Source of the DNA: Lysinibacillus sp. 2017
GTDB lineage: Bacteria > Bacillota > Bacilli > Bacillales_A > Planococcaceae
Assembly: GCF_003073375.1 (NCBI RefSeq)
Contig: NZ_CP029002.1
Location: forward strand, 1,908,001 to 1,972,000
DNA: 64,000 nt
Reading direction: 5' to 3'
Shown here: positions 1 to 64,000 of the stretch, one piece after another
Position numbering within the stretch: the stretch's first letter is position 1
How the letters are laid out: each line of letters opens with the position of its first letter
Made by a program: the position numbers and the translations under genes
Notes under the pieces: model-generated
The model's input: only the letters and a program-made list of their open reading frames with translations
Told to the model about the DNA's origin: nothing
Databases searched by the model: none

Positions 1-1052
1 GATGTTGGGTTATTTGTCCACGTATCATCGATAATCGTACTGCCACCAATTCCTTTAGAAAATTGCAAATGTCGCGCCATTTGTTCAAATGTTCGAAGGC
101 GCAGAATCGCTTTTTGTACGGATAGATTCATTGCCCTAATTACCGCCAGTACCGCGAGCACATTATACACTTGATGTTCTCCAAAACTAGGAATAGAAGC
201 TTGATATTTTTTATTATCCACATGCACATTAAACTTCATACCGCGCGGAGTAAATGTGATTTCTGTAGCATGTAAATCTGCCTTTTTGTGAATTCCAAAC
301 GTGACAATAGTTCCTTTAAAGGCTTTAAGCTGTATACGCTTTGTATTTTCATCGTCTGCATTAATTATTAAAGTACCGTCTGGTTTGAGTCCATCGACGA
401 TTTCTGCTTTCGCCTTTATATAACCCTCTAAATCATTACAGCCATCTAAATGATGCACACCAATGTTTGTAATTACCCCAATCGTCGGCTGGTAGATCAT
501 ACATTGATGTTTAATATTACCTGTATTTCCGAGCCCAAGTTCGAAAACGGCAGCTTTTGTCTGTTGATTAATTCCCATCAAATAAGGCAACGATTGGCGC
601 GGCTCATTTTTACTGCTAACAGAAGTTTGTACAGCCATTTCCTTGCTTAATATATATTTAAGCATTTCTTTCGTTGTTGTTTTGCCACAAGTTCCGGTTA
701 TCGCAACTACCGGTAATTCAAAGAGATTACGATAATACGCAACGAATTGCCAGTAAGCTTGCAAAGCACTTCGAACCTTAATAACCGTTATTTCAGGAAA
801 TGGGGGCTTCAATTCTAATTCTGTTTTATCCGATATAATGACAATTGGCGCCTTTTTTTGCAGCTCATTCCAATCAATTGTGTCACTCCTACGTACAAAT
901 AGTAATGTATTGGGAGCAGTTAATTCATGTCGGTTGTAGTCAATTACCTGCTTTACAGCCCAATCTTCAGATCCATGCAGTAGCACCCCTCTCAATACTT
1001 GTCGAATCGTCGCCACTTTTATTGGTTGAATGGTCAACTCCCCCTTTTTCAT
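1..1052 (-). CDS. Mur-ligase-family amide ligase (MurF-like), cut by the window edge
   Basis: The 3' end lies beyond the left edge, so about 350 residues are visible. I read a MurF-like fold: an N-terminal substrate domain, the ATP P-loop GTCGKTTTKEM near residue 125, and at the edge the motif IDDTWTNNPTS, close to the DDTYNANP motif of true MurF. MurF joins a dipeptide to the UDP-MurNAc peptide, but the paralogues in this cluster and the spore-coat neighbours argue against a housekeeping role. The gene lies 19 bases after the YheC/YheD gene and probably shares its transcript. The start is uncertain: the ATG at 1052 has no ribosome site, while a strong GGGGGAG lies just inside the reading frame before a TTG. 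Family call firm, substrate unknown. Confidence 0.8.
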   Translation of the reverse strand, partial: MKKGELTIQPIKVATIRQVLRGVLLHGSEDWAVKQVIDYNRHELTAPNTLLFVRRSDTIDWNELQKKAPIVIISDKTELELKPPFPEITVIKVRSALQAYWQFVAYYRNLFELPVVAITGTCGKTTTKEMLKYILSKEMAVQTSVSSKNEPRQSLPYLMGINQQTKAAVFELGLGNTGNIKHQCMIYQPTIGVITNIGVHHLDGCNDLEGYIKAKAEIVDGLKPDGTLIINADDENTKRIQLKAFKGTIVTFGIHKKADLHATEITFTPRGMKFNVHVDNKKYQASIPSFGEHQVYNVLAVLAVIRAMNLSVQKAILRLRTFEQMARHLQFSKGIGGSTIIDDTWTNNPT

Positions 1053-1071
1053 AGCTTATGAAAAAGCATTG

Positions 1072-2358
1072 TTATCTACTAGGTTGTTTGACTACACTTC
1101 TGTTATTCAAGATTGCTTTGTACATCGTTTTGTCTTCTAACTGATGAAACATAGAAATATCCGAACGATAATTTCCTTCAATAATCGATAATTCTCCATT
1201 GTTTGTGATACCTACATCAAATCCAATTTCCGTACGTGCATGATCTAAATCAAGTTTGAGCGCAGCAGTAGTACAAAGTTGGTTTAGCAGTTCATTTAGC
1301 CTTATATGATAGATAGGAGAAATCGTTGACTGATTTATCGCCAACTCTAGCGGAATAATTTCTTGCGCGGCATTTGTAATAAAATATCCTTCCCCTGCTA
1401 ATTTCACAACCTTCCCGGCAACTTGCCAAATCCCTTCTACTTTTTGCATCAGTACACGTACATCTAAAACACAATCATCAATTGTCGCTAAAGGGATACC
1501 CTGTTGAATTACATAACAGTCGTCAAATGTCAGGATTTTTTGAAGAAGAAGATATACCTCAGCAAGGCTTTCTTTGAACCATTTCGTTCTTCCAATTTGA
1601 ACTTCATAATTGTTGCCTACACTTTTCGCAATTTTGATAATGCCTTTCCCCTGTTGTCCATTACAAGGTTTTAAAAAGATGGTTTCATTCACGAGCATAA
1701 AGTGTCGAAAAGTTGCAAGTGTGAGTATATCTGTTAAGGGCATATAGTTACCAATAGATTGATATTGATTCCATTTACTAACAGAAAAATGCAAGTAGGA
1801 ATCATGAATAAGGATATCGCCTTGCTGATTAAAGCTCATCTCAAGGACAATCGTTTCACAATTAGGATATTCGACGTATAATGTTTCAGCCGTAAGCTGT
1901 GCGATTTTTTGGATTTTAGGGTAATGGTATAAATAGAGCATTCCTTCATTTCTATTTTTCGTTATTTTCGTTGACGATGTAATTTCCCAACGCTCTCCCT
2001 TTTTTTGAAGCGTAACAAGACGGTGGAATGTTTTATTCGAAAAACTTTCATTCGTATCCATCGGTTGAATAACATAATTTTGGTTTTCTATATTTTGCTG
2101 AATGATTTCATAAATGCCTTCTTCATTTGATACAATGTGTTGGGTGCCGTTAATCCATAGTGTAAACACACCATTTTTTTTATATATTTTAATAAGTTGC
2201 ATACCTACTACTGGCTTTAAAACGAGTGAATCATATGTTGCCAGCATGGAAAGCAACGAACTTTGTGTCAACCGAATCGTTGGAACAATAGTTGAAATAA
2301 GTCGTGGTTCCCGACTCAATATTTTGTATTGATTTAATCTTCCTCTAATTGCAGACAT
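1072..2358 (-). CDS. YheC/YheD-family ATP-grasp protein, spore-coat associated
   Basis: The 428-residue protein resembles Bacillus YheC/YheD, ATP-grasp enzymes reported with the spore coat and of unknown reaction. ATP-grasp enzymes activate a carboxylate as acyl phosphate and join it to an amine. The C-terminal part carries the family's metal-binding pattern: GFDVGITNNG followed by IIEGNYRSD. Further in are a phosphate-loop lysine/glycine stretch, LKPCNGQQGKGI, and DVRVLMQKVEG. I chose the ATG at 2358 because AAAGGGGGCGAGG sits just before it; the upstream ATG at 2415 lies inside a hairpin and lacks a ribosome site. It stands between a small cysteine-containing protein and a Mur ligase, all on one strand. 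Substrate unknown; peptide extension on a coat component is inference. Confidence 0.85.
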   Translation of the reverse strand: MSAIRGRLNQYKILSREPRLISTIVPTIRLTQSSLLSMLATYDSLVLKPVVGMQLIKIYKKNGVFTLWINGTQHIVSNEEGIYEIIQQNIENQNYVIQPMDTNESFSNKTFHRLVTLQKKGERWEITSSTKITKNRNEGMLYLYHYPKIQKIAQLTAETLYVEYPNCETIVLEMSFNQQGDILIHDSYLHFSVSKWNQYQSIGNYMPLTDILTLATFRHFMLVNETIFLKPCNGQQGKGIIKIAKSVGNNYEVQIGRTKWFKESLAEVYLLLQKILTFDDCYVIQQGIPLATIDDCVLDVRVLMQKVEGIWQVAGKVVKLAGEGYFITNAAQEIIPLELAINQSTISPIYHIRLNELLNQLCTTAALKLDLDHARTEIGFDVGITNNGELSIIEGNYRSDISMFHQLEDKTMYKAILNNRSVVKQPSR

Positions 2359-2383
2359 GTATCCCTCGCCCCCTTTATAGAAA

Positions 2384-2410
2384 GCCCTTAGCCACAACGG
2401 AGCCAAGGAC
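2384..2410 (-). terminator. Hairpin between the Cys protein gene and the YheC/YheD gene
   Basis: A 10-pair stem (with G-U pairs) and a six-base loop are followed by TTTCTATAAA on the minus strand. It could be a partial terminator or attenuator inside the operon. The T run is short, so read-through is likely. Confidence 0.4.
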
Positions 2411-2425
2411 TTCATCTTACATGGG

Positions 2426-2866
2426 CTAAACCTTTTGACATCCTAATGCGACAATCGAACCTTGTGCAACTGAAACTGCCTCCAATTGTTCAAAGAAGCC
2501 TTTAATCACAAAGCTTTGTACAATATCATCTTCAGCGGATGCACCTTGATCTATAAAGACCGCAACAAAAGGATACTGTGTCGTGCCAACCTTTCCAGTT
2601 CCTTTAACTGTCACGACGCAATTTTCTCCATTACGGCGACAGGTTATATTATTAATCTTATTTGCTGTGAATAAAAAATTGTACCGATTAGGCGTATCAT
2701 CATCTTCAAAGCGTAAGGATAAAGAAGAACTCGCAAGTTTAGTCACACAAACATCTGCTTTATAGGTTAAATTTCCTCGTATGCGGCTCTTACACCAGTT
2801 TAAACGTACTTTTTTTCTTCTAGCAAAAGCATTTACCTGTACACCACATGGACACATAGTTCCCAT
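2426..2866 (-). CDS. Small cysteine-containing protein of unknown function
   Basis: I do not recognise this 146-residue protein. It begins MGTMCPCG, has six further cysteines (WCKS, DVC, TCRRNGENC, LGC) and is otherwise beta-rich with alternating polar and hydrophobic residues. It has no signal peptide or membrane segment. The ATG at 2866 is chosen because AAAGGAGG precedes it by about eleven bases; an in-frame GTG overlaps the ribosome site. It lies between a Mur ligase gene and the YheC/YheD gene on the same strand, so it may be a coat protein or the acceptor those ligases modify. That role is inference from position and composition only. Confidence 0.7.
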   Translation of the reverse strand: MGTMCPCGVQVNAFARRKKVRLNWCKSRIRGNLTYKADVCVTKLASSSLSLRFEDDDTPNRYNFLFTANKINNITCRRNGENCVVTVKGTGKVGTTQYPFVAVFIDQGASAEDDIVQSFVIKGFFEQLEAVSVAQGSIVALGCQKV

Positions 2867-2964
2867 CTCTCTCACCACCTCCTTTTGTAGATTAGTACAC
2901 TGTATTCTCTCTACAACGGAAGTGATTGTGTATTTGCATTCATATAATGGCGTTTAGAGGGGAA

Positions 2965-4341
2965 TTACGTTTTTATTTTTAATCTTTTCGCTAATTCAAA
3001 CATCGTTTTGCTGTACATATCCCCCTTAACTAAAATAATTGTCTTGTCATCTGCTCGTTTTTTTATTAAATCATATACTAAAATACTACTATTAAAGCTA
3101 TGAACTTCTCCCTTAAATCCAATTTTCTTTACATGATCTGCAATAATTTTTGCATGCATGCCAATTGTGATAAGAATATCCACATCATTTTGATAAATAA
3201 TTTCCGCTGCCTGCTGATGAATATACGTTCCCCAAGAGCCAACATCGGTAATGGTACCAATAACCGCAATTGTTTTTTTATCGTTCGCTAGTTCATTTAA
3301 AACACTCATAGCGGCAGCGAGTGACGTCGTTGTAATACTCCATGTATCATCCAACAAAAGTGCCCCATTGACGCTATTAAATAGTTGAAGCTGTTTATTT
3401 AATGGTCGAAACGTGCGGAGCTGTGTAAGCGCTTGTGGAATTGTTAAACCACTCTCTACTACCGCCGCGATAGCAGCAAGCGCATTATAAACTTGATGGG
3501 CGCCGAACACTGGGATTTGAGCCTCATATTGCTTTCCTTTGTGGTGCAGTGTAAATTGCATCCCATTTATAGCATATTCCACATTACTTGCACTAAAATC
3601 ATATGATGGATTAAATCCAACTGTAATCAACTTTCCAGGAAACCTTTGAAAATCCATTTTTTTTGTATTGGCATCATCTGCATTTATAATGAGCGATCCC
3701 TCACTACCAATGATGTCTAACATTTCACCTTTTGCGTTAATATAGCCTTCGAGTGTCTTGCAATGATTTAAATGATGGGCTCCAATATTTGTTATGATGC
3801 CAATGGTCGGTTTAAAATAGTTCCCCGCCCTCGTTAAATCGCCTGGCGCACCAACTGCTGTTTCAAATATTGCTACCTCTGTATCATTTTCTATACTTAA
3901 TAAATAAGGGAGAAATGCTGTTCTAGAATTTGTACTTAACTGGGTTGCCGTAATTTTTTTATAATGCGATAAAATATGTTTAATCATTTCTTTCGTCGTC
4001 GTCTTTCCAGCTGTTCCTGTTACTGCAATGACTGGTAACTGAAATTGACTTCTGTAATGATGAATAAACTTCCACATTGCTTCCCTAGAATTAGTAACTT
4101 GAATCACTGTAACCTGCTTGGGGATTTCATGTACGGAATAGGACCACTCTGTTACTAAAACGATTGGAAAAAAACGTTCAATTTCCGTCCAGTTTACAAT
4201 ATGCTGTTCAATAAATAAAACGGTATTCTTCTGCTTGATTTGCTTTAACCGATATGCCCCGTAATGGATATCCACTGTCTGCCCATGAGCAATCTGCCCA
4301 GAAACAATGGTCGACAGTCTACTTGTTGATAAAGGGTCCAT
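2965..4341 (-). CDS. MurF-like Mur ligase, spore-cluster paralogue
   Basis: At 458 residues it has the full Mur-ligase layout. The P-loop GTAGKTTTKEM is near residue 110. The catalytic middle shows ETAVGAPGD, TNIGAHHLNH and the AKGE motif, whose lysine is carbamylated in the family. The C-terminal domain has LLDDTWSITTTS and IGTITDVGSWG. True MurF has DDTYNANPxS and GDMLELG at those places, so the substrate site differs and this is probably not the peptidoglycan MurF. An AGGAGGTG ribosome site precedes the ATG. It is first of four co-directional genes and diverges from the ATP-grasp gene at 4496. A cell-wall role cannot be excluded, but the coat neighbours suggest a spore-specific peptide ligase. 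Confidence 0.85.
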   Translation of the reverse strand: MDPLSTSRLSTIVSGQIAHGQTVDIHYGAYRLKQIKQKNTVLFIEQHIVNWTEIERFFPIVLVTEWSYSVHEIPKQVTVIQVTNSREAMWKFIHHYRSQFQLPVIAVTGTAGKTTTKEMIKHILSHYKKITATQLSTNSRTAFLPYLLSIENDTEVAIFETAVGAPGDLTRAGNYFKPTIGIITNIGAHHLNHCKTLEGYINAKGEMLDIIGSEGSLIINADDANTKKMDFQRFPGKLITVGFNPSYDFSASNVEYAINGMQFTLHHKGKQYEAQIPVFGAHQVYNALAAIAAVVESGLTIPQALTQLRTFRPLNKQLQLFNSVNGALLLDDTWSITTTSLAAAMSVLNELANDKKTIAVIGTITDVGSWGTYIHQQAAEIIYQNDVDILITIGMHAKIIADHVKKIGFKGEVHSFNSSILVYDLIKKRADDKTIILVKGDMYSKTMFELAKRLKIKT

Positions 4342-4495
4342 GTTTCATTTCACCTCCTTCTCCTTAATTTATGTGTAAAAAAAAAGAATAACTAGATATT
4401 TGTATTACACGTGATGACTAACCAGACAAAATCTATTTTTTGCCATACATTTAATAGGAGGTACATCCATTTACAAAATGATGGAGGAGAATAAC
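4342..4495. promoter_or_regulatory. Divergent promoter region of the ligase cluster
   Basis: This AT-rich stretch separates two divergent ligase genes. On the plus strand CATACATT at 4445-4452 matches the sigma-E -10 pattern CATACAnT, and on the minus strand CATAAATTA at 4361-4369 matches the sigma-K -10 pattern CATAnnnTA. Neither has a convincing -35, so mother-cell sporulation control is a weak suggestion. Two ribosome-site-like sequences occur, at 4456-4461 and 4484-4489. Confidence 0.3.
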
Positions 4496-5701
4496 TTGAA
4501 AACAATCCTGTTTATCGGCACAAATAAATCTGGGTCTAGTAGAGAAGCAACAAGAGCGGCTGAAAAATTGGGCTACTTCACAGTACTCTTTACAAAAAAT
4601 GAAAAACAAATTGAACAACGCATACAGTACCCTGATATTCATAAAATGATTTTAGTGGATACGAACGATTTGGAGCAGATGCGCAAAGAAATAACTAAGC
4701 TACAGTTGTTCGGTCTTGAACTTGTGACGATTATTAGTTTAGTCGATCCGAACGTACACATCGCTTCCAAACTTTGTGACGAATTTTGCCACAATCGTAG
4801 TTCTTCAAAAGCAATTGAAATTATGGAGGATAAAGAACAAACGCGCTATTTCCTTAAAAACGAACCCTATTCCCCAAAGTTTCAAATCATACAGCCTACA
4901 GAAAAACCTTCAAAATATCTTAAATTTCCTATGATGGTCAAATCACCAAAATCAACAGGCTCCAAAGATGTATTATTGGCTCAAAATAAAGACCAACTAT
5001 CCAAACATATCGCTACACTTCAAAATAAATATCCTGAAGAGCCCATCATTACAGAAGAATTTATCGTCGGGCCACAGTATTTGGTGGAAGTCGTCGTGAT
5101 GAATGGGCAACCACATCTTATAGCCGTTATTAAGCAAGATATTACGAAGGGGAAACGATTTATCATTACCGGTTATCGCGTTCTCGCTATCGTCCCCGAG
5201 AAGTTAAAAACCAGTTTAGAAGCACTCTGTCAGTCGATTGTCCACGCATTCGAGTTAGAAACGGGCGCCTTTCATTTAGAGCTCCGTCTTACAAAAAAGG
5301 GCTGGAAGTTAATCGAAATTAATCCACGCATCTCTGGCGGTGCGATGAATAAAATGATTGAAGCCGCATTTGGTATAAATCTAGTCGAACAAACCTTGAA
5401 GCTATTACTAGGGGAAACAGCTAATTTTACCCCTACTTTTCAGAACTTTGTTTATACGAAATACTTAATTGTCCGACGAAAAGGAAAATTAGAACGGGTT
5501 ACAGGTAAATTTCGCGCCCTCAATTCACCAGGGATTTATGATGTCTATATAAAACCGAAAAAAGGAACGATTCTAATTCCACCATTATCTATGGGACACC
5601 GTTATGCTTATATTATTTCGCAAGCAAAATCAATTAGCGAAGCCGTACGGAAAGCAAATAATGCAGCTAGGGAAATTAAATTTCATATGCGGAAGATTTA
5701 A
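4496..5701 (+). CDS. ATP-grasp enzyme, L-amino-acid-ligase or carboxylase-like
   Basis: The 401-residue protein has the ATP-grasp layout of BacD-type L-amino-acid ligases and related carboxylases: an N-terminal Rossmann-like part (ILFIGTNKSGSS), a central KSPKSTGSKDV nucleotide loop, then LELRLTKKGWKLIEINPRISGG, which carries the metal-binding Glu and Asn. Such enzymes commonly form dipeptides from free amino acids. I start it at the TTG at 4496, six bases after GGAGGAG; an ATG at 4478 in frame would add six residues and has a more distant AGGAGG. It is the only plus-strand gene of the cluster and ends at a terminator shared with the convergent fusion gene. A role in supplying a peptide unit to the neighbouring ligases is inference. 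Confidence 0.8.
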   Translation: MKTILFIGTNKSGSSREATRAAEKLGYFTVLFTKNEKQIEQRIQYPDIHKMILVDTNDLEQMRKEITKLQLFGLELVTIISLVDPNVHIASKLCDEFCHNRSSSKAIEIMEDKEQTRYFLKNEPYSPKFQIIQPTEKPSKYLKFPMMVKSPKSTGSKDVLLAQNKDQLSKHIATLQNKYPEEPIITEEFIVGPQYLVEVVVMNGQPHLIAVIKQDITKGKRFIITGYRVLAIVPEKLKTSLEALCQSIVHAFELETGAFHLELRLTKKGWKLIEINPRISGGAMNKMIEAAFGINLVEQTLKLLLGETANFTPTFQNFVYTKYLIVRRKGKLERVTGKFRALNSPGIYDVYIKPKKGTILIPPLSMGHRYAYIISQAKSISEAVRKANNAAREIKFHMRKI

Positions 5702-5705
5702 AAAG

Positions 5706-5746
5706 AAGCACCCGTCAACTAGATTTTCTAGTAACGAGGTGCTTCA
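5706..5746. terminator. Bidirectional terminator between convergent ligase genes
   Basis: The arms GAAGCACC and GGTGCTTC enclose an inner CTAGA/TCTAG stem. The hairpin lies between the convergent stop codons and serves either strand. Confidence 0.75.
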
Positions 5747-5758
5747 TTATCTAAACTG

Positions 5759-7930
5759 TTAAACTTTAAATCGTTCATCTAAATATTTTATGGTTTCAAA
5801 CATATTCGTTTTACTCGCACCTTTTACTAAAATGGTGTCACCGCTTTTTACGAGTTTATCAAGTAGTTCATGTAAGTAATCTTTATTGATAAAATGGTGT
5901 ATGTGAGTGGCTGGAAACCCCTTATTTTTTGCCGCTTGCCCAATTTCTTCGGTACGGAATCCATACGTAATGAGCACATCGATTTTTTTGTCTGCAATAT
6001 ATTCTCCGAGCTTACGGTACTCTTCTTCACGTAAATCTCCAAGCTCACGCATTTGTCCGATAATCGCTATTTTACGTTTTTTGCTAATTGCTGCCAATAC
6101 ATCAATTGCTGCCCTTGCACCTTGAGGATGCGAGTGGACCGTATCGTCAATTAACGTAATATTATTTCGACAGTGATAAAGTGTCAGCCTGCGCGGAGGT
6201 TTTTTAAATTGTACGCCCGCTTGTATTTCATTTGGTGTGAATCCTAACTGATCCGCTACTGCAATCGCATTTAATGCATTGTATACATGATGTTCACCTA
6301 ATATCGGAATATAGAGCTCTATTTCCTCATTTTGTAACTTCATTTTAAACTTCATTCCGTCCTCAACATATCGCACATCATACGCCTGATAATCTGCCGG
6401 CTTATGTATGCCAACCGTTATTATTTTCCCTTTAAATTGCTTTATTTCTAATAGCTTTGAATTGTCGTCATCTTGATTGATAACAAGCAATCCTTGTTGA
6501 TCCATCCCATGAATCAATTCTGATTTTGCATGAGCAACCCCTTTAATATCGCCATCAAAATTACCAACATGCGCTAAGCCAATATTTGTAACGACACTAA
6601 TTTTCGGTTGAATAATTCGACAATGCTCTGTAATGACGCCTGGATACGCCATACCATACTCGAGCACAACGGCTTCATGCGCATCGGTAATAAGCTCCTT
6701 ATGCTGCTTTGTATGTTCCGTTGTATTCCAATAATCTTTTGACTGAAAAACATTCCACTTTTTCGATAGGATTGAAGCTAAAAATGCTTTTGTCGTTGTT
6801 TTTCCAGCACTACCGGTAATGGCAATTATTGGTTTATTTCGATTTATTTCTGGCGTGTTCTTTGTTTTTGCCAAACGAATTTGCTCATTGATTTCATCTT
6901 GATGGTGGGCAATGTATACAGCATATTGAATCGTATGTTTCACAACGTCTAATTCTAAGTAGAAAGCAGGTGGACAGCCTGGGCGCCAGTTTACTTCATA
7001 AACCCATATTTTTTGGTGCTCATCTACACCGACATCGATTCCAATTTCATCGATGACTTCACCAAATTTACTCATTTGAATGTCATCTAAATGCCGGGCC
7101 AAAGAAAGCCCAAAATGTTCAAGCATCCTATTCATATTAAAAGCTTCTTCTTTAAACTCTAACGCTAAAAATGGCTCTAAATAATTCGTATAGCCTCCAT
7201 TATTAATATTCGGTATGATTGAGCCACTCGGTGCAATGCGCGGATATACTGTAGTAATGACCCATTTGCCATCCCCATTTTTTTGAACATGAACGCGAAA
7301 ATCAAAAACTTGCCCTGATTTCATCGTTGACTGAATATACGGTTGAACGATATAGGATTCCTCTGCTAAACGCTCAGTTAGAAAAGCCTCAAGCTGTGCT
7401 GACGTATATCGTTCTATTTTCGTATCTTGCTGAATGTCATAGCCTGTTCCTACTTTAGAAATAAAATAAATCCCCTTACCTTTACGTCCTTCGACAGGTT
7501 TGAAAACAATCTTTTTATACGTCGTCATAAAATTTCGAAACTTCTCAACATTCGTCACAACTTCAGAAGGAATTAGATATTTTGCAAATACCTTCGCTTC
7601 TTTTAATCGTCGAGTAACATTCCACTTATTTCCTATAGAATTCGTAGTGAAAGGAATCTCCTTACGTAAACGATTGATAATGGTTTTTGAAATCGCTAAT
7701 TTTTCGGGACTTCCAGCATTATAAATGACATCTGGAAAAGGCATCGTTTTGTCCTGCCACTTACCTTCCTCTAAAACTTTCCCCTGAATTGTTCTGGTCT
7801 GAAAATCTACTCGCTTCGGTGTGAAATAAAAAAAATCAACACCTTCCGCTTTTGCTACCGCTGCGAAAGCATACGATTTAATGACTGTTTCTGGATTTAA
7901 TCGATGATGCAACATGCCAATTGTCGTCAC
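5759..7930 (-). CDS. Fusion of YheC/YheD-type ATP-grasp and Mur ligase
   Basis: This 723-residue protein joins two ligase modules. Residues 1-350 are a YheC/YheD-like ATP-grasp domain (FKPVEGRKGKGI, FDFRVHVQKNG, GIDVGVDEHQ and YEVNWRPG, the metal site). Residues 365-723 are a Mur ligase with P-loop GSAGKTTTKAF, TNIGLAHVGN, an AKSE motif, LIDDTVHSHPQG and GQMRELGDL. Cyanophycin synthetase has the same order, ATP-grasp then Mur ligase, and builds a non-ribosomal polyamide. The NANP stretch of MurF is replaced by HSHP, so the substrate differs. The start is a GTG seven bases after AAGGAGG. It follows the CotY/CotZ-like gene by 12 bases, probably as one operon. The product is unknown; a coat-linked peptide is my best inference. 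Confidence 0.9.
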   Translation of the reverse strand: MTTIGMLHHRLNPETVIKSYAFAAVAKAEGVDFFYFTPKRVDFQTRTIQGKVLEEGKWQDKTMPFPDVIYNAGSPEKLAISKTIINRLRKEIPFTTNSIGNKWNVTRRLKEAKVFAKYLIPSEVVTNVEKFRNFMTTYKKIVFKPVEGRKGKGIYFISKVGTGYDIQQDTKIERYTSAQLEAFLTERLAEESYIVQPYIQSTMKSGQVFDFRVHVQKNGDGKWVITTVYPRIAPSGSIIPNINNGGYTNYLEPFLALEFKEEAFNMNRMLEHFGLSLARHLDDIQMSKFGEVIDEIGIDVGVDEHQKIWVYEVNWRPGCPPAFYLELDVVKHTIQYAVYIAHHQDEINEQIRLAKTKNTPEINRNKPIIAITGSAGKTTTKAFLASILSKKWNVFQSKDYWNTTEHTKQHKELITDAHEAVVLEYGMAYPGVITEHCRIIQPKISVVTNIGLAHVGNFDGDIKGVAHAKSELIHGMDQQGLLVINQDDDNSKLLEIKQFKGKIITVGIHKPADYQAYDVRYVEDGMKFKMKLQNEEIELYIPILGEHHVYNALNAIAVADQLGFTPNEIQAGVQFKKPPRRLTLYHCRNNITLIDDTVHSHPQGARAAIDVLAAISKKRKIAIIGQMRELGDLREEEYRKLGEYIADKKIDVLITYGFRTEEIGQAAKNKGFPATHIHHFINKDYLHELLDKLVKSGDTILVKGASKTNMFETIKYLDERFKV

Positions 7931-7942
7931 CTGTGTACCTCC

Positions 7943-8371
7943 TTACCATTTTGACTCCACATAAAACTCTCTAGATAATAATTGTGCAACTACTAATTGA
8001 ACAGCTGAAATAAAGCGTAAATCCACATTTGCAATAGCAGTTGTTTTTTCAAGCCTTACTACATCTTTCAAGGAAGTTGTCTCATTATCTTCCAGGTCAA
8101 ACGCTCTTAATAATGAAACCTTTAAACGTGTTTGCTCAAGATCTATCTCTTCAATGCGAAAATACATCGTATCAATTTTTTCTGTACTATCTGATAAACG
8201 TAACATCTTGGCTTCAGTTGTCATGAGTACAAAAGGAATCGTATCGGTACCAAGCATTTTGATAAACAAGTGATCATAATATTTTGACCAGGCAGTCGTC
8301 AGCATATCTTGGAAATTTTTTATATCTTCAAGCGCTTCACATAAATGATGCTTTGTATGATCTTGTTTCAC
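7943..8371 (-). CDS. CotY/CotZ/ExsY-like spore coat protein, cysteine-poor
   Basis: The 142-residue protein matches the CotY/CotZ/ExsY pattern: KHHLCEALEDI at the N-terminus, GTDTIPFVLMTTE, MYFRIEEID, LRAFD and VRLEKT, then a hydrophobic end. These proteins form the cysteine-linked outer crust or exosporium of Bacillus spores. Here only one cysteine (residue 11) remains, where the family normally has more than ten, so disulphide cross-linking cannot work the same way. The start is a GTG with AAAGGAG upstream. It is followed 12 bases on by the ATP-grasp/Mur fusion, which ties those ligases to the spore surface. I am fairly sure of the family from remembered sequence, not from an alignment. Confidence 0.7.
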   Translation of the reverse strand: MKQDHTKHHLCEALEDIKNFQDMLTTAWSKYYDHLFIKMLGTDTIPFVLMTTEAKMLRLSDSTEKIDTMYFRIEEIDLEQTRLKVSLLRAFDLEDNETTSLKDVVRLEKTTAIANVDLRFISAVQLVVAQLLSREFYVESKW

Positions 8372-8430
8372 AATACGACTCCTTTCCTAATGTGAGGTTT
8401 CGTACATTTTATAGATTGGAACGTTCTTTT

Positions 8431-8439
8431 TAGTGTATG
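8431..8439 (-). promoter_or_regulatory. Candidate sporulation -10 element upstream of the coat gene
   Basis: CATACACTA on the minus strand fits both the sigma-K (CATAnnnTA) and sigma-E (CATACAnT) -10 patterns and lies about 60 bases before the GTG. No clear -35 AC is found 16 bases upstream, so this is tentative. Confidence 0.35.
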
Positions 8440-8514
8440 ATTATTTGCAAAAAAAGGGGATTCGTTTGCCCAGAGAAGAAACTTTTATAAAAGAAAATGT
8501 GAGGAGATAAAACA

Positions 8515-8547
8515 AAAAACCTGTAGGGAAATCCCCACAGGTTTTTT
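8515..8547 (-). terminator. Terminator of swrC
   Basis: A GC-rich stem, AACCTGTGGGG against CCCTACAGGTT, with flanking A and T runs lies just past the swrC stop codon. Confidence 0.85.
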
Positions 8548-8552
8548 CGAAA

Positions 8553-11500
8553 TTAATTATCTTTTACGTCTTTACGATTTTTCTTCAGTATTTTTGAAAG
8601 TACTTCATACACAATCGGAACTATGATTAATGTTAATACTGTTGAAGATAATAAACCGCCGATTACTGTAATCGCTAAATCTTTTGAAACCAGACCGCCA
8701 CCAGCACTACCCAAAGCCATTGGTAACATTGCACCAATTGTCGCAATCGCCGTCATAAGAATTGGACGTAAGCGGGTTGCCCCAGCTTCAAGAATAGCTT
8801 CACGCATATTCATACCATCATGTTCCATATGAATGATTCGGTCAACAAGTACAATGGCATTCGTAACAACGATACCGATTAACATCAGGAGACCCATTAA
8901 AACGGAAACAGAAATTGTTTGACCTGTTGCCCATAAACCAACCCAAGAACCAATTACCGTGAATGGTAGTGAGAATAGGATGGCAAATGGAGCTAAACCT
9001 TCACCGAATGTTACAACTAAGATGAAGTATACAATAGCTATCGCTGCAATCATTGCTACTCCTAGTTTAGTGAATGTATCCGCCATATCCGCTGCTACAC
9101 CACCAACACCAGTTGTTACACCTTTAGGTAGATCTAATTTTTCGATTTTTTTATCTGCAGCAGATGTTGCTTTTGAAATGTCTTTATCTGTAATTGTTGC
9201 AGAAACCGTTGCATAGTATTCACCTTTTTGACGAGATAATGAATTTAATGTTGTGCCTTTTTCAACTTCAACTAAGTCAGCAATTGTCATCGTTTGACCC
9301 GTCATTGTTTGGATTGGCATTTTCAATAGCTCATCGATGTTCGCTGCAGCAGATTTTGCTTCACGTTGAACGATTACATTAATATCTTTTCCATCGCTCT
9401 CAACTGTAGTTAATACTTCTTTTGATGTGTCTGATTGTAATGCCATTAACACTTGTGCAGTCGTTAAGCCGTATTGTAAAACATTTTGTTGATCTACTTT
9501 AAGCACATGTTCTACATAAGGTGAAGAAGCATTTGATTCCACATCTTCTAATCCTTTTACATCACCTAATACATCCTCCACTTTTTTAACAGCTGTATTT
9601 AATTTATCTAAGTCTTCACTGTATAATGAGTAGCTTACTTCATTAGAAGACATACTCATTGAGAAGTCCTGTGTTTTCCATTCTCCTGATTGACCAACGT
9701 TAAAGATATAGTCTTCTACTTCTTTTTTCGCTGTTGGGAAATCTTTCATATCTGGATCAAAGATTAAATAGATTAAACCGCCACCAGCACCGCCGCCTGT
9801 CATCATTGCCATGGCATCTGTTGACGTTTCTGTGTTCACCGATAATTGTAAAATATCGATATCTTTACGCTTCATTAACTCTTTTTCTACTTCATCAATA
9901 TTTGCTAAAGTATCATCGATTAATTCCCCAGTTCCAGGTGTATACGTAAGGTACATTACCTTTTCCTCTTGAGAACCTAAGAAGCTGAAGCCAATTAATG
10001 GTGTTAACAATAATGAGCCTGCTAATAATACAATCGCAATGATTGAAGTAATCCATTTGTGATTCAGACACTTTTCAAGGAAATCACGGTAAGTCGTTGC
10101 CAATTTACCAACTTCTTTATGTTGACTCTCAGGCTTTTCACCGTAAATTTTCTTCCTAAATAAGAAATGTGAAAGTGCTGGTACGATTGTAATTGCTACG
10201 ATTAATGATGCGATTAACGCAAATGACATTGTCAGAGCGAATGGTACGAATAATTCTCCAACCATACCACCAACAAACATTAATGGTGCAAATACAGCAA
10301 TCGTTACTAATGTAGAAGATAAAATTGGTTTGAACATTTCAATCGTTGCTTCACGAATAAGCGCACGACCTTGTAATTTTTCTTCTCTTAAATGCATACG
10401 TCGGTAAATATTTTCTACTACAACAATAGAGTCATCAATTACACGACCAATCGCAACAGTAATAGCACCGAGCGTCATAATGTTTAAAGTAATGTCCATC
10501 CAGTTTAATAATAGTAAAGCCATTAATATTGAAACTGGGATAGAAATGATTGAAATGATTGTTGATTTAAAATCTCGTAAGAATAATAGGATAATTAATA
10601 CCGCAATTAAACCACCAAATACAGCTTTTTCAACCATTGTGAATACTGATTCTTCAATCGGTTCTCCTTGGTCTAAAGAAATATCAATTTGAAGTCCATC
10701 AATTCTTTTCTGTTCATCTTCAATTAATTCTTTAACTGCATTTACAACCGTTACAGTATTGGCATCTTGGCCTTTCACTACTTGGATTGAAATGGCATCT
10801 GCACCGTTTGTACGAGAAATAGATTGAACTTTACCTACAGTTTTAATGTCTGCAATATCACTTAATTTCACAAACGGACTTGGATTTTCCTCAGATGGTG
10901 TAACAGGGATTAGCATTTCTTTTAAATCATCTACTGTTTTAAACTTACCATCTATTGAGACAGCTTGTTCTCCCTCTTTAAACTTAAATAATCCTAAAGA
11001 AATGGCTAAGTCACTTGCTTGAACCATTTGCTTCACTGAATCTTCAGTTAATCCTAATTCTTCTAATTTCGCTTCATTATACTTAAATGAGACTTCCTCA
11101 ATATGTTGACCTGTTACCGTTGCCGAGGCTACACCATCGATTTTATTTAACTTCGGTAGTAAAATATCTTCTACTGTCGAAGTTAACTCAATGATATCTT
11201 CATCTGAGCTACTTACAGATAACGCAATAACTGGCATCATGTTCAGACTAATCGCCATAATTGACGGCTCTTGAGCACCTTTAGGAATCTCAATATTATC
11301 TAGAACTGACTCTAATTGGCGTTTCTTTTCATCCATATCTACGCCGTATTCATATTCTACTTGTACTTGCGATACATTTGACGAAGAAGTTGAATATACT
11401 GCCTTCACGTCTTCTAAACTTTCAATTGTTTTTTCATATGGTATTGAAAGTTCGTTCATAACTTGTTCTGGTGTTGCTCCAGGATATACACCCATCACGA

Positions 11501-11639
11501 TTAAATAAGGAATTGATATATCGGGAATCGATTCCATTTTCATTCGCGTAGATGAATAAATACCAGAAAAAACAATAATGATTGTTAACAACCATACTGC
11601 CAGCTTATTTTTTAATACGAAATTTACTAAGCCTTTCAC
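8553..11639 (-). CDS. swrC: RND-family efflux transporter, SwrC-like
   Basis: This 1028-residue protein has the RND layout: an N-terminal membrane helix (residues 13-30), a large extracellular loop, five helices in the middle, a second loop and six C-terminal helices. The paired aspartates in VAIGRVIDDSIVVVENIY (about residue 400) are the proton-relay site. Bacillus SwrC (YerP) exports surfactin and gives self-resistance and swarming; RND pumps of Gram-positive bacteria act without an outer-membrane channel. The start is GTG, preceded by AAGGTGG. It is monocistronic with its own terminator and diverges from a TetR gene, the same arrangement as yerP/yerO in B. subtilis. No surfactin genes are visible here, so the natural substrate is open. 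Confidence 0.9.
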   Translation of the reverse strand: MKGLVNFVLKNKLAVWLLTIIIVFSGIYSSTRMKMESIPDISIPYLIVMGVYPGATPEQVMNELSIPYEKTIESLEDVKAVYSTSSSNVSQVQVEYEYGVDMDEKKRQLESVLDNIEIPKGAQEPSIMAISLNMMPVIALSVSSSDEDIIELTSTVEDILLPKLNKIDGVASATVTGQHIEEVSFKYNEAKLEELGLTEDSVKQMVQASDLAISLGLFKFKEGEQAVSIDGKFKTVDDLKEMLIPVTPSEENPSPFVKLSDIADIKTVGKVQSISRTNGADAISIQVVKGQDANTVTVVNAVKELIEDEQKRIDGLQIDISLDQGEPIEESVFTMVEKAVFGGLIAVLIILLFLRDFKSTIISIISIPVSILMALLLLNWMDITLNIMTLGAITVAIGRVIDDSIVVVENIYRRMHLREEKLQGRALIREATIEMFKPILSSTLVTIAVFAPLMFVGGMVGELFVPFALTMSFALIASLIVAITIVPALSHFLFRKKIYGEKPESQHKEVGKLATTYRDFLEKCLNHKWITSIIAIVLLAGSLLLTPLIGFSFLGSQEEKVMYLTYTPGTGELIDDTLANIDEVEKELMKRKDIDILQLSVNTETSTDAMAMMTGGGAGGGLIYLIFDPDMKDFPTAKKEVEDYIFNVGQSGEWKTQDFSMSMSSNEVSYSLYSEDLDKLNTAVKKVEDVLGDVKGLEDVESNASSPYVEHVLKVDQQNVLQYGLTTAQVLMALQSDTSKEVLTTVESDGKDINVIVQREAKSAAANIDELLKMPIQTMTGQTMTIADLVEVEKGTTLNSLSRQKGEYYATVSATITDKDISKATSAADKKIEKLDLPKGVTTGVGGVAADMADTFTKLGVAMIAAIAIVYFILVVTFGEGLAPFAILFSLPFTVIGSWVGLWATGQTISVSVLMGLLMLIGIVVTNAIVLVDRIIHMEHDGMNMREAILEAGATRLRPILMTAIATIGAMLPMALGSAGGGLVSKDLAITVIGGLLSSTVLTLIIVPIVYEVLSKILKKNRKDVKDN

Positions 11640-11657
11640 GGTTCCACCTTACCTTTC

Positions 11658-11710
11658 TTGACTAACTATAACCACCATTCTATAATAATGACTACTCAGT
11701 CAACTGTCAA
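11658..11710. promoter_or_regulatory. Interlocked divergent promoters with a TetR operator
   Basis: Plus strand: -35 TTGACT (11658-11663), 17-base spacer, -10 TATAAT (11681-11686) for the regulator. Minus strand: -35 TTGACA (11710-11705), 17-base spacer, -10 TATTAT (11687-11682) for swrC. The palindrome TGACT-ACTC-AGTCA at 11689-11702 covers the start of one transcript and the spacer of the other promoter. One bound repressor would block both directions. Confidence 0.85.
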
Positions 11711-11732
11711 TTTAAAGGGGTATGTAAATATT

Positions 11733-12557
11733 ATGACAAAAAAGCAATTAATTATCGATTCAGCACTTCAATTATTTACAGAACGTGGTATTGAAGCAAC
11801 CTCTGTCCAACAAATCACAGAGCACTGTGGGATTTCAAAGGGTGCCTTCTATTTATCTTTTAAATCAAAGGATGAACTCGTAACATCGATTATTGAGCAT
11901 TTTATAAATAATGTGATTATCCACGTTGACCAAGTAGTCAATGAAACAAAAAATCCTCATGAAAAGCTATTCGTTTACTTTGTTCAAACCTTTACAATCT
12001 TAACGGAATATACTTCTTTTGCTGAAATTTTAATGCGAGATAAAATTTCTGCCATCAATGAAGAACTAATTAAAAAAATACAATATTATGTGACAATATC
12101 AAATGAAAACTTAGCGAATCTTTTATTTGAAGTATTTGGTGATCAAATCAAAGGAAAACAGTTTGATTTAGTGACGGTTATTAATGGTATGGTGCAAGCT
12201 TATTTACAATGGATTTGTGAACGAAAGCAGCCAGTAGATTTTACAAAGCTCTCTGCTACTTTAGTTGAGAAAACTACATTGCTTGCTACACAAAGTGAGC
12301 TGATTTTTATCGAACAACCAGCGGAAAAGCAAACGAACAATCTAGATGTACCATTCGACCAGATTGCACAACAGCTAGCATCACTTCAAGAAGATGCCAT
12401 AAACTCATTAGAAAAAGAATCATTGTCTTTACTAATTGAAGAATTACTAACCATTAAGCCACGTACTGCCATCATAATGGGACTGTTAGCTAATTTAAGT
12501 CACAATGATAAATTCAATTGGTATCGTTATTTAATAAAAAAGAAAATCCGATACTAA
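11733..12557 (+). CDS. TetR-family repressor of swrC (YerO-like)
   Basis: The N-terminal helix-turn-helix (ALQLFTERGIEATSVQQ then GISKGAFYLSFKSKDEL, residues 10-50) is typical TetR; the rest of the 274 residues is the ligand-binding and dimer domain. An in-frame TTG at 11658 opens a longer frame, but that triplet is the -35 box of the gene's own promoter, so the ATG at 11733 is the real start. The operator between this gene and swrC implies that it represses both itself and the pump until a ligand binds. B. subtilis YerO is the matching neighbour of swrC. Confidence 0.88.
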   Translation: MTKKQLIIDSALQLFTERGIEATSVQQITEHCGISKGAFYLSFKSKDELVTSIIEHFINNVIIHVDQVVNETKNPHEKLFVYFVQTFTILTEYTSFAEILMRDKISAINEELIKKIQYYVTISNENLANLLFEVFGDQIKGKQFDLVTVINGMVQAYLQWICERKQPVDFTKLSATLVEKTTLLATQSELIFIEQPAEKQTNNLDVPFDQIAQQLASLQEDAINSLEKESLSLLIEELLTIKPRTAIIMGLLANLSHNDKFNWYRYLIKKKIRY

Positions 12558-12568
12558 TTTTCTAAAAA

Positions 12569-12617
12569 AGCGCACTACTTTCTTTAAATGTTTTGGCTAT
12601 GGAGAAAGTAGTGCGCT
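12569..12617. terminator. Terminator between the TetR gene and the hydrolase gene
   Basis: Perfect 15-base arms AGCGCACTACTTTCT and AGAAAGTAGTGCGCT lie between two convergent genes and probably stop both. Confidence 0.85.
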
Positions 12618-12636
12618 GAGCAAATAGAGATAACCA

Positions 12637-13377
12637 TTACTTTTCTAAAAAATTCAACATTTCCTTTAATACATTTTGTGGATCCTCTACCATTCCTAAG
12701 TGACCAGTATTAGTTTTCACCTTATTCACTTGAGGATTTGATGTTTCAATTGGTGTAACGACATTGTCTTGTTCACCTTCTATTATTAAAATCGGCGTTG
12801 ACGTTTTATCAACTAAATCACGTTGATCAGGGCGTGATTTCATTGCTCCTAGCGCTGCAACTAAGCCTTGTTCCTTCCCATCATAAGCAACTTCTTTTGC
12901 AAATAAAATATCTTCCGTTTTCGCATTTGGCGCTAAAAAATTATGAATAATGCCATCCACAAACGAACCGACCCCGGATTCTAAAATTTCCTGTTGTTGT
13001 TTCGTCCGTTTTTCGATTGCTTCTGCACTATCTGGTGCATCTGAAGAATAGAGTAATATGGCCTTTTCAATTTGCGTATATTGCTTTTCAATTGCGGCAA
13101 GTGTAATATAACCACCCATTGAATGACCCACCCAGTACGATTTATCCACTTTTTCTGCTACTAATACATCCACAATTTCCTCTGCATATCGATACATTGT
13201 GTAATCAATATCCTCATTCTCTATATCACTTTTTCCGTGACCAGGTAGATCAAACGCGATGACATCAAAACGATCCGTTAATGGGTCAATAATTTTATCG
13301 AAAATAGAAATACTCCCTAATAAACCATGAATCAATACTAAAACATCGCCTGAACCTTTTCGAGTATAATTTAGCAT
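12637..13377 (-). CDS. Alpha/beta hydrolase
   Basis: The 246 residues show the alpha/beta-hydrolase core: oxyanion HGLLGS near residue 18, nucleophile elbow GHSMGGY near residue 95, acid EGEQDN near 205 and the catalytic His in TGHLGM near 227. No signal peptide is present, so it acts in the cytosol. The fold covers esterases, lactonases and MenH-type enzymes, and the substrate cannot be told. A GGGAGG ribosome site precedes the ATG. Its neighbours give no pathway clue. Confidence 0.85.
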   Translation of the reverse strand: MLNYTRKGSGDVLVLIHGLLGSISIFDKIIDPLTDRFDVIAFDLPGHGKSDIENEDIDYTMYRYAEEIVDVLVAEKVDKSYWVGHSMGGYITLAAIEKQYTQIEKAILLYSSDAPDSAEAIEKRTKQQQEILESGVGSFVDGIIHNFLAPNAKTEDILFAKEVAYDGKEQGLVAALGAMKSRPDQRDLVDKTSTPILIIEGEQDNVVTPIETSNPQVNKVKTNTGHLGMVEDPQNVLKEMLNFLEK

Positions 13378-13438
13378 TTATATCAATCCTCCCTACCCTT
13401 AATGTTTTACCTTCTAATGCCATTATTAAACACAACAA

Positions 13439-13475
13439 ATGCCATTTCGATTACTAGTTTAATCAAAATGGCATT
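13439..13475. terminator. Hairpin between the DMT exporter and hydrolase genes
   Basis: Arms AATGCCATTT and AAATGGCATT flank a 17-base loop. The T run is poor on the minus strand, so its strength as a terminator of the DMT gene is uncertain. Confidence 0.5.
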
Positions 13476-13481
13476 GCGTTT

Positions 13482-14354
13482 TTAAATATAGGATTTTTTA
13501 CGTTTGAATGTCGGCTTCACTTCTGCGAAAATAATGGCAAGGAAGATTAAAATACAACCTAAAATCATACGTTCTGTTAAAATTTCATTTAATAATAGGA
13601 CGGAGAATATTGTACCAAATAATGATTCCATTGATAAAATAATCGCGGATTTTGTAGGGTTTGCATATTGCATCCCAATATTTTGACATACATAAGCAAT
13701 TGCTGTACAAAAAATTGCTAAATAAATAATAATTGCGATGCCTTCAGTCGAATACGTTGTTGGCACCTGATCTAAAATTAAAACGGCAATTACACTTAAA
13801 ATGGTTGCCGTATAAAATTGAACAATAGTTAGTGCAAGCGCATCTTCTGTTTTCACAAAAACATTCGTGTAAAAAATATCAAATGCAAACCCAACCGCAC
13901 AAATTATAGAGAGTATATCGCCAACATTAATCGTTAATGAATCTTGCAACGATAAAAATCCGATTCCAATAATCGCAACACCAGCGGCAATAAATTCAAA
14001 ACGATCAATTCTTCGTTTATAAATAACATAAGCAATGATTGGAACAATAATGACATTTATCGCTGTAAGAAAGGCATTTTTCGATGGTGTTGTATATTCA
14101 AGTCCCATCGTTTGTAAGGCAAATGCCGTAAATAATATCGTACCAAGGACGGCCCCTTTCCATAACACAGATTTGGAAATGAGTTTTAGTTTCTTATAAA
14201 AGATGATACTTAATATAATGGATGCAGCTAAAAAGCGTCCTGCCATTAGCTGAAATACCGTCCAATGTTCAAGACCCGCTGCCATTCCAACAAATCCGCT
14301 TCCCCACATTAAAGCCGTAATGAGCATTAAAAGCTCACCTTTATATTTTTTCAT
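13482..14354 (-). CDS. EamA-family DMT permease
   Basis: The 290-residue protein has ten predicted membrane helices in two EamA halves, starting MKKYKGELLMLITALMWGSGF and ending in a basic tail (FKRKK). The second half contains the family's LLLNEILTERMILG near the end of helix 9. Such permeases export amino acids, metabolites or drugs; the substrate is unknown. It is monocistronic on the minus strand. Confidence 0.88.
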   Translation of the reverse strand: MKKYKGELLMLITALMWGSGFVGMAAGLEHWTVFQLMAGRFLAASIILSIIFYKKLKLISKSVLWKGAVLGTILFTAFALQTMGLEYTTPSKNAFLTAINVIIVPIIAYVIYKRRIDRFEFIAAGVAIIGIGFLSLQDSLTINVGDILSIICAVGFAFDIFYTNVFVKTEDALALTIVQFYTATILSVIAVLILDQVPTTYSTEGIAIIIYLAIFCTAIAYVCQNIGMQYANPTKSAIILSMESLFGTIFSVLLLNEILTERMILGCILIFLAIIFAEVKPTFKRKKSYI

Positions 14355-14771
14355 GATAATTCCTTCTCTCTCTTTTTCAACAATAAAAATACAGTAATCA
14401 AATTACTAAGAAAAAGAAAGAGGTAATTCATAAATTCAACATTCTATCGGTAAACAGAGCATGAATTCATCTGTTTCTAAAATTACTTCTTGAAATCAGA
14501 CTTAAAAAGTTGACTATTGCTTTCTCGTTTTGTAGTTCTTATTAATTGGGAGGCAGTTATGCATGAGTTAGAAATATTTTGTTCGGAGGTTTAATTTGTA
14601 AATCAAACACTTAGTGTCGGATAATATGCAAATTGTTGAACTAATGAAGTCGATATTCATCTCTAATTGTTGTTGAATTAAAAGAACTTTTACCTTTTCA
14701 TTAATAATTATGGTAATTTCTCTAGTTTTCGTGTAAAATTAACCTTTATAATGAATTAGGGACGTGAACAA
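14355..14771. other. 417-base intergenic region with a possible 11-codon reading frame
   Basis: The stretch is AT-rich and has no gene-sized frame. At 14559-14594 an 11-codon frame (MHELEIFCSEV) follows a good GGGAGG, and a second GGAGG overlaps its end; it may be a leader peptide or a gene remnant. TTGACT at 14510 could be a -35. A TATAAT at 14748 probably serves the GIY-YIG gene. Confidence 0.35.
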
Positions 14772-15149
14772 ATGATTAGCATCGAAATGCCAAAACCAGA
14801 CTTAGTAATTCGTCAACGTGAACAAGTGCTTAAATTAGGTGAAGTTGAGATTAAACCGTACTTCGGTTTCATCGATTTCCATAAAATCACTCGTGATAAC
14901 GGTGGAATTTTCTTCTTTTACAACGAAAAAAACGAACTTTTATTCGTAGGTAAAGCACGTAAAATTCGCCAACGTATTAAAAAACACTTTGAAGATACTG
15001 TATCTCCAATGAAAAACCACCGTGATGAAATTCACAAAATTGAAGTATATGAAGTTGAAGACCCTATGGAACGTGAAATTTACGAAACATATGCAATTAA
15101 CGCATTCAAAGCAAAATATAACATCGAAAAAGTATTTTTCGAACGTTAA
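14772..15149 (+). CDS. Stand-alone GIY-YIG-type protein (UvrC N-terminal-like)
   Basis: The 125-residue protein resembles the GIY-YIG domain at the front of UvrC: GIFFFYNEKNELLFVGKA, then KIRQRIKKHF with the conserved Arg, and REIYETYAINAFKAKYN with the family Glu. UvrC makes the 3' incision in nucleotide excision repair; stand-alone copies are annotated as excision-repair endonucleases in related genomes. The first Tyr of the GIY motif is Phe here, so nuclease activity is not certain. A TATAAT lies upstream and a strong terminator follows, so it is monocistronic. Confidence 0.75.
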   Translation: MISIEMPKPDLVIRQREQVLKLGEVEIKPYFGFIDFHKITRDNGGIFFFYNEKNELLFVGKARKIRQRIKKHFEDTVSPMKNHRDEIHKIEVYEVEDPMEREIYETYAINAFKAKYNIEKVFFER

Positions 15150-15159
15150 TTAACAGTTA

Positions 15160-15196
15160 GGCTAAAACGTGCAAATTGCATGTTTTAGCCTTTTTT
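15160..15196 (+). terminator. Terminator of the GIY-YIG gene
   Basis: GGCTAAAAC...GTTTTAGCC is followed by six T. Confidence 0.9.
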
Positions 15197-15219
15197 ATCG
15201 TTATAAATGATAGAACGAA

Positions 15220-15261
15220 AAAAAGCATGAAACTCAGAAACGCCTGAATTTCATGCTTTTT
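15220..15261 (-). terminator. Terminator of the 15.3-19.4 kb operon
   Basis: Arms AAAAGCATGAAA and TTTCATGCTTTT abut the stop codon of the last gene; the minus strand ends in a T run. Confidence 0.8.
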
Positions 15262-15262
15262 G

Positions 15263-15850
15263 TTATTTTTGCTTATAATTTAGCATTTCATTGACCTTTT
15301 TAATATCCTGCATAATATTTGTCTTTTGCTTGGCAATGCCTTCATACCATTTGTCGATTTGATCTAACATGGCTTGTTCGACTTCTTTGCCTTCAGACAG
15401 CATATGAACGATTATATCAATAGCCTTCGTACGATCCGCATAAAACTTCACGCGCTCTGTATAATCTTTTTTCACTTCTTGATTGAACACATGACAAAGC
15501 TGGATAATCCCATTATTCATCATTTGCTCTGCATAAAGGGTCGAACCTACAACTGCTAAGCGTTCATTATAAGTAGGCTCATCCTTAATATAATTATGCA
15601 TCATAAAGGTCATTTCATCTGCAAATGTAAGTAGTTTACTTTTTTGACCATCCATTAAACTTTTCGTTTCTTCAAATAGCTTTAACATCGAATATGTATG
15701 ATCCATCATGTCTTTTACTTTTTTGAGTTTCTCATCATTTGCCCCGTTTAAGCGAACTTCAATCGTTTCATATACAAATTGACGCTGTAAATAGGCCGTC
15801 AATAATATAATCCCGTTATAATGAATACTTGCTTCATATTGATTTGTCAT
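15263..15850 (-). CDS. Conserved helical protein of unknown function
   Basis: I do not recognise this 195-residue protein. It is soluble, mostly alpha-helical and Met-rich (for example DEMTFMMHNYI), without signal peptide or membrane helix. The ATG at 15850 is chosen over an upstream frame start because GGAGGAAGACA precedes it. It is last in the run of ribA-like, ribD, monooxygenase and HAD genes, 78 bases after the HAD gene, so it is probably co-transcribed. No function can be assigned. Confidence 0.75.
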   Translation of the reverse strand: MTNQYEASIHYNGIILLTAYLQRQFVYETIEVRLNGANDEKLKKVKDMMDHTYSMLKLFEETKSLMDGQKSKLLTFADEMTFMMHNYIKDEPTYNERLAVVGSTLYAEQMMNNGIIQLCHVFNQEVKKDYTERVKFYADRTKAIDIIVHMLSEGKEVEQAMLDQIDKWYEGIAKQKTNIMQDIKKVNEMLNYKQK

Positions 15851-15928
15851 TGTCTTCCTCCAACACGTAAATAGTACTTTTCTTAACAATACCATACATT
15901 TTGCGTGTTGACAGGAAAAATAGTGCCA

Positions 15929-16489
15929 TTATTTCAAGAACTCTTTAAATTCATGCCAATTAATAAGGCGTGGAAAATCTACATGTTGATTGTATGAGTG
16001 ATCTTTGACGATAGATTTTGTTGATGTACCTTCTAATGTATTTAACACTGTTGGCTTATCATCCACATACACATCCAAATTTAGCTTTTTAATAATATTG
16101 ATTTTCTCATTGTCCTTCATACCACAATAAAAACGTTCATCTACTACAGGGAAGCCTTGAGCTTTCACCCATTCACGTGTTTTTGCGCAATAGTGCTTTG
16201 GACGAGATGTAATATAATATATTTCATGTCCTTCTTGTGCGAGCATATGAAGCATTTCTTTTGCACCTTCAAAGCTCGGACAATCCGTAAAGTATATTTC
16301 CTCCATTGATTCTTTCCACATTTGACCACCTTGTTCAGCTGTTAAGCCAAATGGTTCATGAATTTCAACGGTTGGAATGGTTTCAAAAATATCAATTCCA
16401 ATATTTTTTTGTAATTTTTTATTATATAAATGAAACGCATGACGACGTAAATCGATTAGCGTATCATCAATGTCAAATCCAATTTTCAT
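15929..16489 (-). CDS. HAD-family 5'-nucleotidase-like phosphatase
   Basis: The 186 residues contain HAD motif I at the N-terminus (FDIDDTLID), motif II ITSRPK near residue 95, and motif III/IV NLDVYVDDKP near residue 143. It resembles Bacillus YqfW and the 5'(3')-deoxyribonucleotidase group. It lies 9 bases after the monooxygenase gene in the ribA-ribD operon. Riboflavin synthesis needs a HAD phosphatase after the RibD step, so it could serve that dephosphorylation, but nucleotide salvage is equally possible. Confidence 0.82.
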   Translation of the reverse strand: MKIGFDIDDTLIDLRRHAFHLYNKKLQKNIGIDIFETIPTVEIHEPFGLTAEQGGQMWKESMEEIYFTDCPSFEGAKEMLHMLAQEGHEIYYITSRPKHYCAKTREWVKAQGFPVVDERFYCGMKDNEKINIIKKLNLDVYVDDKPTVLNTLEGTSTKSIVKDHSYNQHVDFPRLINWHEFKEFLK

Positions 16490-16498
16490 GTTACTCTC

Positions 16499-17575
16499 CT
16501 AGTTGAATACGACAAAAGCTTCACTAAACTTTTGTTCCTTTTCTATTTGCATTGCTTGTATTTTAGCAATATCTTTTTTCCGTTTGGTTGCACAACTCAC
16601 AAAGTCAAATGCCTCTTCTTGCATTAGGTGTTGTGCCAAAATATGGGCATCCATTAATGCGCTATTAAGACCAAATGCCCCTGTTGGTGTCATCGTATGC
16701 ACGGCATCTCCAATTAAAATAACGCCATCTTTCTCCCACTGTTCACTCGTGCTACTAAACACATCAAGCAACACAAAATCCTTCCATGACTGAATATGTT
16801 CATTTATAGACGGAGCAAGCTGAGGAAAGGCTACGCAAAGTTTTTCAATGAATGGTGTGAATGGTTGCTTACGTAAAGTAGGGTAAGTTCCCTTTTCAAT
16901 ATTCCAACCAATTTGTACATAGCCTTTAGATTGAGTAAATAAAGAAATTTGCATATTGTCTACGAGCGCCATTTTAATAGAGGGTGTCCAGCCAGCTGGT
17001 TGTGGAATTCGTGCCCATAATAAATCGTAGCCATGACTGCGCACCGTAGTGTCTAAATTGGCAAGCTTACGAACACTCGAATGACGACCATCCGCGCCAA
17101 TAATTAATTGACTTTCAATAAGCAGCTCTTCCCCATTTTGAACGGCACGCAGCGCAGTATAGTGCCCTTGGTCATTATGAATCAACTCTTTGACGGAAGT
17201 ATTTAGCATATAGTCGAACATTGGGTACGTTTTCGCCTGTTCAATTATGGCTTCAAGTAAATGTGCTTGTGGTACATGAATGCCTAAATGACCTACATGT
17301 TCATCAGGTAAGATTGTTTTCACGCATTCCCCATTTTGCCAGTATTCCAATGTTTCCATTCGTAATAAGCCTAACTGTTCAATTCTTTCAAATAGGCCAT
17401 GCTCTCTTAGGATACGTTCGCCTTCTTCATTTAAATGTTCCCCGCGAAATGTTTTCGCAAATTCATTTGTACGTTCAATTAATAATACAGAAATATTTTT
17501 CTTAGCTAATAAATTGGCAAGTAAGGCTCCCCCTGGACCGCCACCTACAATACAAACATCTACTTTTTTATTCAT
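16499..17575 (-). CDS. FAD-dependent aromatic-hydroxylase-type monooxygenase
   Basis: The 358 residues show the three fingerprints of group A flavin monooxygenases: GGGPGGALLANLLA at the N-terminus for the ADP part, GADGRHSSVR near residue 165, and LIGDAVHTMTPTGAFG near residue 290 that binds the flavin. Enzymes of this family hydroxylate aromatic rings or oxidise halogenated and polyketide substrates with NAD(P)H. The start overlaps the end of ribD by eight bases, so translation is coupled. Placement inside a riboflavin-type operon suggests it acts on a pterin or flavin-like intermediate, which is inference. Confidence 0.88.
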   Translation of the reverse strand: MNKKVDVCIVGGGPGGALLANLLAKKNISVLLIERTNEFAKTFRGEHLNEEGERILREHGLFERIEQLGLLRMETLEYWQNGECVKTILPDEHVGHLGIHVPQAHLLEAIIEQAKTYPMFDYMLNTSVKELIHNDQGHYTALRAVQNGEELLIESQLIIGADGRHSSVRKLANLDTTVRSHGYDLLWARIPQPAGWTPSIKMALVDNMQISLFTQSKGYVQIGWNIEKGTYPTLRKQPFTPFIEKLCVAFPQLAPSINEHIQSWKDFVLLDVFSSTSEQWEKDGVILIGDAVHTMTPTGAFGLNSALMDAHILAQHLMQEEAFDFVSCATKRKKDIAKIQAMQIEKEQKFSEAFVVFN

Positions 17576-18683
17576 TGTTTCTCACCTTTTTAGGATAGGC
17601 TGTGATTCGTATATCTTCCCCAATTTGAAGTACTTCGTCAAATACTAACTGTGCAGCTAAATCAATAGAATCTACATCGCACCCTGTAAACGGTGTAATT
17701 GAATTGGCCCCACCTAACACTTTCGGTGCGACATATACGATGTATTGATCAATAAAGCCACTTCTTAAAAAGGCTGCATTGACCGCACCGCCACCTTCTA
17801 CTAATAAGTGTGTAATTCCAACTTTGTAAAGTGCTTTTAAAGTCTCTTCAATATTAAGGGTTCCTTGTTCATTTAAGGGCACACGTATAATGATGACACC
17901 TTGTTTTTCTAACGAAATTGCCTTTTGTTCATCTGCCAGTAGTGACGTCACTATGACCGTGCGAGCTTCAGATGTATTCGAAATATGCGCATCGAGTGGC
18001 GTACGTAACGAGCTATCCAAAACAACACGTATTGGATTACGCCCATTACCTTCAGGAAGTCGAGTTGTTAATTTAGGATTATCATGAAGCACCGTATTTA
18101 CGCCAACTAAAATACCATCTACTTCATGGCGTAGCTGATGCACATTTGCACGCGCTTTTTCCGAAGTAATCCACTGCGAATGACCATTATGAGCCGCAAT
18201 TTTACCATCCAACGTCATCGCAAATTTTGAAACAACAAACGGACGTTCAGTTAACATATTATGAATAAAACGTTCATTTAATTTTTGTGCCTCTGCTTCT
18301 AAAACGCCTACTTTCACTTCAATCCCCGCATCTCGTAGTAATTTGATACCACGACCTGCTACTGCTGGATTTGGATCTTGCATGGCTACAACAACTCGCG
18401 CCACTTCGGATTCCTTAACAAGATTTGCACAAGGAGGTGTTTTCCCATAATGCGAACAGGGTTCAAGCGTTACATAGAGCGTTGCGCCTTTTGCATGCTC
18501 ACCTGCCATACGAAAAGCATGGACTTCCGCATGTGGTTCACCTGCTTTACGATGTAAGCCCGTACCCACGATGACACCGTCTTTGACAATAACTGCACCA
18601 ACTAATGGATTCGGATTTGTATTTCCTTTTGCGCTTGCTGCTAATTCTAGTGCTAATTTCATATATTCATTATCAGACTTCAT
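17568..18683 (-). CDS. ribD: Bifunctional riboflavin deaminase/reductase RibD
   Basis: RibD deaminates the pyrimidine product of GTP cyclohydrolase II and then reduces its ribosyl chain. Both domains are present in 371 residues: the deaminase with zinc motif HAEVHAF and PCSHYGKTPPC (residues 50-85), and the reductase with MTLDGKIA, WITSEKAR and LLVEGGG. Length fits the family. ATG at 18683 is preferred over the adjacent GTG because of its spacing from AAGGAGC. It follows the GTP cyclohydrolase II gene by 12 bases. No lumazine or riboflavin synthase gene is present in the window, so this may be a second, specialised copy. Confidence 0.92.
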   Translation of the reverse strand: MKSDNEYMKLALELAASAKGNTNPNPLVGAVIVKDGVIVGTGLHRKAGEPHAEVHAFRMAGEHAKGATLYVTLEPCSHYGKTPPCANLVKESEVARVVVAMQDPNPAVAGRGIKLLRDAGIEVKVGVLEAEAQKLNERFIHNMLTERPFVVSKFAMTLDGKIAAHNGHSQWITSEKARANVHQLRHEVDGILVGVNTVLHDNPKLTTRLPEGNGRNPIRVVLDSSLRTPLDAHISNTSEARTVIVTSLLADEQKAISLEKQGVIIIRVPLNEQGTLNIEETLKALYKVGITHLLVEGGGAVNAAFLRSGFIDQYIVYVAPKVLGGANSITPFTGCDVDSIDLAAQLVFDEVLQIGEDIRITAYPKKVRNNE

Positions 18684-18695
18684 CACAATTGCTCC

Positions 18696-19430
18696 TTATA
18701 CGTTTAACTTTTCGACATCTCCAAGATGCCCCGATTTTTGCACTTTTGTTTGCAAATAATGAGCATTCGTTTCCGTTAAGCCACCCCATAAAGGAACATG
18801 ACCATCCAAAAGCATGCCATGTGATTTTAACGCAGCTAATTTTTTCGGATTATTTGTAATAAGCGTGACAGGTTTTGAACGAAGTGCTTCTAAAATTTTA
18901 ATCGCATCTTCATATGAACGTGTATCATCTTCAAAGCCTAGCGCATGGTTTGCCTGTACTGTATCATATTCATCTTCTTGTAATAGATAAGCTAATGATT
19001 TCGAAAATAAACCAATGCCTCTTCCTTCATGATCTGCTAAATAGAAAATTGCCCCACAGCCATGCTCGACAATCATTTTCATCGATTCATGTAATTGGAA
19101 GCCACAGTCACAGCGCTGAGAACCAAAAATATCACCCGTATGACAAATACTGTGCATACGAATTAACGCATCATCACGATTTTCAAAATCACCATATACT
19201 AAAACAGAAGATTGTTGTCCAAATGCTAAGTTCATGTTGTGTAATGACGCCACAACTTCTTCTTTTGTTTCGCCTTTATCCACCGATAACCAAGAGTACC
19301 ATTTGAAATTCGCTTCAAATTCTCCTTGTCTAATCGGTAATTTCACTGGCCCAACAAGCGCCAAATTTTGTAAGTCGTTTTTTTCGACAAGTTGCAATTT
19401 ATCTTTTAATATTTTCATTATATCCTTCAT
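18696..19430 (-). CDS. ribA: GTP cyclohydrolase II (RibA type), stand-alone
   Basis: GTP cyclohydrolase II opens the imidazole ring of GTP to start riboflavin synthesis. The zinc site is seen as HSICHTGDIFGSQRCDCG and the catalytic stretch as DHEGRGIGL, followed by TNNPKKLAAL. Unlike the common fused RibAB protein there is no DHBP synthase domain; about 85 residues of other sequence precede the core. The start is uncertain: ATGs at 19442, 19430 and 19421 are in frame and none has ideal ribosome-site spacing. It heads the five-gene operon ending at 15263. Confidence 0.9.
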   Translation of the reverse strand: MKDIMKILKDKLQLVEKNDLQNLALVGPVKLPIRQGEFEANFKWYSWLSVDKGETKEEVVASLHNMNLAFGQQSSVLVYGDFENRDDALIRMHSICHTGDIFGSQRCDCGFQLHESMKMIVEHGCGAIFYLADHEGRGIGLFSKSLAYLLQEDEYDTVQANHALGFEDDTRSYEDAIKILEALRSKPVTLITNNPKKLAALKSHGMLLDGHVPLWGGLTETNAHYLQTKVQKSGHLGDVEKLNV

Positions 19431-19455
19431 ATTTATCACCATAATCCTTATTTAA

Positions 19456-19480
19456 GTTACTTTATGTAACCTAGTTTACA
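19456..19480 (-). promoter_or_regulatory. Palindromes upstream of the ribA-ribD operon
   Basis: GTTAC-N5-GTAAC (19456-19470) overlaps TGTAA-N6-TTACA (19465-19480), whose centre CTAG is also symmetric. They sit 14-38 bases before the earliest ATG, where a repressor would act. There is no FMN riboswitch here, so control is probably not by FMN. The regulator is unknown. Confidence 0.5.
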
Positions 19481-19504
19481 ATAATAACTGTCGGACGTCA
19501 AATA

Positions 19505-19538
19505 AACCGAAGCACTTAATCCAAAGTGTGCTTCGGTT
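19505..19538 (-). terminator. Terminator of the panF operon
   Basis: AACCGAAGCAC and GTGCTTCGGTT form the stem, followed by TTATTT on the minus strand. Confidence 0.8.
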
Positions 19539-19544
19539 ATTATT

Positions 19545-20993
19545 TTAAAAATGGAAATCTTCAATTTTTTTCATCTTTTGTGCGATTAAGCTCACAATGA
19601 TAAAGACAAAGAATGAGGCAATAATTGGAATAGTTACAGAATGCATTCCAAAAATATTTTCATGATATTTATAAATATAAACATACAATACGAGCCCAAC
19701 AATCATCGATGCAACCGAACCATATTTATTGGCCTTCTTCCAATAAAGGCCAAATACGACACTCCATAAAAAGGCAGATTCTAAACCGCCAAAAGCAAAT
19801 AAGTTCAGCATAATTAATAATTCAGGTGGATTTAGTGCAAATAATACAACCGCAATCCCAATAATTGTTGTTACCCAAAAGCTACGTTTTTTTATTTGCG
19901 CATCACTTGCTTTTGGATTGATAAAGTTTAAATAAATATCTTTTACTACAGTCGAACTAACTAAAATGAGTAATGCATTTACTGTTGACATAATCGCTGC
20001 CATTGGAGCAGCTAGTACAATGCCCGCTAAAACAGGTGGTAGAACATCCAGTGTGAGCATCGGCATTACTTTATCACCAATTTCAATACCTGGCATTACT
20101 GGTCGAGCAAATACACCAATTAAATGCATACCGAACATAATTGTTCCAATACCTATTGTACCGATAATAATCGCACGGTGTAAGCTTTTCGAATCTTTAT
20201 AACTCATAGCACGTACTGCGATTTGAGGTAACCCGATTACCCCTAAACCAATTAAAATCCAAAATGTTGATACATAAAGTGGCGTTAAGTTTTCAGTTGC
20301 ACCATATGGCGAAATCAAATTCGGATTTTCAGCAACTAAACTTTGCATAATGTTATCCACACCGCCACCCGCAATTACAGTGGCAATTAATAATATAACG
20401 GTACCGATGATCATAATCGAACCTTGCAGTGCATCTGTTAATGCTACTGCACGGAAACCGCCGATAATGACATAAATTAATACAACAACCGCAAAAATCA
20501 ATAACGCGTTTGTATAAGTTAATCCTGTTAATGACTCAATCAGTCGCGCGCCACCAACCCATTGCGCCGTCATCGATGCAAATAAAAAGATGATAATACT
20601 AATCACTGAAAGAATTATAATCGTGTTACTTTCATAGCGTTTCTTTAAAAAATCGATTAATGTAATCGCTTCTATTCTACGTGCAACTATCGCAAATTTC
20701 TTCCCTAACACCATTAATACAAAATAACCTGCCGGAAGCTGTGCCATCGCTAAAAGCACCCAACCAAGTCCTGTATTATAAGCAACCCCTGGCCCACCGA
20801 TAAAGCTTGAAGCACTACCATATGTAGCCATCATCGTCATCGCAAGTATAAAGCCGCCCATCTCACGTCCGCCTAAAAAGTATTCTTGTAAAAATGAATT
20901 CGACGAACGAACTTTTCGGTTTGCCCAAATGCCAATACCGAAAATAATAATTAAAAAGAAAATTAGCGGAATAATTACCGACCAATGAATCAT
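19545..20993 (-). CDS. panF: Sodium/pantothenate symporter
   Basis: PanF imports pantothenate, the coenzyme A precursor, with sodium. The 482-residue protein has about 13 membrane helices of the sodium:solute symporter (SSF) family; it carries the early EYFLGGREMGGF stretch, MTAQWVGGARLIE near residue 145 and GGFRAVALTDALQG near residue 185, which is an SSF signature. Its start codon overlaps the stop of the upstream small gene by four bases (ATGA). The yhdT-panF pairing seen in many bacteria supports the substrate call over other SSF members. Confidence 0.9.
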   Translation of the reverse strand: MIHWSVIIPLIFFLIIIFGIGIWANRKVRSSNSFLQEYFLGGREMGGFILAMTMMATYGSASSFIGGPGVAYNTGLGWVLLAMAQLPAGYFVLMVLGKKFAIVARRIEAITLIDFLKKRYESNTIIILSVISIIIFLFASMTAQWVGGARLIESLTGLTYTNALLIFAVVVLIYVIIGGFRAVALTDALQGSIMIIGTVILLIATVIAGGGVDNIMQSLVAENPNLISPYGATENLTPLYVSTFWILIGLGVIGLPQIAVRAMSYKDSKSLHRAIIIGTIGIGTIMFGMHLIGVFARPVMPGIEIGDKVMPMLTLDVLPPVLAGIVLAAPMAAIMSTVNALLILVSSTVVKDIYLNFINPKASDAQIKKRSFWVTTIIGIAVVLFALNPPELLIMLNLFAFGGLESAFLWSVVFGLYWKKANKYGSVASMIVGLVLYVYIYKYHENIFGMHSVTIPIIASFFVFIIVSLIAQKMKKIEDFHF

Positions 20994-21253
20994 TTGTCAT
21001 TCTCCTCCTCTTCAAGTGAAATATCTTTGAAGAAAAGCTTCATCGCTAGCCAAATACAAATAATCATAAAAATCGTACCTGCTATACAGCTATAGAAAAA
21101 CCAAGCTGGGAAACCGAACACATATTTATACGCTGTTGGATCACCCGAACCAAGACCATATGCAAAGCCGTACCAAATAGCAAAATTTAAAATAACAAGG
21201 CCGACACCAATAAGTGCTTCCTTATGTGCGATTTTAAAACGCTTATCTTGCAC
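20990..21253 (-). CDS. Small two-helix membrane protein, YhdT family (DUF997)
   Basis: The 87-residue protein has two membrane helices (residues 15-35 and 50-72), a conserved GSGDPTAYKYVFGFPAWFF segment between them and an acidic tail. It belongs to the YhdT family that nearly always precedes panF. The start is GTG with AAGGATG upstream. Its role is not established; the constant pairing and four-base overlap suggest an accessory subunit or assembly partner of PanF. Confidence 0.88.
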   Translation of the reverse strand: MQDKRFKIAHKEALIGVGLVILNFAIWYGFAYGLGSGDPTAYKYVFGFPAWFFYSCIAGTIFMIICIWLAMKLFFKDISLEEEENDK

Positions 21254-21377
21254 AAAAAAACATCCTTTCTAAAGTTAAATAGCCTATTCTATCATACTTA
21301 CCAAATCGCTAGAAGAAAAGACTTTCTAGTAAAAAAGCTCTTAAATTTGCCTCTTACTACTTTTTTACGCAAAAAAA

Positions 21378-21406
21378 GAACGACATCTAACGAATAGACG
21401 CCGTTC
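21378..21406 (-). terminator. Terminator of ddh
   Basis: An 11-pair stem with two G-U pairs and a seven-base loop is followed by seven T on the minus strand. Confidence 0.8.
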
Positions 21407-21417
21407 CAATTTACAAT

Positions 21418-22401
21418 TTATAGTAATCCTTTACGTAAATCCGCTGGTGATTTTGGTGACAGGATACCAAGCGGAATGTCAAACACCGTCTTTGCACCTT
21501 TTTCCCCTTTTGCATGTAATTTATGCGCCGCGCGAGCATAAGCCACTAGAACACTTGAAGTAAACATTGGATTGGAATCTAATTTCAATGAGAACTCTAA
21601 AATTTGTTTATCACCTACACCAGATTCACCAGAACGAATGACAAATCCTCCATGGGGCATACCTTGATGATTTTGCATGAATGCTGTCTCTGAAATGAAA
21701 TTAACCGTTGTATCGTAATCCGCGAAGTAGTTGGGCATCTCTTTTATCTCTTTTTCAATGCGAGTAGCATCTGCCCCTTCATTTAATACAACAAAACATT
21801 CACGCGCATGTTTTTCGCGTGTTGTGAGTTCTGGATTTTCTCCGTCACGTACGCGATCAACCGCTTCTTTTATAGGAAGTGTGTATTGCACCGCATTTTT
21901 CACGCCATCAATTCGACGAACCGCATCCGAATGGCCTTGGCTTAAGCCATCTCCCCAAAATGTATATGTATTGCCTACTGGTAAAACGGCTTCACCTAGC
22001 AAACGATTTAATGAAAATAATCCTGGATCCCATCCAACAGAAATAATTGAAACAGTGTCACTTTCTTGAGCAACCGCATCCACTGTATCAAAGAATGCAG
22101 GAATTTTCGCATGTGTATCAAAACTATCAACCGTATTGAACCACTGAGCAAATTGCGGAACTTGATCAGGTAAGTCAGTTGCCGAACCACCGCATAAAAT
22201 CATGACATCAATTTGTTCTTTATACTTTTGTGCATCTGCTACTAAATAAACAGGTACATTCTCTGTTTTAATCGATACAGTCGATGGATTACGACGGGTA
22301 AATATAGCTACCAATTCCATGTCCTCATTTTGACGAATGGCCGCTTCTACACCGCGCCCTAAATTTCCATAACCAACAATACCAATTCTAATTTTATTCA
22401 C
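21418..22401 (-). CDS. ddh: meso-Diaminopimelate D-dehydrogenase
   Basis: Ddh makes meso-diaminopimelate in one NADPH-dependent step from tetrahydrodipicolinate, feeding lysine, cell wall and, in spore formers, the dipicolinate branch. The 327 residues begin with the Rossmann motif GIVGYGNLGRGVE, then show the family stretches CGGSATDLPDQ, SVGWDPGLFSLNR and FWGDGLSQGHSDAVRRIDGV. Length fits the family. It is monocistronic. The enzyme is found in only some Bacillales, notably Lysinibacillus- and Ureibacillus-type bacteria, which supports the taxonomic inference. Confidence 0.95.
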   Translation of the reverse strand: MNKIRIGIVGYGNLGRGVEAAIRQNEDMELVAIFTRRNPSTVSIKTENVPVYLVADAQKYKEQIDVMILCGGSATDLPDQVPQFAQWFNTVDSFDTHAKIPAFFDTVDAVAQESDTVSIISVGWDPGLFSLNRLLGEAVLPVGNTYTFWGDGLSQGHSDAVRRIDGVKNAVQYTLPIKEAVDRVRDGENPELTTREKHARECFVVLNEGADATRIEKEIKEMPNYFADYDTTVNFISETAFMQNHQGMPHGGFVIRSGESGVGDKQILEFSLKLDSNPMFTSSVLVAYARAAHKLHAKGEKGAKTVFDIPLGILSPKSPADLRKGLL

Positions 22402-22657
22402 ATTAATATCCCCCTACATCACTCTATATTTTGCTTAATTTTCAAAATTAAGCGCGAATTCTGAATAGAGTATAAATTTTATTAATCATCATACATTTTC
22501 ATTTCGTTTTGTACAATGATTTTAATTAAATCTAACAAAGTCATGTCATGAATAAGAATACAATGACGATAAAAGCGCTTTCAGAGTTTTTGTTTTATAT
22601 CGATATTGATTTTTGTTATACTTAGAAAGTGAGAAATAGATATATTGGAGGAAAAAC

Positions 22658-23116
22658 ATGAAAAAATTATCAGCGGTCTTATTAGCATTCACACTTATCT
22701 TTTCAAGTGTAGGTACAACATTACTATTTGCTGACGATCCACAATCAGCAGAAGCAAAAGGCTACAAATCAGGTAAGAAAAGTTTCAACACAAACAATAA
22801 CAACAGTACTAACATTCAAAAGAAAAATAATGATGCTACAAACTCTGCAAAGCAAAATAACGGGGCAACTACAAAGAAAGACACAACAAATACAGCGAAA
22901 TCAAATAAAGGCGGCTTAATGAAAGGCTTAATGCTTGGTGGCTTAGCTGGATTACTATTCGGTAGTCTTTTCGGTGGTATGGGTATGCTTGGAAATATTT
23001 TAGGCTTATTCATTAATGTGATTGCAATCGCTGCAATCGTCATGTTCTTAGTGAAGATTTATCAACTTATTAAACGTAAAAAAGATAAAGAGGTAACAGA
23101 AACGTGGAAAAACTAA
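22658..23116 (+). CDS. Secreted or membrane Asn-rich protein with Gly-rich hydrophobic domain
   Basis: The 152-residue protein has a signal peptide (residues 1-25, MKKLSAVLLAFTLIFSS with a later AEA), a low-complexity Asn/Thr/Lys stretch (45-85), a Gly/Leu-rich segment (LMLGGLAGLLFGSLFGGMG) and a true membrane helix (115-135) before a basic tail. It resembles short Tim44-like or holin-like Bacillus proteins but I cannot assign a function. GGAGG precedes the ATG. It overlaps the DUF2653 gene by 13 bases. Confidence 0.8.
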   Translation: MKKLSAVLLAFTLIFSSVGTTLLFADDPQSAEAKGYKSGKKSFNTNNNNSTNIQKKNNDATNSAKQNNGATTKKDTTNTAKSNKGGLMKGLMLGGLAGLLFGSLFGGMGMLGNILGLFINVIAIAAIVMFLVKIYQLIKRKKDKEVTETWKN

Positions 23117-23397
23117 CATTATTCGAACAAGATTTGATCAATTCTGTTTGTTTATTCCATGCAAAATTCAAAAACGTAGAACCGCAAGATATTGAAGTAG
23201 AGTTAATGTATGATGATGTTGCTGGTTATTCAGCAGAGGCGTTTTATAATGGTCAATTAGAAGTTTACAATTCAGTAAATTTCATAACAGCCATTCGTTT
23301 ATACATTGATGAACAGCTTGGCCGCGATTCAATGTCAGCACGAATTTCACTTGATATTCATGACGACGAAGGCATGGTTGCATATATTGAGTTTTAG
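23104..23397 (+). CDS. DUF2653 (YxcD-like) protein
   Basis: The 97-residue acidic protein matches the YxcD family: an N-terminal helix (EQDLINSVCLFHAKF), then VEVELMYDD-type beta strands, AEAFYNG and an acidic DIHDDEGMVAYIEF end. The family is small and uncharacterised in Bacillales. The ATG lies inside the preceding gene in another frame, so the two are translationally coupled. Function unknown. Confidence 0.8.
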   Translation: MEKLTLFEQDLINSVCLFHAKFKNVEPQDIEVELMYDDVAGYSAEAFYNGQLEVYNSVNFITAIRLYIDEQLGRDSMSARISLDIHDDEGMVAYIEF

Positions 23398-23399
23398 TT

Positions 23400-23426
23400 A
23401 AAAGGCGTCTTAATGGCGCCTTTTTT
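23400..23426 (+). terminator. Terminator of the DUF2653 operon
   Basis: AAAGGCG and CGCCTTT arms are followed by a T run right after the stop codon. Confidence 0.8.
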
Positions 23427-23475
23427 CTATTGCCTGATGGCTTTGAAAAAGGCATTTACTTAAACAAATTTTTAG

Positions 23476-23866
23476 GGTTCATCACCGTAACATGGGGTTG
23501 ATTTTTATTTGTATTCGTTTTGTCTAGCTATTGGCGGGCTACTACCTGACAGCATTATGGGGCCACGTAGTACGAACTATTTTAACTTTTTTAAAAGATA
23601 CTTATCGAATAAGACTTATCTAAAACACCTTAATAGAAAAAATTTTTTCTAAAATGAGTGACGCTAAGCGCAGGGGGCGACTCCTTGGGGGATTAAGCGT
23701 GCGCGGAATATCCACTTGTTGCTTGCCGCCGTAGAGGCAAGTAACAAGTTAGATGGAGCCACGCCCCCAGGAAAGCGTCCCCCGTAGCGTAGCAGAACGG
23801 ACTAGATTAAAAAGCAATCACTTTGAATTCTAAAGTTATGTCATCCCCAACTTATAGTGATTAGAC
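23476..23866 (+). repeat. Intergenic repeat, long copy
   Basis: This 391-base stretch recurs in inverted orientation at 55569-55851, with over 85 percent identity by eye. The ends are imperfect inverted repeats: CATCACCGTAACATGGGG at one end and, read inward, the complement of CCCCAACTTATAGTGAT at the other. The core has a 14-pair hairpin (23714-23727 with 23736-23749) and the phrase CAGGAAAGCGTCCCCCG. About 108 bases at 23575-23682 are absent from the other copy. No reading frame is present. Repeats with similar 'cgctttcc' cores are, to my recollection, common between genes of Bacillaceae; mobility is unproven. Confidence 0.85.
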
Positions 23867-23868
23867 CA

Positions 23869-23914
23869 AAAAATGGGACAATCCCACTCATTTTGAGTTG
23901 GATGTCCCATTTTT
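23869..23914 (-). terminator. Terminator of the YhgE/Pip gene
   Basis: AAAAATGGGACA and TGTCCCATTTTT arms with an inner ATCC/GGAT stem lie just past the stop codon of the minus-strand gene. Confidence 0.85.
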
Positions 23915-23977
23915 ATGCCACAATAGTTCTGGTTCAACTAACAATCCATGTCGAACCCCACTGATTGAAGTTTCCCT

Positions 23978-26284
23978 TTATACTGTTGGTTGTACTTCTG
24001 GTTTGTACTTTGTTGTTAACGATTTGTATCCTAAGACAAAGGCTACAAAGGCTAAGATAGATGCACCGATTAAGAAGATTGCTAATACTCCTGAATTCGC
24101 AGATAACAACGAAAGATCGCCTAAAGAAATGGCAGATTTGAAACCAGAATTTGAATACGTAAACGGTAGTAATGAACTTAATGAACGTAAATTTTCTGGT
24201 AACATTGGAATCGGTAAGTTGGAGCCTGTAATTGATAATTGGGCTACAACTAATACTAAACCAATAAAACGTCCAACATTTCCTGCTGCTGATACTAAGA
24301 AGAATACAATCGACATAAATGTGATGCTTACTAAAATAGCGAATAAGATAAACATCATTACATTTTGAACACTTAGCTGTAATACAACTAATGTGAAGAT
24401 TGATACTAATAACGCTTGTACTGTAGCAAATAATGCTAACTGCAACCATTTACTCACATACCAACTCATTGCTGATTTAGGAAGTACAGCTGGTTTTTTG
24501 AACTCAACGAAGAATGACAATATTAACATCCCTACAAATAAGGCTAATGATAAAATGTAAGGTGCTGTAGAATCACGATAATATTCATATTTGTTCACTT
24601 TCTCACCTGCTAAAACAACGGGTGAAGAGAACATCGCAATGTTATCATCTGTAATTCGAATTGCTGCAACTTGCTCCGCACCACCTGCTAAACCTGTTGT
24701 TAACTCCGTACTACCTGCTTGTAAACGATTAGCACCGTCGTTTAGAGATGTTACTCCTTCAGTCATCGTTTGCCAGCCAGTTGCAACTGTTTCATTTCCA
24801 ACGCTAATTTGTTCTAAGCCTGTTTTTAAGCTCGTTACACCTGCGCCTAGTTTGCCCCATGAGCCTGTTAACGATTTATTACCACCTGCAACTTGTGAAG
24901 CACCACTCTCAAGCTGACTAGCTCCAGCTACTACTGCCTTTTGACCTGATACTAGTTGATTGATCCCAGCAACTGCTTGACCTTGACCGCCAACTAACGC
25001 GTTCACGCCAGATACAATTGTTTTTTGACCAACAACAGCTTGATCTAAACCAGTTGTTAATGCAGGCATAGATTGTGCAATTTGCTGTGCCCCATTATTT
25101 AACGCGTTTGCACTTTGTACAGCAATCGGGTAAATTACCCCTAATTCTGATAATCCTGTACTTAGCGCTTGTAAGTTTGCACTATATGTTTCTAATCCAG
25201 GCGCACTAGCCAGTCCTTTTAATAATTGTGCACCAGCAGCTAATTGTTCAATATCACCTTGTTTTGATTGTAAGACTGTTGCAAGTTGATTTAAACCATT
25301 TGCTAAGCCTGGATTTGAAGCCGTACCATCACCTAGAGCAACACCCGCATATAATTGGTTAGCTCCCGCTTGCAATTGCTGTAAGCCTGTTAATAAGCTT
25401 TCAGAACCTGGCTGTAATTGTTGTAACCCCGTGTAAACTTGATTGGAGCCACCTTGTAAGCTTTGTAAGCCAGTTAATACCTGCTGCGATCCAGATTTCA
25501 AACTTCCTGCTCCTGCAGCTACTTGCTGTGATCCGTTCGCTAGCTTATTAATATCACCTGTACCGCCAGTAATCGCAGCTAATAATTCGCCTGCTCCTGC
25601 ATCGGCCGTTTTTGCGCCATCAGCTAATTTATTTATGTCAGCTGATTTTTCAGTTAGTGATGTTAATAACGTATTTGTACCCTCTGCTAATTGAGCAGTA
25701 CCTTCGTTAATTTGTTGCGATCCATCCGCACCAGTGGTAAAGCCTGTTTCAATATCCGTGAATTTCGAGAATACTGTACGTGCATACGTTGCAGTAATTT
25801 TATCCCCTAATTGTTCACGAATTCGCTCTACAGCACTGTTCGTTACTTGCGATCCCATGTAGTTTAACCCTTCATTTTGGATGTAACGAAGTTCTGGTAC
25901 TTGCGGGTTAGCATCTAAAACTGTTGTCACTTTTTGAGAGAAATCTTCTGGAATTTCAACTACCATATAGTATTTTTGATTATCCAGCCCCTTTAAAGCT
26001 TCCTCTTCACTAACAAATTCCCAACCTAATGTTTTACTTTCTTTTAGCGTATCAACTAAATCGTTCCCAACGTTGATTGGTTGTCCGCTTGAAACACCAC
26101 CAGCATCCTTATTGACAACAGCAACAGGCAAATTGTCTAAATTGTCGTAAGGTCCCCATGTAGCAGATAACAAAACAGCTACATATACGATCGGAATTAA
26201 CATAACGCCAATAAGTGCAAATAGTAATCCCTTACGATTTTTGAGCGATTTCAGCTCTTTGCCAAACAATTGAAAAGACCCCAT
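23978..26284 (-). CDS. YhgE/Pip-family membrane protein with long repetitive ectodomain
   Basis: The 768-residue protein has one membrane helix near residues 20-42, an extracellular region of about 540 residues and five or six C-terminal helices (about 590-750). Residues 190-560 are built from short repeats of the GAxQLxxG and LxxLQxGSxxL type, which should form a long helical or beta-roll stalk. This is the YhgE/Pip architecture, related to phage receptor YueB and lactococcal Pip; relatives have ABC-2-like C-termini. AAAGGGGGGG precedes the ATG. In other Bacillales a TetR gene is often adjacent; none is here, though a palindrome lies upstream. Function unclear. Confidence 0.88.
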   Translation of the reverse strand: MGSFQLFGKELKSLKNRKGLLFALIGVMLIPIVYVAVLLSATWGPYDNLDNLPVAVVNKDAGGVSSGQPINVGNDLVDTLKESKTLGWEFVSEEEALKGLDNQKYYMVVEIPEDFSQKVTTVLDANPQVPELRYIQNEGLNYMGSQVTNSAVERIREQLGDKITATYARTVFSKFTDIETGFTTGADGSQQINEGTAQLAEGTNTLLTSLTEKSADINKLADGAKTADAGAGELLAAITGGTGDINKLANGSQQVAAGAGSLKSGSQQVLTGLQSLQGGSNQVYTGLQQLQPGSESLLTGLQQLQAGANQLYAGVALGDGTASNPGLANGLNQLATVLQSKQGDIEQLAAGAQLLKGLASAPGLETYSANLQALSTGLSELGVIYPIAVQSANALNNGAQQIAQSMPALTTGLDQAVVGQKTIVSGVNALVGGQGQAVAGINQLVSGQKAVVAGASQLESGASQVAGGNKSLTGSWGKLGAGVTSLKTGLEQISVGNETVATGWQTMTEGVTSLNDGANRLQAGSTELTTGLAGGAEQVAAIRITDDNIAMFSSPVVLAGEKVNKYEYYRDSTAPYILSLALFVGMLILSFFVEFKKPAVLPKSAMSWYVSKWLQLALFATVQALLVSIFTLVVLQLSVQNVMMFILFAILVSITFMSIVFFLVSAAGNVGRFIGLVLVVAQLSITGSNLPIPMLPENLRSLSSLLPFTYSNSGFKSAISLGDLSLLSANSGVLAIFLIGASILAFVAFVLGYKSLTTKYKPEVQPTV

Positions 26285-26610
26285 ACAACCCCCCCTTTGT
26301 AGTTACAAACTCCCTATACGAATGAATCGTTATTCAATTCGTATATAATTAAATATATTCTAAGTTTTTACATTTTTCTACTACAAAATGCAAATATTTT
26401 CTGTTTAGTACGTGAATTTAGTTCATAAAAATATACTTTGCATTATATAATATAATTGTTAAATAACAATTTTCTTACTATTACTTGATATATTTCTATT
26501 AGATTAGTATTTAGCAATAAAGCTAATCATATTTTACTAATAACAATTCCTAAAAAAAATTTTACAAAAAAATCATTGGATAGACTAACTCATCCAATGA
26601 TTTTTCTAAT
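26285..26610. other. AT-rich intergenic region upstream of the YhgE/Pip gene
   Basis: It contains an interrupted palindrome at 26316-26344 with arms ATACGAAT and ATTCGTAT plus inner GAAT/ATTC, of the kind bound by TetR-family repressors; it lies 32-60 bases before the ATG. The rest is AT-rich with no gene, ending in a terminator at 26567-26605. Confidence 0.5.
26567..26605 (-). terminator. Terminator of the SLH nucleotidase gene
   Basis: AAAAATCATTGGAT and ATCCAATGATTTTT arms lie just past the stop codon. Confidence 0.9.
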
Positions 26611-28791
26611 TTATTTTGTATTTACAATCGCTTTATCAATAATTCTTCCTTCAGGCTGGTAATTAATTTCTTTTAATGATAATAGTTGTTCTTTTAAGTT
26701 TTCCCAATCTGAAAGACCTAAATCTGTTACACGACCTTCTTCATACGCTTTTCCTAATGCACTAAAACCATCGCCACCTTTAGCTGTAAACGCATTAGTA
26801 GCAACTGTGTACTTTTCATCATCTTTTACATCTACATAAGCTTTTGTTGCTTCATCATAGTATTTTAATGATACGATACGTGAACCCGCTTCTTTCGATG
26901 AATCATACTCTACTTTAGCACCAGAAATGTGTAAGAACCCACCGTTTTCTTTTGGAGCATCCTTTACTGAGTGCTCAAACGTCGCTTTTAGTTCCGCACC
27001 CGTTACATCCATAATTGCTAATGTATTTCCGAATGGTAATACCGTAATAATTTGTCCAGTCGTTACATTCCCTGCTGGAATTTTCTCACGAATACCACCG
27101 CCGTTTTGGAAGGCCATTACCACTTTTTTCGCTGTAGATTTTTTAGCTTTAGCTAACATTCCATCTGTAATGATGTTACCTAAAGCTGTTTCGCTATTAC
27201 GGACACTTAGGCCACCATCTTGAGAACGTGGAGCTACTAAATCTTCTGTTAACGTAACGCCAATTTCAGCTGTAGAAATGGCAGCTACTTTTTCTTTAAA
27301 TGGCGCTAATAATTTTAAGCCTTCTGCATCGTCTGCAAAGTCAGCTACTTTTAGTAGTTTTCCGTCATGCTTCACTACAACACCTTGTTCATCAAACTCT
27401 ACATTTAGCGTACCTAAATAATCTGTATTTTGATAAGCTTGCACTATTAATGTTGCATCTTTCTTTTCGCCAACTGTGTTTGTATCGATAATAAATGGTT
27501 CATCTAATTGTGTATGTGAATGACTACCTACGATAATATCAATTCCAGCTACTGATTTTGCAAGAATCAAATCATTATCATATGCAGGATTGTCATCATA
27601 GCCGATATGTGTTAGCGCGATAACTTTGTTTACACCTTTATCTTCAAACGCTTTTACTGCTTTTTTCGCTTCGTCAATATAGTTTTCAAACGCTACACTG
27701 CCTGGAGATGCAATATCTTTCGTTTCAGCTGTTGTTAAACCAAAAATACCTACTTTTTCACCGTTGATTTCTTTGATCATTCCCGCATAAATTTTACCGT
27801 TTTCTGGCTCACTAGAAATTAAGTCTGTAAATAATCCTGTAAATAATGTGTCTTTAGAGAAATCTACGTTTGCTGTTAATACAGGGAATTGCGTAGCTTT
27901 AATGAAGTCTGCCAATGCTTTATGGCCTTCTGGTGAAGAACCTAAATCAAATTCATGATTTCCTAAAGTCATAGCATCAAATTTCATGGCATTTAAGAAT
28001 GGTAAATCTGCTTGTCCTTTAAATTCATTGGAATATAATGTTCCACTGAAGACGTCACCAGCATGTAATAATAATGATTCTGGTTTTTTTTCACGCTGTT
28101 CTTTCACAGCAGTCATTAATTTCGGGAACATTTCTACACGTCCATGTGTATCGTTTACATGCATAATTGATAATTTATAGTTATCATTTTCTGGTTCAGG
28201 TTCAGGTTCAGGTTGTGGTTCAGGTTGTGGTTCAGGTTGTGGTGTAGCATTTGTTAATAATGTTGCTAAAACACTTACTAACTCCCCACGAGTTACTTGT
28301 TTTTCTGGACTAAACGTTACATTCGCCGCAGTTAATACTGTTTCTGTATCGATTGGGTATACAGTTGAGACATTCGATAAAATTGTTGCTAATTGTTCAT
28401 GTGTAATTTGATTTTCACTACGGAATGTATGATCTTCATATCCTCGTATAAAATTAGTTGCCACTAATGCAGCAATATAACGATAATAATGATTCGATTC
28501 TTCTACATCTTTGAAATTTGGATTTTTTACATTGGCTGAATCAAGCTTTAACGTACCAGCAATCATTTTGGCTGCCTGTCCACGTGTTACGTTCGCATCT
28601 GGTCTGAATGTGCCATCATCGAAGCCGTGTACAATTCCAGCGGCACTCATTGCATTAATTGCAGTCGCATACTTGTGTGATTCACTTACATCGTTAAATA
28701 CGGTTTGTTCTGCAGCTACACCTGTAACCCCCACTAATACGGCTGTTACTGTTGATAGAGCTGCTGTAGAATACAATTTACGTTTTTTCAA
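26611..28791 (-). CDS. SLH-anchored 5'-nucleotidase/metallophosphoesterase
   Basis: The 726-residue surface enzyme hydrolyses nucleotides or related phosphoesters outside the cell. A signal peptide (1-27) is followed by two complete SLH domains (VFNDVSESHKYATAINAMS..., FKDVEESNHYYRYIAAL...) and a truncated third (SPEKQVTRGELVSVLATLL), a Pro-Glu-Gln hinge, the metallophosphoesterase core (MHVNDTHGR, HAGDVFSGT, LGNHEFD, THIGYDDN, GSHSH) and the C-terminal nucleotide-binding domain (FQNGGGIRE, LPFGNTLAIMDVTG). SLH domains tether proteins to secondary wall polymer. The start is TTG at 28791, placed correctly after GGAGG; the ATG fifteen bases earlier lies in that ribosome site. Confidence 0.92.
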   Translation of the reverse strand: MKKRKLYSTAALSTVTAVLVGVTGVAAEQTVFNDVSESHKYATAINAMSAAGIVHGFDDGTFRPDANVTRGQAAKMIAGTLKLDSANVKNPNFKDVEESNHYYRYIAALVATNFIRGYEDHTFRSENQITHEQLATILSNVSTVYPIDTETVLTAANVTFSPEKQVTRGELVSVLATLLTNATPQPEPQPEPQPEPEPEPENDNYKLSIMHVNDTHGRVEMFPKLMTAVKEQREKKPESLLLHAGDVFSGTLYSNEFKGQADLPFLNAMKFDAMTLGNHEFDLGSSPEGHKALADFIKATQFPVLTANVDFSKDTLFTGLFTDLISSEPENGKIYAGMIKEINGEKVGIFGLTTAETKDIASPGSVAFENYIDEAKKAVKAFEDKGVNKVIALTHIGYDDNPAYDNDLILAKSVAGIDIIVGSHSHTQLDEPFIIDTNTVGEKKDATLIVQAYQNTDYLGTLNVEFDEQGVVVKHDGKLLKVADFADDAEGLKLLAPFKEKVAAISTAEIGVTLTEDLVAPRSQDGGLSVRNSETALGNIITDGMLAKAKKSTAKKVVMAFQNGGGIREKIPAGNVTTGQIITVLPFGNTLAIMDVTGAELKATFEHSVKDAPKENGGFLHISGAKVEYDSSKEAGSRIVSLKYYDEATKAYVDVKDDEKYTVATNAFTAKGGDGFSALGKAYEEGRVTDLGLSDWENLKEQLLSLKEINYQPEGRIIDKAIVNTK
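28191..28243 (-). repeat. Hexamer repeat coding the Pro-Glu/Gln hinge
   Basis: Tandem GGTTCA and GGTTGT units encode alternating Pro-Glu and Pro-Gln between the SLH and enzyme domains. Such units can change copy number by slippage, altering hinge length in frame. Confidence 0.8.
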
Positions 28792-28902
28792 TCCATATAC
28801 CTCCAAATTTTTAATAGTATTTCAAATTAATAATACACAAGTTTATCAGAAAATTCCATAAAATTATTATAATAGAATATTTAAGAGTTTTATAAAAATT
28901 AA

Positions 28903-28949
28903 AAATAGACCCATTTGATTATAATCGCTCTAATCAAGTGGGTCTATTT
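28903..28949. terminator. Hairpin between aconitase and the SLH nucleotidase gene
   Basis: Long near-perfect arms AAATAGACCCA...TAATCA and complement. It stands 31 bases past the proper aconitase terminator and may back it up. Confidence 0.6.
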
Positions 28950-28979
28950 CGGTAAATAAATAGTTCAAAGAAAGAAAAA

Positions 28980-29004
28980 AGGTAAAGCCAAAATTGGCTT
29001 TACC
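28980..29004 (-). terminator. Terminator of acnA
   Basis: GGTAAAGCCAA and TTGGCTTTACC arms are followed by six T on the minus strand. Confidence 0.9.
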
Positions 29005-29026
29005 TTTCGTCTAATTTGCAAAGGGA

Positions 29027-31726
29027 TTATTGTGCAGCTTTAGCACGTAATACCATTTGTAAGATACCACCGTGACGGTAGTAATCTACTTCTACTTCAG
29101 AGTCGAAACGAGCTAACGCTTTGAACTCAGTTACTTTACCTTCTGGAGAAGTTGCAGTAACAGTTAGGATATCACGTGGTTTAACATTATCAGTTAAGTT
29201 AACGTCAATTGTTTCGTCACCTTTTAATCCTAAAGTTTCAGCTGAATCGCCAGCCATGAATTGTAATGGTAATACACCCATCATTACAAGGTTAGAACGG
29301 TGAATACGTTCATAGCTTTGTGCGATTACAGTTTTAACGCCTAGTAAGAATGTACCTTTAGCAGCCCAGTCACGAGATGAACCCATACCGTAGTCGTTAC
29401 CAGCTAATACTACTAAGCCAGTGCCTGCTTCTTGATATTTCATACATGCATCGTAAATGTACTCAACTTCGCCTGTTGGCCAGTAAGTAGTGAAACCACC
29501 TTCTGTACCTGGAGCGATTTGGTTACGGATACGGATGTTAGCGAATGTACCACGCATCATTACTTCGTGGTTACCACGACGAGAACCGTAAGAGTTGAAG
29601 TCACGGATAGCTACGCCGTTTTCGATTAAGTACTTACCAGCTGGTGTATCTTTACCGATTGCACCTGCAGGAGAGATGTGGTCAGTAGTGATAGAGTCAC
29701 CAAACTTAGCCATTACACGCATTCCAGCTAAAGTTTTGATAGCTTCTGGCTCTTTAGAAAGACCAGTGAAGAATGGTGGGTTTTGGATGTAAGTTGATTT
29801 GTCATCGAATGTGTAAAGAGATTCAGTTGAAGTCTCGATAGCATTCCATTTTTCGTTAGCAGTGAATACTGTTTTATATTCTTTTTGGAATAATTCACGA
29901 GTTACTACTTTGTTTAATACTGCGTTTACTTCTTCAGTTGTAGGCCAGATGTCAGCGAAGAATACATCGTTACCATCTTTGTCTACTGAAATTGCATCAT
30001 TTTGTAAGTCGATATCTACTGTACCAGCTAAAGCGTAAGCAACAACAAGTGGTGGTGATGCTAAGTAGTTAGCTTTAACTAATGGGCTAATACGACCTTC
30101 GAAGTTACGGTTACCAGAAAGTACAGACGTTACGAATAAGTCTTTTTCTTTGATTGCTTCTTCGATTTCAGGAAGTAATGGACCTGAGTTACCGATACAT
30201 GTTGTACAACCGTAACCAACAGTGTTGAATCCGATTGCATCGAAGTATTGTTGTAAATTAGCATCTTCTAAGTAACCAGTTACAACTTTTGAACCTGGTG
30301 CTAAAGAAGTTTTAACCCATTTCGGAGGTGTAATACCTTTTTCAACCGCTTTTTTCGCAACTAAACCAGCAGCGATTAAAACGTATGGGTTTGATGTATT
30401 TGTACAAGATGTAATTGCAGCGATTGCGATTGCACCTGTTGGGATTTCTAAATCACCTTCTGCAAATTTAGCAGTTGAAGTTTTAGCAAATTCTTCTTCA
30501 GTTAAACCGAAACCTTGTGTACCTTGAGGCGCAACTACAACTTCATGGAAACGAGTTTTCATGTTAGAAAGAGGAATTAAATCTTGTGGACGTTTAGGAC
30601 CAGAAAGGTTTGCTTCGATATCAGCAAGGTTGATTTCTAAAACGTCAGAGTATACAGGTTCTAATGAAGCATCAAAGAACATGTCATTAGCTTTTAAGTA
30701 GCTTTCTACAACAGCAATATGTTCTTCATCACGGCCTGTTAAGCGCATGTATTTAATTGATTCTTCGTCAACTGCGAAGAAACCACAAGTAGCACCGTAT
30801 TCTGGAGCCATGTTAGAGATTGTAGCACGGTCAGCAAGTGGTAAAGCTGGTACGCCTGGTCCGAAGAACTCAACGAATTTGTTTACTACACCACGAGCAC
30901 GTAATACTTGAGTAACTTTTAATGCTAAGTCAGTAGCTGTAGTACCGTTTGGTAATTCGCCTACTAATTTAACACCGATTACTTCAGGAATTGGGAAGTA
31001 AGAAGGTTGACCTAACATACCTGCTTCAGCTTCGATACCACCAACGCCCCAACCAAGAACGCCGATACCATTGATCATTGTTGTATGTGAGTCAGTACCT
31101 ACTACTGAGTCTGGGAATGTTTCGAATGTACCGTCAGCGTTTTCGTTAACGTGTACGATTGGTGCTAAATATTCTAAGTTAACTTGGTGTACGATACCAG
31201 TTGCTGGTGGTACAGCGCGGAAGTTATCATAAGAAGTTTGAGCCCATTTTAAGAAGTTATAACGCTCAGCGTTACGTTCAAATTCTAAGTCCATGTTTGC
31301 ATTTAATGCAGCAGCGTTACCGTATTTGTCAACTTGTACTGAGTGGTCAATAACAAGGTCAACTGGGATAGCTGGGTTGATTTTAGCTGGGTCTCCACCC
31401 ATTTCTTTCATTGCAGAACGTAATGAAGCTAAGTCAACTACTACTGGTACACCAGTGAAATCTTGTAATACTACGCGTGAAGGTTTGAATGGTACTTCCG
31501 CATCTTTGTTGTGAGAGCCGAATTTTGCTAATTCGTTTACGTGCTCTTCTTTAATTACATAGTTGTCATATTGACGTAATACTGATTCTAATAATACTTT
31601 AATTGAGTAAGGTAGGCGTGATACGTTCGCGATACCAGCTTCTTCAATTGCAGCTAAACGGAAGTAGTTATAAGTTTTACCGTTTACTTCAAATGAAGCG
31701 CGGCTGTTGTGTAAGTTTTGTGCCAT
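29027..31726 (-). CDS. acnA: Aconitate hydratase
   Basis: Aconitase interconverts citrate and isocitrate in the TCA cycle and, without its cluster, binds iron-responsive RNAs in Bacillus. The 899-residue protein fits the AcnA/CitB family. The three [4Fe-4S] cysteines are in [10 protein letters not shown] and [11 protein letters not shown], and the swivel domain carries [17 protein letters not shown] and [22 protein letters not shown] ribosome site precedes the ATG. It is monocistronic. A CcpC-type box overlaps its promoter. Confidence 0.97.
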
Positions 31727-32054
31727 TTTATGTTCCCCCTAGTTTTTTCATAATTGAAAAGGTTTAAAGCTCTTTTCTCCAAATCTAATAATAGCTGATT
31801 ATTATACATAAGTAAATTGCATTATTATTATCTTTTACGATAAGTTTTATTTATGACCTATCGGAAATACAATTTTATTCTACAATAATATCTATAAATT
31901 AGACTTTACTGTGAAGTATTGCTCTTACTGCATTTTACAAATAAAAAAATATATTAATTTTCATTCAATCTTACTGTGATTTTGTTGCGAAATGGGCATT
32001 AAATTGTTGTACAATTCAAAAATCATTATTCTACGAAAACTTCTCACACGAATA
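31727..32054. other. Intergenic region upstream of acnA
   Basis: Apart from the CcpC-like box described separately, it has a perfect AATTGT-N3-ACAATT palindrome at 32002-32016, about 275 bases before the acnA start and 40 bases past the end of the DUF2785 gene. No gene or clear terminator for that upstream gene is seen. Confidence 0.45.
31788..31806 (-). promoter_or_regulatory. acnA -10 and CcpC-type box
   Basis: ATAA-N7-TTAT at 31788-31802 is the dyad bound by the citrate-responsive repressor CcpC at B. subtilis citB. It overlaps TATAAT on the minus strand (31806-31801), a likely -10. Repression in the absence of citrate is inferred from the family. Confidence 0.5.
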
Positions 32055-32891
32055 TTAATTCAATTTTAGCCATCTCTGAATAAAAATAGACATAATTCCA
32101 CGCAACTTATCATGACGGTTTGAAAACTTTAAAAAGAAGTATAATGTTTTGGATAAATTTAATAGGTTTGTTCTCGCCTTAAACCATAAAGCATCATACC
32201 CACGTTCATAAGCAACCATTTGTAATTGCTCGAATAGCTGTTCAAACCATTCAATTAGTAATTCTTCATCGATATCCTTATTTAAGATTGATTCAATGAT
32301 AGTACAAAATCGTTCCTCTTCATCATCCGTAAAAACATAGCCCTTCCAAAAGTTCGATCGAATGGCTTGTAAAATTTGAGCCGTTAATCGAACCGGATAC
32401 TTTGGATGTTGAATAATCGCTGTCAATAAATCGGCTGTATTGGCAATGCTATGAGCCCAACCAGCTGTTTCGCTTACAAAGCTACGTAAATCTTGCTCCT
32501 TTTTAAATAAAGAAATCGCCCTTTCGGCAATATGCTCGAGCTCTTGTTCCGTTAATACTTGTAATTGTCGATCTGCATTTACAATGGCTGCTAAAAACAA
32601 AGCTGAATACGAACGTTGGAAAACGGAAGCGCCTTCAGGTTGATCTATTTCATAAAGCAGCCCTTCATAGGATGCAAGTTGTTTTACATAGACATGCAGT
32701 ATATTTTCGGGAATCGCATTTTCTGACAACAATTGTATAAATAAGCGATAGTTTTGTTGGTCTCGTAAAACAGCTGATTCATTCCCTAAATGAGTAAGCA
32801 TCTCTTCAAAAATAACATTATTCATTTTGACAAATTCCGCGCGTTGTTCCTGTGTAGTGTTCAATAATTGAGTGTAATGTTGCTGTAACAA
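32055..32891 (-). CDS. DUF2785 protein
   Basis: The 278-residue helical, soluble protein matches DUF2785, recognisable by DLRSFVSETAGWAHSIANTADLL near its middle and FWKGYVFTDDEEER after it; the family has no known reaction. The start is a TTG at 32891, eight bases after AGGAGG; an upstream ATG at 32963 lacks a ribosome site. It follows the VWA gene by 94 bases on the same strand, so it may be the third gene of the ravA/viaA-like operon. Ending is not marked by an obvious terminator. Confidence 0.78.
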   Translation of the reverse strand: MLQQHYTQLLNTTQEQRAEFVKMNNVIFEEMLTHLGNESAVLRDQQNYRLFIQLLSENAIPENILHVYVKQLASYEGLLYEIDQPEGASVFQRSYSALFLAAIVNADRQLQVLTEQELEHIAERAISLFKKEQDLRSFVSETAGWAHSIANTADLLTAIIQHPKYPVRLTAQILQAIRSNFWKGYVFTDDEEERFCTIIESILNKDIDEELLIEWFEQLFEQLQMVAYERGYDALWFKARTNLLNLSKTLYFFLKFSNRHDKLRGIMSIFIQRWLKLN

Positions 32892-32985
32892 AAAAATTCC
32901 TCCTAAATACGTTCCATATTGACATTGTAAGAGACAATAGGCGTTTTGACTAGGAGGAACCATTTTGTTAAGAGTGAAACTTCAA

Positions 32986-34479
32986 TTAAATAATAAATGC
33001 CTCGTCTGCTTCAAAAAGTTCATTAACTTCTATTACTCGCTCCGAAAACTTATTCACCACATTCAAATCAACCGCATTGTATAGATTCGTTAATACAATC
33101 GCAGTACATTCAAATTGCTTTTTCTTTTTTGTCTCATTAAATTCATCTATAAATTTTGAAGGTAAAAAACTGGAGCCATCTGTTACAAATAACACATCCG
33201 CTTCATTAAATTCACTTTGTACTAAAATATTCAACGATTCACGTAGCGGATGTTCATAATTCGTACCACCTGATAAAAAACTATTACTAAATTGAATAAG
33301 CTCTTGTGTAGTCGCTTGTCCCTTGCGAAAAATCTGCAATTCTCCTACTTGAGACGCAAAAGGAATAATTGCAAAATCCCGTTTTTGCTTTTTTGCAATC
33401 ATTAACAGCGCAATACAAAATGCTTTGCTTTGTTCTTTCATCGATGTCATTGAACTACTTTCATCCATACAAATAATAATTGGACCCTTACCCTTTCTAT
33501 CTTTCCCTTTCGTATCAAAGATAAACGTCTGTTGTTCACTATATCTTCTTAAAAAGTCAAGCTTACTATGTGGTAAAATATAGCTCGCGAGCTCTGTTGG
33601 CAATAGTCGTGAAACTTCTTGCCCTATCGTAATATTTTTTCTTTCCATTGTTTGTTTGTGTTTCGTTTTTTGCTTTTTCATCGCAATTCGTTTAAAACGA
33701 CCGACCATATCTGCAATTTTTCTAAGTTCTTTATGTCCCCCTAGAATTTCGGCTAATTCAAATTGATCATTTAATGGTAAATTCTCAAACTTTTTGCCAT
33801 CCATTGTTCCAACTGTAATAACTGCTTTTTTTGTATTTCGTACTTTGTCTTTATTGTTTTCGATCATTGAACCAATCATTTTATTCGTTAATTGCTGAAT
33901 ATATTCCCGAGATTGTTGTTCATTTCCCTTTAGTTGTTGGATAGCACTTTTTTTTCTTTCTTCATAAATCTGCTGTTGTCTTTTTAATGAGTCTATCATT
34001 GTTTGACTTAGCGCAGGTTCTTTCTGTTTTTTTCTAATTTCCTCTAACTGCTTTTCGGCAAATGCTTTGGAACGATGTGCATTCTGGTCATCATTTAATA
34101 CACCTGATTTTTTCGCATCTTCTAAGGACTTTTTTAACTGATCTGCCATCCCTATTGCAGTTAATACACTTAATAATTCGTCCCCTTTTGTCAGCTGATG
34201 CCAACGACTATATTCCTCGTTATTAAGTAAGTTCGTTAAAAAATCAAATTGCATCCCATCCAGTTGCGTTGCTTCTTCCTTAAAACTTGGTTCGCGTGCA
34301 TAAAATGCATACCAACTATCTCCTATTAAATTCGTAAATCCAGGAAGAAGTAGTTCACCTTCGATACAACTGTCTTTTAAGATTTTGGCCATTCTTAGTA
34401 ACTCGTTAAATCGACTGTGGCTTGATGACTTAATTTGAAAAACGGATCGACTATAAAATACGGCAATATTATTTTCCAT
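32986..34479 (-). CDS. VWA-domain protein, ViaA-like
   Basis: The 497-residue protein has a basic, helical N-terminal half (coiled-coil-prone, about 130-300) and a C-terminal von Willebrand A domain with the metal-ion motif CMDESSSMTS near residue 335, then FLSGGTNYEHP and FVTDGSS. VWA proteins paired with MoxR-type AAA+ ATPases act as their adaptors; in E. coli RavA-ViaA the pair affects respiratory complexes and drug sensitivity. This gene follows the AAA+ gene by 54 bases. Function in this organism is unknown. Confidence 0.85.
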   Translation of the reverse strand: MENNIAVFYSRSVFQIKSSSHSRFNELLRMAKILKDSCIEGELLLPGFTNLIGDSWYAFYAREPSFKEEATQLDGMQFDFLTNLLNNEEYSRWHQLTKGDELLSVLTAIGMADQLKKSLEDAKKSGVLNDDQNAHRSKAFAEKQLEEIRKKQKEPALSQTMIDSLKRQQQIYEERKKSAIQQLKGNEQQSREYIQQLTNKMIGSMIENNKDKVRNTKKAVITVGTMDGKKFENLPLNDQFELAEILGGHKELRKIADMVGRFKRIAMKKQKTKHKQTMERKNITIGQEVSRLLPTELASYILPHSKLDFLRRYSEQQTFIFDTKGKDRKGKGPIIICMDESSSMTSMKEQSKAFCIALLMIAKKQKRDFAIIPFASQVGELQIFRKGQATTQELIQFSNSFLSGGTNYEHPLRESLNILVQSEFNEADVLFVTDGSSFLPSKFIDEFNETKKKKQFECTAIVLTNLYNAVDLNVVNKFSERVIEVNELFEADEAFII

Positions 34480-34503
34480 TGATGTCCCTCCTCACTTAAA
34501 AAA

Positions 34504-34528
34504 CGGGTACTCCTTTTGAGGAATCCCG
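34504..34528 (-). terminator. Weak hairpin between the AAA+ and VWA genes
   Basis: CGGG/CCCG outer and CTC/GAG inner pairs with six T on the minus strand. It may trim downstream expression rather than end the operon. Confidence 0.4.
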
Positions 34529-34533
34529 AATCT

Positions 34534-35652
34534 TTAAAATCCGATTACATCTGATGTCATTTGTAGCAAGCGTTTATGCATGTCTGTTTTTAAACTTTGT
34601 AATTCTGGACGATTAGGTACTTTGCGATTCATATTTTGTACTTCTAAAAATAATGTTTTCCCTTGCATCAGCAATTGACTAAGTTTTGTTCGAGTAAGTG
34701 GTGTTTTCGTTAACATCGTATTTTGTGCATTTAATAAAATCATTTCAAACTCCAATATAGTGCGATGGATAAATGCATCTACTGTGTCAAAGGCCGCTTC
34801 ATTAATAATTTCCTGCGTTGCATTTTTTTGATCAATTGTTTCCCATAAAATATTTGCGAGTATGTTCAAGTCCTCTCGAAGTACTTGCGTTCGTCCTGCT
34901 AAGTAAGCTCTAGCTTTTAAAATGGCAAGCGATTGTTTAAAGCGACGATCAGATGGTCGAATACCTGCATCATGTAAAGATTGTCGGATTTTAGCAATCG
35001 TTTTATAAATGGTGTCTGAAATCCTTACCTTTGCGACATTCTCTTGATATTCATACAATTGTTGCATCGTCATTTTGGGGATTTCAATGGGCGATTGATC
35101 TTTTAACATGGCAATAAAAGAATCTTCTTCTCGAATATAATTCACTTCATATCGCAATAAAAAACGATCAAACAATGCCTCTAAGCCTTCCCCTTCTTCA
35201 ATATATTCATTTGAAGAGCCAATGATTGTCATAAGGGGTGAAGGAATTGGAACGCCGTTATTATAGTAAACACGTTCATTGATTAAGGTTAATAAAGAAT
35301 TTAATATCGCGGAATTGGCTTTGAAAATTTCATCTATAAATGAAAAATGAGCTTCTGGCAACATATTCGTAACATTTCGTTTATATACCCCTTGTTCTAG
35401 ATCTTTCAGCGATAAAACCCCAAATAATTCCTCGGGTGTACTAAACGGCGTTAATAAATGTTGGAAATAATGGCTTCCCTCAACAATTTCACCTAGCATC
35501 GATGAAAGGACGCTTTTCCCTGTACCGGCTGGGCCAATAAACAATAAATGTTGCTTTGATAGAAGAGCAGTCAATAACGCTTCAATTTCTTCCTCTCGAT
35601 CAAAAAAACGTTCATTTAATTTTTGTTGGATGAGTTGTAATTGTTTTGTCAT
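34534..35652 (-). CDS. MoxR-family AAA+ ATPase, RavA-like
   Basis: The 372-residue ATPase has Walker A GPAGTGKS near residue 41, Walker B FSFIDEIFK near 102, NERVYYNNG, sensor-1 GSSNEY and an arginine finger in LFDRFLLRY, then a helical lid and a variable C-terminus. Its FSTPEELFGVLSL matches RavA's FSTPEEVFGPLSI closely. MoxR ATPases remodel partner proteins, often helping metal-cofactor insertion. It starts the operon with the VWA and DUF2785 genes and is divergent from the beta-helix gene. Confidence 0.88.
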   Translation of the reverse strand: MTKQLQLIQQKLNERFFDREEEIEALLTALLSKQHLLFIGPAGTGKSVLSSMLGEIVEGSHYFQHLLTPFSTPEELFGVLSLKDLEQGVYKRNVTNMLPEAHFSFIDEIFKANSAILNSLLTLINERVYYNNGVPIPSPLMTIIGSSNEYIEEGEGLEALFDRFLLRYEVNYIREEDSFIAMLKDQSPIEIPKMTMQQLYEYQENVAKVRISDTIYKTIAKIRQSLHDAGIRPSDRRFKQSLAILKARAYLAGRTQVLREDLNILANILWETIDQKNATQEIINEAAFDTVDAFIHRTILEFEMILLNAQNTMLTKTPLTRTKLSQLLMQGKTLFLEVQNMNRKVPNRPELQSLKTDMHKRLLQMTSDVIGF

Positions 35653-35942
35653 CGCTTTTACTCTCCTTTCAAATAATAATTAAAAAATCCATTAAAATTT
35701 TGATATATTCCAATACTTTAGGATTCACTTCCTCTTCCCTCTTTAAACCTACTCTTGGCAATCATTTTATTCTTTCTCCTGTATTTTCATACTTATTTTC
35801 TCCATTGCCCGTACATAATATTGATTAATGCGTAGTTTTGTACACGAAATCATTTTAGTTATAAAAATTTTGAATAAATATGATTAAGTTTAGTTAATTA
35901 CGTGCACATAGTAGGTAAAGCAAGTCAGCTAGGAGGAGTTTT

Positions 35943-37877
35943 ATGGCGATAATTAAAGTGTCAACCTCTGTTTTTTCGAAATTCAAAACAGTAGAACGCG
36001 CATTACAAAAAGCGTTGCATGATGATGAAATTTTACTTGCAGCTGGTAAATATGTTGAAACAATAACGATTAAAAAACAGGTCACAATTACGGCAAAAGT
36101 AATGGATCACGTCTTTTTAGAAGGTGTGATTTTCATACCAAAAGCAAGTCATGTCACATTTAAAAATTTAACGATTCATCCAACAACCCAGCTTTTTGTT
36201 GAAGGTACGATTACATTAACTAACTGCACATTTATCGGTGCTGCCTCGAATGTTCTTTTATCTTTAAATAATGGACGTGCATTTGTTGAAAAATGTCATT
36301 TTAGTGGTGCAAGTGATGTCGGTGTCGTACTTATTAATCACAGTTATGCAGAATTTGAAAACTGTTATTTCGAAAACAACGAAAAATCTCATTTATTATT
36401 AGATCAATCCACGGCAATATTAAAAAATTGCGAGTTATTAAAATCTCAACACGCTATTTGGTTGAAATCTGATTCAAAAATAAACACTGAAAACGTGAAA
36501 ATCCATCACCATAGTGGAACGCAAATTATCGTGCAAGATCAATCTACGTTCATTGATTATGGTAGTTCGATTGAGCATGGTGAAGGAAATGGACTTTTCG
36601 CTTCTGAAAAATCCATGATTGAACTAAATAGTACAGTCATACAGCATCATCAACTGCCTCAGCTATGGATTCAAAAGAGCCAATTGAATTTGTCTAATTG
36701 TCAAATTCAACACGGCAAGGAATCTGGCCTTATGCTGCGAGAGTTTTCTGAAGGAACAATTACGAATACATTATTTGCCTATCATAAAATCGCCAATGTT
36801 CAATTGACTTTAGAATCATTACTTAATATGACCGATAGTCAAATTCATAGCTGCCAAGGTGTTGGTGTACAAGTAAAAGAAAAATCCATTATCAATTTTA
36901 TTAATACAACATTCGCTGATAATGTATTGCCGCAACTTTTCGTAACTGAAAAATCCATTTGCACAGTTAAAGAAGCTACCATTAAAAACGGGAAGCAAGT
37001 CGGAGTTTTTGTTGAAAAAGATGCTTCTTGTTCCATTGTTGATAGCCACATTATCAATCATGAAAATACTGCCATAACCGTAATAGGTGCTGAATTATTT
37101 ATATTAGATTCGGACATTTCTCAAAATAAAGGCAACGGGATTTTAGTAGTCAATGAATCGACTGCTACGATTGAAAATTGTACTTTTAACGAAAATAATA
37201 TGCCTCATATTGCTGGGAAGGAAAAAGCCTCTGTTTCAATTTCACAAAGCAAGTTTACTGGAGGAAAAAGCGTATTTATGGTTGAAAATTGTAGCTTAAA
37301 CATTAAAGAGAGTGAGTTTTTAGATGGTACTGGGGTGCAAATTGAAATTGTTGGACAGACGAGGGCAACTATTCATAAAAGTAAAGTATCAGGTGGAAAG
37401 AGTAATGCCATCAAGGTGATGAAAGATGCGATGCTGCAAATTAGTGAAAGTCAAATTTCAACACATAAATTACCACAAATTGTCGTTAATGACAGTTCCA
37501 TCATCTTTAAAAACAATGAATTATTACAGGGTGATAAAAATGGGTTTATTATCGAAAACCATTCTGAAGTACTGATTCAAGATTCGTTTATTTCTAATCA
37601 CCGTTATCCACAAATTTGGATTGATTTGCATTCGACAGTTGATTTGAAGTCAACACAGCTTACAGAAGGTCAAGAATCCGATATTTATGTTCAAAATAAT
37701 TCAACTGTCCATGCATCGAACTGCATTATTCAAAATGATAAATTCCAATTCAATATTCAAGCAGTCAATCATTCGAAAATTAATCTCGTTCAATCAACTG
37801 TCGGAAATTCTATAGGCGACACATTTTATAGTGAAAATAACAGTGAGATTACCCATAATTTAGATGAAGTAAACTAA
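35943..37877 (+). CDS. Right-handed parallel beta-helix protein, no signal peptide
   Basis: The 644-residue protein is almost entirely right-handed beta-helix: repeats of about 23 residues, paired into units near 46, each with hydrophobic strand positions and Asn/Gly/Ser turns (for example LPQLWIQKSQLNLSNCQI and LPQLFVTEKSICTVKEATI). The opening FKTVERALQKALHDDEILLAAGKYVE is the usual cap of NosD-like repeats. No signal peptide, anchor or catalytic residues of polysaccharide lyases are visible, so it should be cytosolic and may be a scaffold. AGGAGG precedes the ATG. It diverges from the RavA/ViaA-like operon and ends at a strong terminator. Confidence 0.85.
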   Translation: MAIIKVSTSVFSKFKTVERALQKALHDDEILLAAGKYVETITIKKQVTITAKVMDHVFLEGVIFIPKASHVTFKNLTIHPTTQLFVEGTITLTNCTFIGAASNVLLSLNNGRAFVEKCHFSGASDVGVVLINHSYAEFENCYFENNEKSHLLLDQSTAILKNCELLKSQHAIWLKSDSKINTENVKIHHHSGTQIIVQDQSTFIDYGSSIEHGEGNGLFASEKSMIELNSTVIQHHQLPQLWIQKSQLNLSNCQIQHGKESGLMLREFSEGTITNTLFAYHKIANVQLTLESLLNMTDSQIHSCQGVGVQVKEKSIINFINTTFADNVLPQLFVTEKSICTVKEATIKNGKQVGVFVEKDASCSIVDSHIINHENTAITVIGAELFILDSDISQNKGNGILVVNESTATIENCTFNENNMPHIAGKEKASVSISQSKFTGGKSVFMVENCSLNIKESEFLDGTGVQIEIVGQTRATIHKSKVSGGKSNAIKVMKDAMLQISESQISTHKLPQIVVNDSSIIFKNNELLQGDKNGFIIENHSEVLIQDSFISNHRYPQIWIDLHSTVDLKSTQLTEGQESDIYVQNNSTVHASNCIIQNDKFQFNIQAVNHSKINLVQSTVGNSIGDTFYSENNSEITHNLDEVN

Positions 37878-37882
37878 ACTTC

Positions 37883-37912
37883 GGCCCGAGTCTAACATGA
37901 TTCGGGCCTTTT
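37883..37912 (+). terminator. Terminator of the beta-helix gene
   Basis: GGCCCGA and TCGGGCC arms are followed by four T. Confidence 0.9.
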
Positions 37913-37969
37913 GCATTCCAAAATCTTATAAATAAACATATAAAAGTTTTCAACACGGGCTTTTTATGA

Positions 37970-38106
37970 GAAAATAGTTCGTTGGAAAGGAAGTAATTAA
38001 AACGAAGACTACGTTAACGAAAATCCCCCCAAACGATAATCTTGGGAGTCTACGAGATGAAGAAACACTGAGCAGCTAAATTTTATACAATATAAAGGAG
38101 TCCATT
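37970..38106 (+). promoter_or_regulatory. Structured 5' leader of the DMT transporter gene, class unknown
   Basis: Nested pairings are visible: TTCGT with ACGAA, AGACT with AGTCT and CCCAA with TTGGG, in the 130 bases before a good AAGGAG ribosome site. It matches no riboswitch class I know, including the guanidine classes common near exporters. A cis-acting RNA is inference. Confidence 0.35.
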
Positions 38107-39015
38107 ATGTGGTTTATTTTTGCTATACTCACTGCTCTATCATGGGGCTGTGCTGATTTATTTTATAAAAAGGGTTCAAATCCAGATGATAAGTTTAGTC
38201 ACTTAAAAATTGTCATTATGGTTGGATTAGTAATGGGGATTCATGGTGTATTTTACATGGTTTCAAATAATTTGACTTTTGATTTTTTTGAAATGATTAG
38301 ATATCTTCCTGTATCGTTTTTTTATATTTTATCCATGACTATTGGTTATATCGGATTGAGATACATAGCTTTGTCTATATCCTCACCTATTCAAAATTCT
38401 TCTGGTGTCATTACGAGTATTTTACTTTTCGCATTTTTCTCTTATTCGTTTAATTCATTAGAATTAACTGGAATATTCCTAATAACAGTTGGTGTAATTT
38501 TATTAGGTATACTAGAGCGTAAATACGAAATAAAAGAAATTAAAAACACGCTAACTAAAGAAGATAAGAAGTATCAAATTGGTTTTTTAGCAATTATGTT
38601 CCCTATTATCTATGCAATATTAGATGGTACAGGTACATTTTTAGATGGCGTTTATTTAGATGAAATGAAGCTAATTACTGAAGATAATGCATTATTAGCA
38701 TATGAATTTACCTTTGCCATCTGTGCTGTCATTTCGTATATCTATTTACGAATGTTTAAGAAAATTAAAATTAACTTATTCAAGGAAAAAACGAAATTAT
38801 CGGCTGCCCTATTTGAAACAGTTGGCCAATATTTCTATGTATTTGCGATGGCGAAGAATGCAATTATTTCTGCCCCATTAATTGCTTCATATAGTATCTT
38901 CTCAATTATCTTATCGAGACTATTTTTGAAGGAAAAATTAACTAAGGTACAGTATTTAGTAATTGTGATGGTTATGTTAGGTATTATACTTTTAGGGGTA
39001 TCTGACGAATTATAA
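38107..39015 (+). CDS. DMT-superfamily permease
   Basis: Ten membrane helices in 302 residues with an EamA/RhaT-like layout: it starts MWFIFAILTALSWGCADLFYK, has a long cytosolic loop (about 140-158, KYEIKEIKNTLTKEDKKYQ) between halves and ends LGIILLGVSDEL. The FLKEKLTKVQYLVIV stretch in helix 9/10 is the DMT signature. Substrate unknown. A possible structured leader precedes it and a perfect terminator follows. Confidence 0.85.
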   Translation: MWFIFAILTALSWGCADLFYKKGSNPDDKFSHLKIVIMVGLVMGIHGVFYMVSNNLTFDFFEMIRYLPVSFFYILSMTIGYIGLRYIALSISSPIQNSSGVITSILLFAFFSYSFNSLELTGIFLITVGVILLGILERKYEIKEIKNTLTKEDKKYQIGFLAIMFPIIYAILDGTGTFLDGVYLDEMKLITEDNALLAYEFTFAICAVISYIYLRMFKKIKINLFKEKTKLSAALFETVGQYFYVFAMAKNAIISAPLIASYSIFSIILSRLFLKEKLTKVQYLVIVMVMLGIILLGVSDEL

Positions 39016-39017
39016 GG

Positions 39018-39063
39018 AAAAGAGACTAATCTTTAGATTAAATCCAATGATTAGTCTCTTTTT
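39018..39063 (+). terminator. Terminator of the DMT permease gene
   Basis: AAAAGAGACTAATC and GATTAGTCTCTTTTT form a 14-pair stem. Confidence 0.9.
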
Positions 39064-39100
39064 ATATGGATTAATATTCACGTACTTCGGGGCTTTTGTA

Positions 39101-40930
39101 TTACATATTAATCAGCTGTGGTAATTCAGGTAAATCCGATTTTACATCATTTTCTGTTAAACTTAGCCCCATCAATTTATATTTCGATTCAAATTCTAAC
39201 TGCGCCATTAAATCATTTGACTCACCAATATTTAATCGTTTATACAATGCTTGATGCGTCAAATCAACCGCGCAAATGCATTCAATCGTATTACGAATAT
39301 GTACCTTTTCCTGCTCCATTAAAGGTAAATCCCCTTCAAACAAGTTGGGAACGACCGCATCACGTAAAAATGCTTGTGCTTCTACAATACAATTAAATTC
39401 CGTTAATTTATTCGCATACGATTTCAAATAAATTCGTTCATTTTCACGTTGTAAGTTTAAATCACTAACTTGATTAATAATGGACTTCAAACGCATTGCA
39501 GCTAATTCATTTAAACGATTTTGTACTGTATATAAGTTTTTACATACAAATTGCTCGTACTTTTTAATAAGCTCCATTTTGTCCTGACATTGCTGTTGCA
39601 ACTTGTTTAATGACTGAATACGATCTAATGTCACATGATCTAAAGCATCTGCGTTTATTGGAATAATTAGTGCATTGCCCGTCAATTTTTTATATTGCTT
39701 TTCTAGACGTGTAAATTCCATTGAATAATCAACATGCAATTTACGATAATCACGCACATTCTTTTGATACATTATCGCAATCTCTTCGAACTTTTCAACA
39801 AGCGGATCGCGCAAATATAAATCTCCAGCTAGTTTTTGAAGCAATTGATACAAAGTTTGTACTTCTTTAAACACCTTACTTACATTTTGGTATTCATCTT
39901 CGTATGAGGCGATTAACGCTAAATCACGTTGTTGGCGAGTAAACTCGAATTCCAAGTCCGATGAGTAACGTTCAACATTTTCAAATGCCGATATATACGG
40001 CTCGCGCGAAGGAATGATTTCAATTTCTTTGCGTAAGCGTTCCAGCCAATGAACAAATAACTCCGTTACATGACGTGTTTTCTTTTCCTGGTTGTTCACT
40101 AATCGATAAATTAATTGCGTCAGTTCGGTAATTTTTGAATCGATTAAAATTTGAGAATCATTTGTTTTACGTGCTTGCATTGCTAATAACGCAGAAACAG
40201 CAACCGTTTTACCAATTTTATCACCGTATCGTTCTTTTTCAGATGCAATAAATTGATGGACGTTTTTAGTAGCTTCATCAATGCCATTAACAATTAAATG
40301 TGGCTTATGACCAAATGATTGTAATTTATTTAAGAAATTAGTTTCGTCTTCTGTCGCTACTGAGCCATTTCGTAAAACCCAAAAAATTTCATCGACACGT
40401 TGTAAAATCGAATGTGAGAAATAAGCAGTGTTATTAGGACCTACTTCAAGCGCTGTTGAATCAATAATCGTTACACTCTTTAACAAATCGTGTTTAATAT
40501 ATACCTCTATGTAATCTAAGTGCTCGCGAATAATTTGCGCACTAAATGTATCCGAAACGGTTAGTAAATGTAATTTTGAAATATCAAATGTTGCAACCAT
40601 ACCGTCTAAAAAGATTGCTTTAATGCACTCTTCCTCGCCATAACGTAAAAATGTATTTGTATTTGTTGGCAGATTGGTATGATCTTCTAATAAAGCACGT
40701 CCTATTAGACTATTAATTAAGGTTGTTTTACCTACTCGTTCTTTCCCTAAAATAAGTATGATTGGTTGGCTTTCCGCATCATCGATAATTCGTTTTAAAC
40801 GTCTTGTCGTATCTTTTACGTATGAATTTTGCGATAAAATAACATGTAACGGTTTTAGACGTTCTATTAATTGCTCTAATGGTGAGGTATCATCTATCGT
40901 GTTTTGCTGGGTGTTTTGTATTTCAGTCAT
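39101..40930 (-). CDS. Dynamin-like GTPase
   Basis: The 609-residue protein has a GTPase domain in the first 250 residues (P-loop LGKERVGKTTL near 65, switch threonines in LPTNTNTFLRY, G3 as IIDSTAL, G4 as NGIDE) and then a long helical stalk predicted to be coiled-coil. Bacterial dynamin-like proteins (DynA, for example) act at membranes in fusion, repair or phage tolerance. The G3 motif lacks the usual glycine (DxxG) and G4 has NG for NK, so turnover may be slow. Membrane contact is not obvious from the sequence. It is monocistronic on the minus strand. Confidence 0.8.
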   Translation of the reverse strand: MTEIQNTQQNTIDDTSPLEQLIERLKPLHVILSQNSYVKDTTRRLKRIIDDAESQPIILILGKERVGKTTLINSLIGRALLEDHTNLPTNTNTFLRYGEEECIKAIFLDGMVATFDISKLHLLTVSDTFSAQIIREHLDYIEVYIKHDLLKSVTIIDSTALEVGPNNTAYFSHSILQRVDEIFWVLRNGSVATEDETNFLNKLQSFGHKPHLIVNGIDEATKNVHQFIASEKERYGDKIGKTVAVSALLAMQARKTNDSQILIDSKITELTQLIYRLVNNQEKKTRHVTELFVHWLERLRKEIEIIPSREPYISAFENVERYSSDLEFEFTRQQRDLALIASYEDEYQNVSKVFKEVQTLYQLLQKLAGDLYLRDPLVEKFEEIAIMYQKNVRDYRKLHVDYSMEFTRLEKQYKKLTGNALIIPINADALDHVTLDRIQSLNKLQQQCQDKMELIKKYEQFVCKNLYTVQNRLNELAAMRLKSIINQVSDLNLQRENERIYLKSYANKLTEFNCIVEAQAFLRDAVVPNLFEGDLPLMEQEKVHIRNTIECICAVDLTHQALYKRLNIGESNDLMAQLEFESKYKLMGLSLTENDVKSDLPELPQLINM

Positions 40931-41116
40931 CTGCCTAACCCCTTCAACTGTTTAATACTTCTATTATACGCATTCCTATTTTTTCTTGAATATGGAAAAA
41001 TGAGTTTCCTGGTAAATTGAGACATGTGACATAGACATAAAATTCATAAATAGGAACAAATACATATAGTTAACTAGAATTTGTGCGATGATTATTACAA
41101 TTAAATGAATAACGTC

Positions 41117-41144
41117 TTGCTCAATATAGTTGTCATGATATGAT
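41117..41144 (+). promoter_or_regulatory. Candidate sigma-A promoter of the SulP gene
   Basis: TTGCTC, 16 bases, TATGAT, about 30 bases before the ATG of the SulP gene. Confidence 0.45.
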
Positions 41145-41173
41145 AGAAAAAGATTAAAAGAAGGAGTTTTTGT

Positions 41174-42607
41174 ATGTATAGTTTACGTGAGCAATGGTTC
41201 GGAAATGTACGTGCAGATGTATTAGCAGGACTTGTTGTTGCACTCGCACTTATCCCTGAAGCAATTGCTTTTTCTATTTTAGCAGGAGTAGATCCAATGG
41301 TCGGCTTATATGCGTCCTTTGTCATTGCCGTGACGATCAGTTTTGTTGGTGGACGACCTGCCATGATTTCCGCCGCAACAGGTGCGATGGCCATCGTTAT
41401 CGTTACACTTGTAAAAGACCACGGGTTGCAATATTTATTGGCAGCAACGGTTTTAACGGGTCTTATTCAAATTCTATTTGGCGTGTTTAAAATCGCTCGA
41501 TTAATGAAGTTCATTCCAAATGCTGTCATGATTGGTTTTGTAAATTCTTTAGCCATTTTAGTATTTATCGCACAAACCCCACATTTCATTGGGGGAAGTT
41601 TAATGACTTGGTTATTTTTACTGCTGACGATTGTATTAATCTATGCCATTCCTTATGTTATTAAAGGGATACCCGCGCCACTTATTGCAGTTGTCATTTT
41701 ATCGATTGTAGCTGTATATTCTGGTATTAATTTAAAAACCGTTGGCGATATGGGCACTATCAGTCAGTCGTTACCTTCATTTTTGATTCCTGATATTCCT
41801 TGGACATTTGAAACACTGATGATTATTTTACCCTATTCGTTAGCACTTGCTGTCGTTGGTCTTGTAGAATCGCTACTTACTGCATCGATTTTAGATGATA
41901 TGACGACTAGTGATAGTGATAAAAATAAAGAAGCGCGTGGACAAGGAATTGCCAATGTGATTAATGGTTTCTTTGGTGGTATGGCTGGCTGTGCTATGAT
42001 TGGGCAATCCGTTATTAATGTCAAATCAGGTGGTCGCGGTCGCTTATCAACATTTGTTGCTGGTGCGTTTTTAATGTTTTTAATTTTAGTGTTAGGCGAT
42101 TTTGTTGTACAAATACCTATGCCGGTTTTAGCAGGTGTTATGATTGTTGTATGTATCACTCAATTTGATTGGCATTCATTTAAATACGCTGTTACTGCAC
42201 CGAAAAAAGATGTGTTTGTCATGCTATTAACAATAGTCGTCGTTCTCTATACACATAACTTAGCAATCGGTGTTGTCGCAGGAATTGTCGTTAGTGCGCT
42301 ATTTTTCGTTAATGAAATTTCACGGGTTAAAGTAACTCAAAACGGCGCTACATTTAACGTTACTGGCCAGCTATTCTTCGCTTCAACGGAAAGCTTTGTG
42401 AACTACTTTAAATCACAAACAATTAATGAGACTTCCATTATTATTAACTTTGAAAATGCAAAAGTATGGGACGATTCAGCTGTTGGTTCTTTATTAAAGG
42501 TTAAGGATCTTTTAAAGGCGAAAGGTATTACAATTACCTATAAAGGAATAGATGAATCTGGTAAGCAGTTAATGAGAAAATTAACGGGCAATACAATGAT
42601 TGATTAG
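41174..42607 (+). CDS. SulP-family anion transporter with STAS domain
   Basis: The 477-residue protein has the SulP membrane core (about 14 short helices; [18 protein letters not shown] and [11 protein letters not shown]) and a C-terminal STAS domain (about 395-475, [20 protein letters not shown]). Related bacterial SulP proteins carry sulfate, bicarbonate or dicarboxylates; the substrate is not settled. A universal stress protein gene follows 11 bases on, a combination seen repeatedly with SulP. AAGGAG precedes the ATG. Confidence 0.92.
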
Positions 42608-42618
42608 GGGGAATTGGC

Positions 42619-43038
42619 ATGTATCCACATATTTTACTTGCTGCAGATGGCTCAGAAAATTCAATTCGTGCGGCAAAAGAAGCATTAAAAATCGCGAAAT
42701 GTGGCGATAAAACAAAGGTCACTATTTTATTTGTCATTGATGTAGAAAAAGTAAAAACCGAAGTACTTCATGCGCAATCCATAGATAGCTTATATATGGA
42801 GCGACGCCAAAAGTTAGTGCCCATTGAACAACTTTTTGAATCGGAAAATTTGAATTTTAACGTTCAGATGACACACGGGACACCTGGTCCTGAAATTATT
42901 AAATTTGCGAATACACAGAATGTTGATTTAGTCATTATCGGCAGTCGTGGATTAAATGGTTTGCAAGAGATGGTATTAGGTAGCGTTTCCCATAAAGTGA
43001 TGAAACGTGTCAACTGTCCTGCCATGCTAGTCAAATAA
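42619..43038 (+). CDS. Universal stress protein (UspA family)
   Basis: The 139-residue protein has the Usp fold: N-terminal ILLAADGSENS, and the ATP-binding GSRGLNGLQEMVLGSVSHKV followed by CPAMLVK. It is co-transcribed with the SulP gene, 11 bases behind it, and may gate or sense the transporter, which is inference. A strong terminator follows. Confidence 0.95.
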   Translation: MYPHILLAADGSENSIRAAKEALKIAKCGDKTKVTILFVIDVEKVKTEVLHAQSIDSLYMERRQKLVPIEQLFESENLNFNVQMTHGTPGPEIIKFANTQNVDLVIIGSRGLNGLQEMVLGSVSHKVMKRVNCPAMLVK

Positions 43039-43081
43039 AGAAACTCTTCACAAATTTATAATTTCCTTAACAATAAAAATA

Positions 43082-43116
43082 AGCGGTTCACTTCAATTAT
43101 AATGAAGTGAACCGCT
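43082..43116 (+). terminator. Terminator of the SulP-Usp operon
   Basis: A 14-pair AGCGGTTCACTTCA stem and CTTTTAATT. Confidence 0.9.
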
Positions 43117-43191
43117 CTTTTAATTACTTCTACAACATGTTCAAAACCAATAAGATGTTCCTGCCAGTCATTTATGCTTTATGAATCGCAA

Positions 43192-43749
43192 TTACTTTTG
43201 ACGACAATGGCAATTGAGCGTATGATCATTCACCATTCCTACCGCTTGCATAAAGGAATAGCAAATCGTGCTCCCTACAAATTTAAAGCCGTCTTTTTTT
43301 AATTGCTTGCTCATATGGTCACTTAATTCAGTTGTGATAGGCATATCTTTAATGGTTTCCCAATGATTTATAAGGGGTTTTCCATCAACAAATGACCAAA
43401 TATAATTTGAGAATGAACCATGCTGTTGTTGGATTTTTAAATAGCTTTCTGCATTCGTTTTGACACTTGCAATTTTTAGTCGATTACGAATAATGCGTTC
43501 ATCTTCCTTTAGTGCGGCTAATTTTGCATCATCATAAAGGACAATTTTTTTAGCGTCAAAATTATCAAAGGCAGCGCGATATCCTTCACGACGTTTTAGG
43601 ATCGTTAACCAACTTAGTCCTGCTTGAGCCCCTTCTAAACAGATCATTTCAAATAATTGTTGATCATCTGAAATCGGTACGCCCCATTCTTCATCATGAT
43701 ATTTCACATATATTGGTTCATCTAATTTTACCCATGAACATCGTTCCAT
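43192..43749 (-). CDS. tag: DNA-3-methyladenine glycosylase I
   Basis: Tag removes 3-methyladenine from alkylated DNA. The 185-residue protein starts MERCSWV, with the zinc cysteine at position 4 and its paired residues in HTLNCHC at the C-terminus, and carries YHDEEWGVP and EGAQAGLSWLTILKRR, the family signature. ATG at 43749 is chosen for its GAGGTG ribosome site; a longer upstream frame has none and would overlap the divergent TetR gene. Base-excision repair role is firm. Confidence 0.92.
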   Translation of the reverse strand: MERCSWVKLDEPIYVKYHDEEWGVPISDDQQLFEMICLEGAQAGLSWLTILKRREGYRAAFDNFDAKKIVLYDDAKLAALKEDERIIRNRLKIASVKTNAESYLKIQQQHGSFSNYIWSFVDGKPLINHWETIKDMPITTELSDHMSKQLKKDGFKFVGSTICYSFMQAVGMVNDHTLNCHCRQK

Positions 43750-43853
43750 ACACTCACCTCGTTTTAAGATAGCTTCACTGTAAAGTATCTTTCTTGTATT
43801 CGCAATGACAATATGATAAATTCTAACTGACGAACGGTAGGAAGGTGAATGAT

Positions 43854-44414
43854 ATGACAAAAAATCAAATTATGGAAGCGGCTTTATTTAATTTTGGCGA
43901 GCATGGCTATAATGGTGGGTCATTAGCACAAATTGCCGAACAAGTTGGCATTAAAAAGCAATCGATTTATACGTATTTTAAAAGTAAGGACGAAATTTAT
44001 TTAACAATTGCCAAAAATGCGATGCAAACTGAGCTCGATTTTATGAAACAATCCATTGAAGCTAGGATGAATGAGTCATTAAATTCTGGTTTATTTCCAT
44101 TATTAACGGTCATACAGCAACGATTTTCTGAAAAAGCGAGTACGAAATTTTTTATTACTTCAACATTTTTAACACCAAAACATTTAGAAAATCCTTTATT
44201 AGAACAAACGTATTTTTATTTAGATTCATTAGAAGTATTATTTATTCGTTATTTCGAAGCACAGCCAATTACAGTTTCTCCTGAAATAGCGGCAAATAGC
44301 TTTTTAGCAATACTTGATAGTCTATATGTCGAAATGTTATATGGTGGCGAAGCGAGATTTGAAAAACGTTTACAAGCCTGTTGGCACGTATTCTATCGAG
44401 GAATAACAAATTGA
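43854..44414 (+). CDS. TetR-family regulator of the SMR operon
   Basis: The 186-residue protein has a TetR DNA-binding domain (FGEHGYNGGSLAQIAEQVG then KKQSIYTYFKSKDEI). An in-frame GTG at 43845 lies in the ribosome site, so the ATG at 43854, six bases after GGAAGGTG, is used. Two small multidrug resistance genes follow in the same direction after 11 bases. The regulator-SMR-SMR order matches B. subtilis yvdT-yvdS-yvdR, so it probably represses its own operon. Confidence 0.88.
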   Translation: MTKNQIMEAALFNFGEHGYNGGSLAQIAEQVGIKKQSIYTYFKSKDEIYLTIAKNAMQTELDFMKQSIEARMNESLNSGLFPLLTVIQQRFSEKASTKFFITSTFLTPKHLENPLLEQTYFYLDSLEVLFIRYFEAQPITVSPEIAANSFLAILDSLYVEMLYGGEARFEKRLQACWHVFYRGITN

Positions 44415-44425
44415 GGTGAAGAATT

Positions 44426-44764
44426 TTGACAAAATATTGGATTCTTGTTTTATTAGCAGGCCTTATTGAAATTATTTGGGCAATGGGTTTAAAATACGCA
44501 ACGTCTATTTGGATGTGGGCAGGTGTAGTTGCACTTATTGTCCTCTCCTTTTATATTTTAATCATTGCAACAGAGAAGTTACCCGTTTCTACGGTTTATG
44601 CGGTTTTCACAGGTATTGGTACTGCAGGCACCGTCATTGTTGAAACAGTATTATTTAACGAACCATTCAGCCTTTCAAAAATCGGCTTTATCGCCCTATT
44701 ACTTTTAGGTGTTATTGGACTGAAACTCCTTACAAATGAGCCTAAAGAAACGAGGGATGCATAA
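44426..44764 (+). CDS. SMR-family multidrug efflux subunit 1
   Basis: The 112 residues form four membrane helices with the conserved glutamate in LAGLIEIIWAMGLKYA, the proton and drug site. Start is TTG after GAGGTG. It is shorter on charge at the C-terminus than its partner and overlaps the partner's start by one base. Paired SMR proteins work as heterodimers in Bacillus (YkkCD, YvdSR), exporting cationic compounds. Confidence 0.92.
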   Translation: MTKYWILVLLAGLIEIIWAMGLKYATSIWMWAGVVALIVLSFYILIIATEKLPVSTVYAVFTGIGTAGTVIVETVLFNEPFSLSKIGFIALLLLGVIGLKLLTNEPKETRDA

Positions 44765-45078
44765 TGGCTTGGGTCTATTTAATTTTTGCGGGTCTTTTTG
44801 AAGTCGGCGGCGTAATTGGCATGAATAAAGTTGCACAAAAAAAATCGATTGCTAACTTTTCCTTTTTATTTGGTTCCTTTATTTTTAGTTTTACTCTATT
44901 AGCTTTCGCAATGAAAACATTGCCGATGGGTGTCTCCTATGCGGTCTGGACAGGTATCGGTACAGTTGGCGGAACATTAATTGGTATGTTTGTTTATAAC
45001 GAATCAAAAGATTGGAAAAGAATTTTGTTTATTTCGTTTATAATCATTGCAGTTGTCGGATTAAAGGTAACGCAGTAA
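44764..45078 (+). CDS. SMR-family multidrug efflux subunit 2
   Basis: The 104 residues have four helices and the key glutamate in FAGLFEVGGVIGMNK. TAATG overlaps the previous stop codon by one base, so the two subunits are translated together. The two proteins differ in their loop and tail charges, as expected of an asymmetric pair. Confidence 0.92.
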   Translation: MAWVYLIFAGLFEVGGVIGMNKVAQKKSIANFSFLFGSFIFSFTLLAFAMKTLPMGVSYAVWTGIGTVGGTLIGMFVYNESKDWKRILFISFIIIAVVGLKVTQ

Positions 45079-45098
45079 GATAGATGAGTAATTATAAT

Positions 45099-45128
45099 AC
45101 GCGAAATGACAAATTAATTTGCGTTTTT
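45099..45128 (+). terminator. Possible terminator of the SMR operon
   Basis: ACGC-AAAT and ATTT-GCGT with a one-base bulge and five T. It is imperfect. Confidence 0.55.
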
Positions 45129-45166
45129 CATTCTAAAAAAGCGTTACTATATTCGGAGGAACATAT

Positions 45167-46135
45167 ATGCACAAGTTATTTAAAGTTATTCCGATTCCAA
45201 TGAGTGGTCTTATGCTCGCTTTCATTTCACTAGGCAATTTACTAAATTTGATTGACTATAGCCTTTTAGGAAATATTGCATTTTTCATTGGGATCCTTTT
45301 ATTTATTTTATTGATTGGCAAAATTATATTTGCTTTTACATCTTTCAAACAAGAAATGCAAAATCCTATAATTGCATCTGTATCTCCTACTTTTACGATG
45401 GGTACGATGTCTCTGAGTAGTGGTTTACATGCCTACAACGTGGCTAGTTGGTTTATTCATTCGTTATGGCTTGTAGCTGCAATTGGACAAGTCGTCATTA
45501 TTGTTTATTTTGTTAAAACATTTATTTGGAAAAAACATGTTACGATTTCGACTATTTTTCCAAGTTGGCTCATTCTATTTGTTGGTACTGCCGTTATGCC
45601 TTTAACAGCTGGCGACCTGTCGAGCATGTTGACAAAGTTCATCGTAATTTTTGCGATAGTTGCCTTTCTCATTTTGGTTCCTATTATCATTACGCGCGGC
45701 TTTATTCGCAAAGACTTACCTGAGCCAACCATTCCAATGCTGACGATTTTAACAGCTCCTGCATCATTGAGTTTAGCTGCCTATTTAAAACAATTCGATG
45801 GTAGTGTTGCGATTGCCATCACTTTGTTTATTATCGCTCAATGTTTATTTATACTGGTGTTAACAAAATTACCGAGTGCGTTAAAGCTCCCCTTTTATCC
45901 AAGCTACGCGGCTTTTACGTTCCCATTAGTTATTACCGCGACAGCTACACATGCTCTCGTTCCATTTTTAGAAAGTCATCAAATGAGCTATTCATGGTTA
46001 CCCGCTTTAGCAACATTCGAACTGATTTTTTCAGCGCTAATTGTTTGTTATGTATTCTTCCGTTATATCAATTATTTAGTATTCCAATTAAAAGAGCAGC
46101 GAGTTAAGGAACGTTCAAAAGAACAAATAGCATAA
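45167..46135 (+). CDS. TDT-family (TehA/C4-dicarboxylate) transporter
   Basis: The 322-residue protein has ten membrane helices with TDT features: PIPMSGLMLAFISLGNLL at the start and KLPFYPSYAAFTFPLVITATA in helix 8/9. TDT members include TehA (tellurite resistance, anion channel) and Mae1 (malate). The C-terminus is a charged cytosolic tail (KEQRVKERSKE). GGAGG precedes the ATG, and it has its own terminator. Substrate unknown. Confidence 0.88.
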   Translation: MHKLFKVIPIPMSGLMLAFISLGNLLNLIDYSLLGNIAFFIGILLFILLIGKIIFAFTSFKQEMQNPIIASVSPTFTMGTMSLSSGLHAYNVASWFIHSLWLVAAIGQVVIIVYFVKTFIWKKHVTISTIFPSWLILFVGTAVMPLTAGDLSSMLTKFIVIFAIVAFLILVPIIITRGFIRKDLPEPTIPMLTILTAPASLSLAAYLKQFDGSVAIAITLFIIAQCLFILVLTKLPSALKLPFYPSYAAFTFPLVITATATHALVPFLESHQMSYSWLPALATFELIFSALIVCYVFFRYINYLVFQLKEQRVKERSKEQIA

Positions 46136-46141
46136 ATGTAG

Positions 46142-46173
46142 GGCATCTTATTTAAACGTAAGATGCCTTTTTT
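46142..46173 (+). terminator. Terminator of the TDT transporter gene
   Basis: GGCATCTTA and TAAGATGCC with a T run. Confidence 0.9.
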
Positions 46174-46223
46174 AGAAACTTTCCCTACTTTCTATTCGTA
46201 GTAGTTAATAAGAGGTGATACAT

Positions 46224-46796
46224 ATGAAAAATTGGTGGATAGGTTTAATTGGAATCCTTGTTATTGTACTTACTTTATTCTTTTGGCTTGGCTACGAAAT
46301 TAAACAAGGAACAAAAAATACAGCGGACGGGACGAATGATTATGCCATCGTGTTAGGAGCCAAAGTAAAACCTGGTGGTATTCCTTCGTTATCATTAGCG
46401 AATCGATTGGACGTTGCTGCGGCGTATTTACAAGAGCATCCACATGTGAAAGTCATCGTTTCAGGTGGTCAAGGTGAGGATGAAGATCGAACGGAAGCTT
46501 CTGTTATGCACGATGTATTAGTTGAAAAAGGAATTGACCCTGGTCGCATTTTAATTGAGGATAAGTCGACATCTACCTATGAAAATTTACTTTTTTCAAA
46601 AGAGTTACTTCCTAACGACATAACGGCCATCACCATTATTTCAAACGACTTCCATTTACGTCGTGCTACCTTTTTGGCGAATAAGTTAAATCTACAGGCA
46701 GACATTATCGCTGCCCCAACACCTACTGTGGTAAAGGCTAAATCACATTTACGTGAACGCTTGGCATTATTAAAAACATTTATCGTAGGTCAATAA
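46224..46796 (+). CDS. YdcF/ElyC-family membrane-anchored DUF218 protein
   Basis: The 190 residues begin with one membrane anchor (5-24, WWIGLIGILVIVLTLFFW) followed by a DUF218 domain: YAIVLGAKVKPGG, VIVSGGQGEDEDRTEA, EDKSTSTYENLLFSKEL and SNDFHLRRA. E. coli members (ElyC, SanA, YdcF) affect envelope polymer synthesis. An in-frame GTG lies in the ribosome site, so ATG 46224 is the start. The domain faces outside by topology, which is inference. Confidence 0.88.
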   Translation: MKNWWIGLIGILVIVLTLFFWLGYEIKQGTKNTADGTNDYAIVLGAKVKPGGIPSLSLANRLDVAAAYLQEHPHVKVIVSGGQGEDEDRTEASVMHDVLVEKGIDPGRILIEDKSTSTYENLLFSKELLPNDITAITIISNDFHLRRATFLANKLNLQADIIAAPTPTVVKAKSHLRERLALLKTFIVGQ

Positions 46797-46844
46797 TTTT
46801 ACATTTCTCCTCTTTTTCGCTATGTTAAAATAGAAATGTAAAAT
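46796..46844 (+). repeat. Perfect 13-base inverted repeat before the luciferase-like gene
   Basis: ATTTTACATTTCT and AGAAATGTAAAAT are separated by 23 bases; the second arm ends next to the GGGGTG ribosome site. It overlaps the last base of the YdcF gene. Too little T follows for a good terminator; it may be an operator or fold the ribosome site away. Confidence 0.6.
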
Positions 46845-46856
46845 GGGGTGAACATT

Positions 46857-47852
46857 ATGAAATTAAGTATTTTAGATCAGGTACCTATTTCTAAAGGAAT
46901 GACTTCAACTGAAGCTTTAGCAAATAGTGTGAAACTTGCACAGCTTGGTGATGAATTAGGCTACGAACGTATGTGGTTAGCAGAGCATCACAATTCATCA
47001 ACACTCGCAAGTTCTGCACCAGAAATAACAGCTGCCTATTTGGCTGCGAAAACGAATCGTATCCGTCTTGGTACGGGTGGTGTCATGATGATGCACTATT
47101 CACCACTAAAAATTGCAGAAGTGTTTAAAACACTCGCTGCTTTAGCACCAGGTCGTATTGACTTTGGTGCAGGTCGAGCTCCTGGTGGTGACGGTGCTGC
47201 GATGACCGCGCTTGCTAGTGGACGCCGACCAGAAATGACAGAGCAATATGACAAGCTTGAAATTATCTTACGATTAATGAATGAACAACAGACTGGTGAA
47301 ACAATTTATGATAATGTTGTCGCTACACCGTTCAAAGTGCAACTTCCACAAGCTTGGTTACTTGGTTCAAGCGGCCAAAGCGCAAGACAAGCTGGTGCAG
47401 CAGGTGTTGGCTATTCTTTTGCTCAGTTTTTCAACGGACAAATGTCAAAGGCCATTTTCGATGCTTATCGAACTTCATTCAAACCTTCTTACTATATGGC
47501 GAACCCTGAAATTATTACGACGTATGCTATAAGTGTTGCAGAAACGTCAGAAGAAGCGGAATATTTATCAATGCCGATGCAAATTTCACGACTCAATTTA
47601 ATGCGCGGTAAATTGATCAATGTTCTATCACCAGAAGAAGCCAATGATTACTCATTAACTGAAATGGACAAAATGATTTTAGAACAAAATCGTCCGTTAA
47701 TGCTTATCGGCTCAGCTGAAGAAGTAGCCACTCAGATTTTAGAAGAGCAAGCTTATTACGGCTTTGATGAGGCGATGATCAATTGTAATTTATTTTCGAT
47801 TGAACAGCGCCTGACTAGTTACCGATTACTAGCAGAGCAATTACTTAAATAA
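46857..47852 (+). CDS. Luciferase-like FMN-dependent oxidoreductase
   Basis: The 331-residue protein is a luciferase-like monooxygenase: LSILDQVPISKG, ERMWLAEHHN near residue 45, RIRLGTGGVMMMHYSPLKIAE and APGRIDFGAGRAPGGD. Members oxidise varied substrates with FMNH2; this subgroup (Bacillus YvbT/YhbW-like) is uncharacterised. ATG 46857 has GGGGTG six bases upstream; the in-frame GTG at 46848 lies in that site. Confidence 0.9.
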   Translation: MKLSILDQVPISKGMTSTEALANSVKLAQLGDELGYERMWLAEHHNSSTLASSAPEITAAYLAAKTNRIRLGTGGVMMMHYSPLKIAEVFKTLAALAPGRIDFGAGRAPGGDGAAMTALASGRRPEMTEQYDKLEIILRLMNEQQTGETIYDNVVATPFKVQLPQAWLLGSSGQSARQAGAAGVGYSFAQFFNGQMSKAIFDAYRTSFKPSYYMANPEIITTYAISVAETSEEAEYLSMPMQISRLNLMRGKLINVLSPEEANDYSLTEMDKMILEQNRPLMLIGSAEEVATQILEEQAYYGFDEAMINCNLFSIEQRLTSYRLLAEQLLK

Positions 47853-47855
47853 AAT

Positions 47856-47891
47856 AAAAATCCGCAGAATGTTCTCGTTCTGCGGATTTTT
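47856..47891. terminator. Bidirectional terminator between the oxidoreductase and leuA
   Basis: AAAAATCCGCAGAA and TTCTGCGGATTTTT form a 14-pair stem between convergent genes. Confidence 0.92.
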
Positions 47892-47907
47892 AATACTAAG
47901 ATTCAAT

Positions 47908-49497
47908 TTATACCGTCGCAATCTCTCCTATAGTTTGTGGATTGAATTGTGCAACAATAATACTATTAATTGCATTAATATAAGCTAATGCTGAAGCTTT
48001 TAAAATATCAGTATCGGCTGCTTTGGCGATGTATTTTTCACCTTCATGTTCGACGATAATTTTTACTTTACCAAGTGCTTCTTGACCACGAGACACCGAA
48101 CTAATATTATACTCAATTAGCTTCACATTAATTTTTGTAATATCCGCAATTGCTGAGTACAACGCATCAATTGGACCCGATCCAACAGCACTCGATTTGA
48201 ACGTTTCTTCGCCTTTGCGAATTTTCACACTTGCTGATGGGAATGCCGTATTTGAAACAACTTGTAAATCTTCAATATCATAAAACTGATCTGAATACGT
48301 TTGTTTATTCGGATTATTTTTCTCCGTTTTTTCGTAATAGCTTTCAACAATAACATATAAGTCATGATTGTATACTTCTTTTTTCGAATCTGCTAGCTTT
48401 AAGAACCCTTCGAAAATACCTTCAAACTCTTCTTCTGCAAAATCTTTAAATCCAAGTTTCGATAATGCATTTTTTACTGCATGTCGACCTGAACGTGCTG
48501 TTAAGACAAGTTCCATATCATTTAAGCCGACATCTTCAGGATGCACAATTTCATAGGCATCACGTGATTTTAATAACCCGTCTTGGTGAATGCCTGATGA
48601 GTGTGCAAATGCATTATCACCAGTGATTGCTTTATTCACTTGAACATCAAGGCCCATGAAGCTTGATACAAGGCGTGATGTGTTCATAATTTCTTTCGTA
48701 TTAATATCTGTAAATACATCATATACATCACCACGTGTTTTTATAGCCATCACAACTTCTTCTAATGCGGCATTCCCTGCACGCTCACCAATCCCATTAA
48801 TCGTACATTCCACTTTATCAGCACCGTTTTTAATCGCTGCTAATGTATTCGCAGTCGCCATTCCTAAATCATTATGACAGTGCACAGAAAGTAGTACAGA
48901 GTCATCTAGATTTTTCATGCGATAATTTAATTTCGCAATCATTTCGCCCCATTGCTCTGGCTCAGCATAACCGACCGTATCTGGTACATTAATCATTGTT
49001 GCGCCAGCTTTCATGACGGCTTCGATTGTTTTCCAAAGATATTCAAAATCAGAACGAGAAGCGTCTTCTGTTGAATATTGCACTTGTGGCAGCAATGATT
49101 TTGCATACTTCACTGCATCCACACCAATTTGCAGTATTTGATCTTTTGATTTACTGAATTTCTTTTCAACATGAATATCCGACGTACCTAGAACCATATG
49201 AATCATCGGATTTTGTGCATGCTTCACTGCATTGTATACCGAATCAATGTCATTTTTGACCGCACGTGCTAAAGCGGTAATCATGATATCTGATGTATTC
49301 CCTACCTTTTGTGCCACAGCCTGCACTGCATCAAAATCACCTTGTGAAGATGCTGGAAAACCTGCTTCAATAATATCGACGCCCAATTTTTTTAGTTGTT
49401 GAGCAATCTCTACTTTTTCATATAAATTTAATTTTGCTCCTGGCACCTGTTCCCCATCACGTAACGTTGTATCAAACACCCAAATTTTTCTACTCAT
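47908..49497 (-). CDS. leuA: 2-Isopropylmalate synthase
   Basis: LeuA joins acetyl-CoA to 2-oxoisovalerate, the committed step of leucine synthesis. The 529 residues include the catalytic barrel (WVFDTTLRDGEQVPG, SVHCHNDLGMATANTLAAI, NGIGERAGNAALEE) and the C-terminal leucine-binding domain (about 400-529, KSSAVGSGPIDALYSAI). Length matches the leucine-sensitive form. A Leu T-box leader lies upstream. No other leu genes are beside it, so the pathway is split elsewhere in the genome. Confidence 0.95.
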   Translation of the reverse strand: MSRKIWVFDTTLRDGEQVPGAKLNLYEKVEIAQQLKKLGVDIIEAGFPASSQGDFDAVQAVAQKVGNTSDIMITALARAVKNDIDSVYNAVKHAQNPMIHMVLGTSDIHVEKKFSKSKDQILQIGVDAVKYAKSLLPQVQYSTEDASRSDFEYLWKTIEAVMKAGATMINVPDTVGYAEPEQWGEMIAKLNYRMKNLDDSVLLSVHCHNDLGMATANTLAAIKNGADKVECTINGIGERAGNAALEEVVMAIKTRGDVYDVFTDINTKEIMNTSRLVSSFMGLDVQVNKAITGDNAFAHSSGIHQDGLLKSRDAYEIVHPEDVGLNDMELVLTARSGRHAVKNALSKLGFKDFAEEEFEGIFEGFLKLADSKKEVYNHDLYVIVESYYEKTEKNNPNKQTYSDQFYDIEDLQVVSNTAFPSASVKIRKGEETFKSSAVGSGPIDALYSAIADITKINVKLIEYNISSVSRGQEALGKVKIIVEHEGEKYIAKAADTDILKASALAYINAINSIIVAQFNPQTIGEIATV

Positions 49498-49552
49498 TTT
49501 ACAAAACTCCTTTTCTTATTAATTTTGAATTTTTAGTCAATAAAATTTACAA

Positions 49553-49838
49553 AAATAAAAACCCCGCCTCATCGAATATTACATTCGATAGAGACGAGGT
49601 TGAACTCGCGGTACCACTCTAATTTGAACGGGCATTGCTGCACTCGTTCCACTTTACGACAGAAATTCTGTCTTGCCTGTTAACGAAAGGCATCCGACTT
49701 CCCTACTAAAATTTCGGGTCATACGCTCCTGGACGAGTTCAATCGATGTATCCACCAGTTTACACCAACCACTGGCTCTCTTTAGATATACAAGCAATCT
49801 ACTACTTCCATTCAAAGCTTTAATGTTCTCTTGAATGC
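49553..49838 (-). ncRNA. Leucine T-box riboswitch leader of leuA
   Basis: The T-box sequence AGAGTGGTACCGCG is at 49607-49620 (minus strand) and pairs in the family with the tRNA end. The specifier codon is CTC (49735-49737, in GAACTCGTCC), read by tRNA-Leu. AGAGAGCCAGTGG is the stem I apical/AG region. A terminator (49553-49606) with an AACCTCG/CGGGGTT base and T run follows. Uncharged tRNA-Leu should switch to the antiterminator and turn leuA on. Confidence 0.92.
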
Positions 49839-49839
49839 A

Positions 49840-49868
49840 AGTTTATCGAGTTCAAGTACAGAAGTCAA
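49840..49868 (-). promoter_or_regulatory. Promoter of the leuA T-box
   Basis: TTGACT, 17 bases, TAAACT on the minus strand, starting transcription just before the T-box. Confidence 0.6.
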
Positions 49869-49939
49869 TAGTTTTCTGAAAATTTATAATTTAAAAACAA
49901 TTATCCTAATTCGGTGTGGTTGAACACTTACTGTTAAGG

Positions 49940-50923
49940 TTAAATACGGTCGCCATTGAAAATTGAATTTTTTACAACGACATAATCAACAGTACGAATT
50001 GATGCTAATGTTTTACCACCTGCATAAGAAATCGAAGACTGTAAATCTTGTTCCATTTCAGTTAATGTGTCCATTAATGAACCTTTGTAATCTACGTACA
50101 TTTTCTTACCTTCAACATTTTTACGTTCGCCTTTTTGGAACTCAGATGCTGAACCGAAGTATTCCTTCATTTTTTTGCCGTCTACATCAACTGTTTTACC
50201 AGGTGATTCATCATGACCTGCAAATAATGAGCCAATCATAACCATTGTTGCACCGAAACGTACAGACTTCGCGATATCCCCGTTTGTGCGAATTCCACCA
50301 TCTGCAATAATCGGTTTAGATGCAGCTTTTGCACACCAACGAAGTGCCGCTAACTGCCAGCCACCTGTACCAAAGCCCGTTTTAATTTTGGTAATACATA
50401 CTTTACCAGGACCAATGCCGACTTTCGTTGCATCCGCGCCAGCATTTTCTAATTCGCGCACAGCTTCTGGAGTCCCTACATTACCTGCAATGACAAAGCT
50501 GTTTGGTAAATGTTTTTTAATATGACCGATCATGTCAATAACTTGATTTGAATGTCCATGAGCAATATCGATTGTAATAAACTCTGGTGTTAGCTGTTCA
50601 TCCTTTAATTGTTCAATGAATGTATATTCTTCATCTTTTACCCCAACTGAAATCGATGCAATATAACCCTTCGCTTGCATATCACGAATAAATTGCACAC
50701 GTGTTTCTGGATTAAAGCGGTGCATAATGTAGAAGTAACCGCCTGCTGCTAATTTTTCAGCAACATTTTCATCAATAATTGTTTGCATATTGGCTGGAAC
50801 AACTGGCAATTTAAATGTATGACCACCTAAAGTAACCGTTGCATCACATTCTGTACGACTTTTTACAATACACTTCGCAGGTACTAATTGAATATCCTCA
50901 TAATCAAAAACTGTATCCATCAT
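49940..50923 (-). CDS. guaC: GMP reductase
   Basis: GuaC deaminates GMP to IMP with NADPH, returning guanine nucleotides to the purine pool. The 327-residue protein has the IMPDH/GMPR barrel: [11 protein letters not shown], the active-site cysteine in [31 protein letters not shown] and [14 protein letters not shown]. Length and motifs are those of the shorter Firmicute GMP reductase. ATG 50923 is chosen over the in-frame TTG because AGGAG lies nine bases upstream. It is monocistronic. Confidence 0.95.
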
Positions 50924-51180
50924 TTTCAAACACTCCTAAACACGAACATTTTTTATTTTTTTATTTAAATCATTCGCCATTAGGTACTTTACAAGAAAAT
51001 GAAAACGGTGTCAATATAAATTCCCATTTATTTTTAAATTTTATCAAAAAAATATTATTTTATTCTAAAAATTCATAATGAATCGCACAATAATTCTGCA
51101 AGATTTACCTTTAATTATTGCGCTATTATTTCGAATAATGTTTTAATAGTATATAGAAAAGTGAAGGAGTCGATGAATTG

Positions 51181-51289
51181 ATGGTAGTTTTAAATTTCAC
51201 AACAAAAACAAAAGGTTATTTGAGCGTGAATTAATCGAAAGAGTCGCTCAAATACGTTGAACAATTCAAACAACATTGGAGCGAAAAAA
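51181..51289 (+). promoter_or_regulatory. Possible leader peptide and hairpin before the methyltransferase
   Basis: A 17-codon frame (51181-51234, MVVLNFTTKTKGYLSVN) has AAGGAG upstream and ends inside a hairpin with arms TTTGAGCG (51219-51226) and CGCTCAAA (51245-51252). The second arm can also pair with GAGCG in the gene's own ribosome site (51279-51283). This is the layout of translational attenuation. No known resistance is implied. Confidence 0.4.
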
Positions 51290-52090
51290 ATGGATAACTT
51301 ATTACAATGCATGAAAATTGTCGGGGATGATACGATTCAGCGAACGCAATTAAAGCATCGATTACAGCTGGTTAAAGCGTTTGAAATCGAAAAAGGTATG
51401 AAAGTCTTAGAAATTGGCTGTGGCCAAGGAGATACCACTGTTGCCCTTGCTGATGCAGTTGGTGAACACGGTCACATACTAGCAATTGATATTGCACCGC
51501 GTAATTATGGTGAGCCTGTGACACTCGGCGAAGCTACCGATACGATAAAACAATCAGCACTAGGTGAACGTATTACTTTCCAATTTGAAACAGACTTTTT
51601 AAACCTTGAATTATCCGAGTCCTATGATGTGGTTGTACTATCGCATTGTTCTTGGTATTTTAAAAACCCTGATATGCTTTTACACTATTTCAAAAAAATA
51701 AAAACATTGGCAAAACGTATTTGTTTTGCTGAATGGGATTTAGACTACACCCTTATTCCGCAACGTGCTCATTTTTGTGCAGCAAATATTTTAGCTTTAT
51801 ATGCTGCGTTTTATGAAGACGACGGCAATATTCAAAATTTATTTCATAAAACACAAATAAAACACTTGTTAATCGATGCAGGTTTTACAATGGCGCACGA
51901 ACAAACTGTTGATGCGACCTATTTACAAGATGGTGGCTGGGAAATCGATTTTGCCAATTATGTATTAGAACAGTTCAAACAAACCCCAACACCTATTCAC
52001 ACATTAGTCCAAAGCTTTGCGCATTTAATGAATGATCAAACAACTGGAATTTTATCGTTAAATAGTTTTGTAATTAGTGCACATTCATAA
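51290..52090 (+). CDS. Class I SAM-dependent methyltransferase
   Basis: The 266 residues carry the SAM-binding motif VLEIGCGQGDTTVALADAVG near residue 40, IAIDIAP after it, and the catalytic-site-like SHCSWYFKNPDMLL. Motifs of rRNA or drug methyltransferases are absent, so the substrate is a small molecule or unknown. The start is ATG 51290, after TTGGAGCG; an in-frame TTG at 51257 is inside the leader hairpin region. A bidirectional terminator follows. Confidence 0.85.
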   Translation: MDNLLQCMKIVGDDTIQRTQLKHRLQLVKAFEIEKGMKVLEIGCGQGDTTVALADAVGEHGHILAIDIAPRNYGEPVTLGEATDTIKQSALGERITFQFETDFLNLELSESYDVVVLSHCSWYFKNPDMLLHYFKKIKTLAKRICFAEWDLDYTLIPQRAHFCAANILALYAAFYEDDGNIQNLFHKTQIKHLLIDAGFTMAHEQTVDATYLQDGGWEIDFANYVLEQFKQTPTPIHTLVQSFAHLMNDQTTGILSLNSFVISAHS

Positions 52091-52108
52091 TTTATCTTTT
52101 TAAAATAG

Positions 52109-52146
52109 AAACACCACGTTCAGTCGTATTATTGAACGTGGTGTTT
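52109..52146. terminator. Bidirectional terminator
   Basis: AAACACCACGTTCA and TGAACGTGGTGTTT lie between the convergent methyltransferase and sirtuin genes. Confidence 0.92.
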
Positions 52147-52147
52147 T

Positions 52148-52873
52148 TTAGTTTCCTTCATTTTCAACCAATGCCTCGTTAATTTCGGCTAATACATCGC
52201 CAGCAGTACCTTCAATTACAAGATCAAACTGCCGATTATTTCCTGTGATATCTAAATTTATATACACTAATTTTCCTCGTGCCATCTTTGGTAATTGATT
52301 GACAGGATACACTTCCAAACTTGTTCCGATCACGATTACTAAATCTGCATTTTGTATTTCGTTGAGTGCTTGATTCCATGCTTCTTGTGGTAAAGCTTCA
52401 CCGAATAACACCACATTTGGACGAAGCTTGCCTAGACAATAAACACAAACCGAGTCATTCATAAATTGCTCTTTTGTATGCGGTTTATTACAATCATTAC
52501 AGCGAAATGTCACGATATTCCCATGTAATTCTGCTACTTCCTCGCTACCTGCTACTTGATGAAACTGATCTACATTTTGTGTTGCAACCAGTGAAACAAG
52601 CCCTCTTCTTTCCCAGTCTGCTAAAATTACATGTCCTTGATGTGGAAAGCAATTCAATAACGCTTCAAGTCGCATTTTATAAAAATTTCGGAACACCTCA
52701 TAATCATTTTCTAAGCTTTCAACCGAGGCAACTGTTCGTGGATCAATCGTTTGCCACAAACCCGATTGCGATCGAAAGTCGGGAATACCAGATTCAGTCG
52801 ACATACCCGCGCCCGTTAAAACTACCGTTGATGTAGATTGTTTTATCCAATCAACTAGTGTGAAAATTGCCAT
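52148..52873 (-). CDS. Sir2-family NAD-dependent protein deacylase
   Basis: The 241-residue enzyme shows sirtuin motifs: TGAGMSTESGIPDFRS at residue 20, TQNVDQFH near 97, catalytic HG in ELHGN, zinc cysteines in CNDC and CVYC, and GTSLEVYPVN at the end. It removes acyl groups from protein lysines with NAD. Start at ATG 52873 has GGAGAG upstream; an in-frame ATG two codons earlier is too near it. Confidence 0.93.
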   Translation of the reverse strand: MAIFTLVDWIKQSTSTVVLTGAGMSTESGIPDFRSQSGLWQTIDPRTVASVESLENDYEVFRNFYKMRLEALLNCFPHQGHVILADWERRGLVSLVATQNVDQFHQVAGSEEVAELHGNIVTFRCNDCNKPHTKEQFMNDSVCVYCLGKLRPNVVLFGEALPQEAWNQALNEIQNADLVIVIGTSLEVYPVNQLPKMARGKLVYINLDITGNNRQFDLVIEGTAGDVLAEINEALVENEGN

Positions 52874-52949
52874 GAACATCTCTCCTTCAAACTGCTATTT
52901 ACTGTTCATATCATACCAAATTTCACCATATGCAATCGACAAATTCCAA

Positions 52950-54077
52950 TTATTCATTGGCAACTTCTAAAAGGGTATTCGTTAATAAAGCAAATCGTTC
53001 AACTAAATGCGCTCGTAATATATGCTCATGTTCTGCATGAATACCATCCCCAACTAGTCCGAGTCCATCAAGTGTTGGCGTATAAAGTGCTGTAAAATTC
53101 CCATCACTTGCCCCACCCACAACTGCTTCATCCACTTCGAAGCCAATTTCTTCTGCTTCTTCTTGTGCGATTTCAAAAAGTTCTTCACTTGCTTCATCTC
53201 GTTCCATTGGTGGACGGTTAATGCCTCCATCAATATCGATTTCAGTTCGACGATCATTCGGTTGCAATTGTTCAAAATAAGTATCAATGCGTTCTTGTTC
53301 TTCTTTTGTTACTGAGCGTACATCGATGCCAATATGGGCTTCATCTGGAATAACATTTAGTTTTCCTCCGCCTTGCACCATACCGACATTAAGTGTGGTT
53401 CCTTTCTCAAAATCATTTAACGCTTCAATATTTAATATTTGACGCGCTGCTTCTGTAATGGCACTCACACCGTCACGAGGATTATTCCCAGCATGTGATG
53501 CAAGTCCCTTGATATTCAACAAATAGCGTGAAGTCCCTTTCCGAGCAATTTTCAATTCACCGGATATGGTGACAGCAGGTTCTAAAATAAAGGCAGCACA
53601 GGACTTTTTAGCTTCTTCTTCGATTAATGCACGTGAAGTAGGACTCCCGATTTCTTCATCACTATTAAGGAAAAACACGACACGTCGTTTCAATGGAATA
53701 TTAAATTTTTGTACATATTTAAAAAACCAAATCGCACTGACTAAACCGGATTTCATATCTAATATCCCCGGTCCAAAAATTTTATCTTCTTCGATTCTAA
53801 ATGGTAGTGCCCCTTCATCCCAAACCGTATCATAATGCCCAATCATAAGAATTTGCTCGGTTCCTTCTCCGATTTCGAATCGTAAATGATTGCCATTATG
53901 CTCCATTGCATATTCATTCGCCTTCACATGAAAATAGTCAAAAAACATGGATTGAAGCACTTCTTTACATATATCTAATAATTCCTTTTTTTGTGAAGGA
54001 GAATCAGCTAAAACTAGCCGTTTAATATCTTGAATAATATCTTGTTCATGTTCTTTAAAATACTCCGTAGCTTCCAT
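52950..54077 (-). CDS. M20-family metallopeptidase (carboxypeptidase G2-like)
   Basis: The 375 residues contain the dizinc site of M20: GHYDTVW near 80, GPGILDMKSG near 105, FLNSDEEIGS near 140, and HAEHE near the C-terminus, with the dimerisation segment (GLASHAGNNPRDG, 200 region) between. Closest are carboxypeptidase G2-type enzymes that cut a C-terminal glutamate or similar residue. ATG 54077 is chosen for AAGGAGG; a 60-residue upstream frame has no ribosome site and is unlike the family. Confidence 0.9.
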   Translation of the reverse strand: MEATEYFKEHEQDIIQDIKRLVLADSPSQKKELLDICKEVLQSMFFDYFHVKANEYAMEHNGNHLRFEIGEGTEQILMIGHYDTVWDEGALPFRIEEDKIFGPGILDMKSGLVSAIWFFKYVQKFNIPLKRRVVFFLNSDEEIGSPTSRALIEEEAKKSCAAFILEPAVTISGELKIARKGTSRYLLNIKGLASHAGNNPRDGVSAITEAARQILNIEALNDFEKGTTLNVGMVQGGGKLNVIPDEAHIGIDVRSVTKEEQERIDTYFEQLQPNDRRTEIDIDGGINRPPMERDEASEELFEIAQEEAEEIGFEVDEAVVGGASDGNFTALYTPTLDGLGLVGDGIHAEHEHILRAHLVERFALLTNTLLEVANE

Positions 54078-54121
54078 TTTATTCGCCTCCTTCCTGCACT
54101 TTACCCAAAATTGTGTAAAAA

Positions 54122-54152
54122 AAATGCCTAAGTGACATTCACTTAAACATTT
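54122..54152 (-). terminator. Terminator of the DMT exporter gene at 54.1 kb
   Basis: A 13-pair stem with two G-U pairs and an AATGT loop, followed by eight T; it includes the stop codon region of the exporter. Confidence 0.8.
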
Positions 54153-55054
54153 ATTGCATTTGATTTTTTGCCACCAGATATTGATAAATAGGCGACGAAA
54201 ACTAACATGAGCATGATTCCAACGAGCTGCCACTGGAATATAACAGAACCTAACCAAACAACTGATATTAACATTGCCGTTAGTGGTTCAAAGCTCGATA
54301 AAATACTCGTTTCAACAGGCGTTATGTATTTCAAACTCGTTAAAAACAAAATATAAGCGATTGACCCAAAAATACTAATACCAAAAATTAATGATGTATT
54401 TAGTGGATCGGCCAGCAATTGCCATTGTTCAAGTTGCCACACTTTCCCCATAACACAAAAAATGATTCCACTTAAAATCATGCCCCATCCAATGATCATG
54501 ATTACGCCAATTTCTTTCATTAAGCGTGCTGGATATAGTGTATAAAATGCATAGGTCAGTCCTAGGAACACACCCCAGATAAGCGCATCTCCACCAACTA
54601 ATAAAGATGAAAATGAACCATTTGTTAACAATAAATATAATCCCACTAAGGTCCCCACAATTCCAATAACTTGGGACTTTGGTGGCCAAGCTTTATGAAG
54701 TACTGATACATAAATAACAATAAAGATGGGTGCTAAAAATTGAAGTAGTGTGGCAACTATGGCATTACTTACTTCAATGGATTTTACGAATGTATACTGT
54801 AAGCCAACCATCCCCAAAACACTAAAAATTACAAGTTGCGTCGCAAAATAACGGCTTCTCCATATTAAAAAAATATCTTTCTTTTGGCTCATTAACAGTC
54901 CGAGTATAAAAATACCTGCAATGATTAGTCTTACTGCAAGCATAAATTCTGCAGTCATCTTTGAATAATCAAGTAGCAATTCCATCATTGGGCCAGTTGC
55001 TCCCCAAAGCATGGAGCCCGTGATAATCATAACAATTCCCCTCAATCGTCCCAC
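54143..55054 (-). CDS. EamA-family DMT permease
   Basis: The 303-residue protein has ten membrane helices in two EamA halves; the second half begins GDALIWGVFLGLTYAFYTL. It begins with GTG, five bases after AAGGACAG, and ends basic (SGGKKSNAINV). Substrate unknown; family members export amino acids or metabolites. The M20 gene follows 65 bases downstream but a terminator separates them. Confidence 0.88.
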   Translation of the reverse strand: MGRLRGIVMIITGSMLWGATGPMMELLLDYSKMTAEFMLAVRLIIAGIFILGLLMSQKKDIFLIWRSRYFATQLVIFSVLGMVGLQYTFVKSIEVSNAIVATLLQFLAPIFIVIYVSVLHKAWPPKSQVIGIVGTLVGLYLLLTNGSFSSLLVGGDALIWGVFLGLTYAFYTLYPARLMKEIGVIMIIGWGMILSGIIFCVMGKVWQLEQWQLLADPLNTSLIFGISIFGSIAYILFLTSLKYITPVETSILSSFEPLTAMLISVVWLGSVIFQWQLVGIMLMLVFVAYLSISGGKKSNAINV

Positions 55055-55121
55055 AAAAACTGTCCTTCTTTCTTACATAGGTTAAAGGAAATTTTAGCAT
55101 GTATTGAGGGATTGTTATAGA

Positions 55122-55421
55122 TCATTTTTTATTTATTTCAATCCAACCACTTTCTTTAATGGTCACACGTTTTGAAGCATACTTAGGTGGATCATAAGAA
55201 TAAATGATTTTATCTTGATTATCCTTTACGACATATACATTTAAAAACTGAATTTCGTTAATCAATTGCCGAATATTTTCTTGCTTATATGCTTCATTTT
55301 TTTCATTTAATAACATTAATAGTTCATTTTTAATATTCAAAACGTCTTTTTCATTAGCTTTGCGAATAACGCTTTTTGGCATGTTTAATAATTCGTCGAT
55401 TCTTAGCAAATTTTGTTCCAT
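55122..55421 (-). CDS. Small hypothetical protein, 99 residues
   Basis: I do not recognise it. It is soluble and charged, with a long amphipathic helix (residues 15-50, ending ENIRQLINEI) and a beta-rich C-terminal part (YVVKDNQDKIIYSYDPP). No signal peptide or cysteine. AAGGGGAG lies before the ATG. It is monocistronic and lies between a DMT gene and an intergenic repeat. Confidence 0.65.
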   Translation of the reverse strand: MEQNLLRIDELLNMPKSVIRKANEKDVLNIKNELLMLLNEKNEAYKQENIRQLINEIQFLNVYVVKDNQDKIIYSYDPPKYASKRVTIKESGWIEINKK

Positions 55422-55568
55422 ACATAAGTTCTCCCCTTCTAATGAGACAAGTTCTTTTACTTGTTCGTCAAGTACGGCTATATATTTATGTATTACCTAA
55501 TTTCAATAAATTAACCCTCAAATTACCGAAAATCCTAAATAATAAATTTGAAAAAATGGCAAAATAAA

Positions 55569-55851
55569 GGCTCATCACCATAAGTTGGGGATGACATAAT
55601 TTTAGGATTCAAAGTGATTCCTTTTTAATATAGTCCGTTCTGCTACGCTTCGGGGGACGCTTTCCTGGGGGCGTGGCTCCATCTAACTTGTTACTTGCCT
55701 CTACGGCGGCAAGCAACAAGTGGATATTCCGCGCACGCTTAATCCCCAAGGGGACACGTACCACGTGGCCATAATGCTGTCATGCCTTAGCCCGCCAATA
55801 GCTAGACAAACTGATAAAACAATAATCAACCCCATGTTACGGTGATGAACC
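55569..55851 (-). repeat. Intergenic repeat, short copy
   Basis: This is the inverted partner of 23476-23866, lacking its 108-base insert. The terminal CATCACCATAAGTTGGGG and CCCCATGTTACGGTGATG are imperfect inverted repeats (about 14 of 18). The internal hairpin is preserved. A third partial end, CATCACCATAAG with GGACGAAATAA, follows at 55875-55905. No gene is in the 504-base gap 55422-55925. Confidence 0.85.
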
Positions 55852-55925
55852 ATTATAAATTATAAAACTAGTAGTTCATCACCATAAGTCGTGGACGAAA
55901 TAATCTCTTTACCTGGATAAAGTAC

Positions 55926-56864
55926 CTATTCATTCATTAAACGTTTTAAAAATGAGGCAATCTGTTGTATCGTTTTTTCAATCTCATCTTGAAAGATTTC
56001 ATTATGTGTAAAGTAACTATGGACGATTCCTAGCATAATTGTTCTTTCTGTTTCAATTCCCGCGTGTATTAAACGGTCTCCATATTCAATTGCTTCATCT
56101 CGCAAAACATCGTTTTCAGCTACAAAAATGCATGCTGGTGGTAAAAATGAATAATCTTGAAGCTGAAGCGGTGCGAGTAATGGATTTTTAGTATCCTCTT
56201 CATGCTGAATATAATAATCGCCAAACCATTTCATGACATCAAGATCTAAGCCAAATCCTTCTTTAAATAAAGAATAGGAGTTGCTGCTATAGCTCATATC
56301 CGTCACAGGGTAAAGCAATAATTGTGCAGTAATTGGTAAGTTTCTTTCATGATAATGGGCAAGTTCACATACGGCTATTGCTAGGTTTCCTCCTGCACTA
56401 TCGCCCGCAACGGATATCATATGCGCGTCTCCATGAAAACTCTTTGCATGATCCACAGTCCATAAAAAACTATCAAACGCATCGTAAACAGGTATTGGAA
56501 ATTTAAATTCTGGTGCCAAACGATAGGCAACCGAAACGACGATTTGATTTGTTTTTTCTGCTAATCTCGAGCAACTCTCATGGCAAGTGTTTAAATCATT
56601 TAGTACCCAGCCGCCGCCATGATAATACATGATTATTGGGAAGGGGCCTTGTCCTACTGGTGTATAAATTCGGATGTCGATTTCAGCGCCATCACGCATA
56701 AGGATAGAACGATTTTCTATTTTGGCTAAAGGTGCTTCATAAATTTTATTCTTCGGTAAATTAGCGCGCAGATTTCGAGCTTCGATATAATCCATCGTTG
56801 CTAAAGATGGCAATTGGTTGGCGTTAATTAAATATTGTTTCGTTTTATCTAATAAGTTTGTCAT
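55926..56864 (-). CDS. HSL-family carboxylesterase (alpha/beta hydrolase)
   Basis: The 312-residue enzyme has the hormone-sensitive-lipase signature YYHGGGWVLN near residue 80, nucleophile GDSAGGNLAIA near 155, the catalytic aspartate in ENDVLRDE and the His in GIVHSYFTHN. Such esterases cut short-chain esters. No signal peptide, so cytosolic. Confidence 0.9.
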   Translation of the reverse strand: MTNLLDKTKQYLINANQLPSLATMDYIEARNLRANLPKNKIYEAPLAKIENRSILMRDGAEIDIRIYTPVGQGPFPIIMYYHGGGWVLNDLNTCHESCSRLAEKTNQIVVSVAYRLAPEFKFPIPVYDAFDSFLWTVDHAKSFHGDAHMISVAGDSAGGNLAIAVCELAHYHERNLPITAQLLLYPVTDMSYSSNSYSLFKEGFGLDLDVMKWFGDYYIQHEEDTKNPLLAPLQLQDYSFLPPACIFVAENDVLRDEAIEYGDRLIHAGIETERTIMLGIVHSYFTHNEIFQDEIEKTIQQIASFLKRLMNE

Positions 56865-56955
56865 TACATCTCACGACCTTTTTATTAATCCTATAAGTTT
56901 ACTATGATTTAACTATAGAATAAATCATCGTATTTTGCAATTTATATACCGAAAA

Positions 56956-57001
56956 AAATACGTCAAAAAATGGAGTATAGAAACCACTTTTTAACGTATT
57001 T
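56956..57001 (-). terminator. Terminator of telA
   Basis: AAATACG-AAAAA and matching CGTATTT arms on the minus strand, just past the telA stop codon. Confidence 0.7.
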
Positions 57002-57005
57002 ATTG

Positions 57006-58157
57006 TTATATTTTATTTAATTTTTCATACTCAAGTTGTAACTGTTCGATGCGTTTACGGCCTTCTTCACGGTTACGCACTGTTTCTGCTTGGATTTGCT
57101 TCGTTTCTTCAATACCTGCCATAATTATACGCCAAGTTGTTTCAATCGTTTCAACTTTAATGCTTGGGCTACCCGCTTGACGTGCAATATTCACCGAATT
57201 TAGGCGCACATTTTCAGCATTACGAACAAGCATTTCATTTGTACGCTTATCTAGCTCAGCCATTGAATCCGAAACTAACTTTTGGCGCTGCATCGTTACT
57301 GCATGAATAAGCCCTTGTTTGAAGATAGGAATTGTAGTTACAAATGCAGAGTTTATTTTACCGATTAGGTGGTTATTTCCTTGCTGCATTAAACGTATTT
57401 GTGGAGCTGATTGGAATGAAACTTGCTGTGCCATTTCTAAATCATAGCCGCGCTGTTCTAATAATTCAATGCCACGCGTAATCGTTTCAAGTTGCATAAT
57501 CGCTTCTTGATCACCCGCATCCGCTTTTACATTCAATACTGGCAACTGCTCACGTAAATCAGCTACTTTGATGTCAATGGCAGCAATATGCTCACTTAAT
57601 GTATGGAAGTAATTTAAGTTTTCATCATACATTTGCTCTAATTGTACCGTATTGGTTTTCATTTCTACTTCATATTTTTGAATTTCATGATACACAGCGT
57701 CCACTTCTTTATTCATCGTATCGTACTTTGAAAGCAGTCTTTCTAGCTGTTCTTTACTTTTTGAAAATAGCTTTTTAATGAATCCCTTTTTTTCTTCCTC
57801 TTGGAAATCTTTTGGATCAAAACGGTCCATAATTTTATTTAGGTTATTTAATAATGATGTAGACTTCTCTAAATTACTTTGTTTAATCGTTGCAAGCATA
57901 CGGTCGGAAAATGTTGAAATTCCACTTGCAGTTTCTTTCCCGAATTCCAACACAGCAATTTGATTGTTTACATCAATTTTTTGAGCTAAAGATTGAACTT
58001 CTGGTTGTTGCTTTAATTGCTCTTGACGTTGACGAATTTGAGAGTACTCCTGCTCCGACACGAGCTGTTGTGGTTCTTTTTGAACGATTTCGTTTGTTTG
58101 CGATTCTGATTGATCTTTACGCTTTTCTAAGTCTTCAAATAATGGATTGTTCGACAT
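57006..58157 (-). CDS. TelA-family toxic anion resistance protein
   Basis: The 383-residue soluble helical protein matches TelA/YaaN: IDVNNQIAVLEFGKETASGISTFSDRML, MQRQKLVSDSMAELDKRTNEML and VNIARQAGSPSIKVETIETTW. TelA proteins are linked to tellurite and cell-envelope stress tolerance by unknown means. A sigma-W-type promoter precedes it, in line with the envelope-stress regulation of Bacillus relatives (yceGH). XpaC or other partner is not adjacent. Confidence 0.9.
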   Translation of the reverse strand: MSNNPLFEDLEKRKDQSESQTNEIVQKEPQQLVSEQEYSQIRQRQEQLKQQPEVQSLAQKIDVNNQIAVLEFGKETASGISTFSDRMLATIKQSNLEKSTSLLNNLNKIMDRFDPKDFQEEEKKGFIKKLFSKSKEQLERLLSKYDTMNKEVDAVYHEIQKYEVEMKTNTVQLEQMYDENLNYFHTLSEHIAAIDIKVADLREQLPVLNVKADAGDQEAIMQLETITRGIELLEQRGYDLEMAQQVSFQSAPQIRLMQQGNNHLIGKINSAFVTTIPIFKQGLIHAVTMQRQKLVSDSMAELDKRTNEMLVRNAENVRLNSVNIARQAGSPSIKVETIETTWRIIMAGIEETKQIQAETVRNREEGRKRIEQLQLEYEKLNKI

Positions 58158-58189
58158 AGGGATCCCCCGTTCTTCATTTACTATTATTA

Positions 58190-58217
58190 TTTACGTTAAA
58201 AATAGCAAAAAGTTTCA
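58190..58217 (-). promoter_or_regulatory. Sigma-W-type promoter of telA
   Basis: TGAAAC (58217-58212), 16-base spacer, CGTAAA (58195-58190) on the minus strand. This matches the ECF sigma-W consensus TGAAAC-N16-CGTA. The ATG at 58157 is about 30 bases on. Confidence 0.75.
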
Positions 58218-58294
58218 CATGATTTATCTGAATTATATACTATTTCTAGTCGTTTTACTTCTTTTTCTATAATTGCTCCTAAATAGGGCAAAAT

Positions 58295-58335
58295 AAAAAA
58301 TCCGATGTATGAAAATACGTACATCGGATTTTTTT
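58295..58335. terminator. Terminator between telA and the MFS gene
   Basis: A 15-pair AAAAAATCCGATGTA stem with T run in both directions. Confidence 0.85.
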
Positions 58336-58364
58336 AAGTGTTTCACTATTTTAAAAATTAAAGA

Positions 58365-58396
58365 ATGTCCTTTTATGCGCAAAAGGACATCTTTTT
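58365..58396. terminator. Terminator of the MFS gene
   Basis: ATGTCCTTTT and AAAAGGACAT with T-rich flanks on both strands. Confidence 0.7.
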
Positions 58397-58494
58397 AGTC
58401 TTCTATTGGGGGAGAGACTTATCACCCATACAACATGTGCATGAGTTCTATTATCATACTACCCAAAAATAGTATTTCGGAAACAATAATTTCT

Positions 58495-60105
58495 CTATTG
58501 AAGTGATTTTTTTCGAATTGGTTTTAAAATAAATGCGACAACAACAATGCATAAAGCAATAACACCAGCAGAAGCAAATAATCCGCCATACCCATTTTGA
58601 GCGGCTAATTTTGATACTTCAGCTACACTAAATGTAATCACTTCTTTTAAACCTGGGTCTTGAACGTTGGCTACAGCCCCCATAAGTTGCTCTTGTGACA
58701 GATCACCACCACCAGCAAACTGACTACCAAGTTGTTGCATTTCGGCCATACCCGCTTCGGAAAGATCCGCATTTTGTATGTTATCTTGTAAAATTGTTGG
58801 GAAATCTGATTTAAATAATGATGGAATTTCACTAAACCCACGTGCAATAAAGCCTGCATAAATGGTAGGTGCAATCGTCATACCTATTGTTCGTACTAAA
58901 GATAACGATGCAAGTGCAGTTCCTTTATTATCTTGTAATTTTTCAGTAGCTAGAATATTGAGTGGCGCTCCTAGAAGAATCCCTATACCAATACCCCCGA
59001 TAATCGATGCGATGACAAAATGCCATTTCGCTTCAACCCATCCTGGGAATAAGAAAAACCCAATTGCTCCAATTACTCCTGATAATATTACTGCTAAAAT
59101 AGGACCTTTTTTATCAACAAATGCCCCACCTAGCCCAGCACCAATACCTGCTGCTAATGCTAATGGAGTCATCCAATACCCTGCATGCTCTGAGCTAATA
59201 CCAAGCACTTGTTCAGAAAACGCTGGGATGAAAATCATTGCTGCAAGCATCGCACCTGAGAACATACCTAATAATAATGTTAATAAATACGTAGGTTGAC
59301 GCATTAAACTTACAGGTAAAATTGGATCTCCACCTTTACGTTCTAATCGTGTTTCATAGAAGTAAAGTGCTACTAATATCACAATACCAGCTAAAATAAA
59401 TGGATAGACATTTGCTTCAGCTAATGAACTAAAGAAGTTAACCCCTTCAATATTTGTTAAGCCGTACATTATGCCTAAAATTGCTAATGATAGCATTACT
59501 GTACCAAGGAAATCGAGTTTACCTGGTGTTGGATCTTTTGTTTCTTCTAGCTTTAAAAAACCTAAAATAACTAATACAATAGCAATCGGTACATTAATTA
59601 AAAATAACCAATGCCAGCTACCTGTTAAACCTAAAATAATACTTCCTAAGTTTGGTCCAAGTACCGCCGCAATACCGTTCATACCACCTAGCATTCCGAG
59701 CGCCTTCCCTTGTTTTTCAACAGGTAGTGTACTTAATACATGGGAGGAACCAATAATAAAAATTCCCCCACCACCCATCGCCTGGATAAAGCGAGCAACT
59801 AAATAAAATGTAAAGTTCGGACTTAAGGCCACCAGAAGTGAACCAATCCCAAAAATCGCAATTTCAATAATAAATAATTTTTTTCGACCATATCGATCTG
59901 ATAACTTACCAATAATCGGTACACTAATAGCTAGACCTAGTGTGTATAACGTTACACCCCAAGCCCCCCAGTTGGCACTTACATCAAATGAAGTATTAAT
60001 CGTTGTTAACGCTGCACTAATAATCCCGTTATCCAGTGCGGCCATGAACACACCAATCGCAAACAAAGCAATTGCCCAAGTTTGTGAGGATTTCGTGTTT
60101 GTCAT
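58495..60105 (-). CDS. MFS exporter, DHA2 (14-helix) type
   Basis: The 536-residue protein has 14 membrane helices. MFS motif A GKLSDRYGRKKLF is near residue 66 and motif C LGGMNGIAAVLGPNLGSIIL near residue 140. A large extracellular loop (about 430-500, EMQQLGSQFAGGGDLSQEQ) lies before the last helices. DHA2 members expel drugs or lipophilic compounds; substrate unknown. It is monocistronic. Confidence 0.9.
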   Translation of the reverse strand: MTNTKSSQTWAIALFAIGVFMAALDNGIISAALTTINTSFDVSANWGAWGVTLYTLGLAISVPIIGKLSDRYGRKKLFIIEIAIFGIGSLLVALSPNFTFYLVARFIQAMGGGGIFIIGSSHVLSTLPVEKQGKALGMLGGMNGIAAVLGPNLGSIILGLTGSWHWLFLINVPIAIVLVILGFLKLEETKDPTPGKLDFLGTVMLSLAILGIMYGLTNIEGVNFFSSLAEANVYPFILAGIVILVALYFYETRLERKGGDPILPVSLMRQPTYLLTLLLGMFSGAMLAAMIFIPAFSEQVLGISSEHAGYWMTPLALAAGIGAGLGGAFVDKKGPILAVILSGVIGAIGFFLFPGWVEAKWHFVIASIIGGIGIGILLGAPLNILATEKLQDNKGTALASLSLVRTIGMTIAPTIYAGFIARGFSEIPSLFKSDFPTILQDNIQNADLSEAGMAEMQQLGSQFAGGGDLSQEQLMGAVANVQDPGLKEVITFSVAEVSKLAAQNGYGGLFASAGVIALCIVVVAFILKPIRKKSLQ

Positions 60106-60189
60106 TGTTAGGACACCTTTCTATATTTTACTATTATTACATTATACATATAATTGAAAACGAACGTAAATAAATCTCCCTAAAAATAA

Positions 60190-60231
60190 AAATAGACTTG
60201 TTCAAAAATTTCTTTTCAAACAAGTCTATTT
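60190..60231 (-). terminator. Terminator of argH
   Basis: AAATAGACTTGTT and AACAAGTCTATTT arms past argH. Confidence 0.8.
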
Positions 60232-60278
60232 CTCTTATTAATGCGGCATCCCTGTACCAACTTAATTAAAGTAACTAT

Positions 60279-61652
60279 TTAAATGAGCAAACCTTTCGCT
60301 TGCTCCAACTGTATTTTTACTTGTTCGAAGCCAGTACCACCTAACGAATTACGACGACTTACTGCCGCTTCAGGTGCAAGCACTTCATAAATATCTTCTT
60401 CGATAAGTGTAGATTCTTTTTTCATATCCTCTACTGATAAATCTAATAAGTAAATGCCTTGTTGGATACATGTAAATACAAGTTTTCCTGTCACTTCATG
60501 CGCTTCACGGAATGGCATCCCTTTTGTCGCTAAGTAATCAGCAAGCTCTGTCGCATTTGAAAAGTCCGAATGTACCGCGCTATGAAGTCGTGCTTTATTA
60601 ATCGTCATTGTTCGTACCATGCCCTCAAAAATCTTCAATGATCCAAGGACTGTTTCCATTGTATCGAACATACCCTCTTTATCTTCTTGCATATCTTTGT
60701 TGTATGTTAATGGCGTTCCTTTTAATACCGTTAAAAGACCCATTAAGTTACCAAAGGCGCGACCCGCTTTTCCGCGAATTAGTTCCGCCATATCTGGATT
60801 TTTCTTTTGTGGCATTATTGATGAGCCTGTAGAAAAGGCATCATCTAATTCAATAAATTTAAACTCATCTGTTGACCAAAGAATAATCTCTTCTGCAAAA
60901 CGTGATAAATGCGTCATTAACAGTGCAGAATTCGATAAAAATTCGACAATAAAATCACGGTCACTAACAGCATCCATTGAGTTTGCATAAACATTTGCAA
61001 ATCCAAGTAGTTCAGCAGATTTTAAGCGATCAATTGGGAAAGTTGTACCTGCCATTGCACCTGCTCCAAGAGGTAACAAATCAACGCGCTTCATCGACTC
61101 AGAAAAACGCTCTTTATCACGCTGTAATTGCCAGAAGTACACCATTAAATGATGAGCGAATGATATTGGTTGCGCACGTTGTAAATGCGTGTAACCGGGT
61201 GCAATCGTTTCAACATGCTTTTCTGCTTGCTCGACAATCGTTTTTTGGAAGTTTTCGATTAAGCCAATTACTTCTGGAACACGTTTTTTCAAAAATAGGT
61301 GCATATCGGTTGCCACTTGGTCATTTCGTGAACGACCTGTATGTAATTTTCCGCCTACTGGTCCGATTAAATCAATTAACATTTTTTCTAAATTTAAATG
61401 AATGTCTTCATTTGCTACTGTAAATTCAAGCTCACCCGCTTCAGCCTTCACCTTCAGCTGTGCGAGTCCGTCTAAAATTTGCGCTACATCTTCTTGTGGA
61501 AGGATTCCTTGCGCTCCAAGCATTGTTACATGTGCTACTGAACCTTCAAGATCTTCTAAAACGAGTTGTTGGTCAAAGCCAATTGATGCACCAAATTCGT
61601 CCACCCAAGCTTCTGCTGACTTTTGAAAACGTCCGCCCCATAATTTTGCCAT
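60279..61652 (-). CDS. argH: Argininosuccinate lyase
   Basis: ArgH splits argininosuccinate into arginine and fumarate. The 457 residues show the fumarase-superfamily signature [12 protein letters not shown] near residue 275, [12 protein letters not shown] and [11 protein letters not shown]-type segment ([17 protein letters not shown]). It follows argG by 65 bases with a small hairpin between. Control is by the ARG boxes upstream of argG. Confidence 0.96.
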
Positions 61653-61680
61653 TATAAACGCCCCTTATTTTAAAAGAAGA

Positions 61681-61703
61681 AGCGACTCGGCATGCGAATC
61701 GCT
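61681..61703 (-). terminator. Hairpin between argG and argH
   Basis: Nine-pair stem AGCGATTCG/CGAGTCGCT with one G-U pair, then TCTTCTTTT. It may attenuate argH relative to argG. Confidence 0.5.
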
Positions 61704-61717
61704 CACTTCAACCTGTA

Positions 61718-62917
61718 TTATTTGCTATTTTTTGCTACTTCTGCAGCTACCACTGTTGGCATACCCCATAATTCGATGAAGCCCACTGCTGAAGCGTGGT
61801 TGAATTTATCGTGTTTAGAGTAAGTCGCTAATTCTTCAGAGTATAAAGAGTTTGCAGATTTACGTCCTTCTACAATCGCGTGACCTTTATAAAGTTTCAC
61901 ACGTACTGTACCATTTACATATTTTTGCGTTTCTTTTAAGAATGCTACTAATGCTTCACGGACTGGGTTGAACCATAAACCGTTGTAAATGATTTCAGAT
62001 AATTTGTGCTCAATGATTGGTTTGAAGTGTGCTACTTCTTTTACTAATGTAATATCTTCTAATTCTTTATGTGCAGTTAATAATACTTTTGCGCCTGGGA
62101 TTTCGTATACTTCACGAGATTTAATCCCAACTAAACGGTTTTCTACGTGGTCAATACGACCAATACCATGTGCACCAGCTACTGCGTTTAATTCTTGAAT
62201 TAAGTCAGCTAGCTTCATTTCTTTACCGTTTAATGATACTGGTTTACCAGCTACGAACTCGATTTCAACGTACTCCGCTGTATCTGGCGCGTTTTCAACT
62301 GAAACCGTTAAACCATAAGCTTCTTCTGGTGGAGAAACCCAAGGATCTTCCATGATACCGGCTTCGTTTGCACGGCCCCATAAGTTTTGGTCGATTGAGA
62401 ATGGTGAATCTAGTGTTGCAGGAATCGGTACCCCATGTTTTTGTGCATATTCGATTTCTTCATCACGACTCCAACCCCACTCACGAACTGGCGCTAATAC
62501 TTCTAAATCTGGGTTTAATGCTTTGATTGAAACTTCGAAACGAACTTGGTCATTCCCTTTACCTGTACAACCGTGCGCTACCGCATCCGCGTTTGTTTCG
62601 TTTGCGATTTCAACTAATTTTTTCGAGATAAGTGGACGAGATAATGCAGATACTAATGGATACTTTTGTTCGTACCATGTGTGACCTTGTAGAGAAATTA
62701 ATGCAAAATCTTCTGCAAATTCATCTTTTGCATCGATCATATAAGATTCAACAGCACCTACTTGAAGCGCTTTGTTTTTAACAAACTCTAAATCTTTTCC
62801 TTCACCAACGTCTAGACATACCGCAATTACGTCCCAACCTTGTTCTGTTAACCATGGAATTGCTACGGATGTATCAAGACCTCCTGAATATGCTAATACG
62901 ACTTTCTTGTTTGCCAT
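61718..62917 (-). CDS. argG: Argininosuccinate synthase
   Basis: ArgG condenses citrulline and aspartate with ATP. The 399-residue protein starts [18 protein letters not shown], where the P-loop-like ATP-binding SGGLDTS is, and contains [13 protein letters not shown] and the [14 protein letters not shown] stretch. ATG 62917 has TTGGAGG upstream; a 47-residue upstream frame has no ribosome site. ARG boxes lie just before it. Confidence 0.96.
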
Positions 62918-62934
62918 GTTATGTGCCTCCAAAT

Positions 62935-62973
62935 TATGTATGTTTATACATGTAATTAATAGTTTATACACGA
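62935..62973 (-). promoter_or_regulatory. Two ARG boxes upstream of argG
   Basis: CATGTATAAACATACATA (62952-62935) fits the AhrC/ArgR box, and a second, weaker copy, CGTGTATAAACTATTAA, lies 20 bases upstream (62972-62956). Arginine-bound repressor should shut the argGH operon; the second box spans a likely -10 (TATAAA). Confidence 0.65.
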
Positions 62974-63324
62974 ATAGTACCACGTTATAAAAATAAACGC
63001 AACTGCATTTATATAAAATTTTAGACTTTTTTGCACTATCTAAAAACTTCGGTTTCACTGTGTTTTCAGTATGCTCGATTCCACCATTATTTGCTCAAAT
63101 CTACAAATAGATGCTATATATAAATATTCATTATTTTGTATAAAATTTGTTTTATAGTTTCAATTGCACAAAAAAAATCAAATAGATATACTATTAAAAT
63201 TGATATGGCAAACATTAATTGGAAATTGTGACCTAAGTTAATAGTAAGCCAATTTCAACTCGTTCAATCTGTAATAAATTGAAACTTTCGGAAAGTATAT
63301 TCGTATAGTAATTGAGGTGAAAAA
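62974..63324. other. Intergenic region before the right-edge gene
   Basis: AT-rich divergent region with no gene; its only recognisable signals are the sigma-W-type promoter at 63280-63307 and the ARG boxes at its left. Confidence 0.6.
63280..63307 (+). promoter_or_regulatory. Sigma-W-type promoter of the right-edge gene
   Basis: TGAAAC (63280-63285), 16-base spacer, CGTATA (63302-63307): a perfect match to the ECF sigma-W consensus. The ATG at 63325 leaves a very short leader with GAGGTG at 63314. Confidence 0.8.
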
Positions 63325-64000
63325 ATGTTTAAATTTATCTGTGTATTTTTATTAGTACAATTGGCTATTTTGGCAAGATATTTAGTGTATGGTGCATTTG
63401 AACCTTTATATTATGCATCTACCTATTTGTTTTTACTTGCTGCTGGCGTACTGTTCTTCTTAAGTAAACACTGGGCAAAGAAGGAAGTGTTGTACAGTCC
63501 AAAAGATATTTCATCATGGTCTTTTCTTAATCGTCAGCGCGTATTTAATAATTCAAAGCCGTTATTTAAAGGCGACGTACAACGAGGTACAATACAACGC
63601 TTATTTCAACAAAAATGGCATTATATTATTGCTGATTTATTTGGACCGGTCTTCTTTCTATCTTTAAAGCTAACAATTGATGAAGATATTGTTAAGCTAA
63701 TACCTACGAAAGGAAAATGGTTTTCTAATCAAAGTTATTGGACAATTACTAAAAATGGTCAAGAAATTGGTTACGCCAAAACTGTCGTAGACTTAAAAAA
63801 TACAGCATTATTAAAAGAAGTGATTGAAATGCAAATTGGGGAGGAGTACTATTCAACTACTGCGAACACCGTTACATCGCACATCATACTATTACATAAC
63901 GATCAACAAGTTGGTGAAATGAAGCGAAATCATATCATCAGTAACGTGAATATTATCGAGTGTCCAGACGAGAGTCCCGAGAAAATTCTCGCACTACTTA
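63325..64000 (+). CDS. Two-helix membrane protein with LURP/tubby-like C-terminal region, cut by the window edge
   Basis: About 225 residues are visible before the edge. Two N-terminal membrane helices (residues 2-18 and 30-46) are followed by a cytosolic region of beta strands resembling LURP-one/tubby-like domains (SYWTITKNGQEIGYAK, then TTANTVTSHIILLHNDQQVGEMKRN). The domain call is tentative. GAGGTG precedes the ATG, and a sigma-W-type promoter implies envelope-stress expression. The 3' end is beyond the window. Confidence 0.7.
   Translation, partial: MFKFICVFLLVQLAILARYLVYGAFEPLYYASTYLFLLAAGVLFFLSKHWAKKEVLYSPKDISSWSFLNRQRVFNNSKPLFKGDVQRGTIQRLFQQKWHYIIADLFGPVFFLSLKLTIDEDIVKLIPTKGKWFSNQSYWTITKNGQEIGYAKTVVDLKNTALLKEVIEMQIGEEYYSTTANTVTSHIILLHNDQQVGEMKRNHIISNVNIIECPDESPEKILALL

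Follow-up and report, generated by a model that had tools for sequence, protein, structure and literature searches.

A Lysinibacillus cluster of MurF-like and ATP-grasp ligases with dedicated coat-type partner proteins: a candidate spore peptide-ligation system

Gene content and arrangement

We analysed a window of 64,000 nucleotides from Lysinibacillus sp. 2017. Its first 8371 bases encode three MurF-like ligases, two YheC/D ATP-grasp proteins and one L-amino-acid-ligase-like ATP-grasp enzyme, together with two small proteins, one CotZ-like (G) and one cysteine-containing (C). The initial annotation had listed the same inventory, and Pfam and NCBIfam scores and motifs confirm its three Mur, two YheC/YheD and one amino-acid-ligase-like modules; both small proteins are likewise present. 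The features are:

Gene A, 1..1052, minus strand: MurF-like Mur ligase, 475 aa
Gene B, 1072..2415, minus strand: double YheC/D ATP-grasp protein, 447 aa
Gene C, 2426..2866, minus strand: Cys-containing protein, 146 aa, N-terminus MGxxCPCG, putative partner of B
Gene D, 2965..4341, minus strand: MurF-like Mur ligase, 458 aa
CATANNNTA box (CATAAATTA), 4365..4373, minus strand: sporulation sigma-type -10 upstream of D
Gene E, 4478..5701, plus strand: L-amino-acid-ligase-like ATP-grasp enzyme, 407 aa
Hairpin, 5705..5745, unstranded: in the gap between E and F, which converge here
Gene F, 5759..7930, minus strand: YheC/D ATP-grasp/MurF-like ligase fusion, 723 aa
Gene G, 7943..8371, minus strand: CotZ-like protein
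CATANNNTA box (CATACACTA), 8431..8439, minus strand: upstream of G

Gene A runs 375 bases past the left end of the window (14625-16052 of locus L004), followed by a convergent NlpC/P60 gene (13639-14565). The cluster had been expected to continue leftwards; the remainder of A does so, but nothing more of the cluster lies there. The operon spacing noted earlier holds for G-F, C-B and B-A, with gaps of 12, 10 and 19 bp, and not for C-D (98 bp, counted from the MG start of C) or D-E (136 bp). The inverted orientation of E rules out a single operon. The hairpin between E and F is likely a shared terminator; the 80-base stretch that holds it gives -22.5 kcal/mol, a single folding value without a shuffle control. 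C probably starts 12 bases downstream of the listed ORF start, because an in-frame MG is found at this position in all 32 labelled homologues.

Comparison of neighbourhoods, as the initial annotation had proposed, shows that the layout (e) G F (E) D [C B] A (N) is shared, among others, by Solibacillus, Lysinibacillus, Psychrobacillus, Sporosarcina, Lederbergia and Neobacillus. Since the same order is repeated in dozens of genomes, the arrangement is more than chance. E is inverted in all 73 loci that have it downstream of F, the convergent NlpC/P60 gene follows A in 53 of 55 loci, and, of 77 loci, 52 have G upstream of F at a distance of no more than 400 bp and 25 do not. The 80 named loci contain 76 ORFs of E type and 42 of e type, an E paralogue. 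Apart from the genes named, the compared layouts have no constant member between G and A; some of them hold unlabelled, unclassified ORFs. We found no published description of this cluster in the literature searched; YheC/D neighbourhoods may be treated in a 2009 survey of ATP-grasp amidoligases by Iyer and colleagues.

The ligases and their active-site motifs

The Mur_ligase_M domain is recognised in the in-window part of A (143.3 bits; P-loop GTCGKTT, acceptor motif DTWTNNP) and in D (141.4 bits; acceptor motif DTWSITTTS). For A, D and F the closest curated model is MurF (TIGR01143), with scores of 264, 242.9 and 259.4 bits, respectively, all under the cut-off of 288.6 bits. A canonical MurF is encoded elsewhere in the genome (422.8 bits), which rules out that the cluster ligases serve as the sole peptidoglycan MurF; this refutation, which the initial annotation had named for its own proposal, therefore fails. 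The YNAxP acceptor loop of MurF is changed in the aligned sequences of A, D and F. An N-terminal domain is retained in A and D, but inspection by eye did not reveal in it the DTR and NGH stretches that the canonical MurF of this genome has. F has no UDP-MurNAc-binding domain: the MurF model matches it only from model position 70, and the ATP-grasp replaces the N-domain. The Mur P-loop and the Glu, His, Lys, Asn and Asp positions are intact in F and in the displayed A and D rows that reach them (one A row, A_L111, is a fragment). In D, the position of the MurF arginine is occupied by lysine in 60 of 64 sequences and by arginine in one. A, D and F form one clade each in a tree of Mur domains; long branches make the position of canonical MurF in it uncertain.

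F consists of a YheC/D ATP-grasp (PF14398, residues 92-339, 215.9 bits), Mur_ligase_M (371-559, 124.7 bits) and Mur_ligase_C (580-705, 70.5 bits), with acceptor motif DTVHSHPQG. Residues K144, G148-R-K-G, D299, E312 and N314 are invariant, and by analogy with the fold they would be expected to bind ATP and metal. The PF14398 gathering score of 26.8 is also passed by B, whose 165.3 bits are spread over two stretches. Inspection of the alignment by eye shows a degenerate N-terminal half and an intact C-terminal half (GFD...IEGN), which keeps the expected ATP/metal-binding residues. No convincing relative of B was found in the PDB. The ATP-grasp of F gives a weak match to the tubulin-tyrosine-ligase family (PF03133, 21.9 bits; cut-off 20.1). 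RimK and tubulin-tyrosine-ligase-like ATP-grasp enzymes attach amino acids to protein carboxylates, and their likeness to F is at the level of the fold only.

The initial annotation had compared F with cyanophycin synthetase (CphA1). The domain order agrees with this plan, since both enzymes carry, on one chain, an ATP-grasp N-terminal to a Mur-type domain without a UDP-sugar-binding domain. Nevertheless, F is not a cyanophycin synthetase: it reaches 58 bits with TIGR02068 (cut-off 850), through its Mur part only. Its ATP-grasp is of the YheC/D type, its Mur half is MurF-like, and it has a spore context and a dedicated partner protein.

E passes the L-amino-acid-ligase C-terminal domain LAL_C2 (PF18603, 62.7 bits; cut-off 29.4) and ATP-grasp model PF13535 (61.7 bits; cut-off 27). 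The nearest solved structure is that of the dipeptide ligase BL00235 (3vot, 50.9 bits).

Partner proteins and spore association

G scores 21.2 bits against CotZ (PF10612), below the gathering cut-off of 24. Since 15 of the 19 sequences in the G alignment hit this model (E-values up to 0.01, the best 4.8e-16), we assign G on sequence grounds to the CotZ/CotY/ExsY family as a remote member. The G of the window has a single cysteine and, unlike ordinary CotZ-type proteins, carries an additional conserved tail at its C-terminus. The last 135 residues of 60 G proteins contain 0-3 cysteines in 36 cases and 4-14 in 24, whereas the ordinary CotZ-type copies of the genus (n=21) have 15-19 and none has a G-type tail; a separate cysteine-rich CotZ-type copy is present in this genome. 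The tail reads YVESKW in the window and IIEPKW in many relatives, and the last six residues rank third in conservation among the 137 six-residue windows of a 48-row alignment. Among the 60 proteins, the fourth-last residue is Glu in 56, the second-last Lys in 57 and the last Trp in 46. No convincing PDB relative of G was found.

We searched 151 genomes for co-occurrence of G and the ATP-grasp of F; the genomes in this and the other counts are related to each other. G is found in 55 of the 57 genomes having the ATP-grasp of F, versus one of the other 94; the exceptions are thus two genomes with the ATP-grasp and without G, and one with G and without the ATP-grasp. In 48 of the 55, both genes are on the same strand and at most 300 bp apart. 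The 57 genomes (40 with the fusion, 17 with a single ATP-grasp) were taken from 62 with matches; left out were G027 (SpoIVA-negative, with an ATP-grasp of 34% identity inside a frame of 833 aa), G037 and G053, which both have just the Mur half, G141, which has the Mur half and G, and G113, for lack of a listed match. Where the F-type ATP-grasp lacks the Mur half, G is still present in 15 of 17 genomes.

C is found in 36 of 261 genomes, always with B, and B occurs without C in two of the 261. Each of the two genes shows nine changes on the F tree, and in an independent-pair test seven of eight pairs change in the same direction (sign test, p 0.07). Among the 80 named loci, six have B-like proteins of more than 300 bits and no C (L083, L111, L112, L114, L129 and L131). 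No C-like substitute was recognised next to B in eight loci without C that were read by eye, and C has no convincing relative in Pfam, NCBIfam or the PDB. As judged from the sequences, the two YheC/D ATP-grasp proteins, F and B, each have a small partner of their own, G and C, respectively. The co-inheritance of ligase and partner is compatible, too, with a complex without modification, or with docking by the tail.

F is present in 79 of the 261 genomes of the order, all of them SpoIVA-positive (including G608, where F is shortened by a stop), and in none of the 69 SpoIVA-negative genomes; 113 of the 192 SpoIVA-positive genomes are without it. The cluster is not needed for sporulation as such, since the 10 of 16 genomes of the genus that lack F are all SpoIVA-positive.

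Boxes of the sporulation -10 type are enriched upstream of some cluster genes. Of 54 homologous E/D intergenic regions, 31 contain D-ward CATANNNTA, against a mean of 6.8 and a maximum of 15 after shuffling; the E-ward count in the same gap, 11 of 54, is not convincing (shuffled 6.3, maximum 12). With a -35 included, D-ward sites fall to chance level (2 of 54, shuffled 1.5), and the window contains -10 boxes only, with no full sigma-K match having a spaced AC -35. Matches to the sigma-E consensus are at, below or only a few sites above the shuffled level; the exception is a relaxed form in front of E, with 23 of 76 (shuffled 9.2). In B. subtilis, yheC and yheD belong to the sigma-E regulon and are up-regulated by SpoIIID (PMC517825). 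From the coat reading of the initial annotation the link to spores stands, through SpoIVA co-occurrence, the CotZ kinship of G and the -10 boxes, and we consider the spore association of the cluster well supported by these sequence comparisons.

Possible roles of the ligases

Our preferred reading, to which we assign a probability of roughly 0.4, is that of a mother-cell cluster of ATP-dependent amide ligases that would extend two dedicated coat-type carriers with amino acids or short peptides. At the sequence level, the enzymes, their intact active-site motifs, the fixed gene order, the co-inheritance of ligase and partner and the restriction to spore formers among the genomes searched are established; we infer all chemical steps, acceptors and amino acids. 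Much as Ddl supplies MurF, E (and e in other species) would link amino acids to give a small building block. In F, the ATP-grasp half would activate the C-terminal carboxylate of G (tail ...E-P/S-K-W) and add a residue, and the Mur half, which has no UDP-sugar-binding domain, may add a second residue or a dipeptide. The two sites of F would then operate as the pair of amide-forming sites in cyanophycin synthetase does. Further additions could be made by A and D, with their changed acceptor loops, B would act on C as F would on G, and trimming of the product may fall to the secreted NlpC/P60 enzyme.

We suggest more tentatively that YheC/D ATP-grasps are protein-peptide ligases with their own carriers, and that the MurF-like ligases, fused and accessory, build up a non-genetic peptide at the carrier C-terminus, which would be new to the spore coat. 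YheC and YheD have so far been coat-associated without a reaction. If the suggestion is true, these long-orphan B. subtilis proteins gain one and the coat gains chemistry besides its known cross-links; amino-acid extensions on G or C would mean non-ribosomal protein modification in spore coats and a further role for Mur-type ligases. The pairing of ATP-grasp and small protein makes the function directly testable, and the genera concerned include biocontrol agents, e.g., Lysinibacillus sphaericus.

Alternatively, the ligases could make a free or a lipid- or wall-anchored polymer in or around the spore, similar to cyanophycin or poly-gamma-glutamate, with G and C only housing the enzymes. The CphA-like order of ATP-grasp and Mur domains fits this idea, as do the neighbours of standalone relatives of the F Mur half in other Bacilli. 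In the 13 loci read, these relatives adjoin a PGA_cap (CapA) gene in eight (Pfam-confirmed in L177, L180, L182 and L185; by a shared VGDILMW start only in L179, L184, L186 and L188) and an NlpC/P60 gene in two. Poly-gamma-glutamate loci (PgsB/CapB, PgsA/CapA, PgdS) resemble the standalone relatives in the PGA_cap neighbour and the cluster in having a Mur ligase without UDP domain and an NlpC/P60 neighbour, here the gene after A; PgdS is itself an NlpC/P60 enzyme. However, the Mur half of F is MurF-like, the cyanophycin synthetase model is not passed and the cluster has no CapA-type gene. The one strong PGA_cap gene of the genome lies 0.77 Mb off, and its nine surrounding ORFs of at least 140 aa have, by eye, no resemblance to Mur ligases. 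A polymer would also leave the one-to-one pairing of ATP-grasps with small proteins unexplained, and we regard it as unlikely.

The closeness of A, D and F to MurF, together with the usual target of NlpC/P60 enzymes, peptidoglycan peptides, is what sporulation paralogues of MurF that modify cortex precursors would show. The cluster also resembles the pair of MurF and Ddl in placing MurF-like ligases beside an ATP-grasp dipeptide-ligase-like enzyme, but a member of the L-amino-acid-ligase family takes the place of Ddl and the true MurF is elsewhere. The acceptor loops are changed, F is without the UDP-binding domain and, by eye, its motifs were not seen in A and D, as described above; no other wall-precursor gene was present among the seven genes searched, and most SpoIVA-positive genomes manage without F. 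A role in the cortex thus seems improbable.

We give equally little credence to a dipeptide or oligopeptide natural product of sporulation with the L-amino-acid ligases E and e at its core. The similarity of E to BL00235 and the number of e-type ORFs are in line with such a small molecule; the compared layouts, in contrast, offer no extra fixed gene between G and A, and the ATP-grasp has a constant neighbour in its CotZ-family partner.

In contrast to B. subtilis YheC and YheD, which are of the same ATP-grasp family and coat-associated, the ATP-grasps of the cluster are paired with G or C, the one in F being also fused to a Mur ligase. YheD forms a shell around the B. subtilis spore and shows strong self-interaction, its function being given as unknown (PMC7911427). 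That the YheC/D domains are, like such a self-assembling shell, retired enzymes with a structural role in the coat would suit the degenerate N-terminal half of B, but is very improbable given the ATP/metal residues (roles inferred from the fold) that are invariant in F and kept in the C-terminal half of B, and the intact Mur catalytic residues.

Small partners of the two ATP-grasp proteins

Each YheC/D-type ATP-grasp protein of the cluster has a small partner of its own, G going with F and C going with B, and this is our main new result. The genes are as follows, in the order in which they are read from right to left in the window.

Genes of the cluster
G, minus strand, CotZ-like protein, 142 aa
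F, minus strand, fusion of a YheC/D ATP-grasp and a MurF-like ligase, 723 aa
E, plus strand, L-amino-acid-ligase-like ATP-grasp enzyme, 407 aa
D, minus strand, MurF-like ligase
C, minus strand, small Cys protein, 146 aa
B, minus strand, double YheC/D ATP-grasp protein
A, minus strand, MurF-like ligase, 475 aa, its end lying 375 bases outside the window

A profile of G finds strong matches (at least 76.9 bits) in 56 of 151 genomes of the family, followed by a gap down to 46 bits; the matches from 46 bits down end at model position 133 or before, short of the tail. An F-type ATP-grasp is present in 57 of the 151 genomes, fused in 40 and single in 17; left out of this count are G027 (ATP-grasp 34% identical, no G) and G113 (match not shown). 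G is present in 55 of these 57 genomes versus 1 of the other 94 (G141). The two genes share a strand and are no more than 300 bp apart in 48 of these 55 genomes, and not in the other 7. Since G also occurs in 15 of the 17 genomes with a single ATP-grasp, its association is with the ATP-grasp of F and not with the Mur half.

C was found in 36 of 261 genomes of the order, all of which carry B (a few of these B matches being partial); B occurs without C in two, where it lies on a different contig from the cluster. Both D and A are present in 57 named loci, of which 27 have C and B, 28 neither, 2 B only and 0 C only. Among the best 80 of 128 loci, B scores above 300 bits in 32 of the 33 with C, the exception (L086) having a weak C and a weak B, and in 6 without C. 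On the F tree, C and B undergo nine changes each, including changes inside Lysinibacillus, Psychrobacillus, Sporosarcina and Neobacillus, and the two go together in seven of eight independent pairs (p = 0.07). From these counts across genomes, loci and the tree, C therefore seems to depend on B, whereas B-like proteins sometimes occur without C.

The CotZ model (PF10612) is matched by 15 of 19 relatives of G. Ordinary CotZ-family copies elsewhere in the genus (21 read) have 15–19 cysteines and end in GICD, GICN, AVRL, GICE or GVCN, and none of the 21 has the tail of G. The last 135 residues of G hold 0–3 cysteines in 36 of 60 labelled proteins and more in 24. In the same 60 proteins, Trp is the last residue in 46, Lys the second-last in 57 and Glu the fourth-last in 56, and the last six residues rank third in conservation among 137 windows of a 48-row alignment. 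G looks like a substrate, as a conserved free C-terminus adjoining an ATP-grasp and a Mur enzyme would fit a carboxylate substrate, but a tail used for docking would fit equally well.

Layout in the window and in other genera

The window (G000:C1:1908001-1972000) belongs to a genome of 3.74 Mb on one contig. G and F are followed by E on the opposite strand and then by D, C, B and A, and an NlpC/P60 gene (N) lies convergent to A, just past its end. The NlpC/P60 protein (13639–14565 of L004, the extended locus) has two matching stretches, the second with SGGF replacing the usual catalytic Cys, as judged by eye. F and B alone match PF14398 (YheC/YheD) genome-wide at E-values up to 0.001, and a canonical MurF (422.8 bits) is encoded elsewhere. 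Directly upstream of the cluster (window 8553–12557) are a gene for an RND-type efflux transporter and a divergently encoded TetR-like regulator, both assigned by eye and neighbours by position only.

We surveyed the layout in 20 regions of relatives and in the best 80 of 128 named loci. The gene order is (e) G F (E) D [C B] A (N), with e standing for a second paralogue of the amino-acid ligase; some loci miss genes. Among the best 80 of 128 loci, F was labelled in 77, with G no more than 400 bp upstream in 52; E is downstream of F in 73 and inverted in all 73, and where A is on F's strand (55 loci) it is followed by an inverted N in 53. Genera represented among the named loci include Lysinibacillus, Psychrobacillus, Sporosarcina, Solibacillus, Metasolibacillus, Lederbergia, Neobacillus, Domibacillus, Jeotgalibacillus, Peribacillus, Heyndrickxia and Calidifontibacillus. 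Among the named loci, Solibacillus palustris has the F closest to that of the window (75% identity). The two halves of F are separate adjacent genes in a more distant genome (G243).

Other arrangements were also seen. A genome of the same family (G066; L048 1118–18980) has an expanded array of an amino-acid ligase, G, a single F-type YheC/D, four more YheC/D-like proteins and two MurF-like ligases. Another genome (G037; L050 8069–10474) encodes an 801-aa protein with an N-terminal Mur half 45% identical to that of F, followed by about 430 residues without assignment. In a Bacillus cluster (L083 17628–19442), two glycosyltransferase-like proteins (by eye) of about 290 aa adjoin a B-like protein.

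Distribution among spore formers and candidate promoters

According to PMC7911427, YheD forms a shell around the spore and is without known function. We searched 261 genomes of the order for F (threshold 1e-120) and for the sporulation marker SpoIVA (1e-80), which is present in 192. Matches to F in 86 genomes, minus 7 with the ATP-grasp half only, leave 79, including G608, whose F is cut short. All 79 are SpoIVA-positive, and F is found in none of the 69 SpoIVA-negative genomes; the Fisher value of 2e-13 overstates the evidence because the genomes are related. In the 151-genome family sample, F occurs in 40 of 117 SpoIVA-positive and 0 of 34 SpoIVA-negative genomes. Within the genus of the window, all 16 genomes have SpoIVA and only 6 have F; the cluster is therefore an optional trait of spore formers.

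The promoter consensus searched, whose shape we take to be AC-N14-17-CATANNNTA, was found upstream of e in 12/42 cases (shuffled, 1.0), A in 11/58 (1.4), G in 5/60 (0.8), E in 7/76 (2.4), F in 3/77 (1.2), D in 2/64 (1.8), C in 0/32 (0.8), B in 0/35 (0.7), N in 0/84 (1.6) and other genes in 9/391 (6.1). Counted by itself, CATANNNTA is oriented towards D in 31 of the 54 E/D gaps, against a shuffled mean of 6.8 and a maximum of 15, and towards E in 11, against a mean of 6.3 and a maximum of 12. Requiring the AC box as well brings both orientations near chance (2/54 towards D and 4/54 towards E; shuffled, 1.5 each). The window has CATANNNTA boxes ahead of G and of D, and a spaced -35 was not found with either.

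Motifs of the ligases and relatives of the Mur half

Judged by their motifs, the enzymes of the cluster look intact. F is 68–77% identical to nine relatives and 60–73% identical to eighteen of a wider set. In the wider-set alignment, K144, G148-R-K-G, D299, E312 and N314 of the ATP-grasp half and G373, G376-K377, E424, H454, K469, N551 and D595-D596 of the Mur half are invariant. In those alignment rows of A and D that extend far enough, the P-loop is kept, as are the positions of Glu, His, Lys, Asn and Asp. In B, the second half has the ATP-grasp motifs and the first half does not (by eye). The linker joining the halves of F is very variable in length, both halves being conserved (F has 785 aa in L049 11248–13605 versus 723 in the window; also L110 9995–12304).

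A, D and F differ from MurF on the acceptor side. In place of the MurF loop YNAxP, A has DTWTNNP, D has DTWSITTTS and F has DTVHSHPQG, each near-uniform within its group. The UDP-binding domain is missing from F; A and D have an N-terminal domain, but by eye it does not retain two stretches, DTR and NGH, that the MurF of this genome has. At the position of D aligned to the Arg of MurF, 60 of 64 proteins have Lys and 1 has Arg, the residue being unrecognised in 3.

Cyanophycin synthetase shares its domain order with F, although F is built from other family members. E is similar to dipeptide ligases (solved structure 3vot), which recalls Ddl supplying MurF. Every part of the chemistry proposed for the cluster is what we infer. 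No description of the cluster was found among the matches listed from the literature searched, including the accessible parts of PMC7911427, PMC517825, PMC3533761, PMC9262961 and PMC11915815, most subscription journals being outside its coverage. Amide ligases of the ATP-grasp and Mur types are already known, and it is their setting here that we rate as undescribed.

In a quick tree, the Mur half of F clusters with Mur proteins found standing alone in other Bacilli, and A and D group together; the placement of the canonical MurF is unsure because it is on a long branch. A PGA_cap (CapA) gene is absent from the cluster in the genome of the window, where the cluster genes were searched. Beside the standalone Mur proteins, a PGA_cap gene is present in 8 of 13 loci read and an NlpC/P60 gene in 2; these neighbours hint at an ancestral role in polymer-making. 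The eight PGA_cap-adjacent MurF-like ligases, from other families of Bacilli, are without the UDP-binding domain (L177, L179, L180, L182, L184, L185, L186 and L188); PGA_cap was identified by Pfam in L177, L180, L182 and L185 and only by a VGDILMW start in the other four. These loci possibly represent an undescribed capsule-like polymer locus.
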